Source: Cymodocea nodosa
Taxonomy: Eukaryota > Streptophyta > Magnoliopsida > Alismatales > Cymodoceaceae
Direction of reading: 5' to 3'
DNA length: 64,000 nt
Assembly: GCA_036874045.1 (NCBI GenBank)
Contig: CM072335.1
Location: 23,505,501 to 23,569,500, forward strand
Shown: positions 1-64,000 of the stretch, in pieces
Position numbering within the stretch: position 1 is the stretch's first letter
Layout of the letters: each line of letters opens with the position of its first letter
Position numbers and translations under genes: made by a program
Notes under the pieces: generated by a model
Told to the model about the DNA's origin: nothing
The model's input: the letters and a program-made list of their open reading frames with translations, nothing else
The model's database searches: none

Positions 1-255
1 ACTGTGTATCCTGAGCTGAATTACTCAAATCATAATTCAACGACCAAGAATATCTTCATGATTTAAGAAATTACACCTGATCCAGACCCACCATAACATA
101 AATTATAGGTAGCCTGCCTATGGAATGGGCTAGAAGTTACTGTCCACAGAGAAGTGTATACAACAAACAAGGTGAAAAATAATTAATCAGACATGAATTA
201 TTTCCACAAATTATGAAGTAATCTTGTTTTCTTATAGTAATTGTCAGATGCATAC

Positions 256-1000
256 TTCAAACATGATACTGATGACCTCAGCACCGTGACTTTCAGGATC
301 ATATGCACCTTGGGAAATCCTTGCGTTGATTTCTTGTAGATGTTCTGTCAACCTTTCTTCATCAAGACGTTGCAAAGTTTTTAGAAGAGGTCCAACTGTC
401 TCAAGCTCATATTCCACAGAGTAAGTCTCCTGGGCTTGATGGTGCAAACAGATGCACTGTGTGCACTGGCGAAATTCTCTGGAAACCCGTCTCCATACAA
501 GTTTGAGAGGCGAGTCAGGTTTCTCGTCTTTATAGTAGCTATAAAATGTCTCCAAAAGGGGTCCCATCAGATCCCAAAATCCACACCAAAGATGAGTTTC
601 CACTGGAGAACCGTTCAAGAAGTGGAAAGCATCCGAAAACCTGCGCCAAAAGGAAAGTTAACAAAAATGGATCGATCCACTGCATGAGTAGTGCACGACA
701 ATCCTAGCTGAGAATGTGTACCGATTGTAGCCTGTAATGTTGTTTCTTTCTTCCTCTTATATTTTTGTTTACCATTTCGTCCATTCCACATACGATTATT
801 TGATATGAAACCAAGAGCACAAAGAAATCGACTTAGACAATGGAAGAAAGTGGGATTTTTTACCATTTTTCCTTCATCCGTTGAATCGTCCGTTGTTTGG
901 AAGGGAACGAACTGCCCTCGTCTTGGTCGTCTTCCTCTTCCTCGATCCCTTTCCATCGTTGCAAGAGATCTTCTCTGTTGCTATACCGTCTCCTCTCCAT
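256..1000 (-). CDS. Sen1-like superfamily 1 RNA helicase, N-terminal exons (partial)
   Basis: Two coding exons, 1000-864 and 640-256, encode the first 174 residues; the rest lies beyond the left edge. The start is the ATG at 1000, giving MERRRYSNREDLLQRWKGIE followed by an acidic EEEEDDQDE stretch, as expected for plant Sen1-type helicases, whose N-termini read roughly LLDRWRGIEEEE. Exon 1 ends in phase 2 at a GTAAAA donor. Exon 2 follows a pyrimidine-rich tract ending GCGCAG and restores a Trp codon across the junction. Exon 2 carries the family landmarks GPLLETFYSY, QCTQCICLHHQAQE, VGPLLKTLQRLDEER and AEVISIMFE. It ends at a GTATGC donor (255-250) in phase 0. The helicase motifs themselves are not in the window. 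Known members unwind RNA or RNA:DNA hybrids and act in transcription termination; that role is inferred from family only. Confidence is high for family and moderate for the exact start. Confidence 0.85.
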
Positions 1001-1107
1001 GGATGATGATATCAAACCTTCGGCCCGCTATATTCTAGCCATTCCTCGGCTCTAGGTATTTTTTCTTACTGCCTTTCCGTCTCGTTCTCGAGCGCCAAGC
1101 GAGGGAT

Positions 1108-1122
1108 GATTTATAAATATGT
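1108..1122 (-). promoter_or_regulatory. Candidate TATA box of the Sen1-like gene
   Basis: Read on the minus strand, ATATTTATAAATC lies about 110 bases upstream of the Sen1-like ATG at 1000, a plausible core-promoter position. It is a motif match only. Confidence 0.35.
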
Positions 1123-2715
1123 GGCTCGACCCGTGGATTTACAAATATGCCCTCCAAGGGGGGAAAAATAAGCACGTAAATTTTTTTACCCTTCACAAAG
1201 ACCATACCATATGCATCTGTCGATTTCAATATGATTTGTTCACTAATATAATATAATTTTTTAGATGATGCTAATTACTATTTGGTAAAATTAAGTTATG
1301 TTAATATCATCTGATATAAGTATGTAAATTAATACGGCATAAGTATATTTCTTTAAAATTGATATAGCGTTCGTTTATAGAAAGGTACGTTTAAAATATT
1401 TATACAACTTGTTGATACTAATTTTGATACACTAAAATACAGAATAAATTATTAAAATTTAATATAATTTTTAAAAATAACATGTCACTTTACAAATGCA
1501 ACCTGTTAATTCTGTAATTTAATATACTAAAAGATATAAACTAACACGATCAAATCATGTCGTTATTTAGCATGATATAAATAACCCATAGACCATAGGT
1601 TATCTCTAATTCACTTTCTTTGTCTTTTAGCACAATATGACTTAATATAATTTTAGACAAACATAATGTCAAATGTTAACGTAGCCTGGTGGACATCTCT
1701 AGCGTCCCTTTGCTTCCTTTTCTTTTGTGGTCACATTTTCATTTTTCATTAAATAGTTGTTATGATTATGTTTCTCTTTTTTCTTATAGCGATCATATGG
1801 ATTGTGGGTTTATATCGCATGTCATAAAATCAATAAAATTTGGCAGGTTAACATTTATTTTATCTTTTTAATTTATGTCGAGGGAAGGTGATTACATCGC
1901 GCATCATTTGACTTATTAGTTTGATTAGATGAAAAGGGAGGAGAGTGAGTTTGATTGTGGATTCTAAAGTCTAGACTCTAACTTTAGTAACTGTGAGTTC
2001 TTTTATAATTGAAATTAAATATTTTCTCCTTTTTCATAAAATCAAATAAATTTGCATTTTATTTGATAAATCGGTTATCAACTTTTGTTTGACCTTGTCG
2101 CACACTCGTGATTAATTAAGGCATTCACATCATAAACGATAAGTATATTATGGGACCTAGACTTTCGTATCGTTACCTGGAGATTCAGCTAATGCTTCTT
2201 AGTAGAAATATTCCAGCATGTCACAAAAACTCTTTGGATCATTTTATTTCAAGTTAACGTTAAGCAAGCTTGGAATACACATCTACACCTAATTTGGGAT
2301 TAAGGGTGGCACAAAAGGGTCAACAAGTCGGATTTGTGTCCAATACTTTTATGGCCTTGACTAAATTAATTTCAACCCAAGCAGGTTAAAAATACTAACT
2401 TAAATTCACTTCTTTATAACTGGATCGATCCATTTAATTTGTTTATGTACTTAAATGAGATACTCGTGTGGCTCAAAACTCGTTTAACTTGTTTAAATTA
2501 TTACATACTATAAAAATCATATAACTAGCCAAAATATGTGATATCATATGATATATCATAGGGTTATTCTTTTGCCAAACATTGACATCTTTGACAATTT
2601 GTCCGAAAGTAAATTCTAATTTTCTATTTGTTGATTTTTCATTATATACAAATAGATCACAGTAGCTATCCTTTGACTTTTTATTCTAAATTTAACGTGA
2701 AGACTAGGTTGTGAT
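1123..2715. other. Intergenic, Sen1-like gene to pseudouridine synthase stop
   Basis: About 1.6 kb of AT-rich DNA between two same-strand genes. It holds the upstream region of the Sen1-like gene and the 3' flank of the pseudouridine synthase. I see no coding exon, RNA gene or clear repeat family in it. Confidence 0.5.
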
Positions 2716-5700
2716 CTAAATCAAGTAAGATGACATGAGATTCCAACTGATTTTCATGTGGGAAGGCATTGGCGCCACAAGGTGTAGGAGGTCTGGTTTG
2801 TTTCCAAGTTCTGGTTCGCCTGAGCTGCTGAAAAACTTGGCTACGTTGGGGAGCACAATCTCCCTACAGTGGAGATGGAGCAGAGGAACCTTGGACAGGA
2901 CACTTCCCTTCTGGACTGGTAAGCGTTCTGGCCTACGTAGCCTGTAGGGTTCTCCAGAAAATGGCTCGTAATCTACGTGAGGCATCTGTGCCCATCTTCG
3001 GTGCACGTGCCACCCATATTTGTAGTCCCCGACGATAGGAGTACCTAATGCCTCTGCACAATGTACTCGAAGCTGCAACAATCATTTTACAAAGATAAAT
3101 GGTTAAATTAGGTGTTCGATGATAGGATGCGTAAGTACTTGATGTAATATAAGTAGCACAATCATGGCTCAAATGGAAATACAGGCCAGTTTATCTAGAG
3201 ACGCCTTTAAAAGACTTCTCTAGATGTTCTTGTATTTTCTCATAAATGCATAAGAACATAGAAACAATTGTAGGAATTAATTTATTAGATGACAAGAGAC
3301 AATAATCTGATGAAAATATAACACAACATAGAAGTATAGTTACAAGGGCAAGAAATCAGTAGTAGTAGGATCTGAATTACAAATTGCATACAACTTTTTA
3401 TAGACCTCCAGCTTAGGAATGACTTGTTCAAAGGCCATGTACAACCCTAGAATGCATATTTTACCATCCTTGCATCCAGTAGGAGGAGATGTGGATTTCA
3501 TAATACTGTATGTTTTAGAACCTTGGCGACACCATGCGAGAGAAGATTGGCATCAACTAATGAAAATGAATTGATCTATATCAAATGCATCTTGTGAAAG
3601 CCTATAATAGTGCAAAGCTTCCACAAACTAGAACATCTTGTACGTAGAAAACATATGTAAAAACAATACTAGTCCCGCACCATTAGTGTACGTGTCTGCT
3701 TTAAAGGATACCTGATGCTTGCAACCAGTGAGAGGACGAAGCTCAACCCAAGAGCATCCGTTTATAGTAGGCCCCATTACTCTATATTCGGTAACAGCTT
3801 TTTGAGAACCATCTATGCCCGACTGATGAGCTAATACAACCATTTCTGTTTTCCCTTCATTGAGAAAAACCTAAAACAGAGAGACAATTCATGGAAATTG
3901 GATTATATCAGGTGACGGGTGTTTAAGAAAGCATGGCATGAATATAAATTTTGAATACTCCACACAACCACTAGACTCTTCAGCCTTGCCTTTTTTGGGG
4001 TGTGGGGTTGAACAGGGATGGGATACCTTTGAAAGTGGGGCAGATATAACACCTTCTCTTTCTTTAGGAGAGCCTATAACCAACGCCCAGTATTGCTGAG
4101 AAGTTGCCTCACAAGCTTCATTCCAAGCCTAGAGATTTGTCAGTCCACTAGCAAATTAAATTTGCTAATAATAAAAAAAGGCAACTAGAAAGGTTATTTA
4201 CTATTTCAAAAAGAGGTATGCAAAAGTTCTGCAAAACTGTTCCCTCTCACTACAACAAATTAAGATTTTGTTTTCAAAACGAGATTGTTTTGCTTTTAAG
4301 ACCCATAGAAAGTCCTTTTAGATCAACATTTCTTTATGCTTGACATCCACAAAGAGAAGAGGAAAAAAGTACACAAAAATGTAATCTCAGAAAAAGGATG
4401 TTGGAAGCTACCTTTTCTGTTTCAAGTTTTGTTTCCGTAAAAACTCCAATTTATAATTTATCCTTCAGTCTTTGAATGCATTGTACTAGTAAAAAAATTT
4501 GCCTAAAGTAAGACAGCTTCGAAGCTTGTTCATAACTTTCCTAGTTTTGTAAAGGTAAATGACAACAGAAAACTAAATGAAGAAGCACACGTTCAAAAAT
4601 TATTTTGATACTTAGGCATCATGTTGCCTTTGTTTCAATATGAATAGCTGTCCATGCTGCTACAGCATGATCCTCTCTGCAAAAGAATATCTAGAATTTA
4701 ATAAATTTAATAAAGTTGCTAATTGCTACAACCAGACACGTCAAAGTCTTTGGCATAAACATGCACATAAACCATCTAACATGACAAATTTAAGTAAGTT
4801 TTATCGTGGGATCTTACACCACATGTCAGCATGTGAATGGGTTTCCATCCATGCTTTGCCACCAAAAGGCTATTGCAGACGGAACCTAAATTAAACAGAT
4901 TTCATCAATTTGAGTTCTTCAAAAACCTACGGGCACCCTGACATAGGTATGGAAGAGTAGAAACGTATTATTTATGACTGACAAATAGAACAGAACTAAT
5001 TAGTTTATGTAAAAATGACTTGAGTATATAATATATATACTATTTCTGGAAGGAATAAATGGACCAGCATTTATTGGCTGACGTTTCAGGTTTTCAGCAC
5101 TTTAGTGAAGTTGGCTGGAAATAAAAGGACTGTTACAGTTTAGGAATTTAAGTGGCTGGAAATAAAAGGATTGTTACAATTCAAGAATTTAAGAGGCTAA
5201 AAATAAAAGGATTGTTACAACATTAATTGGAAATAAATTTTCAATTAGTGTAGCCTTCTTCCATTGCCCATATAAGGGGAGGCAATTTAGGAGCTAAAGA
5301 GAGCAGATTCATGCCCTCCTTACAGTTCTGTCCTGAACTTCCATCATGTTCCAATCAATGTGCCAACTTCTGTAGGAAGTTGTTTCATCTCTGAAGAATT
5401 TTGCTGCTGTTCTGTGGTATCGGATCTCCATTTCTATACAAGAGTTTAACTCTTGATCTGAGCTATACTCTCTCCCAGAAATTAGTAAAACTACCTGCCC
5501 TGCTTATGGATATAGCCCTTTTGGGTGAACCACGTAAAATTGTTTGTGTTGTGGCTTGATCTTCTACTTTATTTTCTTGCTAATCCAATCTCCAAAATTT
5601 TTAACAATTTACAAGTATTTATCAGTTTGGTTCTTAATTTCTAGAACCATTAAAAATATGGTTTAGCTGAACTAAACACACACACATGTATGTGTAAAAG

Positions 5701-8700
5701 TTCATTTGCATTTCTTAAAGATTGGCCTAGTACATTGAATCTTAATCCAACGGTTACCCACAAAACAATCTATATGCCACTAGCGACTGTCACTTGAAAG
5801 TAAGAAATTTCAAATTTCTTTTAAAATTTCATTTAGATATGCTAATTAATTGATGTAGTCTCACTTGGTTTCCTAAAATAATTATATTTCTATTTTAAAA
5901 TTACATGTCATAATATTTAATTCTTATGTACTTTATTTTTCTAAAGAAATTTGAAATAATTTTTTTGCATTTTATAATTTATGGTGATTTTTGTTGCAAA
6001 CAAATCTATACACAAACACACAAAGAGAGTTTAACAAACATTACTACACATAAAACATTAAATCATAAAACAAATTGATTTCAACCATTAATGACATGAG
6101 TGGAAGAATCATAGGGACTATTTGACAAAGTGGAGAGAATGTTTGTTGACAATCAGAAGAGACATGAAGATTCAAGGTGCAGTTCTTTTACTTGTTTGTT
6201 CCCATTGGAGATCTACTACTTTGGAGGGTTGTGAGGAGGGGTGACAGCTTGATTCCAACCTTTGCAAAGGATGTGAAGCATCCTTTCTAGTGGAAAAAAA
6301 ACATCTAAGATAAGGAGAACTCCAAAGACTAAATTGGTGAGAAGATCAATCTTGTTTATGTGTTTTTTCTTCATTTTGTGTTTTTTTCTTGATGTATGTA
6401 AAGACTAACGAATTTTCATTAGTTATAATGTTATTTTTATTTTTATTTGAATGTGTGAATAATCTCCTTTTGTGATTTATGATTTTATAGTGTTTATATT
6501 GTGAATAGGTGCAAATAGTTGTGAATGACTTGTACAGATTTCTGTCTCTTCTGTTTTTAGAATTAGGGTTTATATGCTTTGTTCGTATCTCGAGTTTTTC
6601 TTACTGTTTTTCATCGATTCTTAAGTCATTTTTGTAGAAAAATAAAAGACGATTCTTACTGCTGTAAACTTTATGGAAAGTCATTCTATCAATTTTTCTT
6701 AGTAGTAAAACGAGTCTTCGTTCAAAGTCCTTTGATTTGGCAAGATTTCATGAAGTTTTGACTGAATTACGATTTTTACACCAAATGTGCGATTTTGGAA
6801 AATTTCTAGAACGGTTCTGCGCCCTTTTAGTAAATCTATTATTTCTAGAATTCTATAATGAGTTAGTCTACGAAATTATTTCCATTTCAAAGAAAACTCG
6901 AGGATCTTTCCAACCAATATTTTATCTAGATTTTTGAATATCCAGGCTGGAGGAAAAGAGAGTTAGAAATTAAGTTTCATTTTTGTGATTTCAAGGCCAA
7001 AACTCATTAATTTGCTTAGGGTTAACCTTAGGAACTTATTGGATTTTGGACGGTATTTGAACTTTTCATTGTATTTATGTAATTTTTACCTATTAAGCTG
7101 TAATTAGAGTTTTACTTATGACTATAATGATATGAATGTTTTGCTAAACAATTATTTTTATGAATTCAACTAAGACAAGCTTCTTGTAGATCGACCTGTT
7201 CTTGCATATGCTTAATACAATAGGTACCGTATACTTGCGGTTTATAAATGTAAAATTTAAGTTTTTCGTGTATTTAATTGAATAACAACAAATTGCCTTA
7301 CAAGTTTTTGGCACCGTTGCCAAGGAGCTTAGTGTGCTAAAATGAAATTTTTGGATTTGGGTTTAGTTCTGCATTTCTTTGTTTTAAGGTTTTCATTAAG
7401 TCCTTGTTTTTGTAGATCTTACTTATCTTGAAAATGTGGGGTGATATGTCAAATGGCCATTTTATATGTTTATTTCACATTTAAAAAAAAAATGTTTTTC
7501 TCCCATTTTGTCACATGTATGTACTTGAAATTCAAACGGTGGCAAACTATAGATGATTCTATGATTATCTTGAATGGCCTAAAATTTTAGTAAGAAAACA
7601 GAATGCGCAGTCTGTTCTTCTTAAAATATGCTATTGTTAAAGATTTGAGATGATTTTTCCTGAAAAGTTTGGTTTTAGATGTTTCTTTTAAGTTCTTGCA
7701 CATAAAATTTGGAGATATTGTTTAATAGATCAAATTCATTAAAGCCATACCATATTATGAGTTCTCTATTTTACTGTTGCATTATTTAATCTGTAATAGT
7801 CTTAAATCTGCTATCATTATAACACCTAGAAGTTTATTTTGTGCCCATATTGTGAAACTACATGATTTTACCTTTCTGAAATGAGCTTTCATGTTTGATT
7901 TGAATATGTGTAGTTCAAGTTATAAGTTTTCTAAGATAATGGTGTTTGGATGAATTTTTGTTAAAAAATTGTATTGAAAATCTAAGTTCAGATTTAAATT
8001 ACTACAATTTTGGAATAGAAAATTTTTCTTTATTACTTGCATGTTAAAGTATGATGAATCAGTTTTCCAACATATGTTTAAAAGTAAATTTTGAATGTCT
8101 AAATCTTAAGTTATGATCTATTGAAGTTGGAGTGGTAAAATTGAATTCTGCATTGTAAGAAGTTGCAAAACTACATGACATATCTTCATGAATGCTTATC
8201 TTTGTTAACATGTTAAGTGCTAAATCATGTTGGAAATTACCTAAATTTTTTTTTTTAAAAAGTACTGTCATGTGTTGAATTTTCTATTACAAGTTCTAAA
8301 TGTGGTTCATGGAATCAATGAATGCACCTTGTTTTAATTAAAATTGATATACCATTGGGTTCTTAGTATGCTCAATCTACCATCATAGCATTATACTTCT
8401 TTTTTTTTCACCACATAGACTCAAAATTATGTGAGCATTTAGAAAATATGACAGATGAAAATTTCACTCTTGAATTGAATATTTGAAAAAGTAGAAGAAA
8501 TATATAAACATGTTGTTGAGTAATTTCAAGCATTTATGTGTAATTGAGATTTCACTATATAAGTATGTTGTTTTTGGGGTGATGGACAATCATTTTATTG
8601 CAACTACAAGTTAACCTTTGCATGGGAATTTCTACATTTTGAATTAAATGTTAAAAGTACTTTAGTTTTATCTTGCAAATAGATTATGTGACTTTCTTTT

Positions 8701-11700
8701 TCTTATACACTTATTGTGTAGAAAGAAGATATCTTACTTTTTAAAATGAGATAAAGCAGGTATGAGAGAAGAAGAAACACAAGCTTGTTAAATTTTACCT
8801 ACAGGTGCTTACCTTGACAACAAACAAATGATAGGAATGTAGCTTTAAAATTTTGAAGTATTCAAGCAATTGTTCCACCACCACATGTTTCTTTTCATTT
8901 TATTCTCATTTCTTTTTGTTAATTTAGTATGTTAGTTTTCTTTTGCTTTTGAATGTAGTATGTTCCCTAGTTTTAGTAGAATTTTATTTCCTTGTGTTTT
9001 AAGTGACTTAGGCTCATACCCCTATCTTATGGTATATTTAATTATCAGGTATATTGTATATCCTTTTGTATTAAGAGATATAATGAGAAGGTTGTGAGGT
9101 GACTTAGTTTACTTAAATCATTCATCTTAATGTATTATCTTTAATTATTGTTTAAATTAAAAATAATGAATAATAATAAATGTTGAAGAGAACATTAATG
9201 CCATTTTCAAAGTCATTATTTCAGCATTACCAAGTTTTTGCATATAGTTGTATATTCTTCACCACCATGTGAACTTATTGCAATATTTAAGTGTGGGGGT
9301 GCAAGCTTCTTGTATTTGTGTAAACTTCTTGATGCATGCTTACTTTTATATCTAGAGTAAAATTTTCATAACATTTAACTACTTACCTGTTATGATCAAG
9401 GATAATGAATATGAGATTTAATATTTTTCTGAGTTATACACACCTTATATTTTAATATGGAACTTGAATTTTTTTACTTGGATGTGTATGAATTTTTTTT
9501 TTAAAAAAAAAACAATTGCAAGGGTTGTCATTTGCATATATTTTTAATTTGAAAGTTTGTGTTCCTTTCACTTAAGTTTTATTTTCTTTCATTTTTATTA
9601 TATTAATGAGGCTAGTGGTGAAGTTCAACTTTGTTTTTGAATGTATTATTAATGTATAATATTTATGACCTAAGCTTTGTGATATGACTTTCATAAGTTT
9701 TTTTGTGTGCTATTGCTCAAATAGGCATGTTCATACATTCATGTGGTCATTTATTATGATGCATAAGTTAAACTTATATTTGCTACGAACTCACCATTAA
9801 AAAAAAAAAAAAATTCTCTTTGTTTCTATATTAATTGTTCTTTTCTATTATTTAGTATATATAGATTTTCCTCTATTAGATATATCTCACGTGTTTGTTA
9901 GTGTTTTAGTTTTTTTTGTGGTGTGACAAGAAAGGTACACATTTTTAAATCTCCTTCTATTATATTGCATATGAGTTAAAATTGCAGTACACATCATTCT
10001 TTTGAATATGATACTTAATCTCTATTTCATGTTCTTGAGGATGATACATTTTCTACTATCTACATGTGTTTCACACATTAAGGGAGCTACAATTTACTAC
10101 TTGCCATTATTCTTTCTTTCTTTATATTTCTTTTTATCCTCTACATGCATAACATTGCCATGCTTGAATGCTATCTTTAGATTCACTGAGGACAATACAT
10201 CATTTAAGTGTGGGGGTTTGGCATGTAAATTGTTTTTGTTATTTTTACTATATTTTCATGTATTTTTCGTGATGTTAGTAAATTTTCATGTGTTATATGT
10301 TGTATTTTGATTAAACCTTAGTGATGAGATTTTGAAACTCAAGAAATGCTATTAGGATTTATAGGTTTACCCCTGATTTCTTTTTGAGTAGACTCCAAAA
10401 CCTAAAAGTGTGGACCTAATTATATGTTCTTTAGAGAAAGATGAGTCCCATGTTAGTAGTGTTTTAAGTGAGTCTTCTTTATCATTGGGATTAATGTCTT
10501 GTTTATTTACACTCTTTTGAGTGATCCCAAGCTGAGTGCCACTACAAAGAGGTTTACATCTTATGTAACCTTAAAGTGAAATTATTTTTTGGATACTCCC
10601 AAACTTCTATGAGATTTTGAAGGAGAGGTTTAGGAAAACATCAAAGTTATCACATATAGCATGCTAAGGAGTTTCTTGGGATGGATTTAAGTCTTAGAGG
10701 AATAAGGTATTTTCTATACCATTTGTTGAAAAATAAATAAATAAATAAGAGAAAAAAAAAATTTGAAAAGAAGAAGAAGAAAAGCTATAAAAGAAAAAAA
10801 AAACAAAGAGAATAAAAATAAGAGCTTTCAATATAGAAAAGTAGGGCTTGGAGCCAATTGAGATATGATGAAGTAATGGACTTTCTCGAGTGTTTAGCTT
10901 TCCCTTTATTTTCTTGAGTGTGGGTTGATTAGCACGCTATATTGTTGATACTTTGGTTGTTTATTCTATATATTTTTTCAACTTATCTCGTTGGAAGAGA
11001 GGGAGCTCTAGCACTAGTCTACACTTTAATTTGTTATTGATTATATTTGAGTACTTAGTTTCCTATGATTAGTAAGGGTGAGTTTTCTTTTGTATCAAGG
11101 TAGATGGTCTTTTTGATGGGGTGACTCCTCATGCATTCTAATGTGGGCTTGTTGGATTCTAAAGAACTAATGAGTTTTCTTTTCTATTAAGCAACCATTG
11201 TGTCTATTGACCTTAATAGCATCATTGAGCCTAATCATTTCTTACTTGGGTCAAATCTTTGTTTTTGTTATTTGCTTATGTTTTGTATTTGTAATGTTCT
11301 TTTCTTATTTGTGTTTGTTTTATTTTTATGTTGATTTGGACTTTGTGGGTATATCTGTTGAAAACCCTCTGGAGACAAAACTTCGCCACTAGGATGACTT
11401 AGGGGTTTAATGACTTGTTGCATATGCTAAATGCAACCGTGATTCCTACAAAAGTAAGTTAGGATTTCTATTTTAGTTGTTTTTATTTGTGTTTTTAATA
11501 TGAACTTTTAATTACTTGTCATACTAGTCATTTCCTATTTTTCTAGACTTGAATATTTACTAGGGACAAGCAAAGTTTCAGTGTGGAGGTATTTGTGAGT
11601 AAAATTATGTTAATTTATATAAGATTATTCATGCTTATTAGAGCTTAAATGATACATAATGCATGTTTATAATTGAAATACCATCACTTTGGCATTTATA

Positions 11701-14700
11701 TGATTATGCATGATTATTGAAGTAAATGACTTAAAATTGTATAATTTAACTCTTTATTTGATTATGACTTAAATGATAATGGAAATGAATGTTGATTAAT
11801 ACTTAGATGTTTTATGTTATTTCATGTTTTGTTATCTTTTAATGTGTTTGTTTAAGTTTAGTAGGTAAATAAAAGGGATCCTATTGGATGTTCGCAAGGG
11901 CATTTAAATGAAAATAAAAGAGAGATTAAAGGGTAACTTTGGAAGATGACAAAAACCCACAACTCTCCTTTACTTAAGCTCGTCCAAGGGATATCCAAGC
12001 CTCATCTTTGAAGACCCAATTGAAGACCGATACCCCTCTCCTCCTCTTTCCTTCTTAGGGCAAGTGGTAGGCTCCTCCTTGTGGTTGGAGTAAAAGAGGA
12101 AGCTTGGGAAACTTAGATCCAAAGGGTTGTCTTCCTTGTTCTTCTTTCGGTGCACTTGGAGGCCATTGACCTATCCCCTTCTTGTTCTTGGCTTGAATGG
12201 CTGAAGTGAAAAGCTTAAAGACCCTTCCAACAATGTGACTTCTGATTCTAAAGGAGTGGTGACAACATTTTTTAGAGAAGAATAAGTAAAATCCACGCAA
12301 GTGAAGAAGATTCAAGGTGCAATTCCTTTGCTTGCTTGTTCCCATTGAAGATTCACTTCTTTGGAGGGTTGTGAGGAGGGGTGATAGCCTGATTCCAACC
12401 TTTGCAAAGGATGTCAAGCATCCTCTTTAGTGGAAAAAGAGCATCTAAGATAAGGAGAACTCCAAAGACTAAATTGGTGAAAAGATCAATCTTGTTTATA
12501 TGTGTTTTGTTCTTCATTTTATATTTTTTCTTGATGTATGTAAAGACTAACGAATTTTCAGTAGTTATAATGTTATTTTTACTTTTATTTGAATGTGTGA
12601 ATGATCCCCTTTCGTGATTTAAGATTTTATAATGTTTATATTGTGAATAGGTGCAAATAGTTGTGAATGGTTTGTACAGATTTTCATCTTCTCTATTTTC
12701 AGAATTAGGGTTTATATGCTTTATTCATATCTCGAGTTTTTTCACTGTTTTTCATCGATTCTTAAGTCATTTTTGTAGAGAAATAAAAGACGATTCTTTT
12801 TGTATACTTTGTTTAATTTTTTGAGCACGTTTGGTGTGATTTTTTTATTTTTTTAGAAGAGTGTATTCTTGGTTCGGAATTGCATTTTTGGCCAGTAGAT
12901 TTGCAGAAATGTTTAATACGATTTCTCCCTCTATATACTATATTTGTAAGATCTGTAAATTGGGTTTATTAGGTTGATGAGTCTATTTTCATTCAACGGT
13001 GATTTCATAGAATTCCATGAAGAATTGATAAAGTTGTCAAGATTTTACTAGAAGTGCGAATTCTGTAATATTTTAATACTGTTTTGCGCACCTCACTAGG
13101 TTTTGATGTTATTTTCAACTGAGAACGATTTAAAGTGTAAAATTTTGTGTATATTTAGATAACTTAAAACCCTTCCCAGTGAATATTTTTGTATGATTTT
13201 TCAATCTTTATTTTGGGAAAAATCGTTATTACAAGTAGTACTATTTTTTGTGATTTCGACGAACAAGTTTGGAAGGAATAGATTTTTATAGTTCTAGATT
13301 CTGTGCAAATAGAATCCTTGCCTTCCGTTTCTCCTTTCAAAGAGTAGGTTTTCCGAAGAATTTTTTAGTGTTTCTTGATATGATTTTGTTGGAAATTTTG
13401 TGTAGATTATAGTTATGTAAGTTTTGTAATTTTTAGAAATGTATTTCTTTGGTTTTTGATTTTTTCTTCCAGAGGTTGTAGCAGTTTTGGATTTCTGTTT
13501 GAGTACCAGATTTGGTGTTCGACGCCTGAGTGTTGTCTGTGTTGTAAACTTTATGGAATGTCGTTTTATCAATTTTCCTTAGTAGTAATACGAGTCTTCG
13601 TTCAAAGCCCTCTGATTTTGTATGATTTCATAGAGTTTTGACTGAGTTACGATTTTTACACCGAAGGTGCGATTTTGGAAAATTTTCAGAATGATTCTGC
13701 GCTCTTTTAGTAAATCCAATATTTCTTGAGTTCTATAATGAGTTAGTCTACGAAATTACTTCTATTTCAAAGATAACTCAAGAATCTTTCCAACCAATAT
13801 TTTATTTGGATTTTTGAATATCCAGGTTGGAGGAAAAGAGAGTTAGAAGTTGGACCTCATTTTTGTGATTTCAAGGCCAAAACTTATTAATTTGCCTAGG
13901 GTTAATCTTAAGAACTTATTGGATTTTAGGTAGTCTTTGAGTTCTTCATTATATTATGTAATTTTTACCTAGTAATCTATAATTAGAGTTTTATTTATGA
14001 CTATAATGATGTGAATGTTTTGCTAAACAATTATTTCTATGAATTCAATTAAGATAAGTTCCTTGTGGATCAACTCACTCTTATATATGCTTAATATAAT
14101 AGGTATCGTGCGCTTGCAGTACCTAATGTATTAAGCATATGCAAGAAACTTGTAAGACAATTTGTTGTTATTCAATTAAATACATGAAAAATTTAAATTT
14201 TACATTTATAAACCGCAAGCGCATGGTACCTATTGTATTAAGCATATACAAGAGCAGGTCGATCCACAAGGAGCTTGTTTTAATTGAATTCATGAAAATA
14301 ATTGTTTAGCAAAACATTCACATCATTATATTCATAAATAAAACTCTAATTACAGATTAATAGGTAAAAATTACATAAATATAATGAAGAGTTCAAATAC
14401 CGCCTAAAATTTAATAAGTTACTAAAGTTAACCCTAAGCAAATTAATGAGTTTCGGCCCTGAAATCATAGAAATGAAGTCCAACTTCTAACTCTCTTTTC
14501 CTCCAACCTAGACATTCAAAAATCCAGATAAAATATTGATTGGAAAAATCCTCGAGTTATCTTTGAAATGGAAATAATTTCATAGACTAACTTATTATAG
14601 AACTCTAGAAATATTGAATTTACTAAAAGGACGTAGAACCGTTCTGGAAATTTTCCAAAATCGCATGTTTGGTGTAAAAATCGTAACTCAATTAAAATTT

Positions 14701-17700
14701 CATGAAATCCTGTGAAATCAAAAAACTTTGAACGAAGACTCGTATTACTATTAAGGAAATTTGATAAAACGACATTTCATAAAGTTTACAGCATAGGCAA
14801 CACTCAGGCATCGAACATTAAATCTGGTACTCAAACAGAAATTCAAAACTACTGCAACCTTTGGAAGAAAAAATCAAAAACCAAAGAAATAAAAATTTCC
14901 AACAAAATCATATCAAGAAACACAAAAAAACTCTTCAGAAAACCTACTTTTTGAAAGTAGAAACGGAAGGCAAGGATTCTGTTTGCACAGAATCCAGAAT
15001 TACAAAAATCTATTCCTTCCAAACTTATTCGTCGAAATCACAGAAAATAACTCTACTTGTAACAACGATTTCTCCCAAAATAAAGACTGAAAAATCATAC
15101 AAAAATATTCACTGGGAAGGGTTTTAAGTTATCTAAACATACATGGTGATTTTACACTTTAAATCGTTCTTAGTTGAAAATAACATCAAAACTTAGTGAG
15201 ATGCGCAAAATAGTATTAAAATATTATAGAACGCGCACTTCCAGTAAAATCTCGACAACTTTATCAATTTTTCATGAAATTCTATGAAATCACCGTTAAA
15301 TGAAAATAGACTCATCAATCTAATAAACCCAATTTACAGATTTTAAAAATATATTGTATAGAGGGAGAAATCATATTAGACATTTCTGTAAATCTACTGA
15401 TCGAAAATCCGATTTCGAATTGAGAATACACTCTCCTAAAAAAATAGAAAAATCACACCAAACGTGCTCAAAAAATTAAACAAAGTATACAAAAAGAATC
15501 GTCTTTTATTTCTCTACAAAAATAACTTAAGAATCGATGAAAAATAGTAAGAAAAACTCAAGATACGAACAAAATATATAAACCTTAATTCTAAAAACAG
15601 AGGAGACAGAAATCTGTACAAGTCATTCACAACTAATTGCACCCATTCACAATATAAACACTATAAAATCATAAATCACGAAAGGAGATCATTCACATAT
15701 TCAAATACAAGTAAAAATAACATTATAACTACTGAAAATTCATTAGTCTTTACATACATCAAGAAAAAAACACAAAATGAAGAAAAAACACATATAAACA
15801 AGATTGATCTTCTCACCAATTTAGTCTTTGGAGTTCTCCTTATCTTGGATACTCTTTTTCCACTAGAGAGAATGATTCACGTCCTTTGCAAAGGCTAAAA
15901 TCAGGCTGTCACCCCTCCTTATAACTCTCCAAAAAAGTAGATCTCCAATGGAAACAAGCAAGCAAAGGAACCGCAACTTGAATCTTCTTCATCCACGTAG
16001 ATTTTACTCCTCCAAAGAATGTTGTCACCACTCCTTTAGAATCAGGAGCTACATTGTTGGAAGAGTTTTTAAGCTTTTCCCTTCAGTCGTCTAAGTCGAA
16101 AGTAAGATGGGGATAGGTCAATAACCTCAAAGTGCGTCGAAAGAAGAACAAGGGAGGCAGCCCTTTAGATCTAAACTTCCTCTTTTACTACAACCACAAG
16201 GAGGAGCCTACCATTTGCAATAGGAAGGAAGGAGGAGGAGAGGGGCATCAATCTTCAATTGGGTCTTCAAAGATGAAGCTTGGATATCCTTTAGACGAGC
16301 TTAAATAGAGGAGAGTTGTGGGTTTTTGTCACCTTCCAAAGTTACCTTTTAATCCCTCTTTTATTTTCATTTAAATGCCTTTGTGAACATCCAATAGGCT
16401 TCCCTTTATTTACCTACTAAACTTAAACAAACACATTAAAAGATAACAAAACATGAAATAACATAAAGCATCTAAGTATTAATCAACATTCATTTTCATT
16501 ATCATTTAAGTCATAATCAAATAAAAGGTTAAATTGTGCAATTTTAAGTCATTTACTTCGATAATCATGCATAATCATATAAATGCTAAAGTGAAGGTAT
16601 TTCAATTATAAACATGTATTATGTATCATTTAAGCTCTAATAAGCATGAATAATCCTATATAAATTAGCATAATTTTACTACTTACAAATACCTCCACAC
16701 TCAAACCTTGCTAGTCCTTAGCAAATATTCAAGTCTAGAAAAATAGGAAATGACTAGTATGACAAGTAATTAAAAGTTCATATTAAAAACACAAATCAAA
16801 ACAACTAAAATAGAAATCCTAACTCACTTTCGTAGGAATGACGGTTGCATTTAGCATATGCAACAAGCCATTAAACCCCTAAGTCACCTTAGTAGCAGAG
16901 TTTTGTCTCTGGAGGGTTTTCAGCGGATATACCCACAAAATCCAAATCAACATAAAAATAAAACAAACACAAATAAGAAAAGAACATTACAAATACAAAA
17001 CATAAGCAAATAACAAAAATACAGATTTGACCCAAGTAAGAAATGATTAGGCTCAATGATGCTATTAAGGTCAATAGGCACAATGGTTGCTTAGTAGATA
17101 AGAAAACTTACTAGTTCTTTAGAGTCCAACAAGCCCACATTAGAATGAGTGAGGAGTCACCTCATCAAAAGGACTATCTACCTTGATAAAAAGAAAACTC
17201 ACCCTCACTAGTCATAGGAAACTAAACACTTAATTATAATCAATAACAAATAAAAGTGTAGACTAGTGCTAGAGCTCCCTCTCTTCCAACGAGACAAGTT
17301 GAAAAAATGTCTAGAATAAACAACCAAAGTATCAACAACATAGCGTGTTAATCAACCCACACTCAAGAAAATAAAGGGAAAATTAAACACTCGAGAAAAT
17401 CTACTACTTCCTCACATCTCAATTGACTTCAAGCCCTCCTTTTCTATATTAAAAGCTCTTATTTTTCTTCTCTTTGTTTTTTTTTTTATAGCTTTTATTC
17501 TTCTTTTTTCAACTTTTTTTTTTTCACATCATTTTTTTTTTCTCATATTGTTTCTTTTTTTTTTCAACAAATAATGTAGAAAATACCTTATTCCTCCAAG
17601 ACTTAAATCCATCCCAAGAAACTCCTTAGTACGCTATATGTGATAACTTTGATATTTTCCTAAACCTCTTCTTCAAAATCTCATAAAAGTTTGGGAGTAT

Positions 17701-20700
17701 CCAAAAAAAATAATTTCACCTTAAGGCTACATAAGATGTAAACCTTTTTATAGTAGCACTCAACTTGGGATCACTCAAAAGAGTGTAAATAAACAAGACA
17801 TTAATCCCAATGATAAATAAGACTCACTCAAAACACTACGAACATGGGACTCATCTTTCTCTAAAGAACATATAATTAGGTCCATGCTTTTAGGTTTTGG
17901 AGTCTACTCAAAAAGAAATCAGCGGTAAACCTATAAATCCTAATAGCATTTCTTGAGTTTCAAAATCTCATCACTAGAGTCTAATCAAAATACAACATAA
18001 AATGATAACAACATAAAACACATGAAAATTTACTAACATCACGAAAAATATATGAAAACATAGTAAAAATAACAAAAACAATTTACATGCCAACCCCCCA
18101 CACTTAAATGATGCATTGTCCTCAGTGAATCTAATATAACATTCAAGCATGGCAATGTTATGCATGTAGAGGATAAAAAGAAATATAAAGAAAGAAAGAA
18201 CAATGGCAAGTAGTAAATTGTAGCTCCCCTAATGTGTGAAACACATGCAAATAGTAGAAAATGTACCATCTTTAAGAACATGAAATGGAGATTGAGTATC
18301 ATGTTCAAAAGAATGATGTGTACTGCAATTTTAACTCACATGCAATATAATAGAAGGAGATTCAAAAATGTGTACCTTTCTTACCACGCCACAAAAAAAA
18401 CTAAAACACTAACAAACACATCAGATACATCTAATAAAGGAAAATCTATATATACTAAATAATAGAAAAGAACAATTAATATAGAAACGAAGAGAATTTT
18501 TTTTTTTTTATGGTGAGTCCGTAGCAAATATAAGTTTAACTTCTGCATCATAGTAATGTACGAACATGCCTATTTGAGCAATAGCACACAAAAACTTATA
18601 AAAGGCATATCACAAAGCTTAGGTCATACATATCATGCATTAATAATACATTCAAAAACAAAGTTGAACTTCACTAGCCTTATTAATATAATAAAAATAA
18701 AAGAAAATAAAACCTAAGTGAAAGGAACACAAACTTTTAAATTAAAAATATATGCAAATGACAACCCCTGCAATTGTTTTTTTTTAAAAAAAAATCATAC
18801 ACATCCAAGTAAAAAAATTCAAGTTCCATATTAAAATATAAGGTATGTATAACTCAGAAAAATATTAAATCTCATATTCATTATCCTTGATCATAACAAG
18901 TAGGTAGTTAAATGTTAGGAAAATTTTGCTTTAGATATAAAAGTAAGCATGCATCGAGAAGTTTACACATAAATACAAGAAGCTTGCACCCCCACACTTA
19001 AATATTGCAATAAGTTCACTTGATGGTGAAGAATATACAACTATATACAAAAACTTAGCAATGCTGAAATAATGACTTTGAAAATGACATTAATGTTCCC
19101 TTCAACATTTATTATTATTCATTATTTTTAATTTAAACAATAATTAAAGATAATACACTAAGATGAATGATTTAAGTAAACTAAGTCACCCCACAAACAA
19201 CATACTTATATAGCGAAATCTCAACTGCACATAAATGTTTGAAATTACTCAACAACATGTTTATATGTTTCTTCTACTTTTTCAAATATTCAATTCAAGA
19301 GTGAAATTGTCGTTTGTCATATTTTCTAAATGCTCACATAATTTTGAGTCTATGTGGCGAAAAAAAAAAATATAATGCTATGATGGTAGATTGAGCATAC
19401 CAAGAACCCAATGGTATATCAATTTTAATTAAAACAAGGTGCATTCATTGATTCCATGAACTACATTTAGAACTTGTAATAGAAAATTCAACACATGACA
19501 TAGTACTTTTAAAAAAAAAAAATTTGAGTAATTTCCAACATGATTTAGCACTTAACATGTTAACAAAGATAAGCATTCATGAAGATATGTCATGTAGTTT
19601 TGCAACTTCTTACAATGCAGAATTCAATTTTACCACTCCAACTTCAATAGATCATAACTTAAGATTTAGACATTCAAAATTTACTTTTAAACATGTGTTG
19701 GAAAACTGATTCATCATACTTTAACATGCAAGTAATAAAGAAAATTTTTCTATTCCAAAATTGTAGTAATTTAAATCTGAACTTAGATTTTCAATACAAT
19801 TTTCTAACAAAAATTCATCCAAACACCATTATCTTAGAAAACTTATAACTTGAACTACACATATTCAAATCAAACATGAAAGCTCATTTCAGAAAGGTAA
19901 AATCATGTAGTTTCACAATATAGGCACAAAATAAACTTCTAGGTGTTATAATGATAGCAGATTTAAGACTATTACAGATTAAATAATGCAACAGTAAAAT
20001 AGAGAACTCATAATATGGTCTGGCTTTAATGAATTTGATCTATTAAACAATATCTCCAAATTTTATGTGTAAGCACTTAAAAGAAACATCTAAAACCAAA
20101 CTTTTCAGGAAAAATCATCTCAAATCTTGAACAATAGCATATTTTAAGAAGAACAAACTGTGCATTCTGTTTTCTTACTAAAATTTTAGGTCATTCAAGA
20201 TAATCATAGAATCATCTATAGTTTGCCACCATTTGAATTTCAAGTACATACATGTGACAAAATGGGAGAAAAACATTTTTTTTTTGAATGTGAAATAAAC
20301 ATATCAAATGGCCATTTGACATATCACCCCACATTTTCAAGATAAGTAGGATCTACAAAAACAAGGACTTAATGAAAACCTTAAAACAAAGAAATGCAGA
20401 ACTAAACCCAAATCCAAAAATTTCATTTTAGCACACCAAGCTCCCCAGCATGAAAGAGTAAGCTTTACAAACATCAAAGAATAGATCCTTTAGTGAGATG
20501 CCTTGAATGGCAACAAAGAAAGGATTGTGGAGTACAAGGGCTGTAGAGCAAGAAAAGATGGATCTAAGAAAATCTTCCACCAATATGCTAAACCCAATGC
20601 ACAAAGCTTCCACCAATACGCAGTTCAGAATCGGAAAGGTCCAATCATATGCAGTCTTACCTCTGTAAACGAAGATGATGTTTTCTAGGATTCAAACTCA

Positions 20701-23700
20701 GGGAACTCTAGGCCATAATGGAATAATCTTAGGTAGCGTTTGTTTAAAATAGGTTGTGGATTCTTTCACTGTACATTCCAATGTGCAGCCACTTCTGCAA
20801 TCCAACACTGGTGCTCTTTGTTGGAGAAATGTACAGTAACTGTCATTTGTTACCATAGACAACAAAAAAAAGATGAAGTAGATGGAAGTTGGAACTCAAT
20901 AGGAACTGCATTTTTTAAGGTAAAAAATGCATGATTGTCCTAACATTGCATCTCTTCGATCTTGTCACCAAACATCAATCCTCTAACAGCAATGCTCTTC
21001 TATGATGTGCTAGACTGGTGTGATTCAACATGGAGTGTGCACAGTGGCCACTTTGGCTCCCACATATGGTAGTTGAACTTTAAACAAATGGGACCCTATT
21101 ATTGTGCAAGGCTCATCCTTTGCTCCTGTGATATCTCAAAAAGGGTTTAACTTGCATAGACTTTAACTTGCTTCTAAAAATATATTGTACAATCATAGAG
21201 ATGGTTTGAGAGGAGGAGAGAGGAGGAAGAAGTAGCACGCTTTAAAGAATTTATTTTAACATATTCAGGTTTAAGGTGAGCTTTAGCCTTCACCATCTAG
21301 GGCTTGTAGAAACACCCATTCATGAATGTTTGTTGAACTACCAAAAATAGTTAGCAGAATCAGATATCACTTCACCATCACTACAAATATCACACAGATG
21401 AATACCTTAGAGGAAGTTTTTGCCAGGTTTATATTACCGAACAACCAGTGAAGGTGAGCAAAACTATCTTTAGAGCGAGCCATCAACAGTAAGCCACTAC
21501 TCTCTCTATCCAGCTTATGGACCTAAATGAACAAGCAGACCATGATTAAAAAAAATATCGAACTTTAGCCAATTGTAGTGAACAAGCAGAACATGGTTAA
21601 AGACAAGCCATCAAATTTTAGCCAATTGTAGTGGTAGATGAGGTGTTTGTATTCATCACTAACCGAGAAAACCATATTACTTTTTTGTACAATCATGTAA
21701 AATGTTTTTGTTGAGCAGTAACAAGTAAGATATATTAAAACCAAGAAAACAAGGGCCTGCAAAAGCCACGGGCAGTGTAAGAAAAACAAAATACTAATGT
21801 TTTTCAACACCAAAAATAAGGAAACAAGAGATGCTAGAACTGAATAGTAAACAATTGAGAGTTTTTCAACACTTTGCACAATCAAAAGGAAAGATTCTTG
21901 AAACATACTAGCTTAGGTCCCTCTCCACTGCCATGTGATAGTGCTGCTGCAGCTAAGGCATCCATGCTGTTATGAACTGGTAAATTTCCCTAGAAGCATT
22001 TTTTGAATAGTGAGTTTCCCTAAAAGAATAAAAAAGGAAAATAATCAAGAATATAACTGTTAGCATGAACAAATGATTCAGGGAATGACACAACAGTCAC
22101 TCTAACACATTATGTACCCCTTACTCTCCTCACTCTCAATAAATGGTAATATAAAGTCTCTTACCTTCACTGGCAGCTTTGGGGGCTTATTTAGAACAAT
22201 TATGGCAGGATCCTAGTTTCCATAAATGAACAGTACTATGAATACATATAACAAATGCTAGTTCAAACAAAGCACAATTGAATCGCAAACTCAAGGAGAG
22301 GCATACCTTGTAAACTACAAGCCTTCGCAAATAATCTATTTCATCTGCATTTGGATGTAAAGTTGCACTTGGAATAGTGTCATATCTTTTGGAGACCTTG
22401 CTTTCTGCAATCGATACTGAGACATATAACCTAAGTCCAGGCACCATGGGCTCATAATGTCTAACCTATGACAAACAAGTTGAGACATGGTTAAAATACC
22501 AATCGATCAATTGAAAAGAATAAAAACAACTTGTGCAATAAATACATCTATTTCACGGGATTCATTGGCTGGTAATGCTTAAAGAGAAAATTATAAACAA
22601 ATTTATCTAATATGGAATGGGAGTAGTGTCAATTGAGGACAAGATGAGAAAAAACATGACCGTAGACCCATAGGTGTAAAAGGAGTAAAAGAACACCAAA
22701 TTTACATGCTTAGAAATAGTGATAAAAAAGATCCAAAATTATATAATCACACATAGAACATAATAACAAATAGAAATAAACAAAGACTAAGAATTCATGT
22801 TGTCAACCACATATAGTGGTGTTAGGGCATTGATTGTTATTTATGAATATTGACATTGAAATATGACAAGTATACAGCTCAAAAACTGGTGAATTGAAGA
22901 ATTGTTTCATTTCCTGTTGTTGATTTACTGAGATTCCTTTGAACTGTAAGATACAAAAAAACATTTAAAGAATAATATAATACCGCTCTCATGTATGACA
23001 TCCATTGTTGCTTTGCCACAAATTCAACACCATCACGAAAGCATTCAACTTTGACCTGTGCAGATAACAATGTGGATGTGAATTGAAATGTGCCATAACA
23101 ATAAATACAAGGAGATACAATCTGATAATAAAAAAGTATGTAGGTATAAGGCCAAGCTTCAATCATGTGTTAATTTCATTGCGTGGAATGGCACCATTAA
23201 TCCTTTCTATCAATTTGCTTCTATCAAAAAGGTTCTCCCTTTAAACGGTATATAATACATACATAGCTTAGATGTATCAAAAATCTTCTTTTTTTATAGT
23301 GAGCATCAAAAGTACATATAAAGTGGAAGAAAAGACTTAGATCATGTAATTTAACTAAAGATTTGACCATAAATAGAAATAGATAGAAGAAAAGAATTTA
23401 TGTGGCCAACCTCATCTAATAGGACTATAGCTCAGATTATTATTATTGTTGTTATTGCTATCAAAGTACATACACAACTGATCTGTAACAAGGATCTTAA
23501 GATTATAGTATGTGAAATTTGTGCAAGATGCATTGCTCCTGTCTCTCCAAATAAATAGATCCTTCATTCAGACTTTTCCATTACTAATTGAAATCCTAAT
23601 TGCAAAGGGTAGATGCTTCTGTTACTTGAATAATCACCAAATATGTAATGTGTTAGTGTTTGAGAATATGAAGACTCTCAACTTTTACATAAATCTAGCG

Positions 23701-24458
23701 GTGAAATATCCTCTTTACACGTAAAGGCGTAACAATAGCATTGATTCCATATGGCCAATGAACGAAGAATTTCTCAGAAAATCAAATATGTAGCTGTTAT
23801 CAAGTTACTCGTGAATTTAAATTTCTCAGAAAATCCCCATTCCTATGTTGTCATAGACATTGTCAGATAAATGCAATAGAAGGGTAAGTGTTGCAGCATC
23901 CGATAGCTCACTTGTTTTATAAGGAAAGAAAGCACGTATTTGAGTCTAGGCAAAAACACTACCAATATCAGAAAAAAGTACGTGTTGCCACGAAGGCAAA
24001 CAACATCTTTTTGCAAAAGCATGGAGATGAAAAGGAACGTTCTTGTTAAAAAGCCATAACAAATGACTACTTAGATTGTTAATGGATGGAAATGGCGACG
24101 ACGTACAAAACCACCGTACCAGGCCCTTGTTGAAGTGGTCCTGTATGACGGAGGGAGGCACATCGGCAAAATAGTACTTGAGCCATGTCACAGCCGTGAC
24201 CCTTGAGGTCTTCCCGGACGAGGGAACAGCAGGACTCTTCCTACCCGGCAAAGATCTGGATGAGGTGAAGGAGGCGGGGAAGGGCGGCAGCTGGAGTAAC
24301 TGGCGGGGTCTGGGGCCTCCTTTGGGGCTGCCGAGGTAAGCCACGTTGTTATTAGTGACACGGATCACCTGAGCTTCCGTGGGCCGCGGAGGCGCCACCC
24401 TTGAGTAACCCCGAATCGACGCCGGCAGTAGACCGGCGGCGGCTTTCCGGACCAACAT
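2716..24458 (-). CDS. Mitochondrial RNA pseudouridine synthase (RluA family), 9 exons
   Basis: Predicted to isomerise uridine to pseudouridine in mitochondrial RNA. Exons on the minus strand: 24458-24120, 23055-22984, 22465-22307, 22212-22165, 21989-21909, 21522-21406, 4128-4027, 3870-3712, 3072-2716. They join in frame to 477 aa, and every junction has GT and AG. Residues 1-26 are Arg-rich and lack acidic residues, like a mitochondrial presequence. An S4-like RNA-binding part follows (about 87-125, VTAVTWLKYYF to DHFNKGLVKVEC). The catalytic domain has LNKPPKLPVK (197-206), VHKLDRESSG (234-243, catalytic Asp238), TGCKHQLRVHCAE (354-366) and GDYKYG. The layout matches plant mitochondrial RNA pseudouridine synthases. 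Oddities: intron 6 is 17.3 kb because of inserted retroelements. Lys236 and Cys356 stand where Arg is usual in the HRLD and TGRKHQ motifs. All exons are open, so it may be functional. Confidence in identity is high. Confidence 0.92.
5087..5606 (+). mobile_element. Copia-type solo LTR or LTR fragment
   Basis: This stretch has a TATA-like CATATAAGGGGAGG, a CT-rich transcribed part, and the phrase GGGTGAACCACGTAAA typical of the R/U5 end of plant Ty1-copia LTRs. It ends near TTTTTAACA. The U3 side carries three 41-bp tandem copies. I could not find a convincing target-site duplication or matching partner LTR, so the boundaries are approximate and a solo LTR is an inference. Confidence 0.5.
5113..5221 (+). 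repeat. 41-bp tandem repeat, about 2.7 copies
   Basis: GGCTGGAAATAAAAGGA and its neighbours recur at 5113, 5154 and (as GGCTAAAAATAAAAGG) 5195, each separated by exactly 41 bases. Each unit contains TGTTACA and GAATTTAAG. It lies in the U3-like side of the copia-type LTR remnant. Confidence 0.75.
6150..14150 (+). mobile_element. Non-coding gypsy-type LTR element, copy 1 (left palindrome arm)
   Basis: A plus-strand element. It has a 5'-truncated upstream LTR (about 6150-7302), a primer-binding site, an internal region with no gag, protease, reverse transcriptase or integrase reading frame, and a downstream LTR ending near 14118. The two LTRs align over GATTCAAGGTGCA (6170 and 12305) and onward. 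The upstream one lacks about 745 bp present downstream (12795-13540) and starts abruptly. Purine tracts GTGTGGGGGT (9291, 10207) and GTGTGGAGGT (11580), the style of plant Tat/Athila-like elements, precede the downstream LTR. If the last is the true polypurine tract, the LTR is about 2.5 kb. Absence of coding capacity fits a large retrotransposon derivative moved by a partner element; that is inference. Confidence 0.7.
7309..7326 (+). other. Primer-binding site resembling the tRNA-Asp 3' end
   Basis: TGGCACCGTTGCCAAGGA immediately follows the upstream LTR end (TTACAAGTTTT). It differs at three positions from the tRNA-Asp complement used by many plant gypsy elements (TGGCGCCGTTGCCGGGGA). This sets the element orientation as plus. 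Confidence 0.7.
14149..20449 (-). mobile_element. Non-coding gypsy-type LTR element, copy 2 (right palindrome arm)
   Basis: This is the reverse-complement counterpart of 7324-14118. It has an LTR whose 3' edge faces the centre (CTTGTAAGACAATTTG at 14149) and an internal region read right to left. It ends around 20449 inside the primer-binding site: only the GGGGAGCTT side remains, and the 5' LTR is absent. Blocks at the outer edge read almost identically to the left arm, for example the stretch after AAAATGAAATTTTTGGATTT. It has the same short open frames as the left arm (8059-8271 and 19524-19709; 10002-10310 and 18039-18308; 11198-11392 and 16889-17083) because the DNA is duplicated. Relative to the left arm it lacks about 515 bp corresponding to 8575-9090. 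Confidence 0.75.
20450..21405. other. Unassigned intron sequence beyond the palindrome
   Basis: About 950 bases between the retroelement edge and exon 6 of the pseudouridine synthase gene, less AT-rich than the element. Short open frames at 20503-20688 and 20740-20934 show no recognisable domain. I see no exon or repeat family here. Confidence 0.4.
23300..23466 (+). mobile_element. RTE-type LINE 3'-end fragment
   Basis: The degenerate sequence from ATCATGTAATTTAACT through GACTATAGCTCAGATT corresponds to the C-terminus of plant RTE LINE proteins (pattern LNL, WRKRIHVADP) plus 3' UTR. It ends in a TTA/TTG-rich simple repeat (23437-23462) like RTE 3' ends. It sits in intron 1 of the pseudouridine synthase gene. 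Confidence 0.65.
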
Positions 24459-25183
24459 GCGTTTTCCCCGAAAAGAATCGTTCAGCGTTCCGCCACATGC
24501 AACACTGCCATTAGAGTTAAATCATTTTTATGGGTTTTTTGTCAAAGGATTATTTTTCCATGGGGTCGCTACGAAATTTTTCCTAGAAATATCAATATAA
24601 ATTTTAAAATTAAATGATTTTAAATACATGATAAAAAATTTATTGACTCTTGTTTTAAATGTCTTAAAATTATCAATATCTATTAAGTCCTGATCATTAA
24701 TTTTCAAATTAAAAATATCAATAAATATAAATGAAAGTAATTCATATTCTAAATTAACTAATTTTATAATTAAACTCTAATTCTTAAAAAATAAGATAGG
24801 TTTAAAAAAATTATTAAAATACTTTTAACGATACTAGTGTACTCAAAGATGAAATTTTTGTCACTTGTATATTCACGGATTCAAATTCGAATAATTATAA
24901 ATTCGAACCAACGGATAAGAAAAATACTTTTCTCCTTAGGAAAATTTCCATCCGAGCAATCTCGTTCCTTTTCTTTTATACCTTTTCTTCTCCACCTCAA
25001 TTATTTTTTTTCCGTTACGGCGACAGTCGATAAAAAAATACGCCTCCCTCCTCCTCGCACCCTCGGCCACTGTTCTTCCACCGTTTGACCTCAAATCTCT
25101 GGTCTTCCTGCAAAAGTCCCGCCTTTTGATATCCGCCTCTTTTTTAACCGACCCGTCGACCTCTTTTGCACCAGCGATCCGTA
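24459..25183. promoter_or_regulatory. Shared head-to-head promoter region (pseudouridine synthase / BTL1)
   Basis: 725 bp separate the two divergent start codons. On the minus strand a TATA-like CCCATAAAAATG lies about 65-75 bases upstream of the synthase ATG. On the BTL1 side a CT-rich leader (24960-25180) precedes the ATG, with no clear TATA. Both products are predicted mitochondrial proteins, so shared regulation is possible but unproven. Confidence 0.4.
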
Positions 25184-28100
25184 ATGGTGCGGCGATCGGG
25201 GTCGCTTCAGAGGAAGGCGGAGGATGTTCTGGTTGATGATTCGTGCGGATTTGCAGGGATGATGGTGGTGCCCAAGGAGCTCGACGCGATCGAGGAGAGC
25301 CGTCGTAGCCAGTTCGAGCTCCGGTTTCGGGTCCCCCATATTAGGCAAACTGTTAAAGTCAGTGTTTTTCCCATAGTGCTCACCTTCTACTAGCTTTCCT
25401 TTCTTGATTCGTATTATTATTGCCTTTTTTAAAGATTGTTGAGTTTAGTTCTAGGATATTTTTGTGCACGGTTTTAGCTGTTTTTGTTTATTCAAGGTCC
25501 ACGTATGGCTCTAGAAGAAGGTAACGACTAATGCATGATCAAGTGAACGTATACATTAGCCAGCAGGCCTAATAATATGCGTACATGTGTGGTTACAACG
25601 GGTATATTTCACTTCAACGAAATACCAGCAAATTGTATCCATTTGATTCTTGAAATGGCATACTTGCCGTTCTGCTACTTGTTCTTTTTCTTGGTTATTT
25701 GACTGCACAAAATCATTATCATCTTGGTATAACTAACTTTTAGCTGGTAAATAACTTCGACAATCGTATTTCAAACAGAAAATCACAGCGAGGAGAGAAG
25801 CTTGTGAGTTCCTCAGTGCGGCATTGGCCGGTGCCATGGCCAAAGCTGTCCTGGCTCCACTCGAGACAATTAGGTTCCCTTTTCAATCATCCTTCTCTAC
25901 AACTTAGCTTTTATTATTCTTTTTAGTTTTATGCTTTGACAATGTATTCCTTTCTTACTTCCAGTATTCCATGCAACTTAGCTTTTATTTTTCTTTTAAG
26001 TTTTATGCTTTGACAATGTATTCCTTTCTTACTTCCAGTATTCCATGCAACTATTGAAATATGTAATGCCTTTTACCAACAACAACAATCTGAGCTATAA
26101 TTACATTACATGGGGTCAACAACATGAATCCTTTTCTTTAAGTATTTCTATCTATTATTAAATATTTAGTTAAATTGTATAAATTTAAACATTTTCTTAC
26201 AATTCCTAACCAAGATGTTTTAAGCTTACCTATACTTTTAATTTCTTCTATAAATTACATAAATTTAAATATTTTCTTGCAATTCCTAACCAAGATGTTT
26301 TAAGTCTACCTCTACTTTTAATTTCTTCTATACTAACTAATTCTTTTCTACTAACTGGTACATTACTTAGTCTCCTAAAGATATGACTGAACCACTTAAA
26401 CCAATTTTCTCTTATTTTATCATCAATAAGTGCAATTCCTACTCTATTTCTAATAAAATCATTTTTAATCTTATTTCTTATTGTATTAGCATTCATCCAT
26501 CTAAGCATACACATTCTAAAAACATTAATTTTTTTGCATATGCTCTTACTTTAGTGCCCAACATTCTAAGTTATAAAGTATAGCTAAGCACATAATAGTT
26601 TATAGAATTTTTCTTTTAATTTTAAAGATATCCTCCTATCATAAAACACTTCAAAAGCATTTCTTCACTTCACCCAACCTACTTTAATCTTATGAATAAC
26701 ATTCTTTATAAATTCGCTATTACCACTTATTGTAGATCCTAAGTATTTGAGAGTCTTACTTTATAGATTTCCTGACCATCTAGGCATATAATTTCATCGT
26801 TATTGTTAGCTTTATTAAACTGGCATTCCATATGTTCAGTTTTTGACCTACCCAATCTAAATCCTTTGGAATCTAAAGTATCTCTTTATAATTTTAATTT
26901 AGAACTAATTCTTTACTTTCATTAACTAAAATTATGTCATCAATAAATAGCATACATCAAATTACTTCTCTTTGAATTTCTTTGAGTATTTCATTTATAA
27001 CCAAGATGAACAAATATGAGCTACTTTGTTATACATGTCATTTATATTATCAATATATTTTATTAGTTCTTTTCTTTCTAAAACTCATCACAATAAGTTT
27101 CTAGGTACTTTATTATAAGTTTTTTCTAAATCAATGAAAATCATATGGGGGCCCTTTTTCTTAATTCTAAAATTTTCTACTAGTCTAAATAAATAAATAA
27201 TTTCCATTGTAGACCTACTTAACATAAATCCAAATTGATTTTTTGTGATTTATTTATATATCTTAGACTTTGCTCAATGACCCTTTCCATATATTATGGT
27301 ATGACTCATTAACTTAATACCACAGTAGTTATTACAATTTTGTATATCCCCCTTATTCTTAAATATAGGTATTAAAGAACTTTTACTCCATTCATCTGAC
27401 ATCTTCTTTATCTTTAAAATTATATTAAAAAGTTTAGTTAATCATTTAATTCCTACTTTATCTATACACTTTCATGCTTCAATATGAATACCATCTATTC
27501 CAATGGTTTCTTGTAAGAACAATATATTAATTTTTCTTATTATCATTATATCCACTACTTTTGTACTCTTACCAATCAAGGTTTCTATATTCAAAGTTAC
27601 TAGCCTAATTATTGTGTTTTGAACTAACTTTTTTATCCACGCCCATTCATTAAGATGTAAGAACCCTTATTTTCATCTACATTCAAGTTTCAATGCAAAT
27701 TTCCTTACTTAAGAACATTGCATCTATGGTGTGCAACCTCTCTTGTTTTTTTTCTCATTGCAATCAAGTCTAGTATAATGTGTCACAAAGAGGGTTGCTC
27801 TTCATAAGATTATCTTTTGGATTCATGTTTATGAGGAGTTACAAATTTTTATAGTTGACCATCTACCTAATGCTAACACTCCTTTATCTAGGCTTGCAAT
27901 TGGCTATGAAGGGGCATATTGCCCCTTACCATACCCAGAATATCATCAAATCATTAGATTTCTGAAAAATAATGCTTTCAAGTGTTATTTCTGGTGAACA
28001 ACTGAATATTTGACAATACACATGTTGGCTCAAAAAATAAGTCCTTTTTTGCATTTTCTGATTGAAACCTTTTGATCGTGAGGTTATACTGCCCCTTGAT

Positions 28101-31100
28101 GAATGTTCTATGCTTTGTTTTAAGCTGAAACAAACAAATCTGTTGAATTTGGGTTGAACTGAAGCTAGATACAAAATTGATTTTCTTTTTTTTTAAAAAC
28201 CTATTCTGACCATTGAACTAGCATGAACTGGGTAAATACTTAAACTGGATGAAGCTAGTTCAACCAACTGGTCAACCACCTGATTTGATCAATGCTTCAA
28301 TCCATTAAAGGAATCAAAAAGTAAAAACCTGCAAACCCTAACTCCTAAAACCAAATCCCTTGTGACCATCTATAAATATTTCTCATACTTGATTCTCATA
28401 CGAAATTATAATAATTATTACTTATTATAATATTCTCTATATGTGTGTGTGTCTATATAGATTGGTTCATTTATGAATATTCAAAAAAAGCTCCAGTTCA
28501 GTTTATTGATTGGCTCATTAAACCACTTTGAACCAATAGTTTACTCACTTTGAGTAAAAACTAGTGGACATCCGGTTCAAAAACCTTTGTTCTATTCCTG
28601 AAAATGTCTTAAAGGTGGATGTGCTTTTCAGTTGCCTTATGCTGTTGGCAACACAACTGATGTATTCAACATCACTTGTAACCAACAGAGTTGTTTATAT
28701 AAGCATAACCTCAAAGGTATGCTTCATCTGGGCAAACAAAAAATAGAAAAAATGTAGTTGTGCAGATGCCCAGATATTGCCTATCAAATTTTTCAAAACA
28801 AACCCTTTGATAACTTCAATGCTTAACATAAATTATCAACAGATGAAAATTCTCTTCAATGATTTCTTTGCTCTCAAAATATTGGTTTCTAAGTTAGCTG
28901 TAAGTATTTTACTGTATAATGGGCATAATAATTTAATATCAGTTGAATGAAACACGTGTTTTCTATTCCACCAAATCATAACAAACCCAGGAAGTTGTAA
29001 CATTTATACCAAATAACTCGTTAATTATAATTAGGCTATTCATGTACCACCCAACCTTCTTGTCCCAGATATACAAATAAGTAGTAGAATGGTTCTTTTA
29101 TTAATAAAGTTGATAGTCGATACATTGCTGTCTACTTGTCTATCCCTTAAATACACGAGAAGGTACTTAGTTATCTGATTCCAACCATACAGGACAAGAA
29201 TGGTGGTAGGCGTTGGATCCAGAAACATTGCTGGAAGCTTTCTCCAGATTGTGGAACGTGATGGCTGGCAGGGACTTTGGGCTGGCAATGCTGTCAACAT
29301 GATTCGGGTTGCCCCATCACAGGCTGTGGAATTAGCTACATTTGAATCAATCAAAAGAGTAGTCAAATCAGCTCAAGAAAATTGGGAGAAAAGGGAAGAT
29401 AAGAAGGTGCAGATTGGCTCCATTAGTCTGGACTTGTCATTTTCTTGGATTTCTCCGGTTGCTGTTGCTGGGGCAACTGCTGGCATTGCTAGCACACTCA
29501 CTTGCCATCCCCTTGAAGTCATTAAGGTAATCCAAGACTTTAAAGAAACTAAAGAATATTTGTCCATGATCCTCTGCGATATCATCTGGATAATGTCACC
29601 ATGGATACCATCAACTAATATTTGAATTTGGTATTCTAAAATGCTTTCCTTCTCAAATGACGATGGAAGCAATGATGATTTATTTTTCAGGTTTTCTGAA
29701 GATTTTGTTTTGTAGTTTTTTTCTGGACACAACATCTTATATATTTTTTGTCCTTTTAGCAAAACAAAAATTCTGCAACCTGACTAGAAAGCAATTAGGC
29801 TGGGTTGAAGCTGTCAATTCAATTTAGGAAACCATTTTAGGGAAATAGACATGCTGAATTGGATTTAATGTAACTGATTTTCAACCTACGGTAAATGCTG
29901 AATTTGACATTTTCTTGGTAAATGACACATACATAATCACTCAAAAAAATCACAGATGCACAGTGGACAGTGAAATATTCTCTGCAGTGTTGACATCAAC
30001 ATGTTAGTAAGGTGTGCTAATCTATTCACAAATAAAACACAGTACTGCAAGCAAATATTCTCCTCTCTGCCTGTTAAGAAGTTATATAATTGGCACTCTA
30101 TCTCTTGCTATTTGTTCTAATTTTTTAACATGGATTGCATACAAGTACATACAATCTGTTTCATTACAATATGTTATAATGCCTCCATTAGAGCTCCTAA
30201 TTAAAAATCAGTTAATATTAAAAGAAGATATCTTCAAAAATCATTCTAGGTCATGTAGTTAAAAGTTTTCTAAAAGCTAGGCGCATAAAAGTTGTTGACT
30301 CCAACTGATTTATAATTCCGTGTTTGTAGTTGAAAATGAGAACAAACTTCTGACCTACTTTTCAAAATGTTGAACTCAAATGCTCTGCCCAAACGTGTTA
30401 TTTTTTCAATTGGCAAGAGGAAAAAAGATTGTGTGTAAATTTTTGAGTTCTTTATGATATCATGGGAGTACAGATCTTAGTTTTCTACTGATTTTGTACT
30501 CTGGAAATTGAAAATGAAAAAAAGAAATGAAGTATGCTTCTTTACACTTCTGATGCCTGAAATTTTGCTACAGGATCGCTTAACGGTTAATCGCATGGCT
30601 TATCCAAATTTTACTCTTGCTTTCAGCAAAATTGTGGGAGATGAGGGTATTGGTGGCTTATATGCTGGTCTTCAGCCTACGTTAGTGGGAGTGCTCCCAT
30701 ACAGCACATGCTACTATTTTGCATATGACTCATTAAAGAAATCATTTTGTCGTCTAAAGAATAAGGAATCACTAAACAAAGCAGAGCTGCTGCTTATTGG
30801 AGCTTTATCTGGTTAGTACTTTTTGATGAGTCTATTCTATAGCATCAAGCTAGTGCTAAATTTTATCTGGATAGAAATAATACAGCAAAATAAGTGAAAG
30901 GAATTCAAAATGAAGAAAATATATAATATTTGTTGGGGTATTACTAGAAGTTAAATATTTTATTGAGAGTCCTTTCTAAAAGTAATAGAACATGTACTTG
31001 ATAAAATTTGTCATACCGCATGAACAACCCACAATTTTTATTAACTTAAGCAATACAATTATTGAGAAAAATACTTTTATTACCCTAATTTGTGACTTTA

Positions 31101-33073
31101 CTTGCATTTGATTTGTACATGCACTATGAATTTGAATCATTAGCATTAAATGGGTGAGAACATGAGAAGGTCCTTTAGTGAAACGAATGCTCTCTGGATT
31201 GATCTGAGTTGGTTTTTTCTACACCTGATCCACTAATCAGATTTAACACTAATATTCCTTTAGATCGATTGATTGTAGATTGCAGATTGGATCCAATCGG
31301 CATATCAGTCGAATCAAGGATTTTTTGTATCGGATCAACCGATCCTTTTGAAGGATCGGTTGATCCTTTTTCACTTGCCATTTCTAGGTGCAGCTGCAGG
31401 TGATACTAATATTCCCTTCTTTTTTTGGTGTTTTATTTTTCTCTTTTGTTTATACTTATATTTTCTATTTTGGTTTCTTTACATCATCTCTTTTTTCCTC
31501 TTTTATTTTTCTCCTCTATTTCTATTCTCTCTTCTTCATCTCATCTTAGAGCTTAGTTATCAACTCTCTTCTATTACTCTTTCTGTTTTTTGTCTTTATA
31601 TCCTCCTTTTTTTAAATTTTCATTGAAATAGTTGAGTTTATGTTTTCTTATTCCAAATACATAGAAATTATTCTAATTTTGTCTCTATTCACATTTTCTA
31701 TCAACACACATGCAAATGAAGCTATATATACATTAACAATAAGATCCTTTTTATTTGATAGATTTTTTTAAAATATTCACTATTTTACAAGATCATTAGA
31801 ATTTATATGGCATTTGTAAAGTATATTATCAATGTTGTACTTTTTATGTATTATAGTTTATAATATTTGAATACATTATCATTTAGTTGAATGAATAGGC
31901 CATTATTGCGATGTTAAGCATGTATTCCTTTTTTGTAATTTATCGCTTTACTTCAATTAGGTTATCTTCTCACCTTTCTCCTCTTGCCTCAAGCATTTTC
32001 AAGTGCTGTTTCTTTGAGATTGCCTTTCTCTTTCTATGAGTGACAAGCATTTTGTTGGTACAATCTATCGTACTTTTCATATGGCAAATGTGCATGATAC
32101 TAATATAACACACAACCATACTTGTCAAGTTGCCTAGGCATTGACGAGTTATATTATAGTCACTTATATTGTTGTATATGAGGAGGTGGAGTGGAAAATG
32201 TGTTGTATATATGACAACCAGAAGTTCCTAAAACCTGGGCGTCAAATGATGACAAGGGGGTTCATAGTGTCTGACACTTATGAGATGCCTAGGTGCCTGC
32301 TTCAACAACCATACTAGAAACATGTTCCTTACGCCACTTGGTCACCATTAAGAGTTATGATGGCTTCTAGCGAGAATTTCTGGTGGCTTTGTTTTTTTTT
32401 AAAAAAAAAGCCAACTTTCCATTGAATCTGGCTCGTATCATATGATTTTATCATTAGCTTGTAACAGAGTTTCCTAAAGGAAATATTCTCGACCATTTTG
32501 AACCGTCCTACGTATCTCTGTTTTTTTCTTCCCAAGATTTTTGTTGTGGTTCATTTGTCACTTCCATTCTTGTTCCAAGCAATTTCTAAGCCATTATTTC
32601 ATGTAGGAGTGTTATATTGATCTCCCAATCTCAAGGCAGCTCTATAAGTGAGTTGACAGGAACCAATAATATCTATTTGACTTGTGTCGCTTTCCTACTA
32701 GGTTGTACATTATGCAACACTTTCATTCACTACTTTCGTTATACCAAGAATATTAACATCATCATCAAAGCAAATCAAATCAGAGTTAAGTGCACTAAAT
32801 GCATATTTTTCTGTTTCATCAGGTTTTACAGCAAGCACGATCTCCTTCCCCTTGGAAGTGGCGAGGAAAAAATTGATGGTCGGTGCATTACAAGGCAAAT
32901 GCCCATCCAACATGATGGCCGCCTTATCTACGGTAATGAAGGAGGAGGGCCTTAAAGGTCTTTACAGAGGATGGGGAGCCAGTTGTTTGAAGGTAATACC
33001 GAACTCTGGCATCACATGGATGTTTTATGAAGCGTGGAAGGAAGTTTTGCTGGTTGGACGGCATCCTCTGTAA
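25184..33073 (+). CDS. BTL1: Probable mitochondrial adenine nucleotide transporter BTL1
   Basis: A mitochondrial carrier (SLC25) family protein of the Brittle1-like group, predicted to exchange adenine nucleotides across the inner membrane. Exons: 25184-25357, 25779-25873, 29193-29526, 30574-30811, 32823-33073. They join in frame to 363 aa. The three carrier repeats each show the PX[DE]XX[KR] signature: PLETIR (85-90), PLEVIK (196-201) and PLEVAR (290-295). Further family landmarks are GWQGLWAGNAVNMIRVAP, YAGLQPTLVGVLPYSTCYYF and LYRGWGASCLKVIPNSGITW. The N-terminal 58 residues are variable, as in other BTL1 proteins. The start is the ATG in GTAATGGTGCGG; the reading frame stays open for 18 bases upstream without another ATG. 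Exon 1 uses an AAA|GTCAGT donor, weaker than the others. Intron 2 (3.3 kb) hosts an RTE LINE fragment; intron 4 (2 kb) contains a perfect hairpin. The transported substrate is assumed from the family. Confidence 0.94.
25900..26047 (+). repeat. 74-bp tandem duplication in BTL1 intron 2
   Basis: CAACTTAGCTTTTAT begins at 25900 and again at 25974. Both copies run through TGCTTTGACAATGTATTCC to CCAGTATTCCATG with only a few differences, so it is a recent tandem duplication. Confidence 0.85.
26076..27620 (-). mobile_element. RTE-type LINE fragment, degenerate
   Basis: Read on the minus strand, broken frames give plant RTE reverse-transcriptase landmarks in order: PIFKNKGDIQNCNNY, GIKLMSHT, NQFGFMLSRSTMEIIYL, HMIFIDLEKTYNKVPR, FIDDIIL (the active-site YADD-like box) and, at 26514-26248, MLRWMNANTIRNKIKNDFIR with GRLKTSWLGIARKYLNLCNL. 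It has many stops and frameshifts. The 3' end shows CAACAACAACAA on the plus strand at 26079-26090, the usual TTG-type RTE tail. It lies within intron 2 of BTL1, antisense to the gene. Confidence 0.85.
28195..28590. mobile_element. Possible MITE remnants rich in 'gaaccggttcaac'-like motifs
   Basis: Several diverged copies of AGTTCAACCAACTGGTCAAC, GGTTCATTTATGAA, CATTAAACCACTTTGAACC and ATCCGGTTCAAAAACC occur in both orientations, a pattern seen in plant MITEs with gaaccggt-type termini. I could not define terminal inverted repeats or a target duplication. Confidence 0.25.
31332..31366. repeat. Perfect 16-bp inverted repeat (hairpin) in BTL1 intron 4
   Basis: GGATCAACCGATCCTT at 31332-31347 and its exact reverse complement at 31351-31366 are separated by TTG, followed by TTTTTC. 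The flanking 31250-31330 also carries diverged GGATCCAATCGG-like pieces. It is GC-rich for its surroundings. Confidence 0.8.
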
Positions 33074-33910
33074 CTTTTGACCATCTATGATTTGCCATTA
33101 GCTTCTTGAAAGGGTGGTGGCATCAACAGGTAATTCATCTATCAAGTAGCAACGTAAATGATGCCAAGGATTTAATATTCGCTGCGTGAATTGGGCGACC
33201 CCTTTCTTTGTGGCTGGTGGTGGTAGACTCGGTGCTGTTGGAATTTGACTAGTGGCAAACCCATCCACTCTAATCTTGGAACGTTGTGATTCTTTCGGAG
33301 GCAGCTGCCACCTGTCATTGTTATCAGGATGCTTCTGTTTGATTTCATTGTTTCATGAGCAGCTGGTTCATGTCTCCTCCCCTTCGTCATTTATATGTCA
33401 TGTCGGCTGTTCGTCATAAGCACCTGGACTTATATCAGCAGATGTTTAAGGTTATATGGAAAGGAGATGGAGGGCTATTATCAAGCAATCTCTGTTCAAT
33501 TACATGTCCTTTAATTTAAAGGCTACGCCCATCCAAGTAATTCCTCTATTACCGGTAGTGTGACAGTAGAAGGAATTGACTTACAATTGCTTTTTCAGCC
33601 GAAAGCGATTTTATATTCAAATTTAACCAAAAAAATGCTAGTGTTATAAAGAAAACAAGGAATTGCATTGGAAGTTATCTGTTTTTTAACGTCAGTGCTG
33701 TTTTAGTTTTTTTTTTTTAATTGATAATGTTTTGTATGAATTTAAATTTAATGTCTTCTTTCTTAGATTTTATGAGAAAAGAAAAGATCAATTATATTAT
33801 CGTGGAAAAGCAGAAAATAATCGTTTTCTAATATTCACATGTACTATTATTTAAGGGGAAAGGAGAAAAGAGGGTGATATTTGGTCTAAATTTTTTTTAT
33901 ATCCAGATAA

Positions 33911-34105
33911 ATGTCTTTGGTTAAGGCAATTCTAAGAAAATGTCCAAATAATAGATTTAAACAAAATGATTTTACCCAATCGAAATACCTTTAATTAACG
34001 TGGTTCTAAGAAAATGTTCGAATAACGGTTCCAAACAAAATAATTTTATTCAATCAAAATATCTTTAATTAAGGCGGTTCGAGAGAAAATGTCTAGATGA
34101 TAGCT
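33911..34105 (+). repeat. 74-bp tandem repeat, about 2.6 copies
   Basis: Units start near 33915, 33989 and 34063 (CTTTGGTTAAGG, CTTTAATTAACG, CTTTAATTAAGG). They share AAGAAAATGT, AATAA, AAACAAAAT and TTTTA in fixed order. It lies in the intergenic DNA downstream of BTL1. Confidence 0.7.
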
Positions 34106-37015
34106 CACATTCCTGATAACATGTATTTTCCATGTCGTGATTAGTCATGACTTCTCATTTTCAAGGTTTTGAATGGTGAATAATTAAAGATTGAATATGA
34201 GATATCTACACAAATTTAAAGGTATAAAAGATGGAGAAGATAAGATAACGATATTAAAGCGAAACATGAAAGGAATTATTATTATGAACAAGATATGTGA
34301 GAGATAATGTAACAGTTTAATGTGAGATGGTGTTCACACAAGTGAGAAGAATGGTATAATCCACTGTAATCATTTAATTGAACAGAAATAATAAGTTTAT
34401 ATTTTTTATTAAGATTCAAGTTTTGATAATCGTAGATTGATTATAATTTTTGTAAAAAAAGAAGTACATATAAAAGCTATTTGTTCGACTTCCACAAAAG
34501 TTGTGAACCTTTCTGAGAGTATAATACTTTATAAGATTTCAAGAATATATAATATTCAATTCAACAAGTACATGAACAACTTTTCTGAATATTTACAACC
34601 TTTTCTAAATTATCCAAGCAAAAATCCCTAATAAATATAGTTCATTACGGCAGTCAGATGTCACGGATTAACGGTGTTGGATGAGAACAAAACAGAGATC
34701 TAAGCTTGAAGCTGCTGCTATTCATCGGAAGCCTTACAGGGCTGGAAGCATTAAGACGCCCCACTTGGAATCTCTATTCCATGGTAAAAGAATTGCACCC
34801 CAAAACCTGCTTTTTCTTTCTTACCTTTTAATCATATGACATGTATGAATGTAAAATTTCCGACCACGTACAATATATAATCATCACACGCGTGCAGACC
34901 TGCCAACCGAAAAGGGCAAGCCGACGAAGCTGCAAAAACTGAATACCAATAATAAATATGGCTAGTATTATATTTGCAATATGAAGGTGGAAATTTCCAG
35001 TAAAAATGATGGTGAACAAACAAAATAAAGGAGCAATCAAAATCAAATAAATGCTAGCGTGGATTCCAACATTTGCTTAGCATATCCTCCAGAGATTAAG
35101 TCTTCCACTCAAACAAACCAATTCTGAAGTAGTTGGTTAATCATGTCTTTGTGGTTTTATATTATTATCAAGACTTAAACCTTGATGACAATATCCTTGT
35201 ACAAATTAAAAGGAAAAAGTATCCTCAGCTGGATGCAACAAAGGCTACCTCTCCAAAACAGTTCATATCGAATTGGACAACTAGTTACATCTAAATATAA
35301 AGAGTGCTTCTTGTGAAACAAGGCTGACGAATTCTTGCACAAGTTCCACTGGTTCACTCAAAAAAAAATATGCTAACCAAAAAATGTAAATTGTACTTCT
35401 ACAGATGAAATTAAGAGAATATACATGCAATAAAGATTCGAGAAAGTAGACAGCTCTTCAAAGCATGCTTATATGGTCTAATAAGTTAAATGATTGACCA
35501 ATTAGAAAACATCAGCGATATTACCGTGCCTAAGGCATCTGATACCTTAAATTGACAAACAAGAGCAAAGTCATGTTATCAGGTTCTAAATACAAGTCAA
35601 CACAATATCGGACACTTGAGAATAACAAAAACTCTTAAGGAAAATAAAATGTCTTTCCCTAAACTTAGCATTTAATGATTCATTAAAGGATTTCTCAAAA
35701 TTAAGATTTTTGTTACCCAAAAGTTTGAGATTGACTTTCAAAAATTTAAGATTCTAGTCATCTCATCATTCTTCATCCTCTTGAATTTGTACACATGTGA
35801 GTCTATTTTTTCCATAAACAAATTCAATTGCTATCTCTGATATTCCCATCAGCCATTCGCTATCATAAATGAGTTCTCAACACAATTTTGAACACACTTA
35901 TTTTGTATTCTTGTTTGAAATTTTTAATACAAACAGTTTTTCTGTTAGTATTTTATAAATGATCTCTAATGCAATTCTTAAATATGTAAAGTTGTACACT
36001 TTATATTCTATGACAAAATACCAACAAAATGTACATTCATCTCATCCTTTATTACCTGTGATTCGCACAGGTGCAGCTGGTCATTCTCAAAATATGAACA
36101 TATGGAATGAATAGAAATATCTATTCCTAATCGTGACCGAGACATAGAGCACATGCTGCTTCTAACATGCAAACATGCACTACTGGGGAAAAATGTTGAC
36201 TGCAGTGAAAGTGAAAAAAATTCACACAAAATGAAACACAATAATAGCATAATAACACTACAATGACATACCTTATTTTCCTTTCCACTACCCTCACTAA
36301 GCACTCTTATTTTCCCTTGTTTGGTCATGGTGTAAGTAGAGCAAGAACAAAGACCCAAATGAAAGCTGAAGAAAGGAGAGTGGAAGAAGAGAAAGGCAAA
36401 GAAAGGAAAACAAGAGAAGTGGAAGATAATAGAGATGAAAACCAGGGGAAATGTGTGATTTAAAATTGGAAACGGAACCGAATGTGGAGCAAGGTGCAGA
36501 AAGTGCTTGTAAAACATGCTGTATACTTGGCTTGACAATTGCTAATGTTAACAAACTAAAACAGCAGTGGGCCAAATTCCATCAACGTAATATCATTGTA
36601 TACTGCAAATATGGGCATTGGCTATTACATGATGCCCAACAAGGACGTCCGATTGGTCAACCAGTGGGTTCCTGCCAGGGTCCATCTACCTCTTCCCTTT
36701 AAAAGAATTAAAAGACATGATACAAATAAATGGATCCCGTTAGATCCACATGATCCATGCTCCAGCAGGATTTGGCAAAACTATAAAAAATAAAGGTGTT
36801 GAGCAGCCGATAATGCATGGGAAACCTCAATAATCAAGCTCGGAAGACTATCTCACACTAGCTATGATCTTCCCTAGTCAGATCCTTTCTCTAAATCTCA
36901 TTAGTTATACATAAATGAAATATTGTCAATGACAGTCAAGATAAAATAAGGTCCAACATTGAACATGCAGAAGATGCTAGTGTTATAAATACCTTTCAGG
37001 TACAATGCTCGTAAC
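34106..37015. other. Intergenic between the convergent BTL1 and MBD4-like genes
   Basis: Together with 33074-34105 this is 3.9 kb of mostly AT-rich DNA between two stop codons. It includes a slightly GC-richer open frame of 52 codons at 34681-34839, a hydrophobic minus frame at 34828-35046 and a purine-rich stretch near 36330-36440. None shows a recognisable domain. Confidence 0.4.
34681..34839 (+). CDS. Small candidate ORF or first exon, function unknown
   Basis: An ATG at 34681 opens a 52-codon frame beginning MRTKQRSKLEAAAIHRKPY. Its base composition is more coding-like than the AT-rich flank, and a possible donor (ATG|GTAAAAG) occurs about 100 bases in. No homologue is recognised and no downstream exon was identified, so this may be chance. 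Confidence 0.22.
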   Translation: MRTKQRSKLEAAAIHRKPYRAGSIKTPHLESLFHGKRIAPQNLLFLSYLLII

Positions 37016-39514
37016 TCAAACAGTAAGTGTGGTGCTTGTTTCGTCAATATCATGAAGGAATCTCCAATAATCAACCAATTTGTGATCAACTGGAGTTATG
37101 TCCCTCCAATAACCAGAACAGAAGATGGCATATGCATCAGCTGCATACCTAGAAGTAGAAGAGAGATATAATCAATAAAAAAGGTATAGGATCTCACTAA
37201 TTAGAAAAATATAACAATTAATATTGTAACAGGAAGTTGAATAACTGTACTGAACAGATAGGAACAGAAAATCAAACTTGCAGGTAATAAACTCACTTTC
37301 CAACACCATGTAGTTGTGTCACATAGGTCCAATCCCCTAAGTATTCCTTGGAGAGTCGTATTATGCCAACTGATCGCTTTTTTTGTAAGCCAAGATGTCT
37401 GATTTTATTTTCAATCAACACACCAGGAATGTCAATTGTTGCTTCTGCTGACGGACATAATGAAAAAAATTCGTGTATGATCTTCTCAGTCTGCACCAAT
37501 CATCACGAAGGTAATTTATGCATCAAAACGACATAGGCTTTTATCTTCTTTCAATAATAATACATCAACAGCCACAAAGTCTAGGAAGACAAGAAAATAT
37601 TTTATTGTCATATTGATGTAATGGACGAATTATTCACACCAATGACAAAATGACATAGGCTTTTTTATCTTCTTTCAATAATAATACATCGACAGCCACA
37701 AAGTCTAGGAAGGCAAGAAAATATTTTATTGTCATATTGATGTAATGGACGAATGTTTCACACCAATGATACATTGGTCTTCAAACTAATCAGAGTCAAA
37801 TAAAAAAAACAAGCAATTTCCTTTTGGGGTACAATCAAATTACTCAAAGGGTATAGCTCCATTGGTGAGGGTGTCTTGAAACGACAGTATGGTTACTCCA
37901 TCATGACTTTGAAGTCACAAGTTCAAATACCAAGAAATAGCCTCCCTATTTGAGGCAATGTCATGTAAAATTGCATCCTTTTTAATAACATCATTTGTCT
38001 TGCCAATCATTGCTTGTAAACATATTGTCTACTCATTTTCCACACATAGATTATATTTGATTTGTTTCTAATTATTACTTGTGCCACATAGATTGCATGA
38101 TTTCCTATGTTTTTGTCACTTGTTATTTTAATCAAAAGCTAATCATGCATAAGCTGTTCAATTTTCTCAATAGAATAACATGGGCATCGGTCCACTTGAT
38201 GGATACGAAGGATGCCAATAAAGTGAGCATGAGTATGAGGGTGGTTTAGTTGAGAAGATATCATGATGTGGCCTTTATAAAATGGGCCAAATGATTTCTT
38301 TAACTGCTTGTGAATAGAGTCTTAGCAATATTGTTTGAACTTATGGGCCTGACTAGATGCCTTAAATATAGCCATCTACTTCAGTTGGTGAGTAAAGATA
38401 AGCAAACAATGGAGAAAATGTTGTGAAAAAGACAATCCCAAGAAAACCTTGAAGTGAAGTAATTGGTCAATACATACACCTAATTGGGAAACTAATTTAC
38501 TTAAGTATTATTCATCTAGATAATTCACATGTAACTGATCTTCTCAGTTCAGGCATGAGCCTAAGATGGTCTACCGGTAAGAAACCTTCCATGTATTGGC
38601 CTAAATTAAAAGTACCTTAAGGTAAAGGACGTGTCTACAGGAACAAAATGAACCACGATATAATAGTTACGATCATGATCGATGAAACTATGATAAGAAG
38701 CAAAGGAGACGAAGAGAAGAATAGGATTGAGAAAGGGGACCTGTGAACCGCGGGTCCTGTTGCAAAGAGCGCATATGACAAGCACCTTCCACGGATCATG
38801 GTAGTAATGTTCTTGAATCAGCCCATATGGAGAGGAAGGCGGCACCCACGGGTGGTCGTCTGGAACACGCCTGTACGGCTCAGACCATCGTTGCTTAGAA
38901 GTCAAAAAATCCAGCTTCTCCCTCTTCCTCTTCTTCCTAATATTACCACCGTCCTCCACTTTCTTCTCATTCTTCCTCTTCTTGTTCTGTTTCTTCTTCT
39001 TCCTCTCCGCATTCTTCTTCTTACCACCTTTTCTGCCTCTCTCACTCACAATTCCTTTTCTGCTTTTCTTGTTGGTAGCGGTCGTGCTAAGTGGTGGCGT
39101 GCACGGGCATGATGGAGGAGATGCCGTACATGGGTTGAAGCGAAACTGGGAGAATAAGTGGTCATCAGAATCGCGCGCTGAGATGTGTAGATGATACTCT
39201 TTTCCTCCGGAACCGACCAATCCCTCCTTCTTCCTCTTCTTCACACGATTACCTTCTTCGACCTCGTTTTCCTTCCTCTTGCCCTGCTTCTTCTTCCTCT
39301 TCCTATTCTTTTTGTCATTTTTGTTGCCTCTTTCGATCATCCTTCCTTTTCTGCTCCTTCTGTTGGTAGCGACCGCGTTGCAGGGTGTCGACCATGGGTG
39401 TGATGGAGGAGATGTCGAGGTCGGGTTGTAGCGGAACCGGGAGAAGAGGCGTTCGACGGAATCGGACGTAGAGACTTGCAGATAATCTTTTCCTCCGGGA
39501 GACGAACGCACCAT
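37016..39514 (-). CDS. MBD4L: MBD4-like DNA glycosylase with duplicated basic N-terminus
   Basis: A base-excision-repair glycosylase of the HhH-GPD superfamily, predicted nuclear, removing uracil/thymine from mismatches. Exons on the minus strand: 39514-38741, 37490-37297, 37148-37016. They join in frame to 366 aa. The C-terminal glycosylase domain (about 225-366) has SPYGLIQEHYYHDPWKVLVI, CNRTRG, the helix-hairpin-helix LHGVGKYAADAYAIFC (318-333) and PVDHKLVDYW. Asp344 aligns with the catalytic Asp of vertebrate MBD4 (PEDHKL). As in plant MBD4-like proteins there is no methyl-CpG-binding domain. The N-terminal 200 residues hold two copies of a module (7-99 and 103-201), each with FSxFRxNP, an SPPS-Pro segment, SRKG and a long Lys/Arg tract, likely nuclear-targeting and DNA-affine. 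Exon 1 uses an unusual CAG|GTCCCC donor. The ATG at 39514 is the first in frame. Intron 1 carries a 122-bp tandem duplication and a SINE-like sequence. Confidence 0.92.
37530..37769 (+). repeat. 122-bp tandem duplication in MBD4L intron 1
   Basis: GACATAGGCTTTT starts at 37530 and 37652. The two copies agree through CACAAAGTCTAGGAAG and GATGTAATGGACGAAT to CACACCAATGA, with a handful of single-base and short indel differences. Confidence 0.9.
37849..37985 (+). mobile_element. tRNA-derived SINE-like sequence
   Basis: TATAGCTCCATTGGTGAGGG resembles a pol III A box. AAGTTCAAATACC, 66 bases later, resembles a B box. They are followed by a short non-tRNA body (CCTCCCTATTTGAGGCAATG) and a T-rich end. 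That order and spacing fit plant tRNA-derived SINEs. No target-site duplication was established. Confidence 0.45.
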
Positions 39515-39689
39515 CGTCACTGTTCTCCTTCTGTATCTCTCGTTCCTCCGATCATCTCCCGCCCTTTCTCGCCGCCTCTCTTCCCGCCGTCCGTCTCTAA
39601 AGAAAGGTGGACAAATTGTGCAACATATCCTACTAAATATTATAATAAGAAAAAAAAATTATCCTATTTACGAGCAGGCCCTCACCTTT

Positions 39690-39703
39690 GCTTATATATA
39701 ATT
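39690..39703 (-). promoter_or_regulatory. Candidate TATA box of MBD4L
   Basis: TTATATATAAG on the minus strand lies about 180 bases upstream of the MBD4L ATG. It is a motif match only; a long 5' leader would be needed. Confidence 0.25.
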
Positions 39704-39714
39704 TGAAGCGTAAC

Positions 39715-40300
39715 TTTTATAATTCAACGAGGTGTATTTGTAACTTTTATATCAATTCAGTCTAAGGTGTTCTAGAAACTCAAATTTTAGTAAAATTTTA
39801 ATTCTCTGTCAATTTTAAGATAACGAAAATCATAAAATTATATGTTATTATATAAAATCTATTAAAAATATTTTTTTATCGTATCTATACTTTGAAATTA
39901 GATTTTGTATCATGGAAAGAATTATATAAAATCTTAAAAATCAATTAACATCAAACTGTTTTAATTCTAAACGATACTACAAAGAATTATTAAAAAAATA
40001 AAAATACTGGTATAAATATTTATAACATTTTTTGTTATGGATGTCTGATCTCGACGATCCTTCACATAATTCTCAACTCTCACTCGTCGCTTATTTTTAT
40101 AATTCACCATTTTTGTTTATTACCTGTAAATATAGTAAATCACACACAGTCCTGCTCGTTCATTCTTATTTTCGTTCATCAATATCGTGAACTCCATGGT
40201 CGACATTTATTTATCAATGTTATAAATAAAGGATAAGATTATTTATAAAATTCTATAAATAAAATATAAATATTAAATTTAATATAATCCGTGACATCCC
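39715..40300. other. AT-rich intergenic between divergent MBD4L and the unidentified gene
   Basis: About 0.6 kb with very low GC and no open frame of note. It presumably includes the upstream region of the rightward transcript that begins in the GC-richer DNA after 40300. Confidence 0.4.
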
Positions 40301-41540
40301 CGACGGGAGCTCGAGAAAGTCTCCACGCGTGGTCTGGCCGGCTGTTCACCGCTCCGCCCGTGCCGCCCCATCCCTCTGTGGCAACTCTCGTTGCCTTGAA
40401 TTTATCTCCTACCAACAAAACGCATGGAATCAGAGCAGAAACCCACCACTCGGTCTTCGACCCCTTGCTCACAAAACTCATCTCTCGGTCTCCAAGCCCA
40501 TCCTTCACCCTACTTCCTCCATGGCCCGCTCTCTCTCTTCTTGGTTGCAGATCTTTTGCTCGGTTAGAACGGCGGAAGTGATGGAGAGATGCAATCACGG
40601 TGGAACCAGTGGAAAGAGTGGACGTAAAAGGTGTAAACTTGGTTGTAAGAGCCCCATCTTCCTCATTCAATACGAGCAATTCCTTTCCTTCATCCATTCT
40701 TTCTTCTAAGGATGTTACCTAATTCATGTGACTCGATCGAAGGTTCATAATTGGTTACTTTGTTGCTTCCATTCCCACGGTATGTTGGAAGAATCATTAT
40801 GTTGTGTTTGGGAGTTGATTATCCCGGGAAAACTGAAGGAAAGAAAAATATGGAAAATTGAAGTATGAAAATGTGAGCATTTATGCATTCGAAAGGTAAG
40901 GAAAAGTAATTCTGTCACTTTCCCTTAGCATGAATGTCAAAACTTTCCCCCTAGATTCATGTTCTGCAGAAAATATGATCTTTCTGGCCTTTATTCACTT
41001 GATGTATCTGATTTTGCTTCCCTCAACTATGCAATTGAAAGACTCATCCGAGCATTACATTACCATTATTGGTGAAGAGGTGTTTTTTATGTATTTTCTT
41101 TCGTTAATAGGAAAAAACCAATCTGCGTAATTATTGAACTGAACCACCTGCATTCCGTTCTCATATATACCTTATGTATTGACTGAAGCTAATTTCTTTC
41201 AAGGTAGAGAAGCTGGACAAAAATGAATGGTGGACCCAAATAAATAGATTTCATGAAGAAGACCTGGTGGAACTCGTTGTTAACAGAAGTAATGGCCGTG
41301 ATGGAGAGCAGGGCTCTGTGAATATGGCAAATAGGCTGAGTCCTTATTTGTAAGTTTCGAGCTGTTGTCCTATATACCATCACATCTTGAATAAAATTGA
41401 CATTTTTTTCATTTCTGTGTTGATCTGTTGCAAGAAAGTCATGGATATAAAAAAGGGAAGACTGTTTTTTTACAAGGGAAGTTCCTTTGCTAGACTATAG
41501 GGCTGGTCTTGATGAATGTCATGGAACAACTCAACAAGAG
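40300..41540 (+). pseudogene. Unidentified gene or gene fragment, two supported exons
   Basis: Two internal exons are well bounded. The first, 41204-41349, follows TTTCTTTCAAG and ends at GTAAGT, encoding a frame starting VEKLDKNEWWTQINRFHEED. The second, 41477-41540, follows TTTTTTTACAAG and ends at GTAACT, encoding LEVPLLDYRAGLDECHGTT. The junction (phase 2 to phase 2) joins without a stop, which is strong support for real exons. A GC-rich segment at 40300-40700 probably holds the 5' end, for example the ATG at 40518 (MARSLSSWLQIFCSV), but I could not connect it in frame to 41204. No exon is visible from 41541 to GINT1; that space is filled by AT-rich MITE-like DNA. It may be a truncated gene or have short undetected exons. 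I do not recognise the protein family. Confidence 0.45.
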
Positions 41541-41949
41541 GTAACTCATGTTCCTTATTGTTTCTCTGCTTATCCTTTCTTGATTTGTTTATTGATAGCA
41601 TCTTTTTGAATTATCAATATAGTCATAGTGTCCATATATAGAGATGAAAGTAAAAGTAGAAAATTAATGGGAAAAATCAATAAATACATCTTCCACATGA
41701 GATGAACCTAACAGTTGCATCCAGACAAATCAGTGTATCGTCCACATGGAATGGAACCATCACTAAATATGACTTCTTCACACATATATCTAAAAGCATG
41801 CCAAAATAAGAATTGAAAAATACATGTACAATCAAGTCATACAATTAAAAATATGTAACCAATTTGAATTCCTAGGGATCACTTAGGTGCCTAGGCATCC
41901 GTCAATAACCTTGGATTGGATATTTGATAAAAACTTGGGGAATTAAACC

Positions 41950-42720
41950 TAAAGCCTGGTCGTATGTAAGTTACATGTGCAATATACTGTAATTAAATTA
42001 TATTTTTTAATTAGATTATAAAATTTGATTTTTTATAAGTTTTAGAATTTGATTATAATAAATTAAGTTCTTTGAAGCATCACCTTAACTAACTAAATCT
42101 GAGTTTAAATGTTAAATTTAATTTTTTATATCATTTTACTATTACTTTATATTTGATTACCAAACATTATAATTTGATTATGCAGCGTAATTTAATTTAG
42201 CCTGATTTAACTTGTAATGTAATTTAATTGAATTACATTTCCTAATTAGATCGCGATATTTGAGTTTTTGTTATTATAAGTTTTGAACTTTGATTATAAG
42301 AAATTAAATACTTTGACCCAACTAAGTAAACAAAAACTGAAATGATAAAATCGACTCTTTGTATAATTTTTTAATTAATTTACATTCGATTACCGAACAA
42401 CATAATTTAATTGCGTAATGCTATTTAATTACATTACATTAAAGCCTTATTTGGTTGGTTGTGTTCATAATGTAATGTAACTAAATTAAACCACAAAATC
42501 GAATTACGATGTCTGACGATCAAATAAAAATTAATTATAAAATCATATAAAGAAGCAGTTTTATCATTTAAACTCGTGCCTTGGTGATTGAGTGGTGTCT
42601 CAAAGAAACCAATTTTTTACAATAAATTTCTAAAGTTTGCAATCATATAAACTCAAATATTATAATCCAATTAGAGAATGTGATTAAATCACATTATATA
42701 CAAATTAAGAGCAAACATAT
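41950..42720. mobile_element. Cluster of three MITE-like copies (two direct, one inverted)
   Basis: A unit of about 245 bp recurs. It has TAATTAGAT, ATAAGTTTT-GAATTTGATTATAA-AAATTAA, CTTTGA, TTTAAATG, TTTGATTACC and TAATTTAATTACATT-type ends. It is seen near 41990-42190 and 42190-42440 on the plus strand, and near 42465-42715 as the reverse complement (AATCATATAAAG to CCAATTAGAGAATGTGATT). Termini are rich in GTAATGTAATTTAATT. Copies are quite diverged and exact borders uncertain. Confidence 0.5.
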
Positions 42721-43055
42721 CTTTAATGAAATGCATTTTTAACGTTGGTAATTGGACTTAGAATTTAAGATTTCTTTCCTATGATTATGACGTTGCGTTA
42801 TTTGCGGTCGATTTACATTAATGGAATGTGTTATTAAGTTAGCCACATTCTGATGCTCATCTGACGATGAAGTTGATTATCCAACCAGAACCGGATGATC
42901 CATCAGTGGTAAGCTAAAAGAACATTCTGCCAACGCAAAAGTATATGTACTGATGACACGCACATCTGAAATTTTCACCATTAAAAAAAACAAACAGCCA
43001 AATGAAAGTACAGGTAAATTATGATTTTGGAATCAGTTGTATTTAGTTTCCATTT

Positions 43056-46000
43056 CTACAAGTCCCAACCATCCCTCCGGCTTCCGAATTCACATTTGCG
43101 ATTACTCAAAGTTCCAAACATCTCGGAAAATTTGTTGAGGCACTTGGACCTGATCTTGTAGTGTGCCTTTGTATTTCGACTGATGGCCACCCCAGAAAAC
43201 TTGGAGGTGTCAATTACCCAGGCAGGTCTTACATATTCTACTGTCCTCTCCGACGAACTCGCATTCGCATACAAGAAGTTGAGGAGCACATCCTCACAAT
43301 TGAATTTCTCGTCCACTACGCGCCTCCCCTTCTCGGCTTCCTTACTCCAGTACTTTCCAAACGCCCAGTGGTGATCCACAAATGCAGCTCCCGTCAATAT
43401 CATGTTGTAACCGTTCCTCCTCCGAGCATATCTCTCGTCACGATACTCCAATGGCCTTTCCTCCACAAGGCGAGGGTAAAAGCCAACTATCCTGTCGGGA
43501 TGCCGTCGCCACACCTTGAATCCTCTTTCCACATCATCGCACGTCATCATGATGTCATCGTCAAGCTCAAGAAGACCTCGCGTTCTAATCAATGGATCAA
43601 CTCGGAAACGGTTGTTCAAGGAGTTGTGTTTCTCCACTCTAATCCTGACGGGCACGGAAGAGTCCAAATCATCCAGATGTGGAGGCTGACCCTTGTTCCA
43701 GACAACTACAATCTCCCCAACCGACGAGCACCGAGAGTAATGTTTTACAAACATTTTTAAATTCCACAGCCGAGCGTCGTAGGTCATGGTTAGAAGGGTG
43801 AACTGAGAGTACTGCCCTTTCCAAGGGTAAGCTGCCTCTGCACCATTGCCCCCATGTATATAGTGAACACTGGTGCATGCTAGAATAACCCCAACGAGAA
43901 ACATGAGGACGATAATAGACCGACCCACACGAGTGTTGGGCTTTACTTTTCCTTGCAAAAATGAACTCATCCTGTTCACGCGACCCAGAAGCCACGTCAG
44001 TTTTAATGAGATGTAAGGGTATTTATCAGTTGCCTTCAAGATATCACTCCTTTTCCCCGAGATAGGCAGGCACTGACTAAGGAATAAAACACACCTAACA
44101 GCACCAACGAGCACTCCAACCAATATCACCAGTGCACATAGAACTGTCAGTGCTGCATAACCCTTAAAAAGTCTTTGAACAGAGTCCCCCGAACGAACCC
44201 GATCTCCATCCATCACTGCAATCCATTCCCCATCAGCTAGATCCTGCGCATCTAAGTGATGATAGCGTGCTCCATTCCACGCATTACGCCCCTTTCGTGT
44301 TTCGTTTAGTCCCAGTGGGACCTCTTCTTCCTTGTAATCATCTACTGTAAGGACCTCAACCTTGAAGACACGCACACGATGACCGTATGTCTCTCCACAG
44401 TCTTGCCCAGTTCGATAGATATCACCATTGTAAATGAATGGTCTACCTGCATTTCGAGCTCCTAAACTCTTGTCAATGTTATGGATAGGGTTTTTCTTAT
44501 GAGGCTTCCAAGGACCAAGGGGAGAACTACTGTACCATATTTCTAGTTCTCCGTTCTTTCTAGCACCAAAACGACTGAAATCTGATCCAAAAAGCCAATA
44601 GTGACCCTGATGGTTTATGATGAAGGAATCTACAAGAGGCTTATTTAAGATGATCTTTTCTAAAGTCCATTGAAGGGGAAAATCCACAGATCGATAAAGT
44701 CGAAGATCCCCTTTGTGGTTTCCCTCTGGCATCATATACACCTGCAAAATTACCACGAAGTAAGAGATCAGAGCAAGATAGTTACAAGCCTAGGAGCCCA
44801 AAAATCATCCTTACTTGGTCATTATATCTGAAAATATATGGATAGGAAAGATGCCACTCCTCTTCCAAGGCAATACCCAAGTGTTTCCACGTTGCGCCTT
44901 TGTCATCACTTTGTGCAACACCAATATTTCCTAGACGTGTGATGGTGTTCTTAGTTTCGAAAAACATATAAATCGTCTCACCCTGAATGAGAAAATATTG
45001 TTAGTTGCATTAAACAGATCCATACTTGTCCTTAAAATTGATGTAATATTTGTCCATGGAAAAGAAAATCTTCCACACAAATACTAATATAATGTGGGGA
45101 ACAAATCATTGATATTTTAAGAGTTGGAAGCTGGGTATACAGACATTCCATCATATAAAACGCCAACTAGCAGCGTTCCCGGCACAGTAAATGAGATGGG
45201 CAGTTTTATGGGATAACTTGATTGAAAATGGTTTCAAATAAAATAATCTAGTCATTTCTTTTAAATAAAAAATGTATTGAATTTATAAATACAAGTTGAC
45301 ATGATCAAAAACTAAACAGCAAGTCTGCAACCATCGATTCCATTAAGTCTCCACTTAATTTTGTTTGTTTTCCCTTCTGCCTTAAAACAGAAGATAGTGA
45401 ACTATGCCGGTTATTTGGATTTTGCAGAAAGCCATGTGCAATCCATAAAAGTAGTTCTTCATCTCCCTAAGGTTTCAGGAAACATGTTGTCTACAAGAAG
45501 TGTTTTAATTGCAATGGAAGATAAGACAAGACAGTTTACCATTTCTCTATAAAATGCATGTTCTAACAGATTGCCAATAGACCTGAATGTAAGCATATGA
45601 AAAATCTATTCCCGAGTACAATTAATCAATAAAATCTGAAAAATAGCACAAACAGATTTGCTAGCTTTGCTACCTTATGAAACTCTTCATTAGTAGAAAC
45701 TAATGGTACATACATATTACTGGCTGAAAGAAATGCTGTAGATGCAACAACATCAGACATAAAATAAACACTTTTGCGTCAGATGCATACACTGCAGTTC
45801 AGATTTGTCGTGAAGAACATATGCGGCATTTTTTATTAGGAAATAAAAGAAAATGAGTTCATTAACAAATTTGAGTTGGCTAATTACAAAAATAATAATT
45901 CTTGTTAAAATTGATCAGAGTCACATAGATGGCTTCTAACAGCCACACCTTTCTTTCACTCATTACATGTAATCTTTTCAGCTTATGGTTTATATGCTCA

Positions 46001-47079
46001 TCTATTCATCAAAATGATAATTTTTTATTGCATTTGGTAATGAATGTCATCGTGTTGTAATCAAATAAGCTGCTAAAGATGTGTATCATTTGTAAAATTT
46101 ATACAAATTTTGTTACTTTTATTATTATAAATTTCGGAAAAACATCTTGACATTATAAAATACCTCAAGGTCTTTAACCAAAGGATTTGGGACCTGTAGC
46201 GAGTATACCATCCAATGAAGTATAATGTGTAATGTTACAAATTTAAGCTACCCATAGGCAACGAAATGAGGGCTGTTTCGCACATTCATTTGTATTGGTT
46301 TGAGACCAGTGAGGCATATAAAACCAAGTAATTTTAGGGAAATTGTTTAAAAAATTAATTAGGGGCCGGAAGGAAAGGGAGAAACGATGAGACGCATGTC
46401 AAGGCATTACTAGAATTTTTGGGGGACCATAACAAATGAAAGAGAAGAGACAACGTACGCAGAGGAAGAAGTACCTTGACATAGAGGAAAGGATCGGCGA
46501 CGAAATTGCTGGGGAAACCAGCGTCTGATAGGGAGGCACAGGTAAGCACGGGATTTGCCACTGGCCAAGCGGAGCTTTCGTTCCTCCACACATTCCTCTG
46601 CAAAGGAATCCAAGAACAACAACAATAGATTCAAACATCGAGTCTGTAAAAGAAAAGCAGCAGCAGCAATAACTTATTATGCACCTAAGTGTATGTATTT
46701 ATTTATGCATTTACTAACGGCCTTCGTACTCATTCCTTGGGAGGCGCAGCAGTCGTTGCAAGAAACGCAAGGGAAGAATTGGAAAAACAAAACAAAACAA
46801 AAAATAAAAGGAAACGAAGCTCACGGATTCAATTGGCTCGAGATTGAAAGGAGAATCGCCGAAGAAGACCCCGATGGACCAGGAGCCCTCACCGTCCGCG
46901 GCACATCCGAGGCGCCGTTGACGATGGCGGTGGTGGTTCTCGGAATAGGAATAATTAGGGGAAAGCGCGAGCCACGAGTAGAGAGAAGCGACGGATCCGA
47001 GCAGGACCGCGGTGGACAGGAGGTAGACGACGGTCTTAGCCCTGGGGGAGATAAGGAAGCGCTGGTGCAGCTGCCTCAT
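43056..47079 (-). CDS. GINT1: Glucosamine inositolphosphorylceramide transferase (GT64), GINT1
   Basis: Predicted to transfer N-acetylglucosamine or glucosamine to inositol-phosphorylceramide in the Golgi, building plant GIPC sphingolipids. Exons on the minus strand: 47079-46825, 46597-46475, 44982-44815, 44741-43056. They join in frame, all in phase 0, to 743 aa. Domains: an N-terminal membrane anchor (about 17-39); a glycosidase-like propeller region rich in GETIYMFFETKN, LGPWKPH, ARNAGRPFIYNGDIYR and RTGQDCG; two further membrane segments (about 376-402 and 456-474); then the exostosin/GT64 catalytic domain (about 494-737) with TMTYDARLWNLKMFVKHY, the metal-binding DDD (575-577, in LLELDDDIMMT) and the CEDVLLNFL and YVRPAWVIDTS segments. 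The ATG at 47079 is chosen because the only upstream in-frame option is a TTG. Length is close to the Arabidopsis protein. The last exon holds about three quarters of the coding sequence, typical for this gene. Confidence 0.93.
45000..46470 (-). other. GINT1 intron 2
   Basis: About 1.5 kb between the exon ending PFLYVK (46475) and the exon starting GETIYM (44982). It is AT-rich, with the weak plus-strand frame 45361-45552 unsupported. No repeat family was recognised. Confidence 0.6.
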
Positions 47080-47324
47080 TTCCCACTCTCCTTTCCCCTT
47101 GCCAGCCAAATTCCCACCGCCACCACCTTCGGCTTCGCCGTTTTACGTATAGAATCGGTGAATCCTCTTTTATTAATAATATATGACTTCAATCCTCTAG
47201 TCGTCGACAAAACTACGTTTATTTAATTTAAAATTTATTAATAATAAAATTTACATTTAAAATAAACTAATATATATTTTTTATAAATATATATTATTAA
47301 TAATTTTTTAATTGATATATTTAA

Positions 47325-47330
<6 letters not shown>

Positions 47331-47360
<30 letters not shown>
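47331..47360. repeat. (AT)n microsatellite
   Basis: About 15 uninterrupted AT dinucleotides followed by a poly-T run of about ten, upstream of GINT1. Confidence 0.9.
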
Positions 47361-47368
<8 letters not shown>

Positions 47369-50300
47369 TTTAATATTTTCGACCACATACTCGTTGATAT
47401 GCCTGCGGTAGTGCTGGTCCAGTTTGTCTCGCTGTACGCAGCCCGCGTACGACCCGAAAATAAAATCCGATGACTTCGACGTTACGTTAAATTTTTCTAA
47501 AGACGTCGGAATTATCTAGCGTTTGTTTCGAATTCTGTAGAATTCAAAGTTAAAGACGATGACGAAGACCTTTCAGCGACCGTCGCCATCAAACTACTAC
47601 GTAAGTTTGTGTGACACTCCGTTTAATCGAGTTCACAATTTTTTTTAAAAAAAAAACCGTATTTACGGTTTTTATATAAATAAAAATTTACAAAAATGGT
47701 CGTTTATTTCCATCAATTTTTCGACAAACATTAAATTTAAGTTGAAACGTGCAAACCATGTTTTAAAAAAAAATATACAACCATTAGACATGTTTAGAAA
47801 TACTTTTTTTTTGTTCTTGTTGTTTTAAACATTTATCTGTGCTTTGTTTCTATACTTTTAAATTTTTTTTCTATAACTGCAGTCTCGTAATTAAAGTTTA
47901 ATATGAAAGAACTTGGAAAAAAATAAATACTTACTAAAAAATTGCGTGACATGGTGATATCATCTAGAAAGATAAAATAGACCACTAACGTGTCAAACTT
48001 TGTCTTCCCTTAGTTTTTTCATCGATCAGCGTTCCAATCATTCTTTGCTTCTCCTTCTCCTTCCACGCGAGCAATAAAAACCGAGAAATCAGGAACGCCA
48101 ATTCCACTTGTCCACCGCTACCTCTCACATGATTGACGGGAGTACCACCCTGACATATGGTCCTCGCTTAAATCGACAGATCGGATCATAATTTTAATCA
48201 GATTTTAGCAATTTGGTTCGGATAAGTCACAGGCTTATATTAAAACATATACAAATAGAACTTAAACTAATACATAATTAATTGATTGTCAGACGAAATA
48301 TTTTATAAGTGGTTGCCAAACATGTGTTCCAATATCTAGATACCCAGACAAATGTTAGAATTAAAATATGGAACAAGAAATGGGAAAGAAAAAACAACTC
48401 TCTCTTTTTTTCTTTTTCTTTTTCTTTTTTTTGAAAATCACATTTTCAACAACACACTTACAGAAACTATGGTATTCATCACGGTCTCGGTCAGACGTTT
48501 CCAGAAACCATGATTTTCTCACGTGAAGGGGGGGAAAAAAATTTTCAAAACCATAGATTGAAAGTAGTTCCAAAACATTGTTTCATGCAAAGTATGTTCA
48601 AAATGTTTCACTTGTGAATGTAAATCTAATAAATGTGAACTGTGATCGCCAATTGGAATATAGATATGGATCTAATAAGGTAGAAGGTGATCGACATTGC
48701 CAATGAAAATGTAGAGGGAGTTTATATGTTTTTAATAGTTTGATTAATATTGTTATTTTCAATAATGTAGATTGATTAATGAAAGGGAAGGGCATTTTCA
48801 TTTTGTCATTGTCAATGTGAAAACGTTCTTGAATGGTAGACAAATTGCAAGAACGACTCTGCATTTTCTTTTCTTTTTTTAAATATCTATTTAAAATAAA
48901 ATTAAATTTTTTTAAATAAAAAAATATTTTTTAGTCATTATATTTTTATTTTCTTAACCAAAAATTTCTAAATTTTCTAAAATGACACCTAAGTTTATCA
49001 ACTATCCAAAATACTAATTAGAGATCTACCAACCATTATATTTTTTAATGTATAAACAAATTTTTAATATTAGTGAAAATATTTTAGATGAAAAAAATCT
49101 AAGTTAAATACAAATACTTTTGAAACTTTAACACACACCTTAATTTTTCATACTCAACATAACCATAATTATCAGATAGCTAATTTTGTAAATATACACA
49201 TTGAAGTAGACTAAAAATAATAAATATTTTTTAAAATTTTATTTTTGTTGTACTTTTATAAAAAGAAATAACGATCGTCCTAATATTAAAAATAAGAAAT
49301 CATGTTTGTAAAAAAAAGTTATACGGAAATCTTCTCTCTTTAATATTGTAATATTGGTATCTATTAAAAGACGTATAATAACAAGAAATAGTAGGTATTG
49401 TTAAATCTAAAATTTCACCAAGTTAATTATCATAATAAAAAACTAATGAATTATTACAATCTAATATTAATCAAAGACACAACATAAAATGCAAAATTAC
49501 AAAAATTCTACCACATTCTATTACAAAAACATTATCACAACCTGCTAGAATTGATAACTAATGCAACCTATTTTACTCATGTTTGCATTGAGGGTCTGTT
49601 AAATAACCTAACAAAATTAATAGTAACGAGTATGAGTTAAAACTTGGTAAATCAATCTTTTACAAGTTTAAAAATAATAAATCATACATGTAATTGAAAG
49701 ACTATAGAGTCAAATCAACGTAATATAATAAAGTATGCAAATCTATCACAACATACAAGAGGCATGCAAAATATAAGAAATGGCTAGACCACAAAATCAA
49801 ATATATTTTATGCATTTCATTATTTACCTATGATTGCAAGTAACCTTCTGTAGCAACGTTTAATTATCACATATCACTTTGTCTGTGACTTAAACTTAAA
49901 ATACCTTAAATGTCTTAAGATTAGGTTAAATATATATTTTTATCTCAATTATGTACACAATGCTACAAAATATTATGCCTGTGTAGTTAGATTTCAAGCT
50001 AAAATATTCATTCATCATTAATTTATATCAATCTCTACAATTAGCCAAAAGTCATGACAATAAATATATATAGTCTACATGAATATTTTTCCTCGTCAAT
50101 GAATTATATGCAGGATAAATAAATCTTCCATAATCAATAACAAATATCTATGCAATGCATATAATTATAAATTCATTACAAACATTGTAATATCAATAAT
50201 TGTGCATAATCCACTAAAACATGCAAAACTTACAAATAATTACGTAAGTGACATAATCATGTAATAATCAACATAGATGTGCAATAAGTTTTAATATGCA

Positions 50301-51399
50301 TGTAATTAAGACTATAAAAATACATAAATCACCGTAATCATGCAATCATTTCAAAATAAAAAGTATTTTAAACTTCTTCTTCTCGAGTTCACCAGCAAGC
50401 CGATGGCAACCAATGGAGTATGCGAGCTCCCTTTTCTATGCGCATGGGTCGTCGGAGCTCGCACTTCGCCGACTTACGGAAAGAGAAGAAAAGAATATTG
50501 ACTTCCACCATTTCCGCAATAAATGAGGGAGGTATGTTTGCTAAATAAACTTCAACCTCTTAAATATAACAGCAAAACTATTATAATACTTTTGACGAAA
50601 AAAATAATAAAAGTACAGTCAATGACTATTACAATCGGTAGAAAAAATAATCATGTTTAAAAATTCATTATTGAAGAAATTATAATCAGCATTTATTAAC
50701 TATAATTATTTTCGCATAAGTGATGCTAGCATATAATTATTAATTATTTTCATATAGACTCATCATACGGATACAGTTATCAATTATTTTCATACTTATT
50801 AATTATTTTCGAATAATGATTTTCATATGTATTAATTATTTTCGTACTCATTAATAGACGAGTGTAATTCTATAAATTTTCTTGCATCGCAATCAGAAAT
50901 TATGCTCTATGGACTCCACGCATATTATTTTGAAGAATAAATCGAATTTATCTTTGAATACAACACAAGCGAACGGAATTGACTCCGACAGCTTAACAAT
51001 TTTAGAAATAAATAAGACCCCAAAGGATAGCCCTAACGATCTGTCATTTTTGGATTAACGAAAGTTTCCAAGAAAACCATTTTTTATACTTTTAATGTAT
51101 ATGGATGTTTGTGTAAGATAGATTATTGGAAAACTCTAGAATCAAATTTCAACATTTTTATATATCAAAAACTCTTGTATCGTAACAGAAGGGATTTGCG
51201 TCACTTACAAAATTAGGAATTGAAAAATTAAGAATTTTTTTTTTTAACTTTTTTTAAGAATTGTATGATACAAGAAAGTTAAAAATTTATTCTTAACTTT
51301 TATATATATAAAAGGTTAAAAGGTTAGAGATTCTAAATTTTTAGACTTTCTTCCATTTGAAAGTTGAGAAAGTAGTATAGTAATTATTTCTATTTAATT

Positions 51400-51740
51400 A
51401 ATTATTATTATTTATTTAAAATTAATTATAATTAAAGTATATATTGTTAATATAATTAAAGTATAATATTTTTTTTATTTAATTAAAGTATTATATTAAT
51501 TTAATTATTACTTTGTATAATATTTTATTATTTTAATTAAAATTACTTTGTATATATTTTAGTATAATTAAAGTATATTAATATAATATATATTTTTTCT
51601 TATTTTTAATATAATTAAAGTATATATTGTTAAATTTTTATTTAATTAATTATTGTTAATATTATTTAATTTTATTTTATAATATTAAAATTACAAATAT
51701 TATTTTTATTTAATTAATAATATTATTTAATATATAATAT
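51400..51740. repeat. Low-complexity AATTAAAGTATAT-type repeats
   Basis: TAATTAAAGTATA recurs at irregular spacing (51430, 51459, 51569 and 51609 region) mixed with TATTTAATTAATTATT. GC is near zero. It looks like a degenerate AT minisatellite, with no gene signal. Confidence 0.5.
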
Positions 51741-52440
51741 TAAAATTTCAAGAATTATATATTTTTTCTAACTTTTCGTCGATGGCACAAACACATTCAA
51801 ATTTTTCTAACTTTTTAGATTTTCTATTTCTTAACCTTTTTGACTTTTTAAATAACACAAATGGACATTTTGTAAAAATTTTAACTTTCTTGGTTTTCGA
51901 ATTTTAACTTTCATTTTCACTTATGTTGGTCTCCTATGAATTTTTTCTAAAATTTTAGACTTTTCATTTTCAACCATTTTAGATTTTCTATTTTTTCTAA
52001 TTTGAATTTTACGTATGCACAAATAGACCTTTTGCAAAAATGGAGAGCTTTGAACAGGAAAATCAAGATGAGACAAAAAGTTCATTTTCTTTGAGAAAAG
52101 GAAGTTTAATCTCTTATTCTTAGAATAGAGTTTTAATCTAAAAAATATAGTTTAAAAGTATAATTTTTACTATAAAAAACCATAAGTAAATCTAAGAAAT
52201 GCATTTTTGAAGCTTTGATTTTTTAATAAAGAATATGGTTTGGAGGGTTTAAAAGAAGGCCCTAATGACCTCACTCTATCGGCTTTGAGCAAATGAAAAA
52301 GTCTACGTGTCATTTTTTTGTTTGTTTCTAGTCTCTTCTACAAGTCATGTTTGATCCAAAGATTAAAAATCGTGGTAGTTGCCTGTCAAATAAAATATAA
52401 TATTAGTAATATTAAATAAGCTAAAAAACTATTTTATTAA

Positions 52441-52735
52441 AAATAAAATAGGAGTTGTAGTTATCGAAGATAAAATGAGAAAAAAATATCATAGCTAGTT
52501 TGGTCATATTCTTAAGGAATCAAGGAATGTATTAGTTAAGAGAGAAAAAATTAATTAATACATAAAAGTTAAAAGAAATAAAGGTAAACCTAAAACTCTT
52601 TGGTAAAAAACTTATAAGAAAAATTTTAAATTTATATAATTTAACTAAAAATTTGACGATCAGTAAAAATACGTAGAAGACAATAATTCATGTGCGACGG
52701 ATTTCACGAAATAGGATTATAGCCTAAATTATATA
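52441..52735 (+). mobile_element. RTE-type LINE 3'-end fragment, degenerate
   Basis: The plus strand gives the RTE C-terminal pattern with stops: VIEDKMR, FGHILKESRNV, GKPKTLW, NLTED-like and an IHVADPI-like remnant before AGGATTATAGCC. It is followed by an AT-rich tail. It is the same segment as the fragment at 23300-23466, independently inserted. Confidence 0.65.
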
Positions 52736-54784
52736 TATTTTTTAAAATGAAGTGGTTGTGATATTGAACAATGAAAGGTGGTAATTCGTAATTAAATTAC
52801 GAAACATAATTGTTTTCCTTTAAGATTCTTTTTAGAACCAAATGAGATATTTTTCATACTTTTTTAAATGAATGTTTTTCCTTCTTCGCGTTGTTTTCTT
52901 TTATTAAATTCTATTATTTTATATAAAAAAGGTCATTTAACTTTTGTAGCCCAGATCATTTAATTTTTTTTCAGACCTAAGAAAAAAATAAAAAAATTTA
53001 GATTAATTAGATCAAAGGTTTGAAGTAACGAAGTTTTTTTCTGATCAAAGTTTTTAACTTTTTTTTATTTTTTTTTGAAAACTCGATCGGATCAAACATC
53101 GAAGTTAATAATTTAAACTTCGATTTGACTGTAGTTTTTGATTTTTTTTAAAAACTTTGTTACTTCAGTTTGACCTAGTGGTTGATCAAAGTTTTTTATT
53201 TTTTTTCTTTAGTTAAATTGAAATTTTTGATTTTTTTTATATTTATTTTTTAATTTTAAATTGAAATAGAAAATAAAAAAAGTTTACATATTACATATTT
53301 TAAAAAATTATAAAAATAAGTTCATGCCAGCTGACTTGTATGGGTTCAGGCTACAGGTTGAGTCGGATTGTTCCAAAAAAAATTTTGGACTACATTAAGT
53401 TACCTTTGAAAAAATTTCAATCTAGGTTGGACTCTTTCAAAAAATTAAATTTTTTTTAACTTAACCCTTAGTCAAAACTAGCTGATACTTTTTAGATCGC
53501 TGAGTCTATTGACATCTCTAAAAAAAAAAAAAAGAGATTATTTTCTTTTTAAACTGTCATTTTTCCTTCCATGGTGAAATAACCTTTTTCATTTTTTATT
53601 TTTTGGATTTTAATTTTTGATTTATCATTTGTTTAAAAAAGAAGAAGAGAATAATATTAAAATTAACTCTGGATATGAAGTCTACGTAAAAAAGAATAAA
53701 AAGGGTTGGCTTCAACAAAAATAAAATATAAGTAGAAAAATCCTAATAAGCTCGACAAAAAAATAAGAGAGACTTTAATTCCATTGAACTACATCAATCT
53801 AACTGCAAAATTAAGATTGAAACTTTAATTAAAATATCTAAAAAATATGTATATATTTTAGTATTCTAATTAATGTAACTTCTATCTTCACCAGTTATTT
53901 CTCTATCAAGAGTATTTATTTTCTACGCAAGTATTATTTATAACAACTACAATCAATCATAAAGAATAACAACAATAATAAAAATATTTATATGCATTTG
54001 CAAATAATATTATATTCACATTTTTGTCAAAATCATATAAGAAAATTGCAAAAGTAAAAACAAAAGATCATCAACATTTTATGATGTGAATACCATACTA
54101 CCTTCAAATATTGATTATAATGCATAGATAATGTCCTAACTTTAAATCATCATTTCAAAATAATAATGCATGGGGACGTGAATCATTTATTACCAAACAA
54201 CACTCAAAATCCACGTATAAAACTAAATAACTATGTTTAAATGATTTTGATATATTATTAAAAGAAAGATAGTCCTATAAAAATTAAGAATGCAAGACTG
54301 TACTCCTTTTTTGAAAAACTTATTAGAAGAAGAACGAGGCTAATCCAATTCTACAAATTATAACTGTGATTGGTACTATAAGTATAACAAGAAAATCAAA
54401 ATAATCAAAGAATAGTACTACATGGTCAAACTAGTCCAATGAGTAGAATAATAGAAACATACCATCTCAAACCTACTAAGAAAATAATTTATCTCCAATA
54501 TAACTAAGAAATAGACTGTCAAAATTCATTCTTCTTATAGATAACAATACATTTCCTCATAAAATATTTCTCACCAAATATTTTAAATTTTACCAAAACT
54601 TCAAAAATATGACAAAAGTTTTAGTTATATTTAATTGAGAGGGCGACTACAGTTATTGGAAATTATCAAATGAAGATGATGGGAACTACACTAACGTCGA
54701 TAGCAAGCATCTTACCGATAGATTCAATTCTTTTCCATGAGATACTAATGCCTTGAAGGAGGTGCATTTACACTTATTATTAAA

Positions 54785-54874
54785 CATCCACTCCTGTAAG
54801 AATTTTTGAGTTAATTGTATTTAGATGAGAGGAGAACCAAGATGGGTGACCATCTAAGAAGTTCTCGTGCAGTA
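54785..54874 (+). repeat. 5S-rRNA-like sequence, possible Cassandra-type TRIM LTR
   Basis: GAGTTAATTGTATTTAGATG, then AGAGGAGAACCAA, then GATGGGTGACCATCTAAGAA and GTTCTCGTGC align in order and spacing with the 3' half of plant 5S rRNA (AGTTAAGCGTGCTTGGGCGA, GAGTAGTAC, GATGGGTGACC, AAGTCCTCGTG). The box C core GATGGGTGACC is intact. The 5' half is poorly preserved, so a functional 5S gene is unlikely. Plant Cassandra TRIM elements carry 5S-like sequence in their LTRs, and the downstream 54990-55160 looks LTR-like, but no second LTR was found. Confidence 0.55.
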
Positions 54875-55263
54875 TTTATAGGTAGTAGCGCTAGCTTTGC
54901 TCAAGTGTTGGCAAACTGTAGGTATGTGCACTACTTACTCAATTCACGTGCCAACATTGTAGACCTTACCTTAGTCAGTAATCTCAATCGAGTTGGTAGA
55001 TGATGCTACTTAGGATACCCCCAACTAGTTGAGAATCTCTATAGGACAAAATACGCAATACTTGGAGAAATCTACCATGTTGGGGCCTAGTAAGGCCTCT
55101 TATAAGCTTTCGCCTCTTTGGATACTCCTGGTGTATACCAGGCTGTTTGAGTGTTCATTGAGACTCATATGCAATCACCTCTATAGATATTCCTAGCGGA
55201 TAAAAAAAGAAGAAGCCTTGAAGGGACTCTACAAATCCATTAACCATGTAATTTAACTTAGGA

Positions 55264-55333
55264 CCTATTTGTTTCAGATTATGGGTATTTATTACAAGAT
55301 TATGATGATGTGATAATAACCTGAAACAAATAG
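55264..55333. repeat. 18-bp foldback repeat
   Basis: CTATTTGTTTCAGATTAT at 55264-55281 pairs with ATAACCTGAAACAAATAG at 55316-55333, with one mismatch and a 34-base loop. It could be a tiny foldback element. Confidence 0.65.
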
Positions 55334-55990
55334 CATTTACACAATAGATTTTGATGAAAATCAAGTAGATTATGTACAATATATTTTAATTGTAAATCTT
55401 GTGATTATATAATCTACAATTCGAATTGAACCAAGCCTTAGCTATACATAGGATTTAACATCTAAAAAATATGTATAATTATTTTTTCCATTAAGAGCTT
55501 TTTATTTTTGTCCCATCGTTAACCTTTTTTGGTTAGGAATAATCCTTTTGACTTTTGCTTACTATACCCTTTCACACATTTTCAAGGATCATAGCTTTAT
55601 CAAACTTCCTTTTTCTAAGTGTTAGATCAATGACTTAATAGGAAAAAAGATAAAGACAATAAGCAAAAGAAAAAGGAAAACACAAAGGGATGATCATAAA
55701 TAACTAGAAATCCAAAAAATTAAGTTGAAACAAGGAATAAGATACTCAACACAATCAAGAATGCATAAGTGGAAATCATCATTGCCCAAAAGACAAGCCC
55801 ACTCCAAAACATTGAGTCAATTTGCAATTTTTTTGGGTTCGTACTTTACCTAACTACTAAGTCATCAACCAACAATTATTGTAAGAAGTGAGATGATTGA
55901 TGTTGCAATGACCTTTGGGACTGCAACAAAGAAAACATCAACGAACAAGAGGAAGGTAGAGGATAATCAATTCTGAAGAGATAGGTAGAG

Positions 55991-56243
55991 GACAACAGCA
56001 ACCTTTGGGTGACAACAACAGCTTTGGGTGACAATGGTGGCTTCGGATGACAACAACGACCTTCGGGCAGTAGCAATGACCTTCAAGTGACAATGGTGGT
56101 TTTGGGTGACAGTGGTAGCTTCAAGCGACAGTAGCGACCTTCGGACGACAATGGTGACCTTTAGGTGACAATGGTAGCTTTGGACAACAACGGCGACCTT
56201 TGAGTGATAGCGATGGCTTCGAGCGACAACGATAACTTCAGGC
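55991..56243 (+). repeat. 13-unit GACAA-rich minisatellite, 19/20-bp alternating units
   Basis: Units follow the pattern GACAAyrryrrCcTTygGGt and alternate mostly between 20 and 19 bases: GACAACAGCAACCTTTGGGT, GACAACAACAGCTTTGGGT, GACAATGGTGGCTTCGGAT and so on. Thirteen units fill 253 bases. Alternating GNRACCTT and GNYRGCTT types suggest a 39-bp higher-order unit. Open frames on the minus strand across it are by-products of the repeat. Confidence 0.85.
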
Positions 56244-56290
56244 AAAGGTAATTTTGACGCGAGGAGGTTCCAGTGGTGCTACATATAGGA

Positions 56291-56405
56291 GGTTTCTACG
56301 AGGGTGAGCGTGAGGGTGAGTGCGAGTAGGAGCACGACGGTGAGTGCGAGTAAGAGCGTAAGGGCGAGTGCAAGTGTGAGGGTGACTACTGAGAGCGTGA
56401 GTGGG
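56291..56405 (+). repeat. GTGAG/GCGAG-rich low-complexity tract
   Basis: GTGAG, GCGAG, GTAAG and GAGCG motifs in quasi-hexameric array on the plus strand, directly after the minisatellite. It is GC-rich compared with the flanks. Confidence 0.6.
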
Positions 56406-57129
56406 TGAAAATCACATGTGGAGGGTCGTAGACCTTTCAGTGGAAATGGAAAATGAAGCTTTTATATTGATGAAAATGTGTGAAATTTATTTTCGTCAAT
56501 TGATATTCACATTAACAACTTACAAAAGAAAATTTTAAAATTTTCTTTATTTTCCATGAACTTGTGTGTGCACTAACCTCTTTAATTTTCCTTAGAATTG
56601 TACAATTGTCATTGTTGTGTAATGATTAGATTCTGATGGTATATTTAATTTACATATTATTTGCTTGTGTTGTGTCTTTAATGAACATTTCAAAGTTTCA
56701 GATCGTATAAATGTCTGAAATTTTAAAGTAAATGATATCCATACAAAATTATAATACTCATGTGGATATAACATCTACATACATAATTAAAATAACAAGT
56801 GTTGGTTATTTACATTAACCCATTTTTTTACATAAATTAACACGTAATAGGTTATGTTATAAAATAACTAATTAAGTAAATAGATTTTAATTTTAAAATA
56901 TAATAATGAAATGAAAAGATACCATTCCCATTTTTACGCTTCAAAATAAAACCCATATTTTTACATTTACCACCAACCAGCTTTTTCTCGTTCAGCCTTC
57001 TTGTCCGTGCCTTGGGTTTGCTCCCCTTCGTTTCCTTTCCCTGAGATCAGGTCGGATCAGTCGCCTTTTTCTGCTGCCTCCGCTACGAAATTGTCGATCT
57101 CCGTCGCCGCCGTCTCAGGATTTGATGCG
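56406..57129 (+). promoter_or_regulatory. Upstream region and probable 5' UTR of ZFPL1
   Basis: AT-rich to about 56980, then a CT- and GC-richer leader (GCCTCCGCTACGAAATTG, CGCCGCCGTCTC) up to the ATG at 57130, typical of a plant 5' UTR. No convincing TATA box was seen. Confidence 0.4.
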
Positions 57130-60100
57130 ATGGTGGTCTGCAAATGTCGCAAGGTACGCATGTCTGGAATCTAACCCGTCTCCTCCTCCCCGCGGTTCCG
57201 TTTTTCCAAGTCTATAGAATTGAGCATGAACGAGGGACATTTATGAATTTTGTTCTCGAGGAATATTGTTTCGCTCCTTCATTTGACCTGACGCTACTTG
57301 GAGAATGTCGCCTCACTTTTCTGTGTCGCGCGTACCGATTCCGCTGAACGGCTAATGAATGGCCACTGGATCCTGCACATCTAACTATTAATTTTGTTGT
57401 TTACTTGTTTTTCCTTTTATTTTTCTTTACCAGGCCACCAAGTTGTACTGCTTTGTGCACAAGGTTCCTGTTTGTGGGGAATGCATTTGCTTTCCAGAAC
57501 ACCAAATATGTGTGGTAACTCAACATTCCCTTCTTCCGTGCTCATCTTTATATTTTCATTTCTTCTGAAATATGCCAACTCCACCAAATCTATTTACTCC
57601 ATCCTCTGTGTACATGAGATGTTTTGCATGCATTTTTGTTTTAATTTTTTCTAGGCGCAGGCCACAATGATGCTTATCACTACATTCTTTCTTTACCATC
57701 TAGACCATCGGAACGAATATTGTTTTCAGGCAGGCAAGAGAGAGGACGAACGCTAGGCAATGATGATATTGATCGATTTTGTCCTAAAGGTTAAACCTGG
57801 AAATGACCTCCTCCCTTGTTTCGAATAAACCCTTTCTAAATTCGCCATTGGTGGAAGCTTTATGATTGGGTTTTTGTCCTTTTTTAAGCTAGGTAGAATT
57901 GATCTCAACCAATAGTATTTGATCCGCTTAGCAAGCAACGCTCAAAATACATAACGATGAATTTTACCTAATATCGGCTTACTCCCACTTTTCGTGTTCA
58001 CATGTCGAAGGGGTGATCCATTGCAAAGTGTCAATGTACTTATGTTGATACTAACCGAAGTTGTGAACCATGTTAAGGAGTTGGAAAATGAAAATGGTGA
58101 TATATTCAAAAAGAAGATTCATATGGTGCTTTTTAGTATGCCTTAAGTTTAGGTGATTTTAACATGCTATGCTTGTGCAATTTATATTGTTGAAATGCTG
58201 GATAAGAAGTATTTTTTGTTACTCCTTGAGGTAACGGAGTAGTCTTTTATTTAGCCACCTTAGACTGATTTTTCTCTCTTTGTTTTTTTTGGTTTGGAGT
58301 CATTGTGTCTAGTGTGCTTCTTCATTGAAGCTTTTACGTCTTGGTTTTGGTTTTTGGCTTTCAGCTTGCCTATGACTTGTGTAGGGCCTCTTGATTTTAC
58401 AAGTTTTAATATATTTACCCTTGTTGCTGCTCAAAAAAAAGTTGGTTGGTGATCCCCACTAAGGAATAAGGAAAATAAGTAGGCTTGTTTGGAACATTTA
58501 TTAATTTGTATAAGATCTTTAGCATTAGTCTTAAATATATTTCTAGGGTTTAGTGGAATATCAATTAAATACCATGTTATTCCTAGGACTTATTTGAATG
58601 ACACAATTGATTATCATGTTGCTTGATATGCTGGAATTCTTACAGATTTTACTCTAAAGAATGTGAATATAAAATTTAGATGAACAAGGAAGATATTTTT
58701 AAAATTTAATGTATTTGTTCAATGCATGAAAATGATATAAATATCATTATATCAAAAATGATCAAAATTATTCTTACAGGGTATTAGAGGATGCTACATG
58801 CCATTTTGAATTTGATAAAACACATTTTTAAGTGGCACAAACTTTCTCCCTTACCATATCTTCCATTGTAAACTCATTTTTGTAGTTTTGGCATGTGTCT
58901 GTATCGATATTTATATATACACACAAATACACACATATACATATACATACATATGCATGTATGTTTATGTGTGCATCCCTCTCTCTCTCTCTGTGTGTGT
59001 GTCTTATATATATGTGAAGACCTTATATTTGTGTACTTATTTGTTTTTTATCTCCTTAGATTCGAACTTATTCTGACTGGGTGATAGATGGTGAATATGA
59101 TTGGCCTCCTACATGCTGTTTTTGCAATGCTGCTCTTGAAGATGGAGTTGATTTGCAAACCACTCGATTGGGTTGCATACGTATGTGATATACATATTTC
59201 TTTAGATTGTGATTCTGTTCTTTGATTATTTCTTAGTTGTTTATCCTGGATGACATTGCTCTATTATTATTTCAGATCTCATGCACACAAATTGCTTGGT
59301 GTCTCATATTCAGAGTTTTCCACCTCAAACTCCACCTACGGGATATACATGTCCCACCTGCACTTCTCCTGTAAGAGATCCAGTTGAAGTTCTGAGTAAT
59401 GCCATTTTTATGAAAGTAAAATGGGGTTAAATTATATATATATATATATGGAGAGAGAGAGAGAAACATAAATAGAATGATTTATTGAGGCAATAATGGA
59501 TTTGATCATACGTTTTCTTATTACAATAGACCAGCATTGTTGATCCCTTTTTTGCCTTCAATGTCAGCATTTTCTTTTATTGGTGTATTTTGTTTTAAAG
59601 AATTAAATATGCTGAAGTTTGCCTATATCTTGTATCATTCAAGAGATGACTTTAGAAAAAAAGATGGTATACATTTATAAACATGAAGATTGTGGAAGTT
59701 TTGGTGAGAAGATTTTCAATAAAAGCTGCAATCCTTTTTCATTGTACAACCTTACTTCCATTTTTTCTATAAATCATTTCAATCAAGAAGATCATGCCAC
59801 CAACCTTTTCCTTAATTTAGTATTCAAAGCAAAAAAGGAACAACTGTCCGTGTTTATCCATTTACAAACTATTTTCATTGGTTTCATATGTTATTTTGCA
59901 ATCCGTGGTGCATCTGAAATCTGGTACCATAACTCAACAAGTAAGCTTTAAATGACTCATATAGTTTATCTTTATGAATTTTTCAACTGTGTTAGTTGTA
60001 TATCTTTGCATCATGTGTTAATTATCCTATTGCACCTGTCGATTCTCTTCATTGATAAAAATCACACTGTTAATTTTTTAAGGATCTATTGTACACTTGC

Positions 60101-60902
60101 AAAAGTATGATCCATTTGAAAACTGTATGTAAATGGCTGCTTTTAGGTTTCACCACATAACAAGATTAAATTTTTACCCTGATTCTATTATCATTATTTA
60201 GAAGAAATAATACTTAAGCATGAAAAGATGATGACATTTTGTACTTGTGATGAGACAATAAGAACATTTAATCTTTCATTAAATATGAAGTGTAATGATG
60301 CTATCTCCCTATTCTTAGGAAAATCCATCTTAGAACCATTTAGGTTTGTTTCTATGATAAGATGCCCGATGCAATTTGAAAATAGAATCTTTTTTCTCTA
60401 TATGACGATTGATTTGCTCTTCTTAATCATGCAATTTTTTTGTAAGATGCAATGGAAGCATTCTTGTACTTAACCTTTTTTACGTTTTGCCCAAGTCAAG
60501 TTTGCTTTAGACATTTCAAAATCAGGCATCTTGTGGATTGCATATGTTTGTTTTTATTAGTTACATTGTAATTGATTCTCAATTTTTGATTTTAAAATTC
60601 ATAGTCAAACAACCAACAGAAGTAGGAATTTAATTAAAATGGGATACGAAAGAATTATTGGGCTATCAACATGATTATTTTGGAAAAAAATGTGGTGGGT
60701 TCCAAGAAGTTCATCCGAGTCAGTATCCTTTGGAAAGAAGAGACAAACAATTCAGACTATGGACTACTTTGATGGACATGTTATGTTATTCAGGCTTTAT
60801 TAATGATTGCACTTTGCTTGCTTTTTGCAGATATGGCCACCTAAAAGCATCAAGGATACAGGTTCCTGTCTCCACTCTAAGTTAAAGGAGGCAATAAACA
60901 AG
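57130..60902 (+). CDS. ZFPL1: Zinc finger protein-like 1 homologue (ZFPL1), 5' exons (partial)
   Basis: A Golgi-associated integral membrane protein with two zinc-binding modules. Five exons are visible: 57130-57153, 57434-57514, 59060-59180, 59276-59370, 60831-60902. They encode the first 131 residues in frame; the transmembrane C-terminus lies beyond the right edge. Exon 1 encodes MVVCKCRK. Exons 1-2 form the B-box-like finger (CKC, YCFVHKVPVCGECICFPEHQ). Exons 3-4 form the RING-like finger (CCFCN, LGCIHLMHTNCLVSHI, YTCPTC), preceded by TYSDWVIDGEYDWPP. Exon 5 has IWPPKSIKDTGS and LHSKLKEAINK. The first four introns are GT-AG. The fifth appears to begin GCAAGT after AAG, a GC donor with otherwise ideal consensus. 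The coding frame would stop within 36 bases if not spliced. No later exon was found in the remaining 3.1 kb. Confidence 0.92.
58905..59025. repeat. Compound (CA/TA), (TC), (TG) microsatellite in ZFPL1 intron 2
   Basis: ATATACACACAAATACACAC, then CATATGCATGTATG, then CTCTCTCTCTCTGTGTGTGTG in succession. Overlapping open frames here are simple-sequence artefacts. Confidence 0.85.
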
Positions 60903-61254
60903 GCAAGTGACATGATATTTCCAATTTATCTGTGACTTTATGCTCTTTTGACTAGACATATAAATTTTGGCACTTCTTGGCATTGACATGTTATCATTGA
61001 TGTTCTATTGCAATTTTTGCCTTATTGGTTGTGTTCCTAAATTCAAATGTCTTTAAGCTTTGACTCTTTGAGAAGAGTGTATCTCTTATGAACATGTAAC
61101 TCATGAAGAAATGTGATTTCAGAATTGAACATGGCCATGGCTTTATATTCTTCTTCTCTTTATATTCTAGCAAATATTATATCATGACAGATATTTCTCA
61201 AGGCATTAGACCAAGGACACTTTGAACTCCTGGTGCCTAGGTGCCATTTTTTTA

Positions 61255-61395
61255 ATGATGTATGTATACATTCAGAAACATTCATGCACATAAATACACA
61301 ATATAAACATATATGTGTGTATGCATGTATACTGTACACACACGCATATGAGTACATACACATGTATATACATACATATATATATGTACATATTT
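61255..61395. repeat. (CA/TA)-rich microsatellite in ZFPL1 intron 5
   Basis: A run of ACATA, CACAC and TATATG motifs, including ACACACACGCATATGAG and ATACATACATATATATATG. Confidence 0.75.
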
Positions 61396-62002
61396 GAGTT
61401 TATTTACTAAATACTATGTAATGATTTGACATTACAAAAAAAGTCATCATGCATGGATTTTGACATTACAATGCACAATGAAAAAATAACAACGTTGAAA
61501 ATATGCTAAAGAAATGAAAAAATGCATAATGAAAAGTCATGACAATGTTGTATGATACATTAAATATGCATAAAAAGTTAGAAGATATGATTTTAAATGC
61601 TTACAAGCCATAAAAAATCATATAAACGTAGCTACTTGAGGTTGCTAGGATTTGATTTTTTTAAAAAAAGCTACACATGTAACACTTAGCTTTGTTATGA
61701 ACTTATGATGCCCAAATAGGTGCCTCAACAAGTATCGTGGAATGGAGAGAATGAAAAAATTGTATTATGTTGATTGCATCTATCATTGATGAAGAATTTG
61801 GCCAACGAGATAGTGGTTGCTGGCAATGATGATCACTTGCAAAGGAGGGCATTTCTTTTGTTCCACAATGATTGGGTTATCTTCAATATCAACAGTTGGT
61901 TCAACAAGTTTTGACAATGGAACTTGATCTTCACTTTAATTGTTTGGTCCAATTAATAAGGTTGAGACTCGGAAAACATGACATTTGCAAACACCATTGT
62001 TA

Positions 62003-62452
62003 ATAAGGTTGCTAGGTGGTAAGCTAGGGCACCTTGGGTTGCCTAGGCAGCCATATAAAAGTATATATTTTTATTTTTTATGTATATATTATTACATATT
62101 TATAAATATTTAATAGTAATTGTATATGCTTTTAGCTCTATTATATTTTTGGAATAACATTGAAGGACACAACTTAAGACACCATCAAAATATGAAGGGT
62201 AATAATATTAACATGTATATTTTAGAAATATGTATGATTATATATTTCAATAATTATGCATATTTTAGTATTGTATCATTATATATATATATAAGTTTTT
62301 TGTAACGAATGACCTTAAAAAAATTTAAAAATATAGATTCAGTTAAAAAACCTAACAGAAGATACTCTTAACTAAGACAAGGTGACACAATAAATCCAGG
62401 CATGGCTAAATCATGCCTAAATGCCTAGGCAACATCTAAGCACCTACCTTGA
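62003..62452. mobile_element. Possible MITE with GCCTAGGC-bearing ends
   Basis: The left end (AAGGTTGCTAGG through GGTTGCCTAGGCAGCC) resembles the inverted right end (AAGGTAGGTGCTTAGATG then TTGCCTAGGCAT on the minus strand). The interior of about 350 bp is AT-rich. Related TGCCTAGG fragments occur near 32130, 32285, 41895 and 61225. Termini are imperfect and no target duplication was found. Confidence 0.35.
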
Positions 62453-62875
62453 TCTATGAAAACAATTACATTGTTGTTAAATCTGAGAGTGCTCAAAATA
62501 CATTTTGTGAAGAGTGTTGATAACTTGTCAGATTAGGTGACAACTCTTGAACAAAAGAAACACAGCTAAGCACCTAAGAAGGTAATGAGAATAATTCCAA
62601 CTCTAGATGTAATCATTGAAGAGTAGTCTCATCACTAAATGGTGTAGAGGGGCATTTATTTATTAAATAAGAGGCAATGAGGACAATATTAGACTACAAA
62701 TACTTTTGGGCTTTTATAGTGGTGTAAATGGCTAAAGGTAGACCCACCTCTATGACAACTTTACTAAAATTTTCAAACTAACTTGTCAACTCTACTTTAG
62801 GCCATAAATTATAAATCTGTAATAAAATGTCACATCCATAATACTACAACATTACGTACCAATACAATCTTAAAA

Positions 62876-64000
62876 CCAACAACAATAATTGTACTATGTG
62901 ATGTAGCCACATGAATTCTTTTTTTCTATGTACTTATATCTATGGTTAAATTACATAAATTTGAATTTTTCCTTAGAATTCTTAGCCAAGTAGTTTTTTG
63001 TGTATCTCTACTTTTAATTTCTTTTGTACTATTTAATTATTCTCTCCTAACTAGTGTATTCATTGGTTTTCTAAGGATATGATTAAATCACCTAAGTTGA
63101 TTTTTTTATCTTGTTGTCAATTGATGTAATTTTTGCTTTATTTTTAATAAATCATTTTTTAGTTTATTCTTTATAGTATTACCATTTAGTCATTTAACCA
63201 TATAGTTATGCTTTACAATTCAATATTCCGAGTCATAAAGTATAGCAAGACAAATACTATTTTTATAAAATTTTTCTTTTAATTTTAAGGCTATCATCTT
63301 ATTATATAACACTTTGAAAACATTTTTCTACTTCATCTTTCCTACTTTAATCTTGTGAATAACATTCTTTATAATTTCACTAACGCTATTTATTATAGAT
63401 TTTAAGTATTCAAAAGTTTTATTTTTATAAATTTCATAGTCATCTAAGTGTATACCTTCATTATTGTTTTTATTTTCATTTTACTTACATTTCATATATT
63501 TAGTTTTTAACCTATGTAATCTAAATATTTTAAACTTTAAAGTATCTCTCTCTCTCTCCATAATTTTAATTTCAAATTAATTCTTGCCATATTTTCATTA
63601 ACCAAAACTATATCATTAGTAAATAACATATTTTAGGGTATTTCTCATTTAATTTTCTTAGTTATTTCATTTATAACTAAAATAAAATGAACTTAGAAAG
63701 AACCCTTGGAGTAAACCTATGTCTATTAGAAATTTTCTAAGTTCTCTTCCTATAGTTTAACATTAGTAACTTCTCTCTCATGTATATATCTTTTATAATA
63801 TCAATATATCCTCTGGGTACTTCTTTTCTTTCTAAAACCTACCACAATAAATTTCTAGATACTTTATCATAAGCTTTCTTTGAATCAATGAAAATCATGT
63901 AGAGTTTTTTTCTTAACTTTTAAATTTTTTTACCAATAGTCTAAGTAAATGAATAACTTCTATTGTTAATTTACTTGGCATAAACCTAAATTGATTTTTT
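62876..64000 (-). mobile_element. RTE-type LINE fragment, degenerate, runs off the right edge
   Basis: It parallels 26076-27100 block by block: AACCAACAACAATAA at the 3' end, TAAATTACATAAATTTGAAT, CTTAGCCAAGTAGTTTT, CTACTTTTAATTTCTT, the ATAACATTCTTTATAA stretch, and AATAAATTTCTAGATACTTTATCATAAGC (quoted in parts here; matched by eye). On the minus strand it encodes broken RTE reverse transcriptase. It lies in intron 5 of ZFPL1, antisense to the gene, in the same relation as the BTL1 copy. Confidence 0.75.

Follow-up and report, generated by a model that had tools for sequence, protein, structure and literature searches.

cDNA of retroelements has been found joined at chromosome breaks: in wild-type yeast, 40 of 56 3′-LTR insertions of Ty1 at breaks held nucleotides present only in the cDNA (PMC10802722, preprint). 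Foldback inversions at yeast breaks were mostly ≈5–34 bp, the second junction showing 0–5 bp of microhomology (PMC11724301), and Pol-theta joining in Arabidopsis is marked by templated fillers (PMC10923293). Also described are palindromes of a willow sex chromosome that are homogenised by gene conversion (PMC7023750), a gene with intronic heterochromatin, IBM1 (PMC11265718), and a tRNA-Asp PBS among those named for the Ty3/gypsy non-chromoviruses (OTA; PMC6317226).

The locus described here lies in a 64,000-nucleotide stretch of Cymodocea nodosa DNA (the window), where one intron holds two inverted copies of an LTR element. We moderately favour an origin in which an unintegrated cDNA was captured next to a full-length one, followed by gene conversion of the outer arms. 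Such an event would be like Ty1 capture in that replication intermediates were joined at breaks, with 3′ LTR pieces carrying cDNA-only nucleotides; it would differ in being deduced here and not observed, and in concerning a nearly full-length one-LTR cDNA, inverted by a full intronic copy (PMC10802722). If this is correct, the locus is a natural, apparently plant, example of a germline-captured retroelement replication intermediate, and a one-step route to a long inverted repeat of a kind able to trigger siRNA. Among the matches listed for tail-to-tail or palindromic LTR elements, titles and the opening parts of abstracts describe no one-LTR arm ending in the PBS.

Anatomy of the palindrome in intron 6

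The host gene occupies 2716–24458 on the reverse strand, with nine phase-0 exons encoding a 477-aa RNA pseudouridylate synthase family protein. Intron 6 (4129–21405, reverse strand) is 17,277 bp long with GT-AG borders, and contains the palindrome. The exons flanking it are open, as had been proposed, and join in phase. When 10 single reading frames were compared with Pfam, two matches appeared, neither reaching the curated cut-off, among them PseudoU_synth_2 in the exon at 3628–3870. No Rfam match was found at gathering thresholds in positions 1–26000 of the window, and ARAGORN returned nothing over the whole window.

The original prediction of a ≈14 kb intronic palindrome was borne out, with bounds at 6165–20450 and not at a start of 6150; the first bases of the insertion are the LTR "TG" at 6165. 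By self-BLAST, 7324–8582 paired with 20444–19186 at 97.1%, and 9092–19196 matched its own reverse complement at 89.1% over 10,246 columns (both arms counted). When the arms were aligned globally (left 7304–14119, right 20460–14165), 5,750 of the 6,203 gap-free columns were identical and each arm had specific indels. The aligned length is ≈6.2 kb, with identity falling from 97% at the outer edge to 89% in the LTRs. The expectation of nearly base-identical outer edges holds for 7608–8207 (98–99%), the remaining 300-column bins ranging from 84% to 96%. A match in short patches merely, which would have told against a palindrome, is excluded by this 84–99% identity across bins. One segment on the forward strand, 8572–9091 (520 bp, with GGTGA at either edge), is present in the left arm only.

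The left copy, on the forward strand, has two direct LTRs and a TG start; a CA end can be seen in L1 and in L3 but not in L2, which has lost that terminus. In the three-LTR alignment, its 5′ LTR, L1 (6165–7302, TG to CA), lacks ≈740 bp at 6659/6660, and its 3′ LTR, L2 (12302–14120), lacks the final ≈62 bp. The internal region spans 7303–12301, and just inside L1 is a PBS-like stretch (7309–7326, forward strand) that agrees at 15 of 18 positions with a tRNA-Asp complement. One further site in the window matches this complement, at 13/18.

The right copy lies on the reverse strand and has a sole LTR, L3 (14151–15991 in the three-LTR alignment), followed by an internal region (15992–20450) that stops nine bases into the PBS. 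These last nine bases agree with the tRNA-Asp PBS at 8/9 positions and with the decayed PBS of the left copy at 6/9. The proposed arms at about 7324–14118 and 14214–20449 are inverted arms, with the corrections that the left copy has a further LTR outside its arm and that the right arm ends at 20450.

The view that both arms copy a single non-coding LTR element, in opposite orientations, also stood, unlike the description of that element as "gypsy-type", for which the sole basis is the 15/18 PBS match. Twelve six-frame readings of both internal regions (7330–12305 and 15995–20450 scanned) contained no Pfam domain, including the RT, RH and INT domains of the Ty3/gypsy Athila/Tat (OTA) elements. 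With no pol domain, no lineage can be assigned, and we have not filed the element in Ty3/gypsy OTA; it shares the tRNA-Asp PBS type with these non-chromoviruses and differs from them in lacking a pol domain (PMC6317226). Purine-rich stretches occur at a distance of more than 10 nt upstream of L2 and L3, none adjoining the LTR as a polypurine tract. Large non-coding LTR elements with a long domain-free internal region are termed LARDs. By its sequence, the element appears to be of this type, with long LTRs and an internal region of ≈4.5–5 kb without coding domains.

Rather than being a plain spacer, the centre contains a 27-bp inverted LTR piece and ≈64 bp from the end of the right LTR that are unmatched on the left. 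The 27-bp filler (14121–14147, reverse strand) is an inverted copy of LTR positions 7199–7225, matching L1 at 26/27, L3 at 24/27 and L2 at 22/27. Two positions of the filler have the same base in L2 and L3 but another in L1, so that a self-foldback of L2 is not the sole possible template; the foldback stem has decayed in present-day L2. Between filler and L3 are three bases (14148–14150, reverse strand), AGT in element sense, which match the LTR–PBS spacer of L1. Two more bases, giving AGT(TT), are shared with the filler. Only two copies define the LTR end and spacer, and a match of 3 nt (5 with the shared bases) could be due to chance. A longer PBS-derived tail was considered and rejected, since the TTGCA at the centre is part of the inverted filler and only AGT(TT) is retained.

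LTR divergence and the origin of the right arm

The K2P distances between the three LTRs were 0.138 (L2–L3), 0.130 (L1–L2) and 0.113 (L1–L3). In 1,073 common columns there were 50 singletons in L1, 72 in L2 and 57 in L3, the last not departing from a one-third share (p = 0.69). For L3 having diverged by a further 1.4% before it was joined, P = 0.03; for a further 0.9%, P = 0.08. The L1 and L2 branches (50 versus 72, p = 0.057) hint at unequal rates. This roughly equal divergence of all three LTRs suggests that the arms date from the insertion itself and were near-identical when they were joined.

The seams bear above all on the formation of the palindrome and the later homogenisation of its arms, points that the original prediction left aside. 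The right arm ends 3–5 nt past the LTR end on one side and mid-PBS at 20450 on the other. Both ends appear to coincide with cDNA termini, one carrying AGT(TT) past the LTR and the other stopping at the ninth base of the PBS, which speaks for cDNA capture; the ends look like those of a minus-strand cDNA prior to second-strand transfer. In the sequence of events that we propose, a full-length cDNA of the non-coding element would have inserted into the intron, placing its 5′ LTR at 6165. Around the time of insertion, the end of its 3′ LTR would have broken, losing ≈62 bp, and the broken end would have paired with itself at a short inverted match (the ACC...GGT visible in L1 and L3), copying ≈27 nt. 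This end may then have joined a second, inverted cDNA of the same element through ≈2 nt of microhomology. The second cDNA was presumably an unfinished minus-strand product, running from just past the LTR end, on the tRNA primer side, to mid-PBS; stopping there, it would carry one LTR only. Its far end would have become attached to host DNA, leaving no visible target-site duplication. The AGACA that precedes L1 (6160–6164, read from the sequence) is not repeated directly after 20450, and no target-site duplication surrounds the whole insertion, as a repair-mediated joining of the right end would predict.

The junction itself, as in foldback or Pol-theta repair, has a templated inverted filler of 27 bp with ≈2 nt of microhomology opposite, which is its likeness to the yeast and Arabidopsis examples; it differs from them in joining two retroelement copies (PMC11724301, PMC10923293).

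A possible, if clearly less probable, origin is that two members of the family inserted independently, facing opposite ways, and were brought together by deletions of the L2 end with the intervening host DNA and of the right 5′ LTR. Neighbouring elements in opposite orientation are common in plant genomes, and a single burst from one source would also leave three equally diverged LTRs. However, the sources would have to be near-identical, one deletion must happen to stop inside the 18-base PBS, and L3 must end at the LTR–PBS spacer and not at host bases (a distinction of 3–5 nt only). We consider it improbable that a single insertion later underwent inverted duplication of its left copy through foldback or break-induced replication. 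The inverted filler of 27 bp does bear the mark of foldback (PMC11724301), but L2–L3 should then be the closest pair, when it is the most distant (0.138), L1 should have the longest branch, when it has the shortest, and the PBS stop of a copy has no stated reason. A late duplication was rejected on these LTR distances, an argument that covers a late event and not duplication at insertion time. Finally, long inverted repeats are difficult to assemble, but a misjoin or local inversion is very improbable, given that a single gene has its exons in the right order and phase on either side, that the window has no N and that the arms are 3–11% apart by region with separate indels, which also makes read-level foldback unlikely.

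Identity gradient along the arms

Under the cDNA-capture origin, gene conversion would afterwards have kept the outer 2–3 kb of the arms, and only these, alike. The non-CpG differences between the arms are unevenly spread (chi2 114, 19 df, p = 1.4e-15). There were 20 transversions among the 2,633 columns that precede 10500, against 57 among the 3,558 that follow it (p = 0.003); taken alone, transversions did not separate the outer bin from 9092–10499 (p = 0.37). CpG decay as the whole cause was rejected, because the gradient survives without CpG transitions and is seen in the transversions pooled at 10500. In a comparison of the two arms, regional differences between two source elements would look the same as conversion. 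The arms resemble the willow palindromes in having seemingly been homogenised after duplication, and differ in forming a single intronic retroelement palindrome that has a homogenised look in its outer 2–3 kb only (PMC7023750). If the three LTRs stem from one event, they would provide an internal clock for conversion between the arms.

RNA folding and possible silencing

Like genes with intronic heterochromatin such as IBM1, the host is an intact gene with a repeat-bearing intron, the difference being that its repeat is an inverted pair (PMC11265718). The near-complementary long arms lie inside one gene that still reads, and the intron is presumably transcribed through, making a hairpin RNA of ≈6 kb from the host pre-mRNA plausible.

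It is rather unlikely that the palindrome is a functional silencing locus, its hairpin being diced to siRNA that methylates the palindrome and family copies, and kept for that role. Introns are usually removed and then degraded, and the hairpin would probably be spliced out and may never be diced, serving otherwise as a possible siRNA source; moreover, conversion without selection can give the low divergence of the outer arms. This reading concerns function and is compatible with any origin of the palindrome. The full combination, in which a minus-strand cDNA fossil beside its full-length sister formed the palindrome in one step and the edge-converted hairpin yields family-silencing siRNA, is improbable as a whole. 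In favour of a silencing role is the strong hairpin potential of the arms, anticipated by the original prediction: in the host-sense transcript 95.7% of aligned positions pair, G-U included, and the central 1,221 nt folded at −714 kcal/mol, compared with −211 to −241 kcal/mol for 15 shuffles.

Structure of the palindrome and its host intron

Self-comparison of the window showed a large inverted repeat from about 7.3 to 20.4 kb, with an LTR repeated outside it at 6.17–7.31 kb. The copy structure was read from this comparison, the edge sequences and a three-way LTR alignment; on these sequences, the palindrome (6165–20450) is two copies of one LTR element, arranged tail to tail. The left copy, on the plus strand, comprises the LTR L1 (6165–7302), a primer binding site (PBS)-like stretch (7309–7326), an internal region and a second LTR, L2 (12302–14120). 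The right copy, on the minus strand, starts inside the PBS at 20450 and continues through its internal region to its single LTR, L3 (15991–14151). No polypurine tract adjoins an LTR.

The original prediction of an inverted repeat stands, since the arms are identical at 5,750 of the 6,203 gap-free columns of their alignment. The element was also claimed to be non-coding and gypsy-type. In agreement with the former, none of the six-frame readings of the left (0/6) or right (0/6) internal region, with X at stops, matched a Pfam family. The PBS matches a tRNA-Asp complement at 15 of 18 bases; this PBS type is the only pointer to gypsy, with no Pfam domain in either internal region to accompany it. 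PMC6317226 names tRNA-Asp among the primers of plant non-chromoviruses.

The host gene runs on the minus strand (24458 to 2716); picking exons by open frame and GT/AG yields nine, all in phase 0, which encode 477 aa with an RNA pseudouridylate synthase domain (E = 3.5e-22). The palindrome lies within intron 6 (4129–21405; 17,277 bp), flanked by exons that are open, as predicted, and in phase.

A 520-bp stretch unique to the left arm (8572–9091) has GGTGA at each edge, and could reflect either an insertion that duplicated 5 bp or loss from the right arm by deletion at microhomology. L1 lacks ≈740 bp at 6659–6660 that L2 and L3 both retain, probably through a later deletion. The element sense strand is T-rich and C-poor, with ≈41% T and 12–13% C across the left copy (its two LTRs and internal region); this skew flips near the palindrome center.

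Divergence of the arms and LTRs

Arm identity was 97.3% at 7320–8582 (the claim of nearly base-identical outer edges holds for 7608–8207, at 98–99%), then 95.2% (9092–10500), 91.5% (10500–12305) and 89.0% (LTRs), which rules out arms matching only in short patches. The observed/expected CpG ratio is 0.14 in the left internal region (7320–12305) versus 0.7–0.9 in the three LTRs, and CpG decay thus accounts for some of the gradient. Once CpG transitions were removed, the remaining 405 differences in 6,191 columns were still spread unevenly over 20 bins of 300 columns (χ2 114, p = 1.4e-15). The best break fell at left-arm position 10532, with 3.4% differences before and 8.9% after; the gain was 40.1 log units, compared to at most 8.0 in 200 permutations. 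Transversions were rarer up to 10500 (20 in 2,633 columns) than beyond it (57 in 3,558; p = 0.003), and did not differ between just the outer bin and 9092–10499 (p = 0.37). Gene conversion of the outer 2–3 kb is the likeliest cause; less likely ones are regional differences between the source elements and slower mutation of the outer arms. A sequencing foldback predicts near-identical arms, and is argued against by this divergence and by seven indels of at least 8 bp on both sides, with 16, 17 and 48 bp (the last at the center) absent from the left arm and 520, 13, 9 and 42 bp from the right. That a single gene continues in phase across both flanks argues against a distant misjoin; a local assembly error is an unlikely alternative.

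In the 1,073 columns common to the three LTRs, L1, L2 and L3 had 50, 72 and 57 singletons, with three columns all different; the L2 branch was longer than that of L1 (p = 0.057). K2P distances were 0.130 (L1–L2), 0.113 (L1–L3) and 0.138 (L2–L3). Had the right copy been made later from the left, L2–L3 would be the closest pair, but it is the most distant; a clearly different source should give L3 the longest branch, which it does not have (1.4% extra divergence of L3, P = 0.03). Read most simply, the alignment has L1, L2 and L3 alike at a single point in the past, very roughly 4–5 million years ago at a plant substitution rate of 1.3e-8 per site per year.

Seams and origin

We lean modestly toward an origin in which an unintegrated one-LTR cDNA was captured beside a full-length copy, followed by partial gene conversion, a less expected claim than silencing. 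The second, inverted copy would be minus-strand cDNA, and the outer arms of the palindrome would later have been partly homogenized. L1 ends in TTACA, followed by AGTTTT and the PBS; beyond the same LTR end, L3 runs on as AGTTT, where unrelated host bases are expected for an integrated copy. The right copy's far end lies nine bases into the PBS; of these, 8/9 match the tRNA complement and 6/9 the decayed PBS of the left copy. Minus-strand cDNA before second-strand transfer has two such ends. The host bases before 6165, AGACA, are not repeated directly after 20450.

Between L2 and L3, 27 bases of filler (14121–14147) form an inverted LTR copy, matching L1 at 7199–7225 (26/27), L3 (24/27), L2 (22/27) and one further site in the window (20/27); the best of 300 shuffles reached 19/27 within L1. 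The motif ACC...GGT adjoins the filler-template point in L1 and L3, and could have primed a foldback. The template is uncertain because L1 resembles the filler more closely than L2 does, because at two filler sites L2 and L3 share a base that differs from the one in L1 and the filler, and because the foldback stem is decayed in present L2.

Several points count against the capture reading: the match to the LTR–PBS spacer past L3 is short, at 3–5 bases, the final two of which also fit the filler; the filler template is uncertain; the L2 branch is longer than that of L1 (72 vs. 50, p = 0.057); and the LTR has no adjoining polypurine tract. As precedents, PMC11724301 describes short foldback inversions at yeast breaks, PMC10923293 reports templated fillers left by Arabidopsis Pol-theta joining, and a preprint on Ty1 cDNA capture gives cDNA-only nucleotides in 40/56 wild-type 3′-LTR insertions (PMC10802722).

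Hairpin potential and other features

In a host-sense transcript, 95.7% of aligned arm positions would pair, allowing G-U, with 97 mismatch-free runs of at least 21 nt (together 4,655 nt; longest 274). The central 1,221 nt had a fold energy of −714 kcal/mol; 15 mononucleotide shuffles gave −211 to −241, and two further stretches of the window −235 and −214. Two 595-nt outer pieces cofolded at −943 with 98% paired (one shuffle, −228). A very long RNA duplex from the intron is possible. Silencing by such a hairpin is a candidate role, and would require an intron that persists long enough to fold and is then diced.

Elsewhere in the window, a direct repeat (26251–27244/62947–64000) is 72–79% identical, with inverted matches near 52.4–52.7 kb. 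There is a tandem duplication of ≈122 bp at 37524–37769 (94% identical) and a diverged inverted repeat of ≈500 bp at 42207–42708 (67%). An open frame of 577 aa on the minus strand (43056–44789) presumably resembles a glycosyltransferase, judging from our impression of its sequence.
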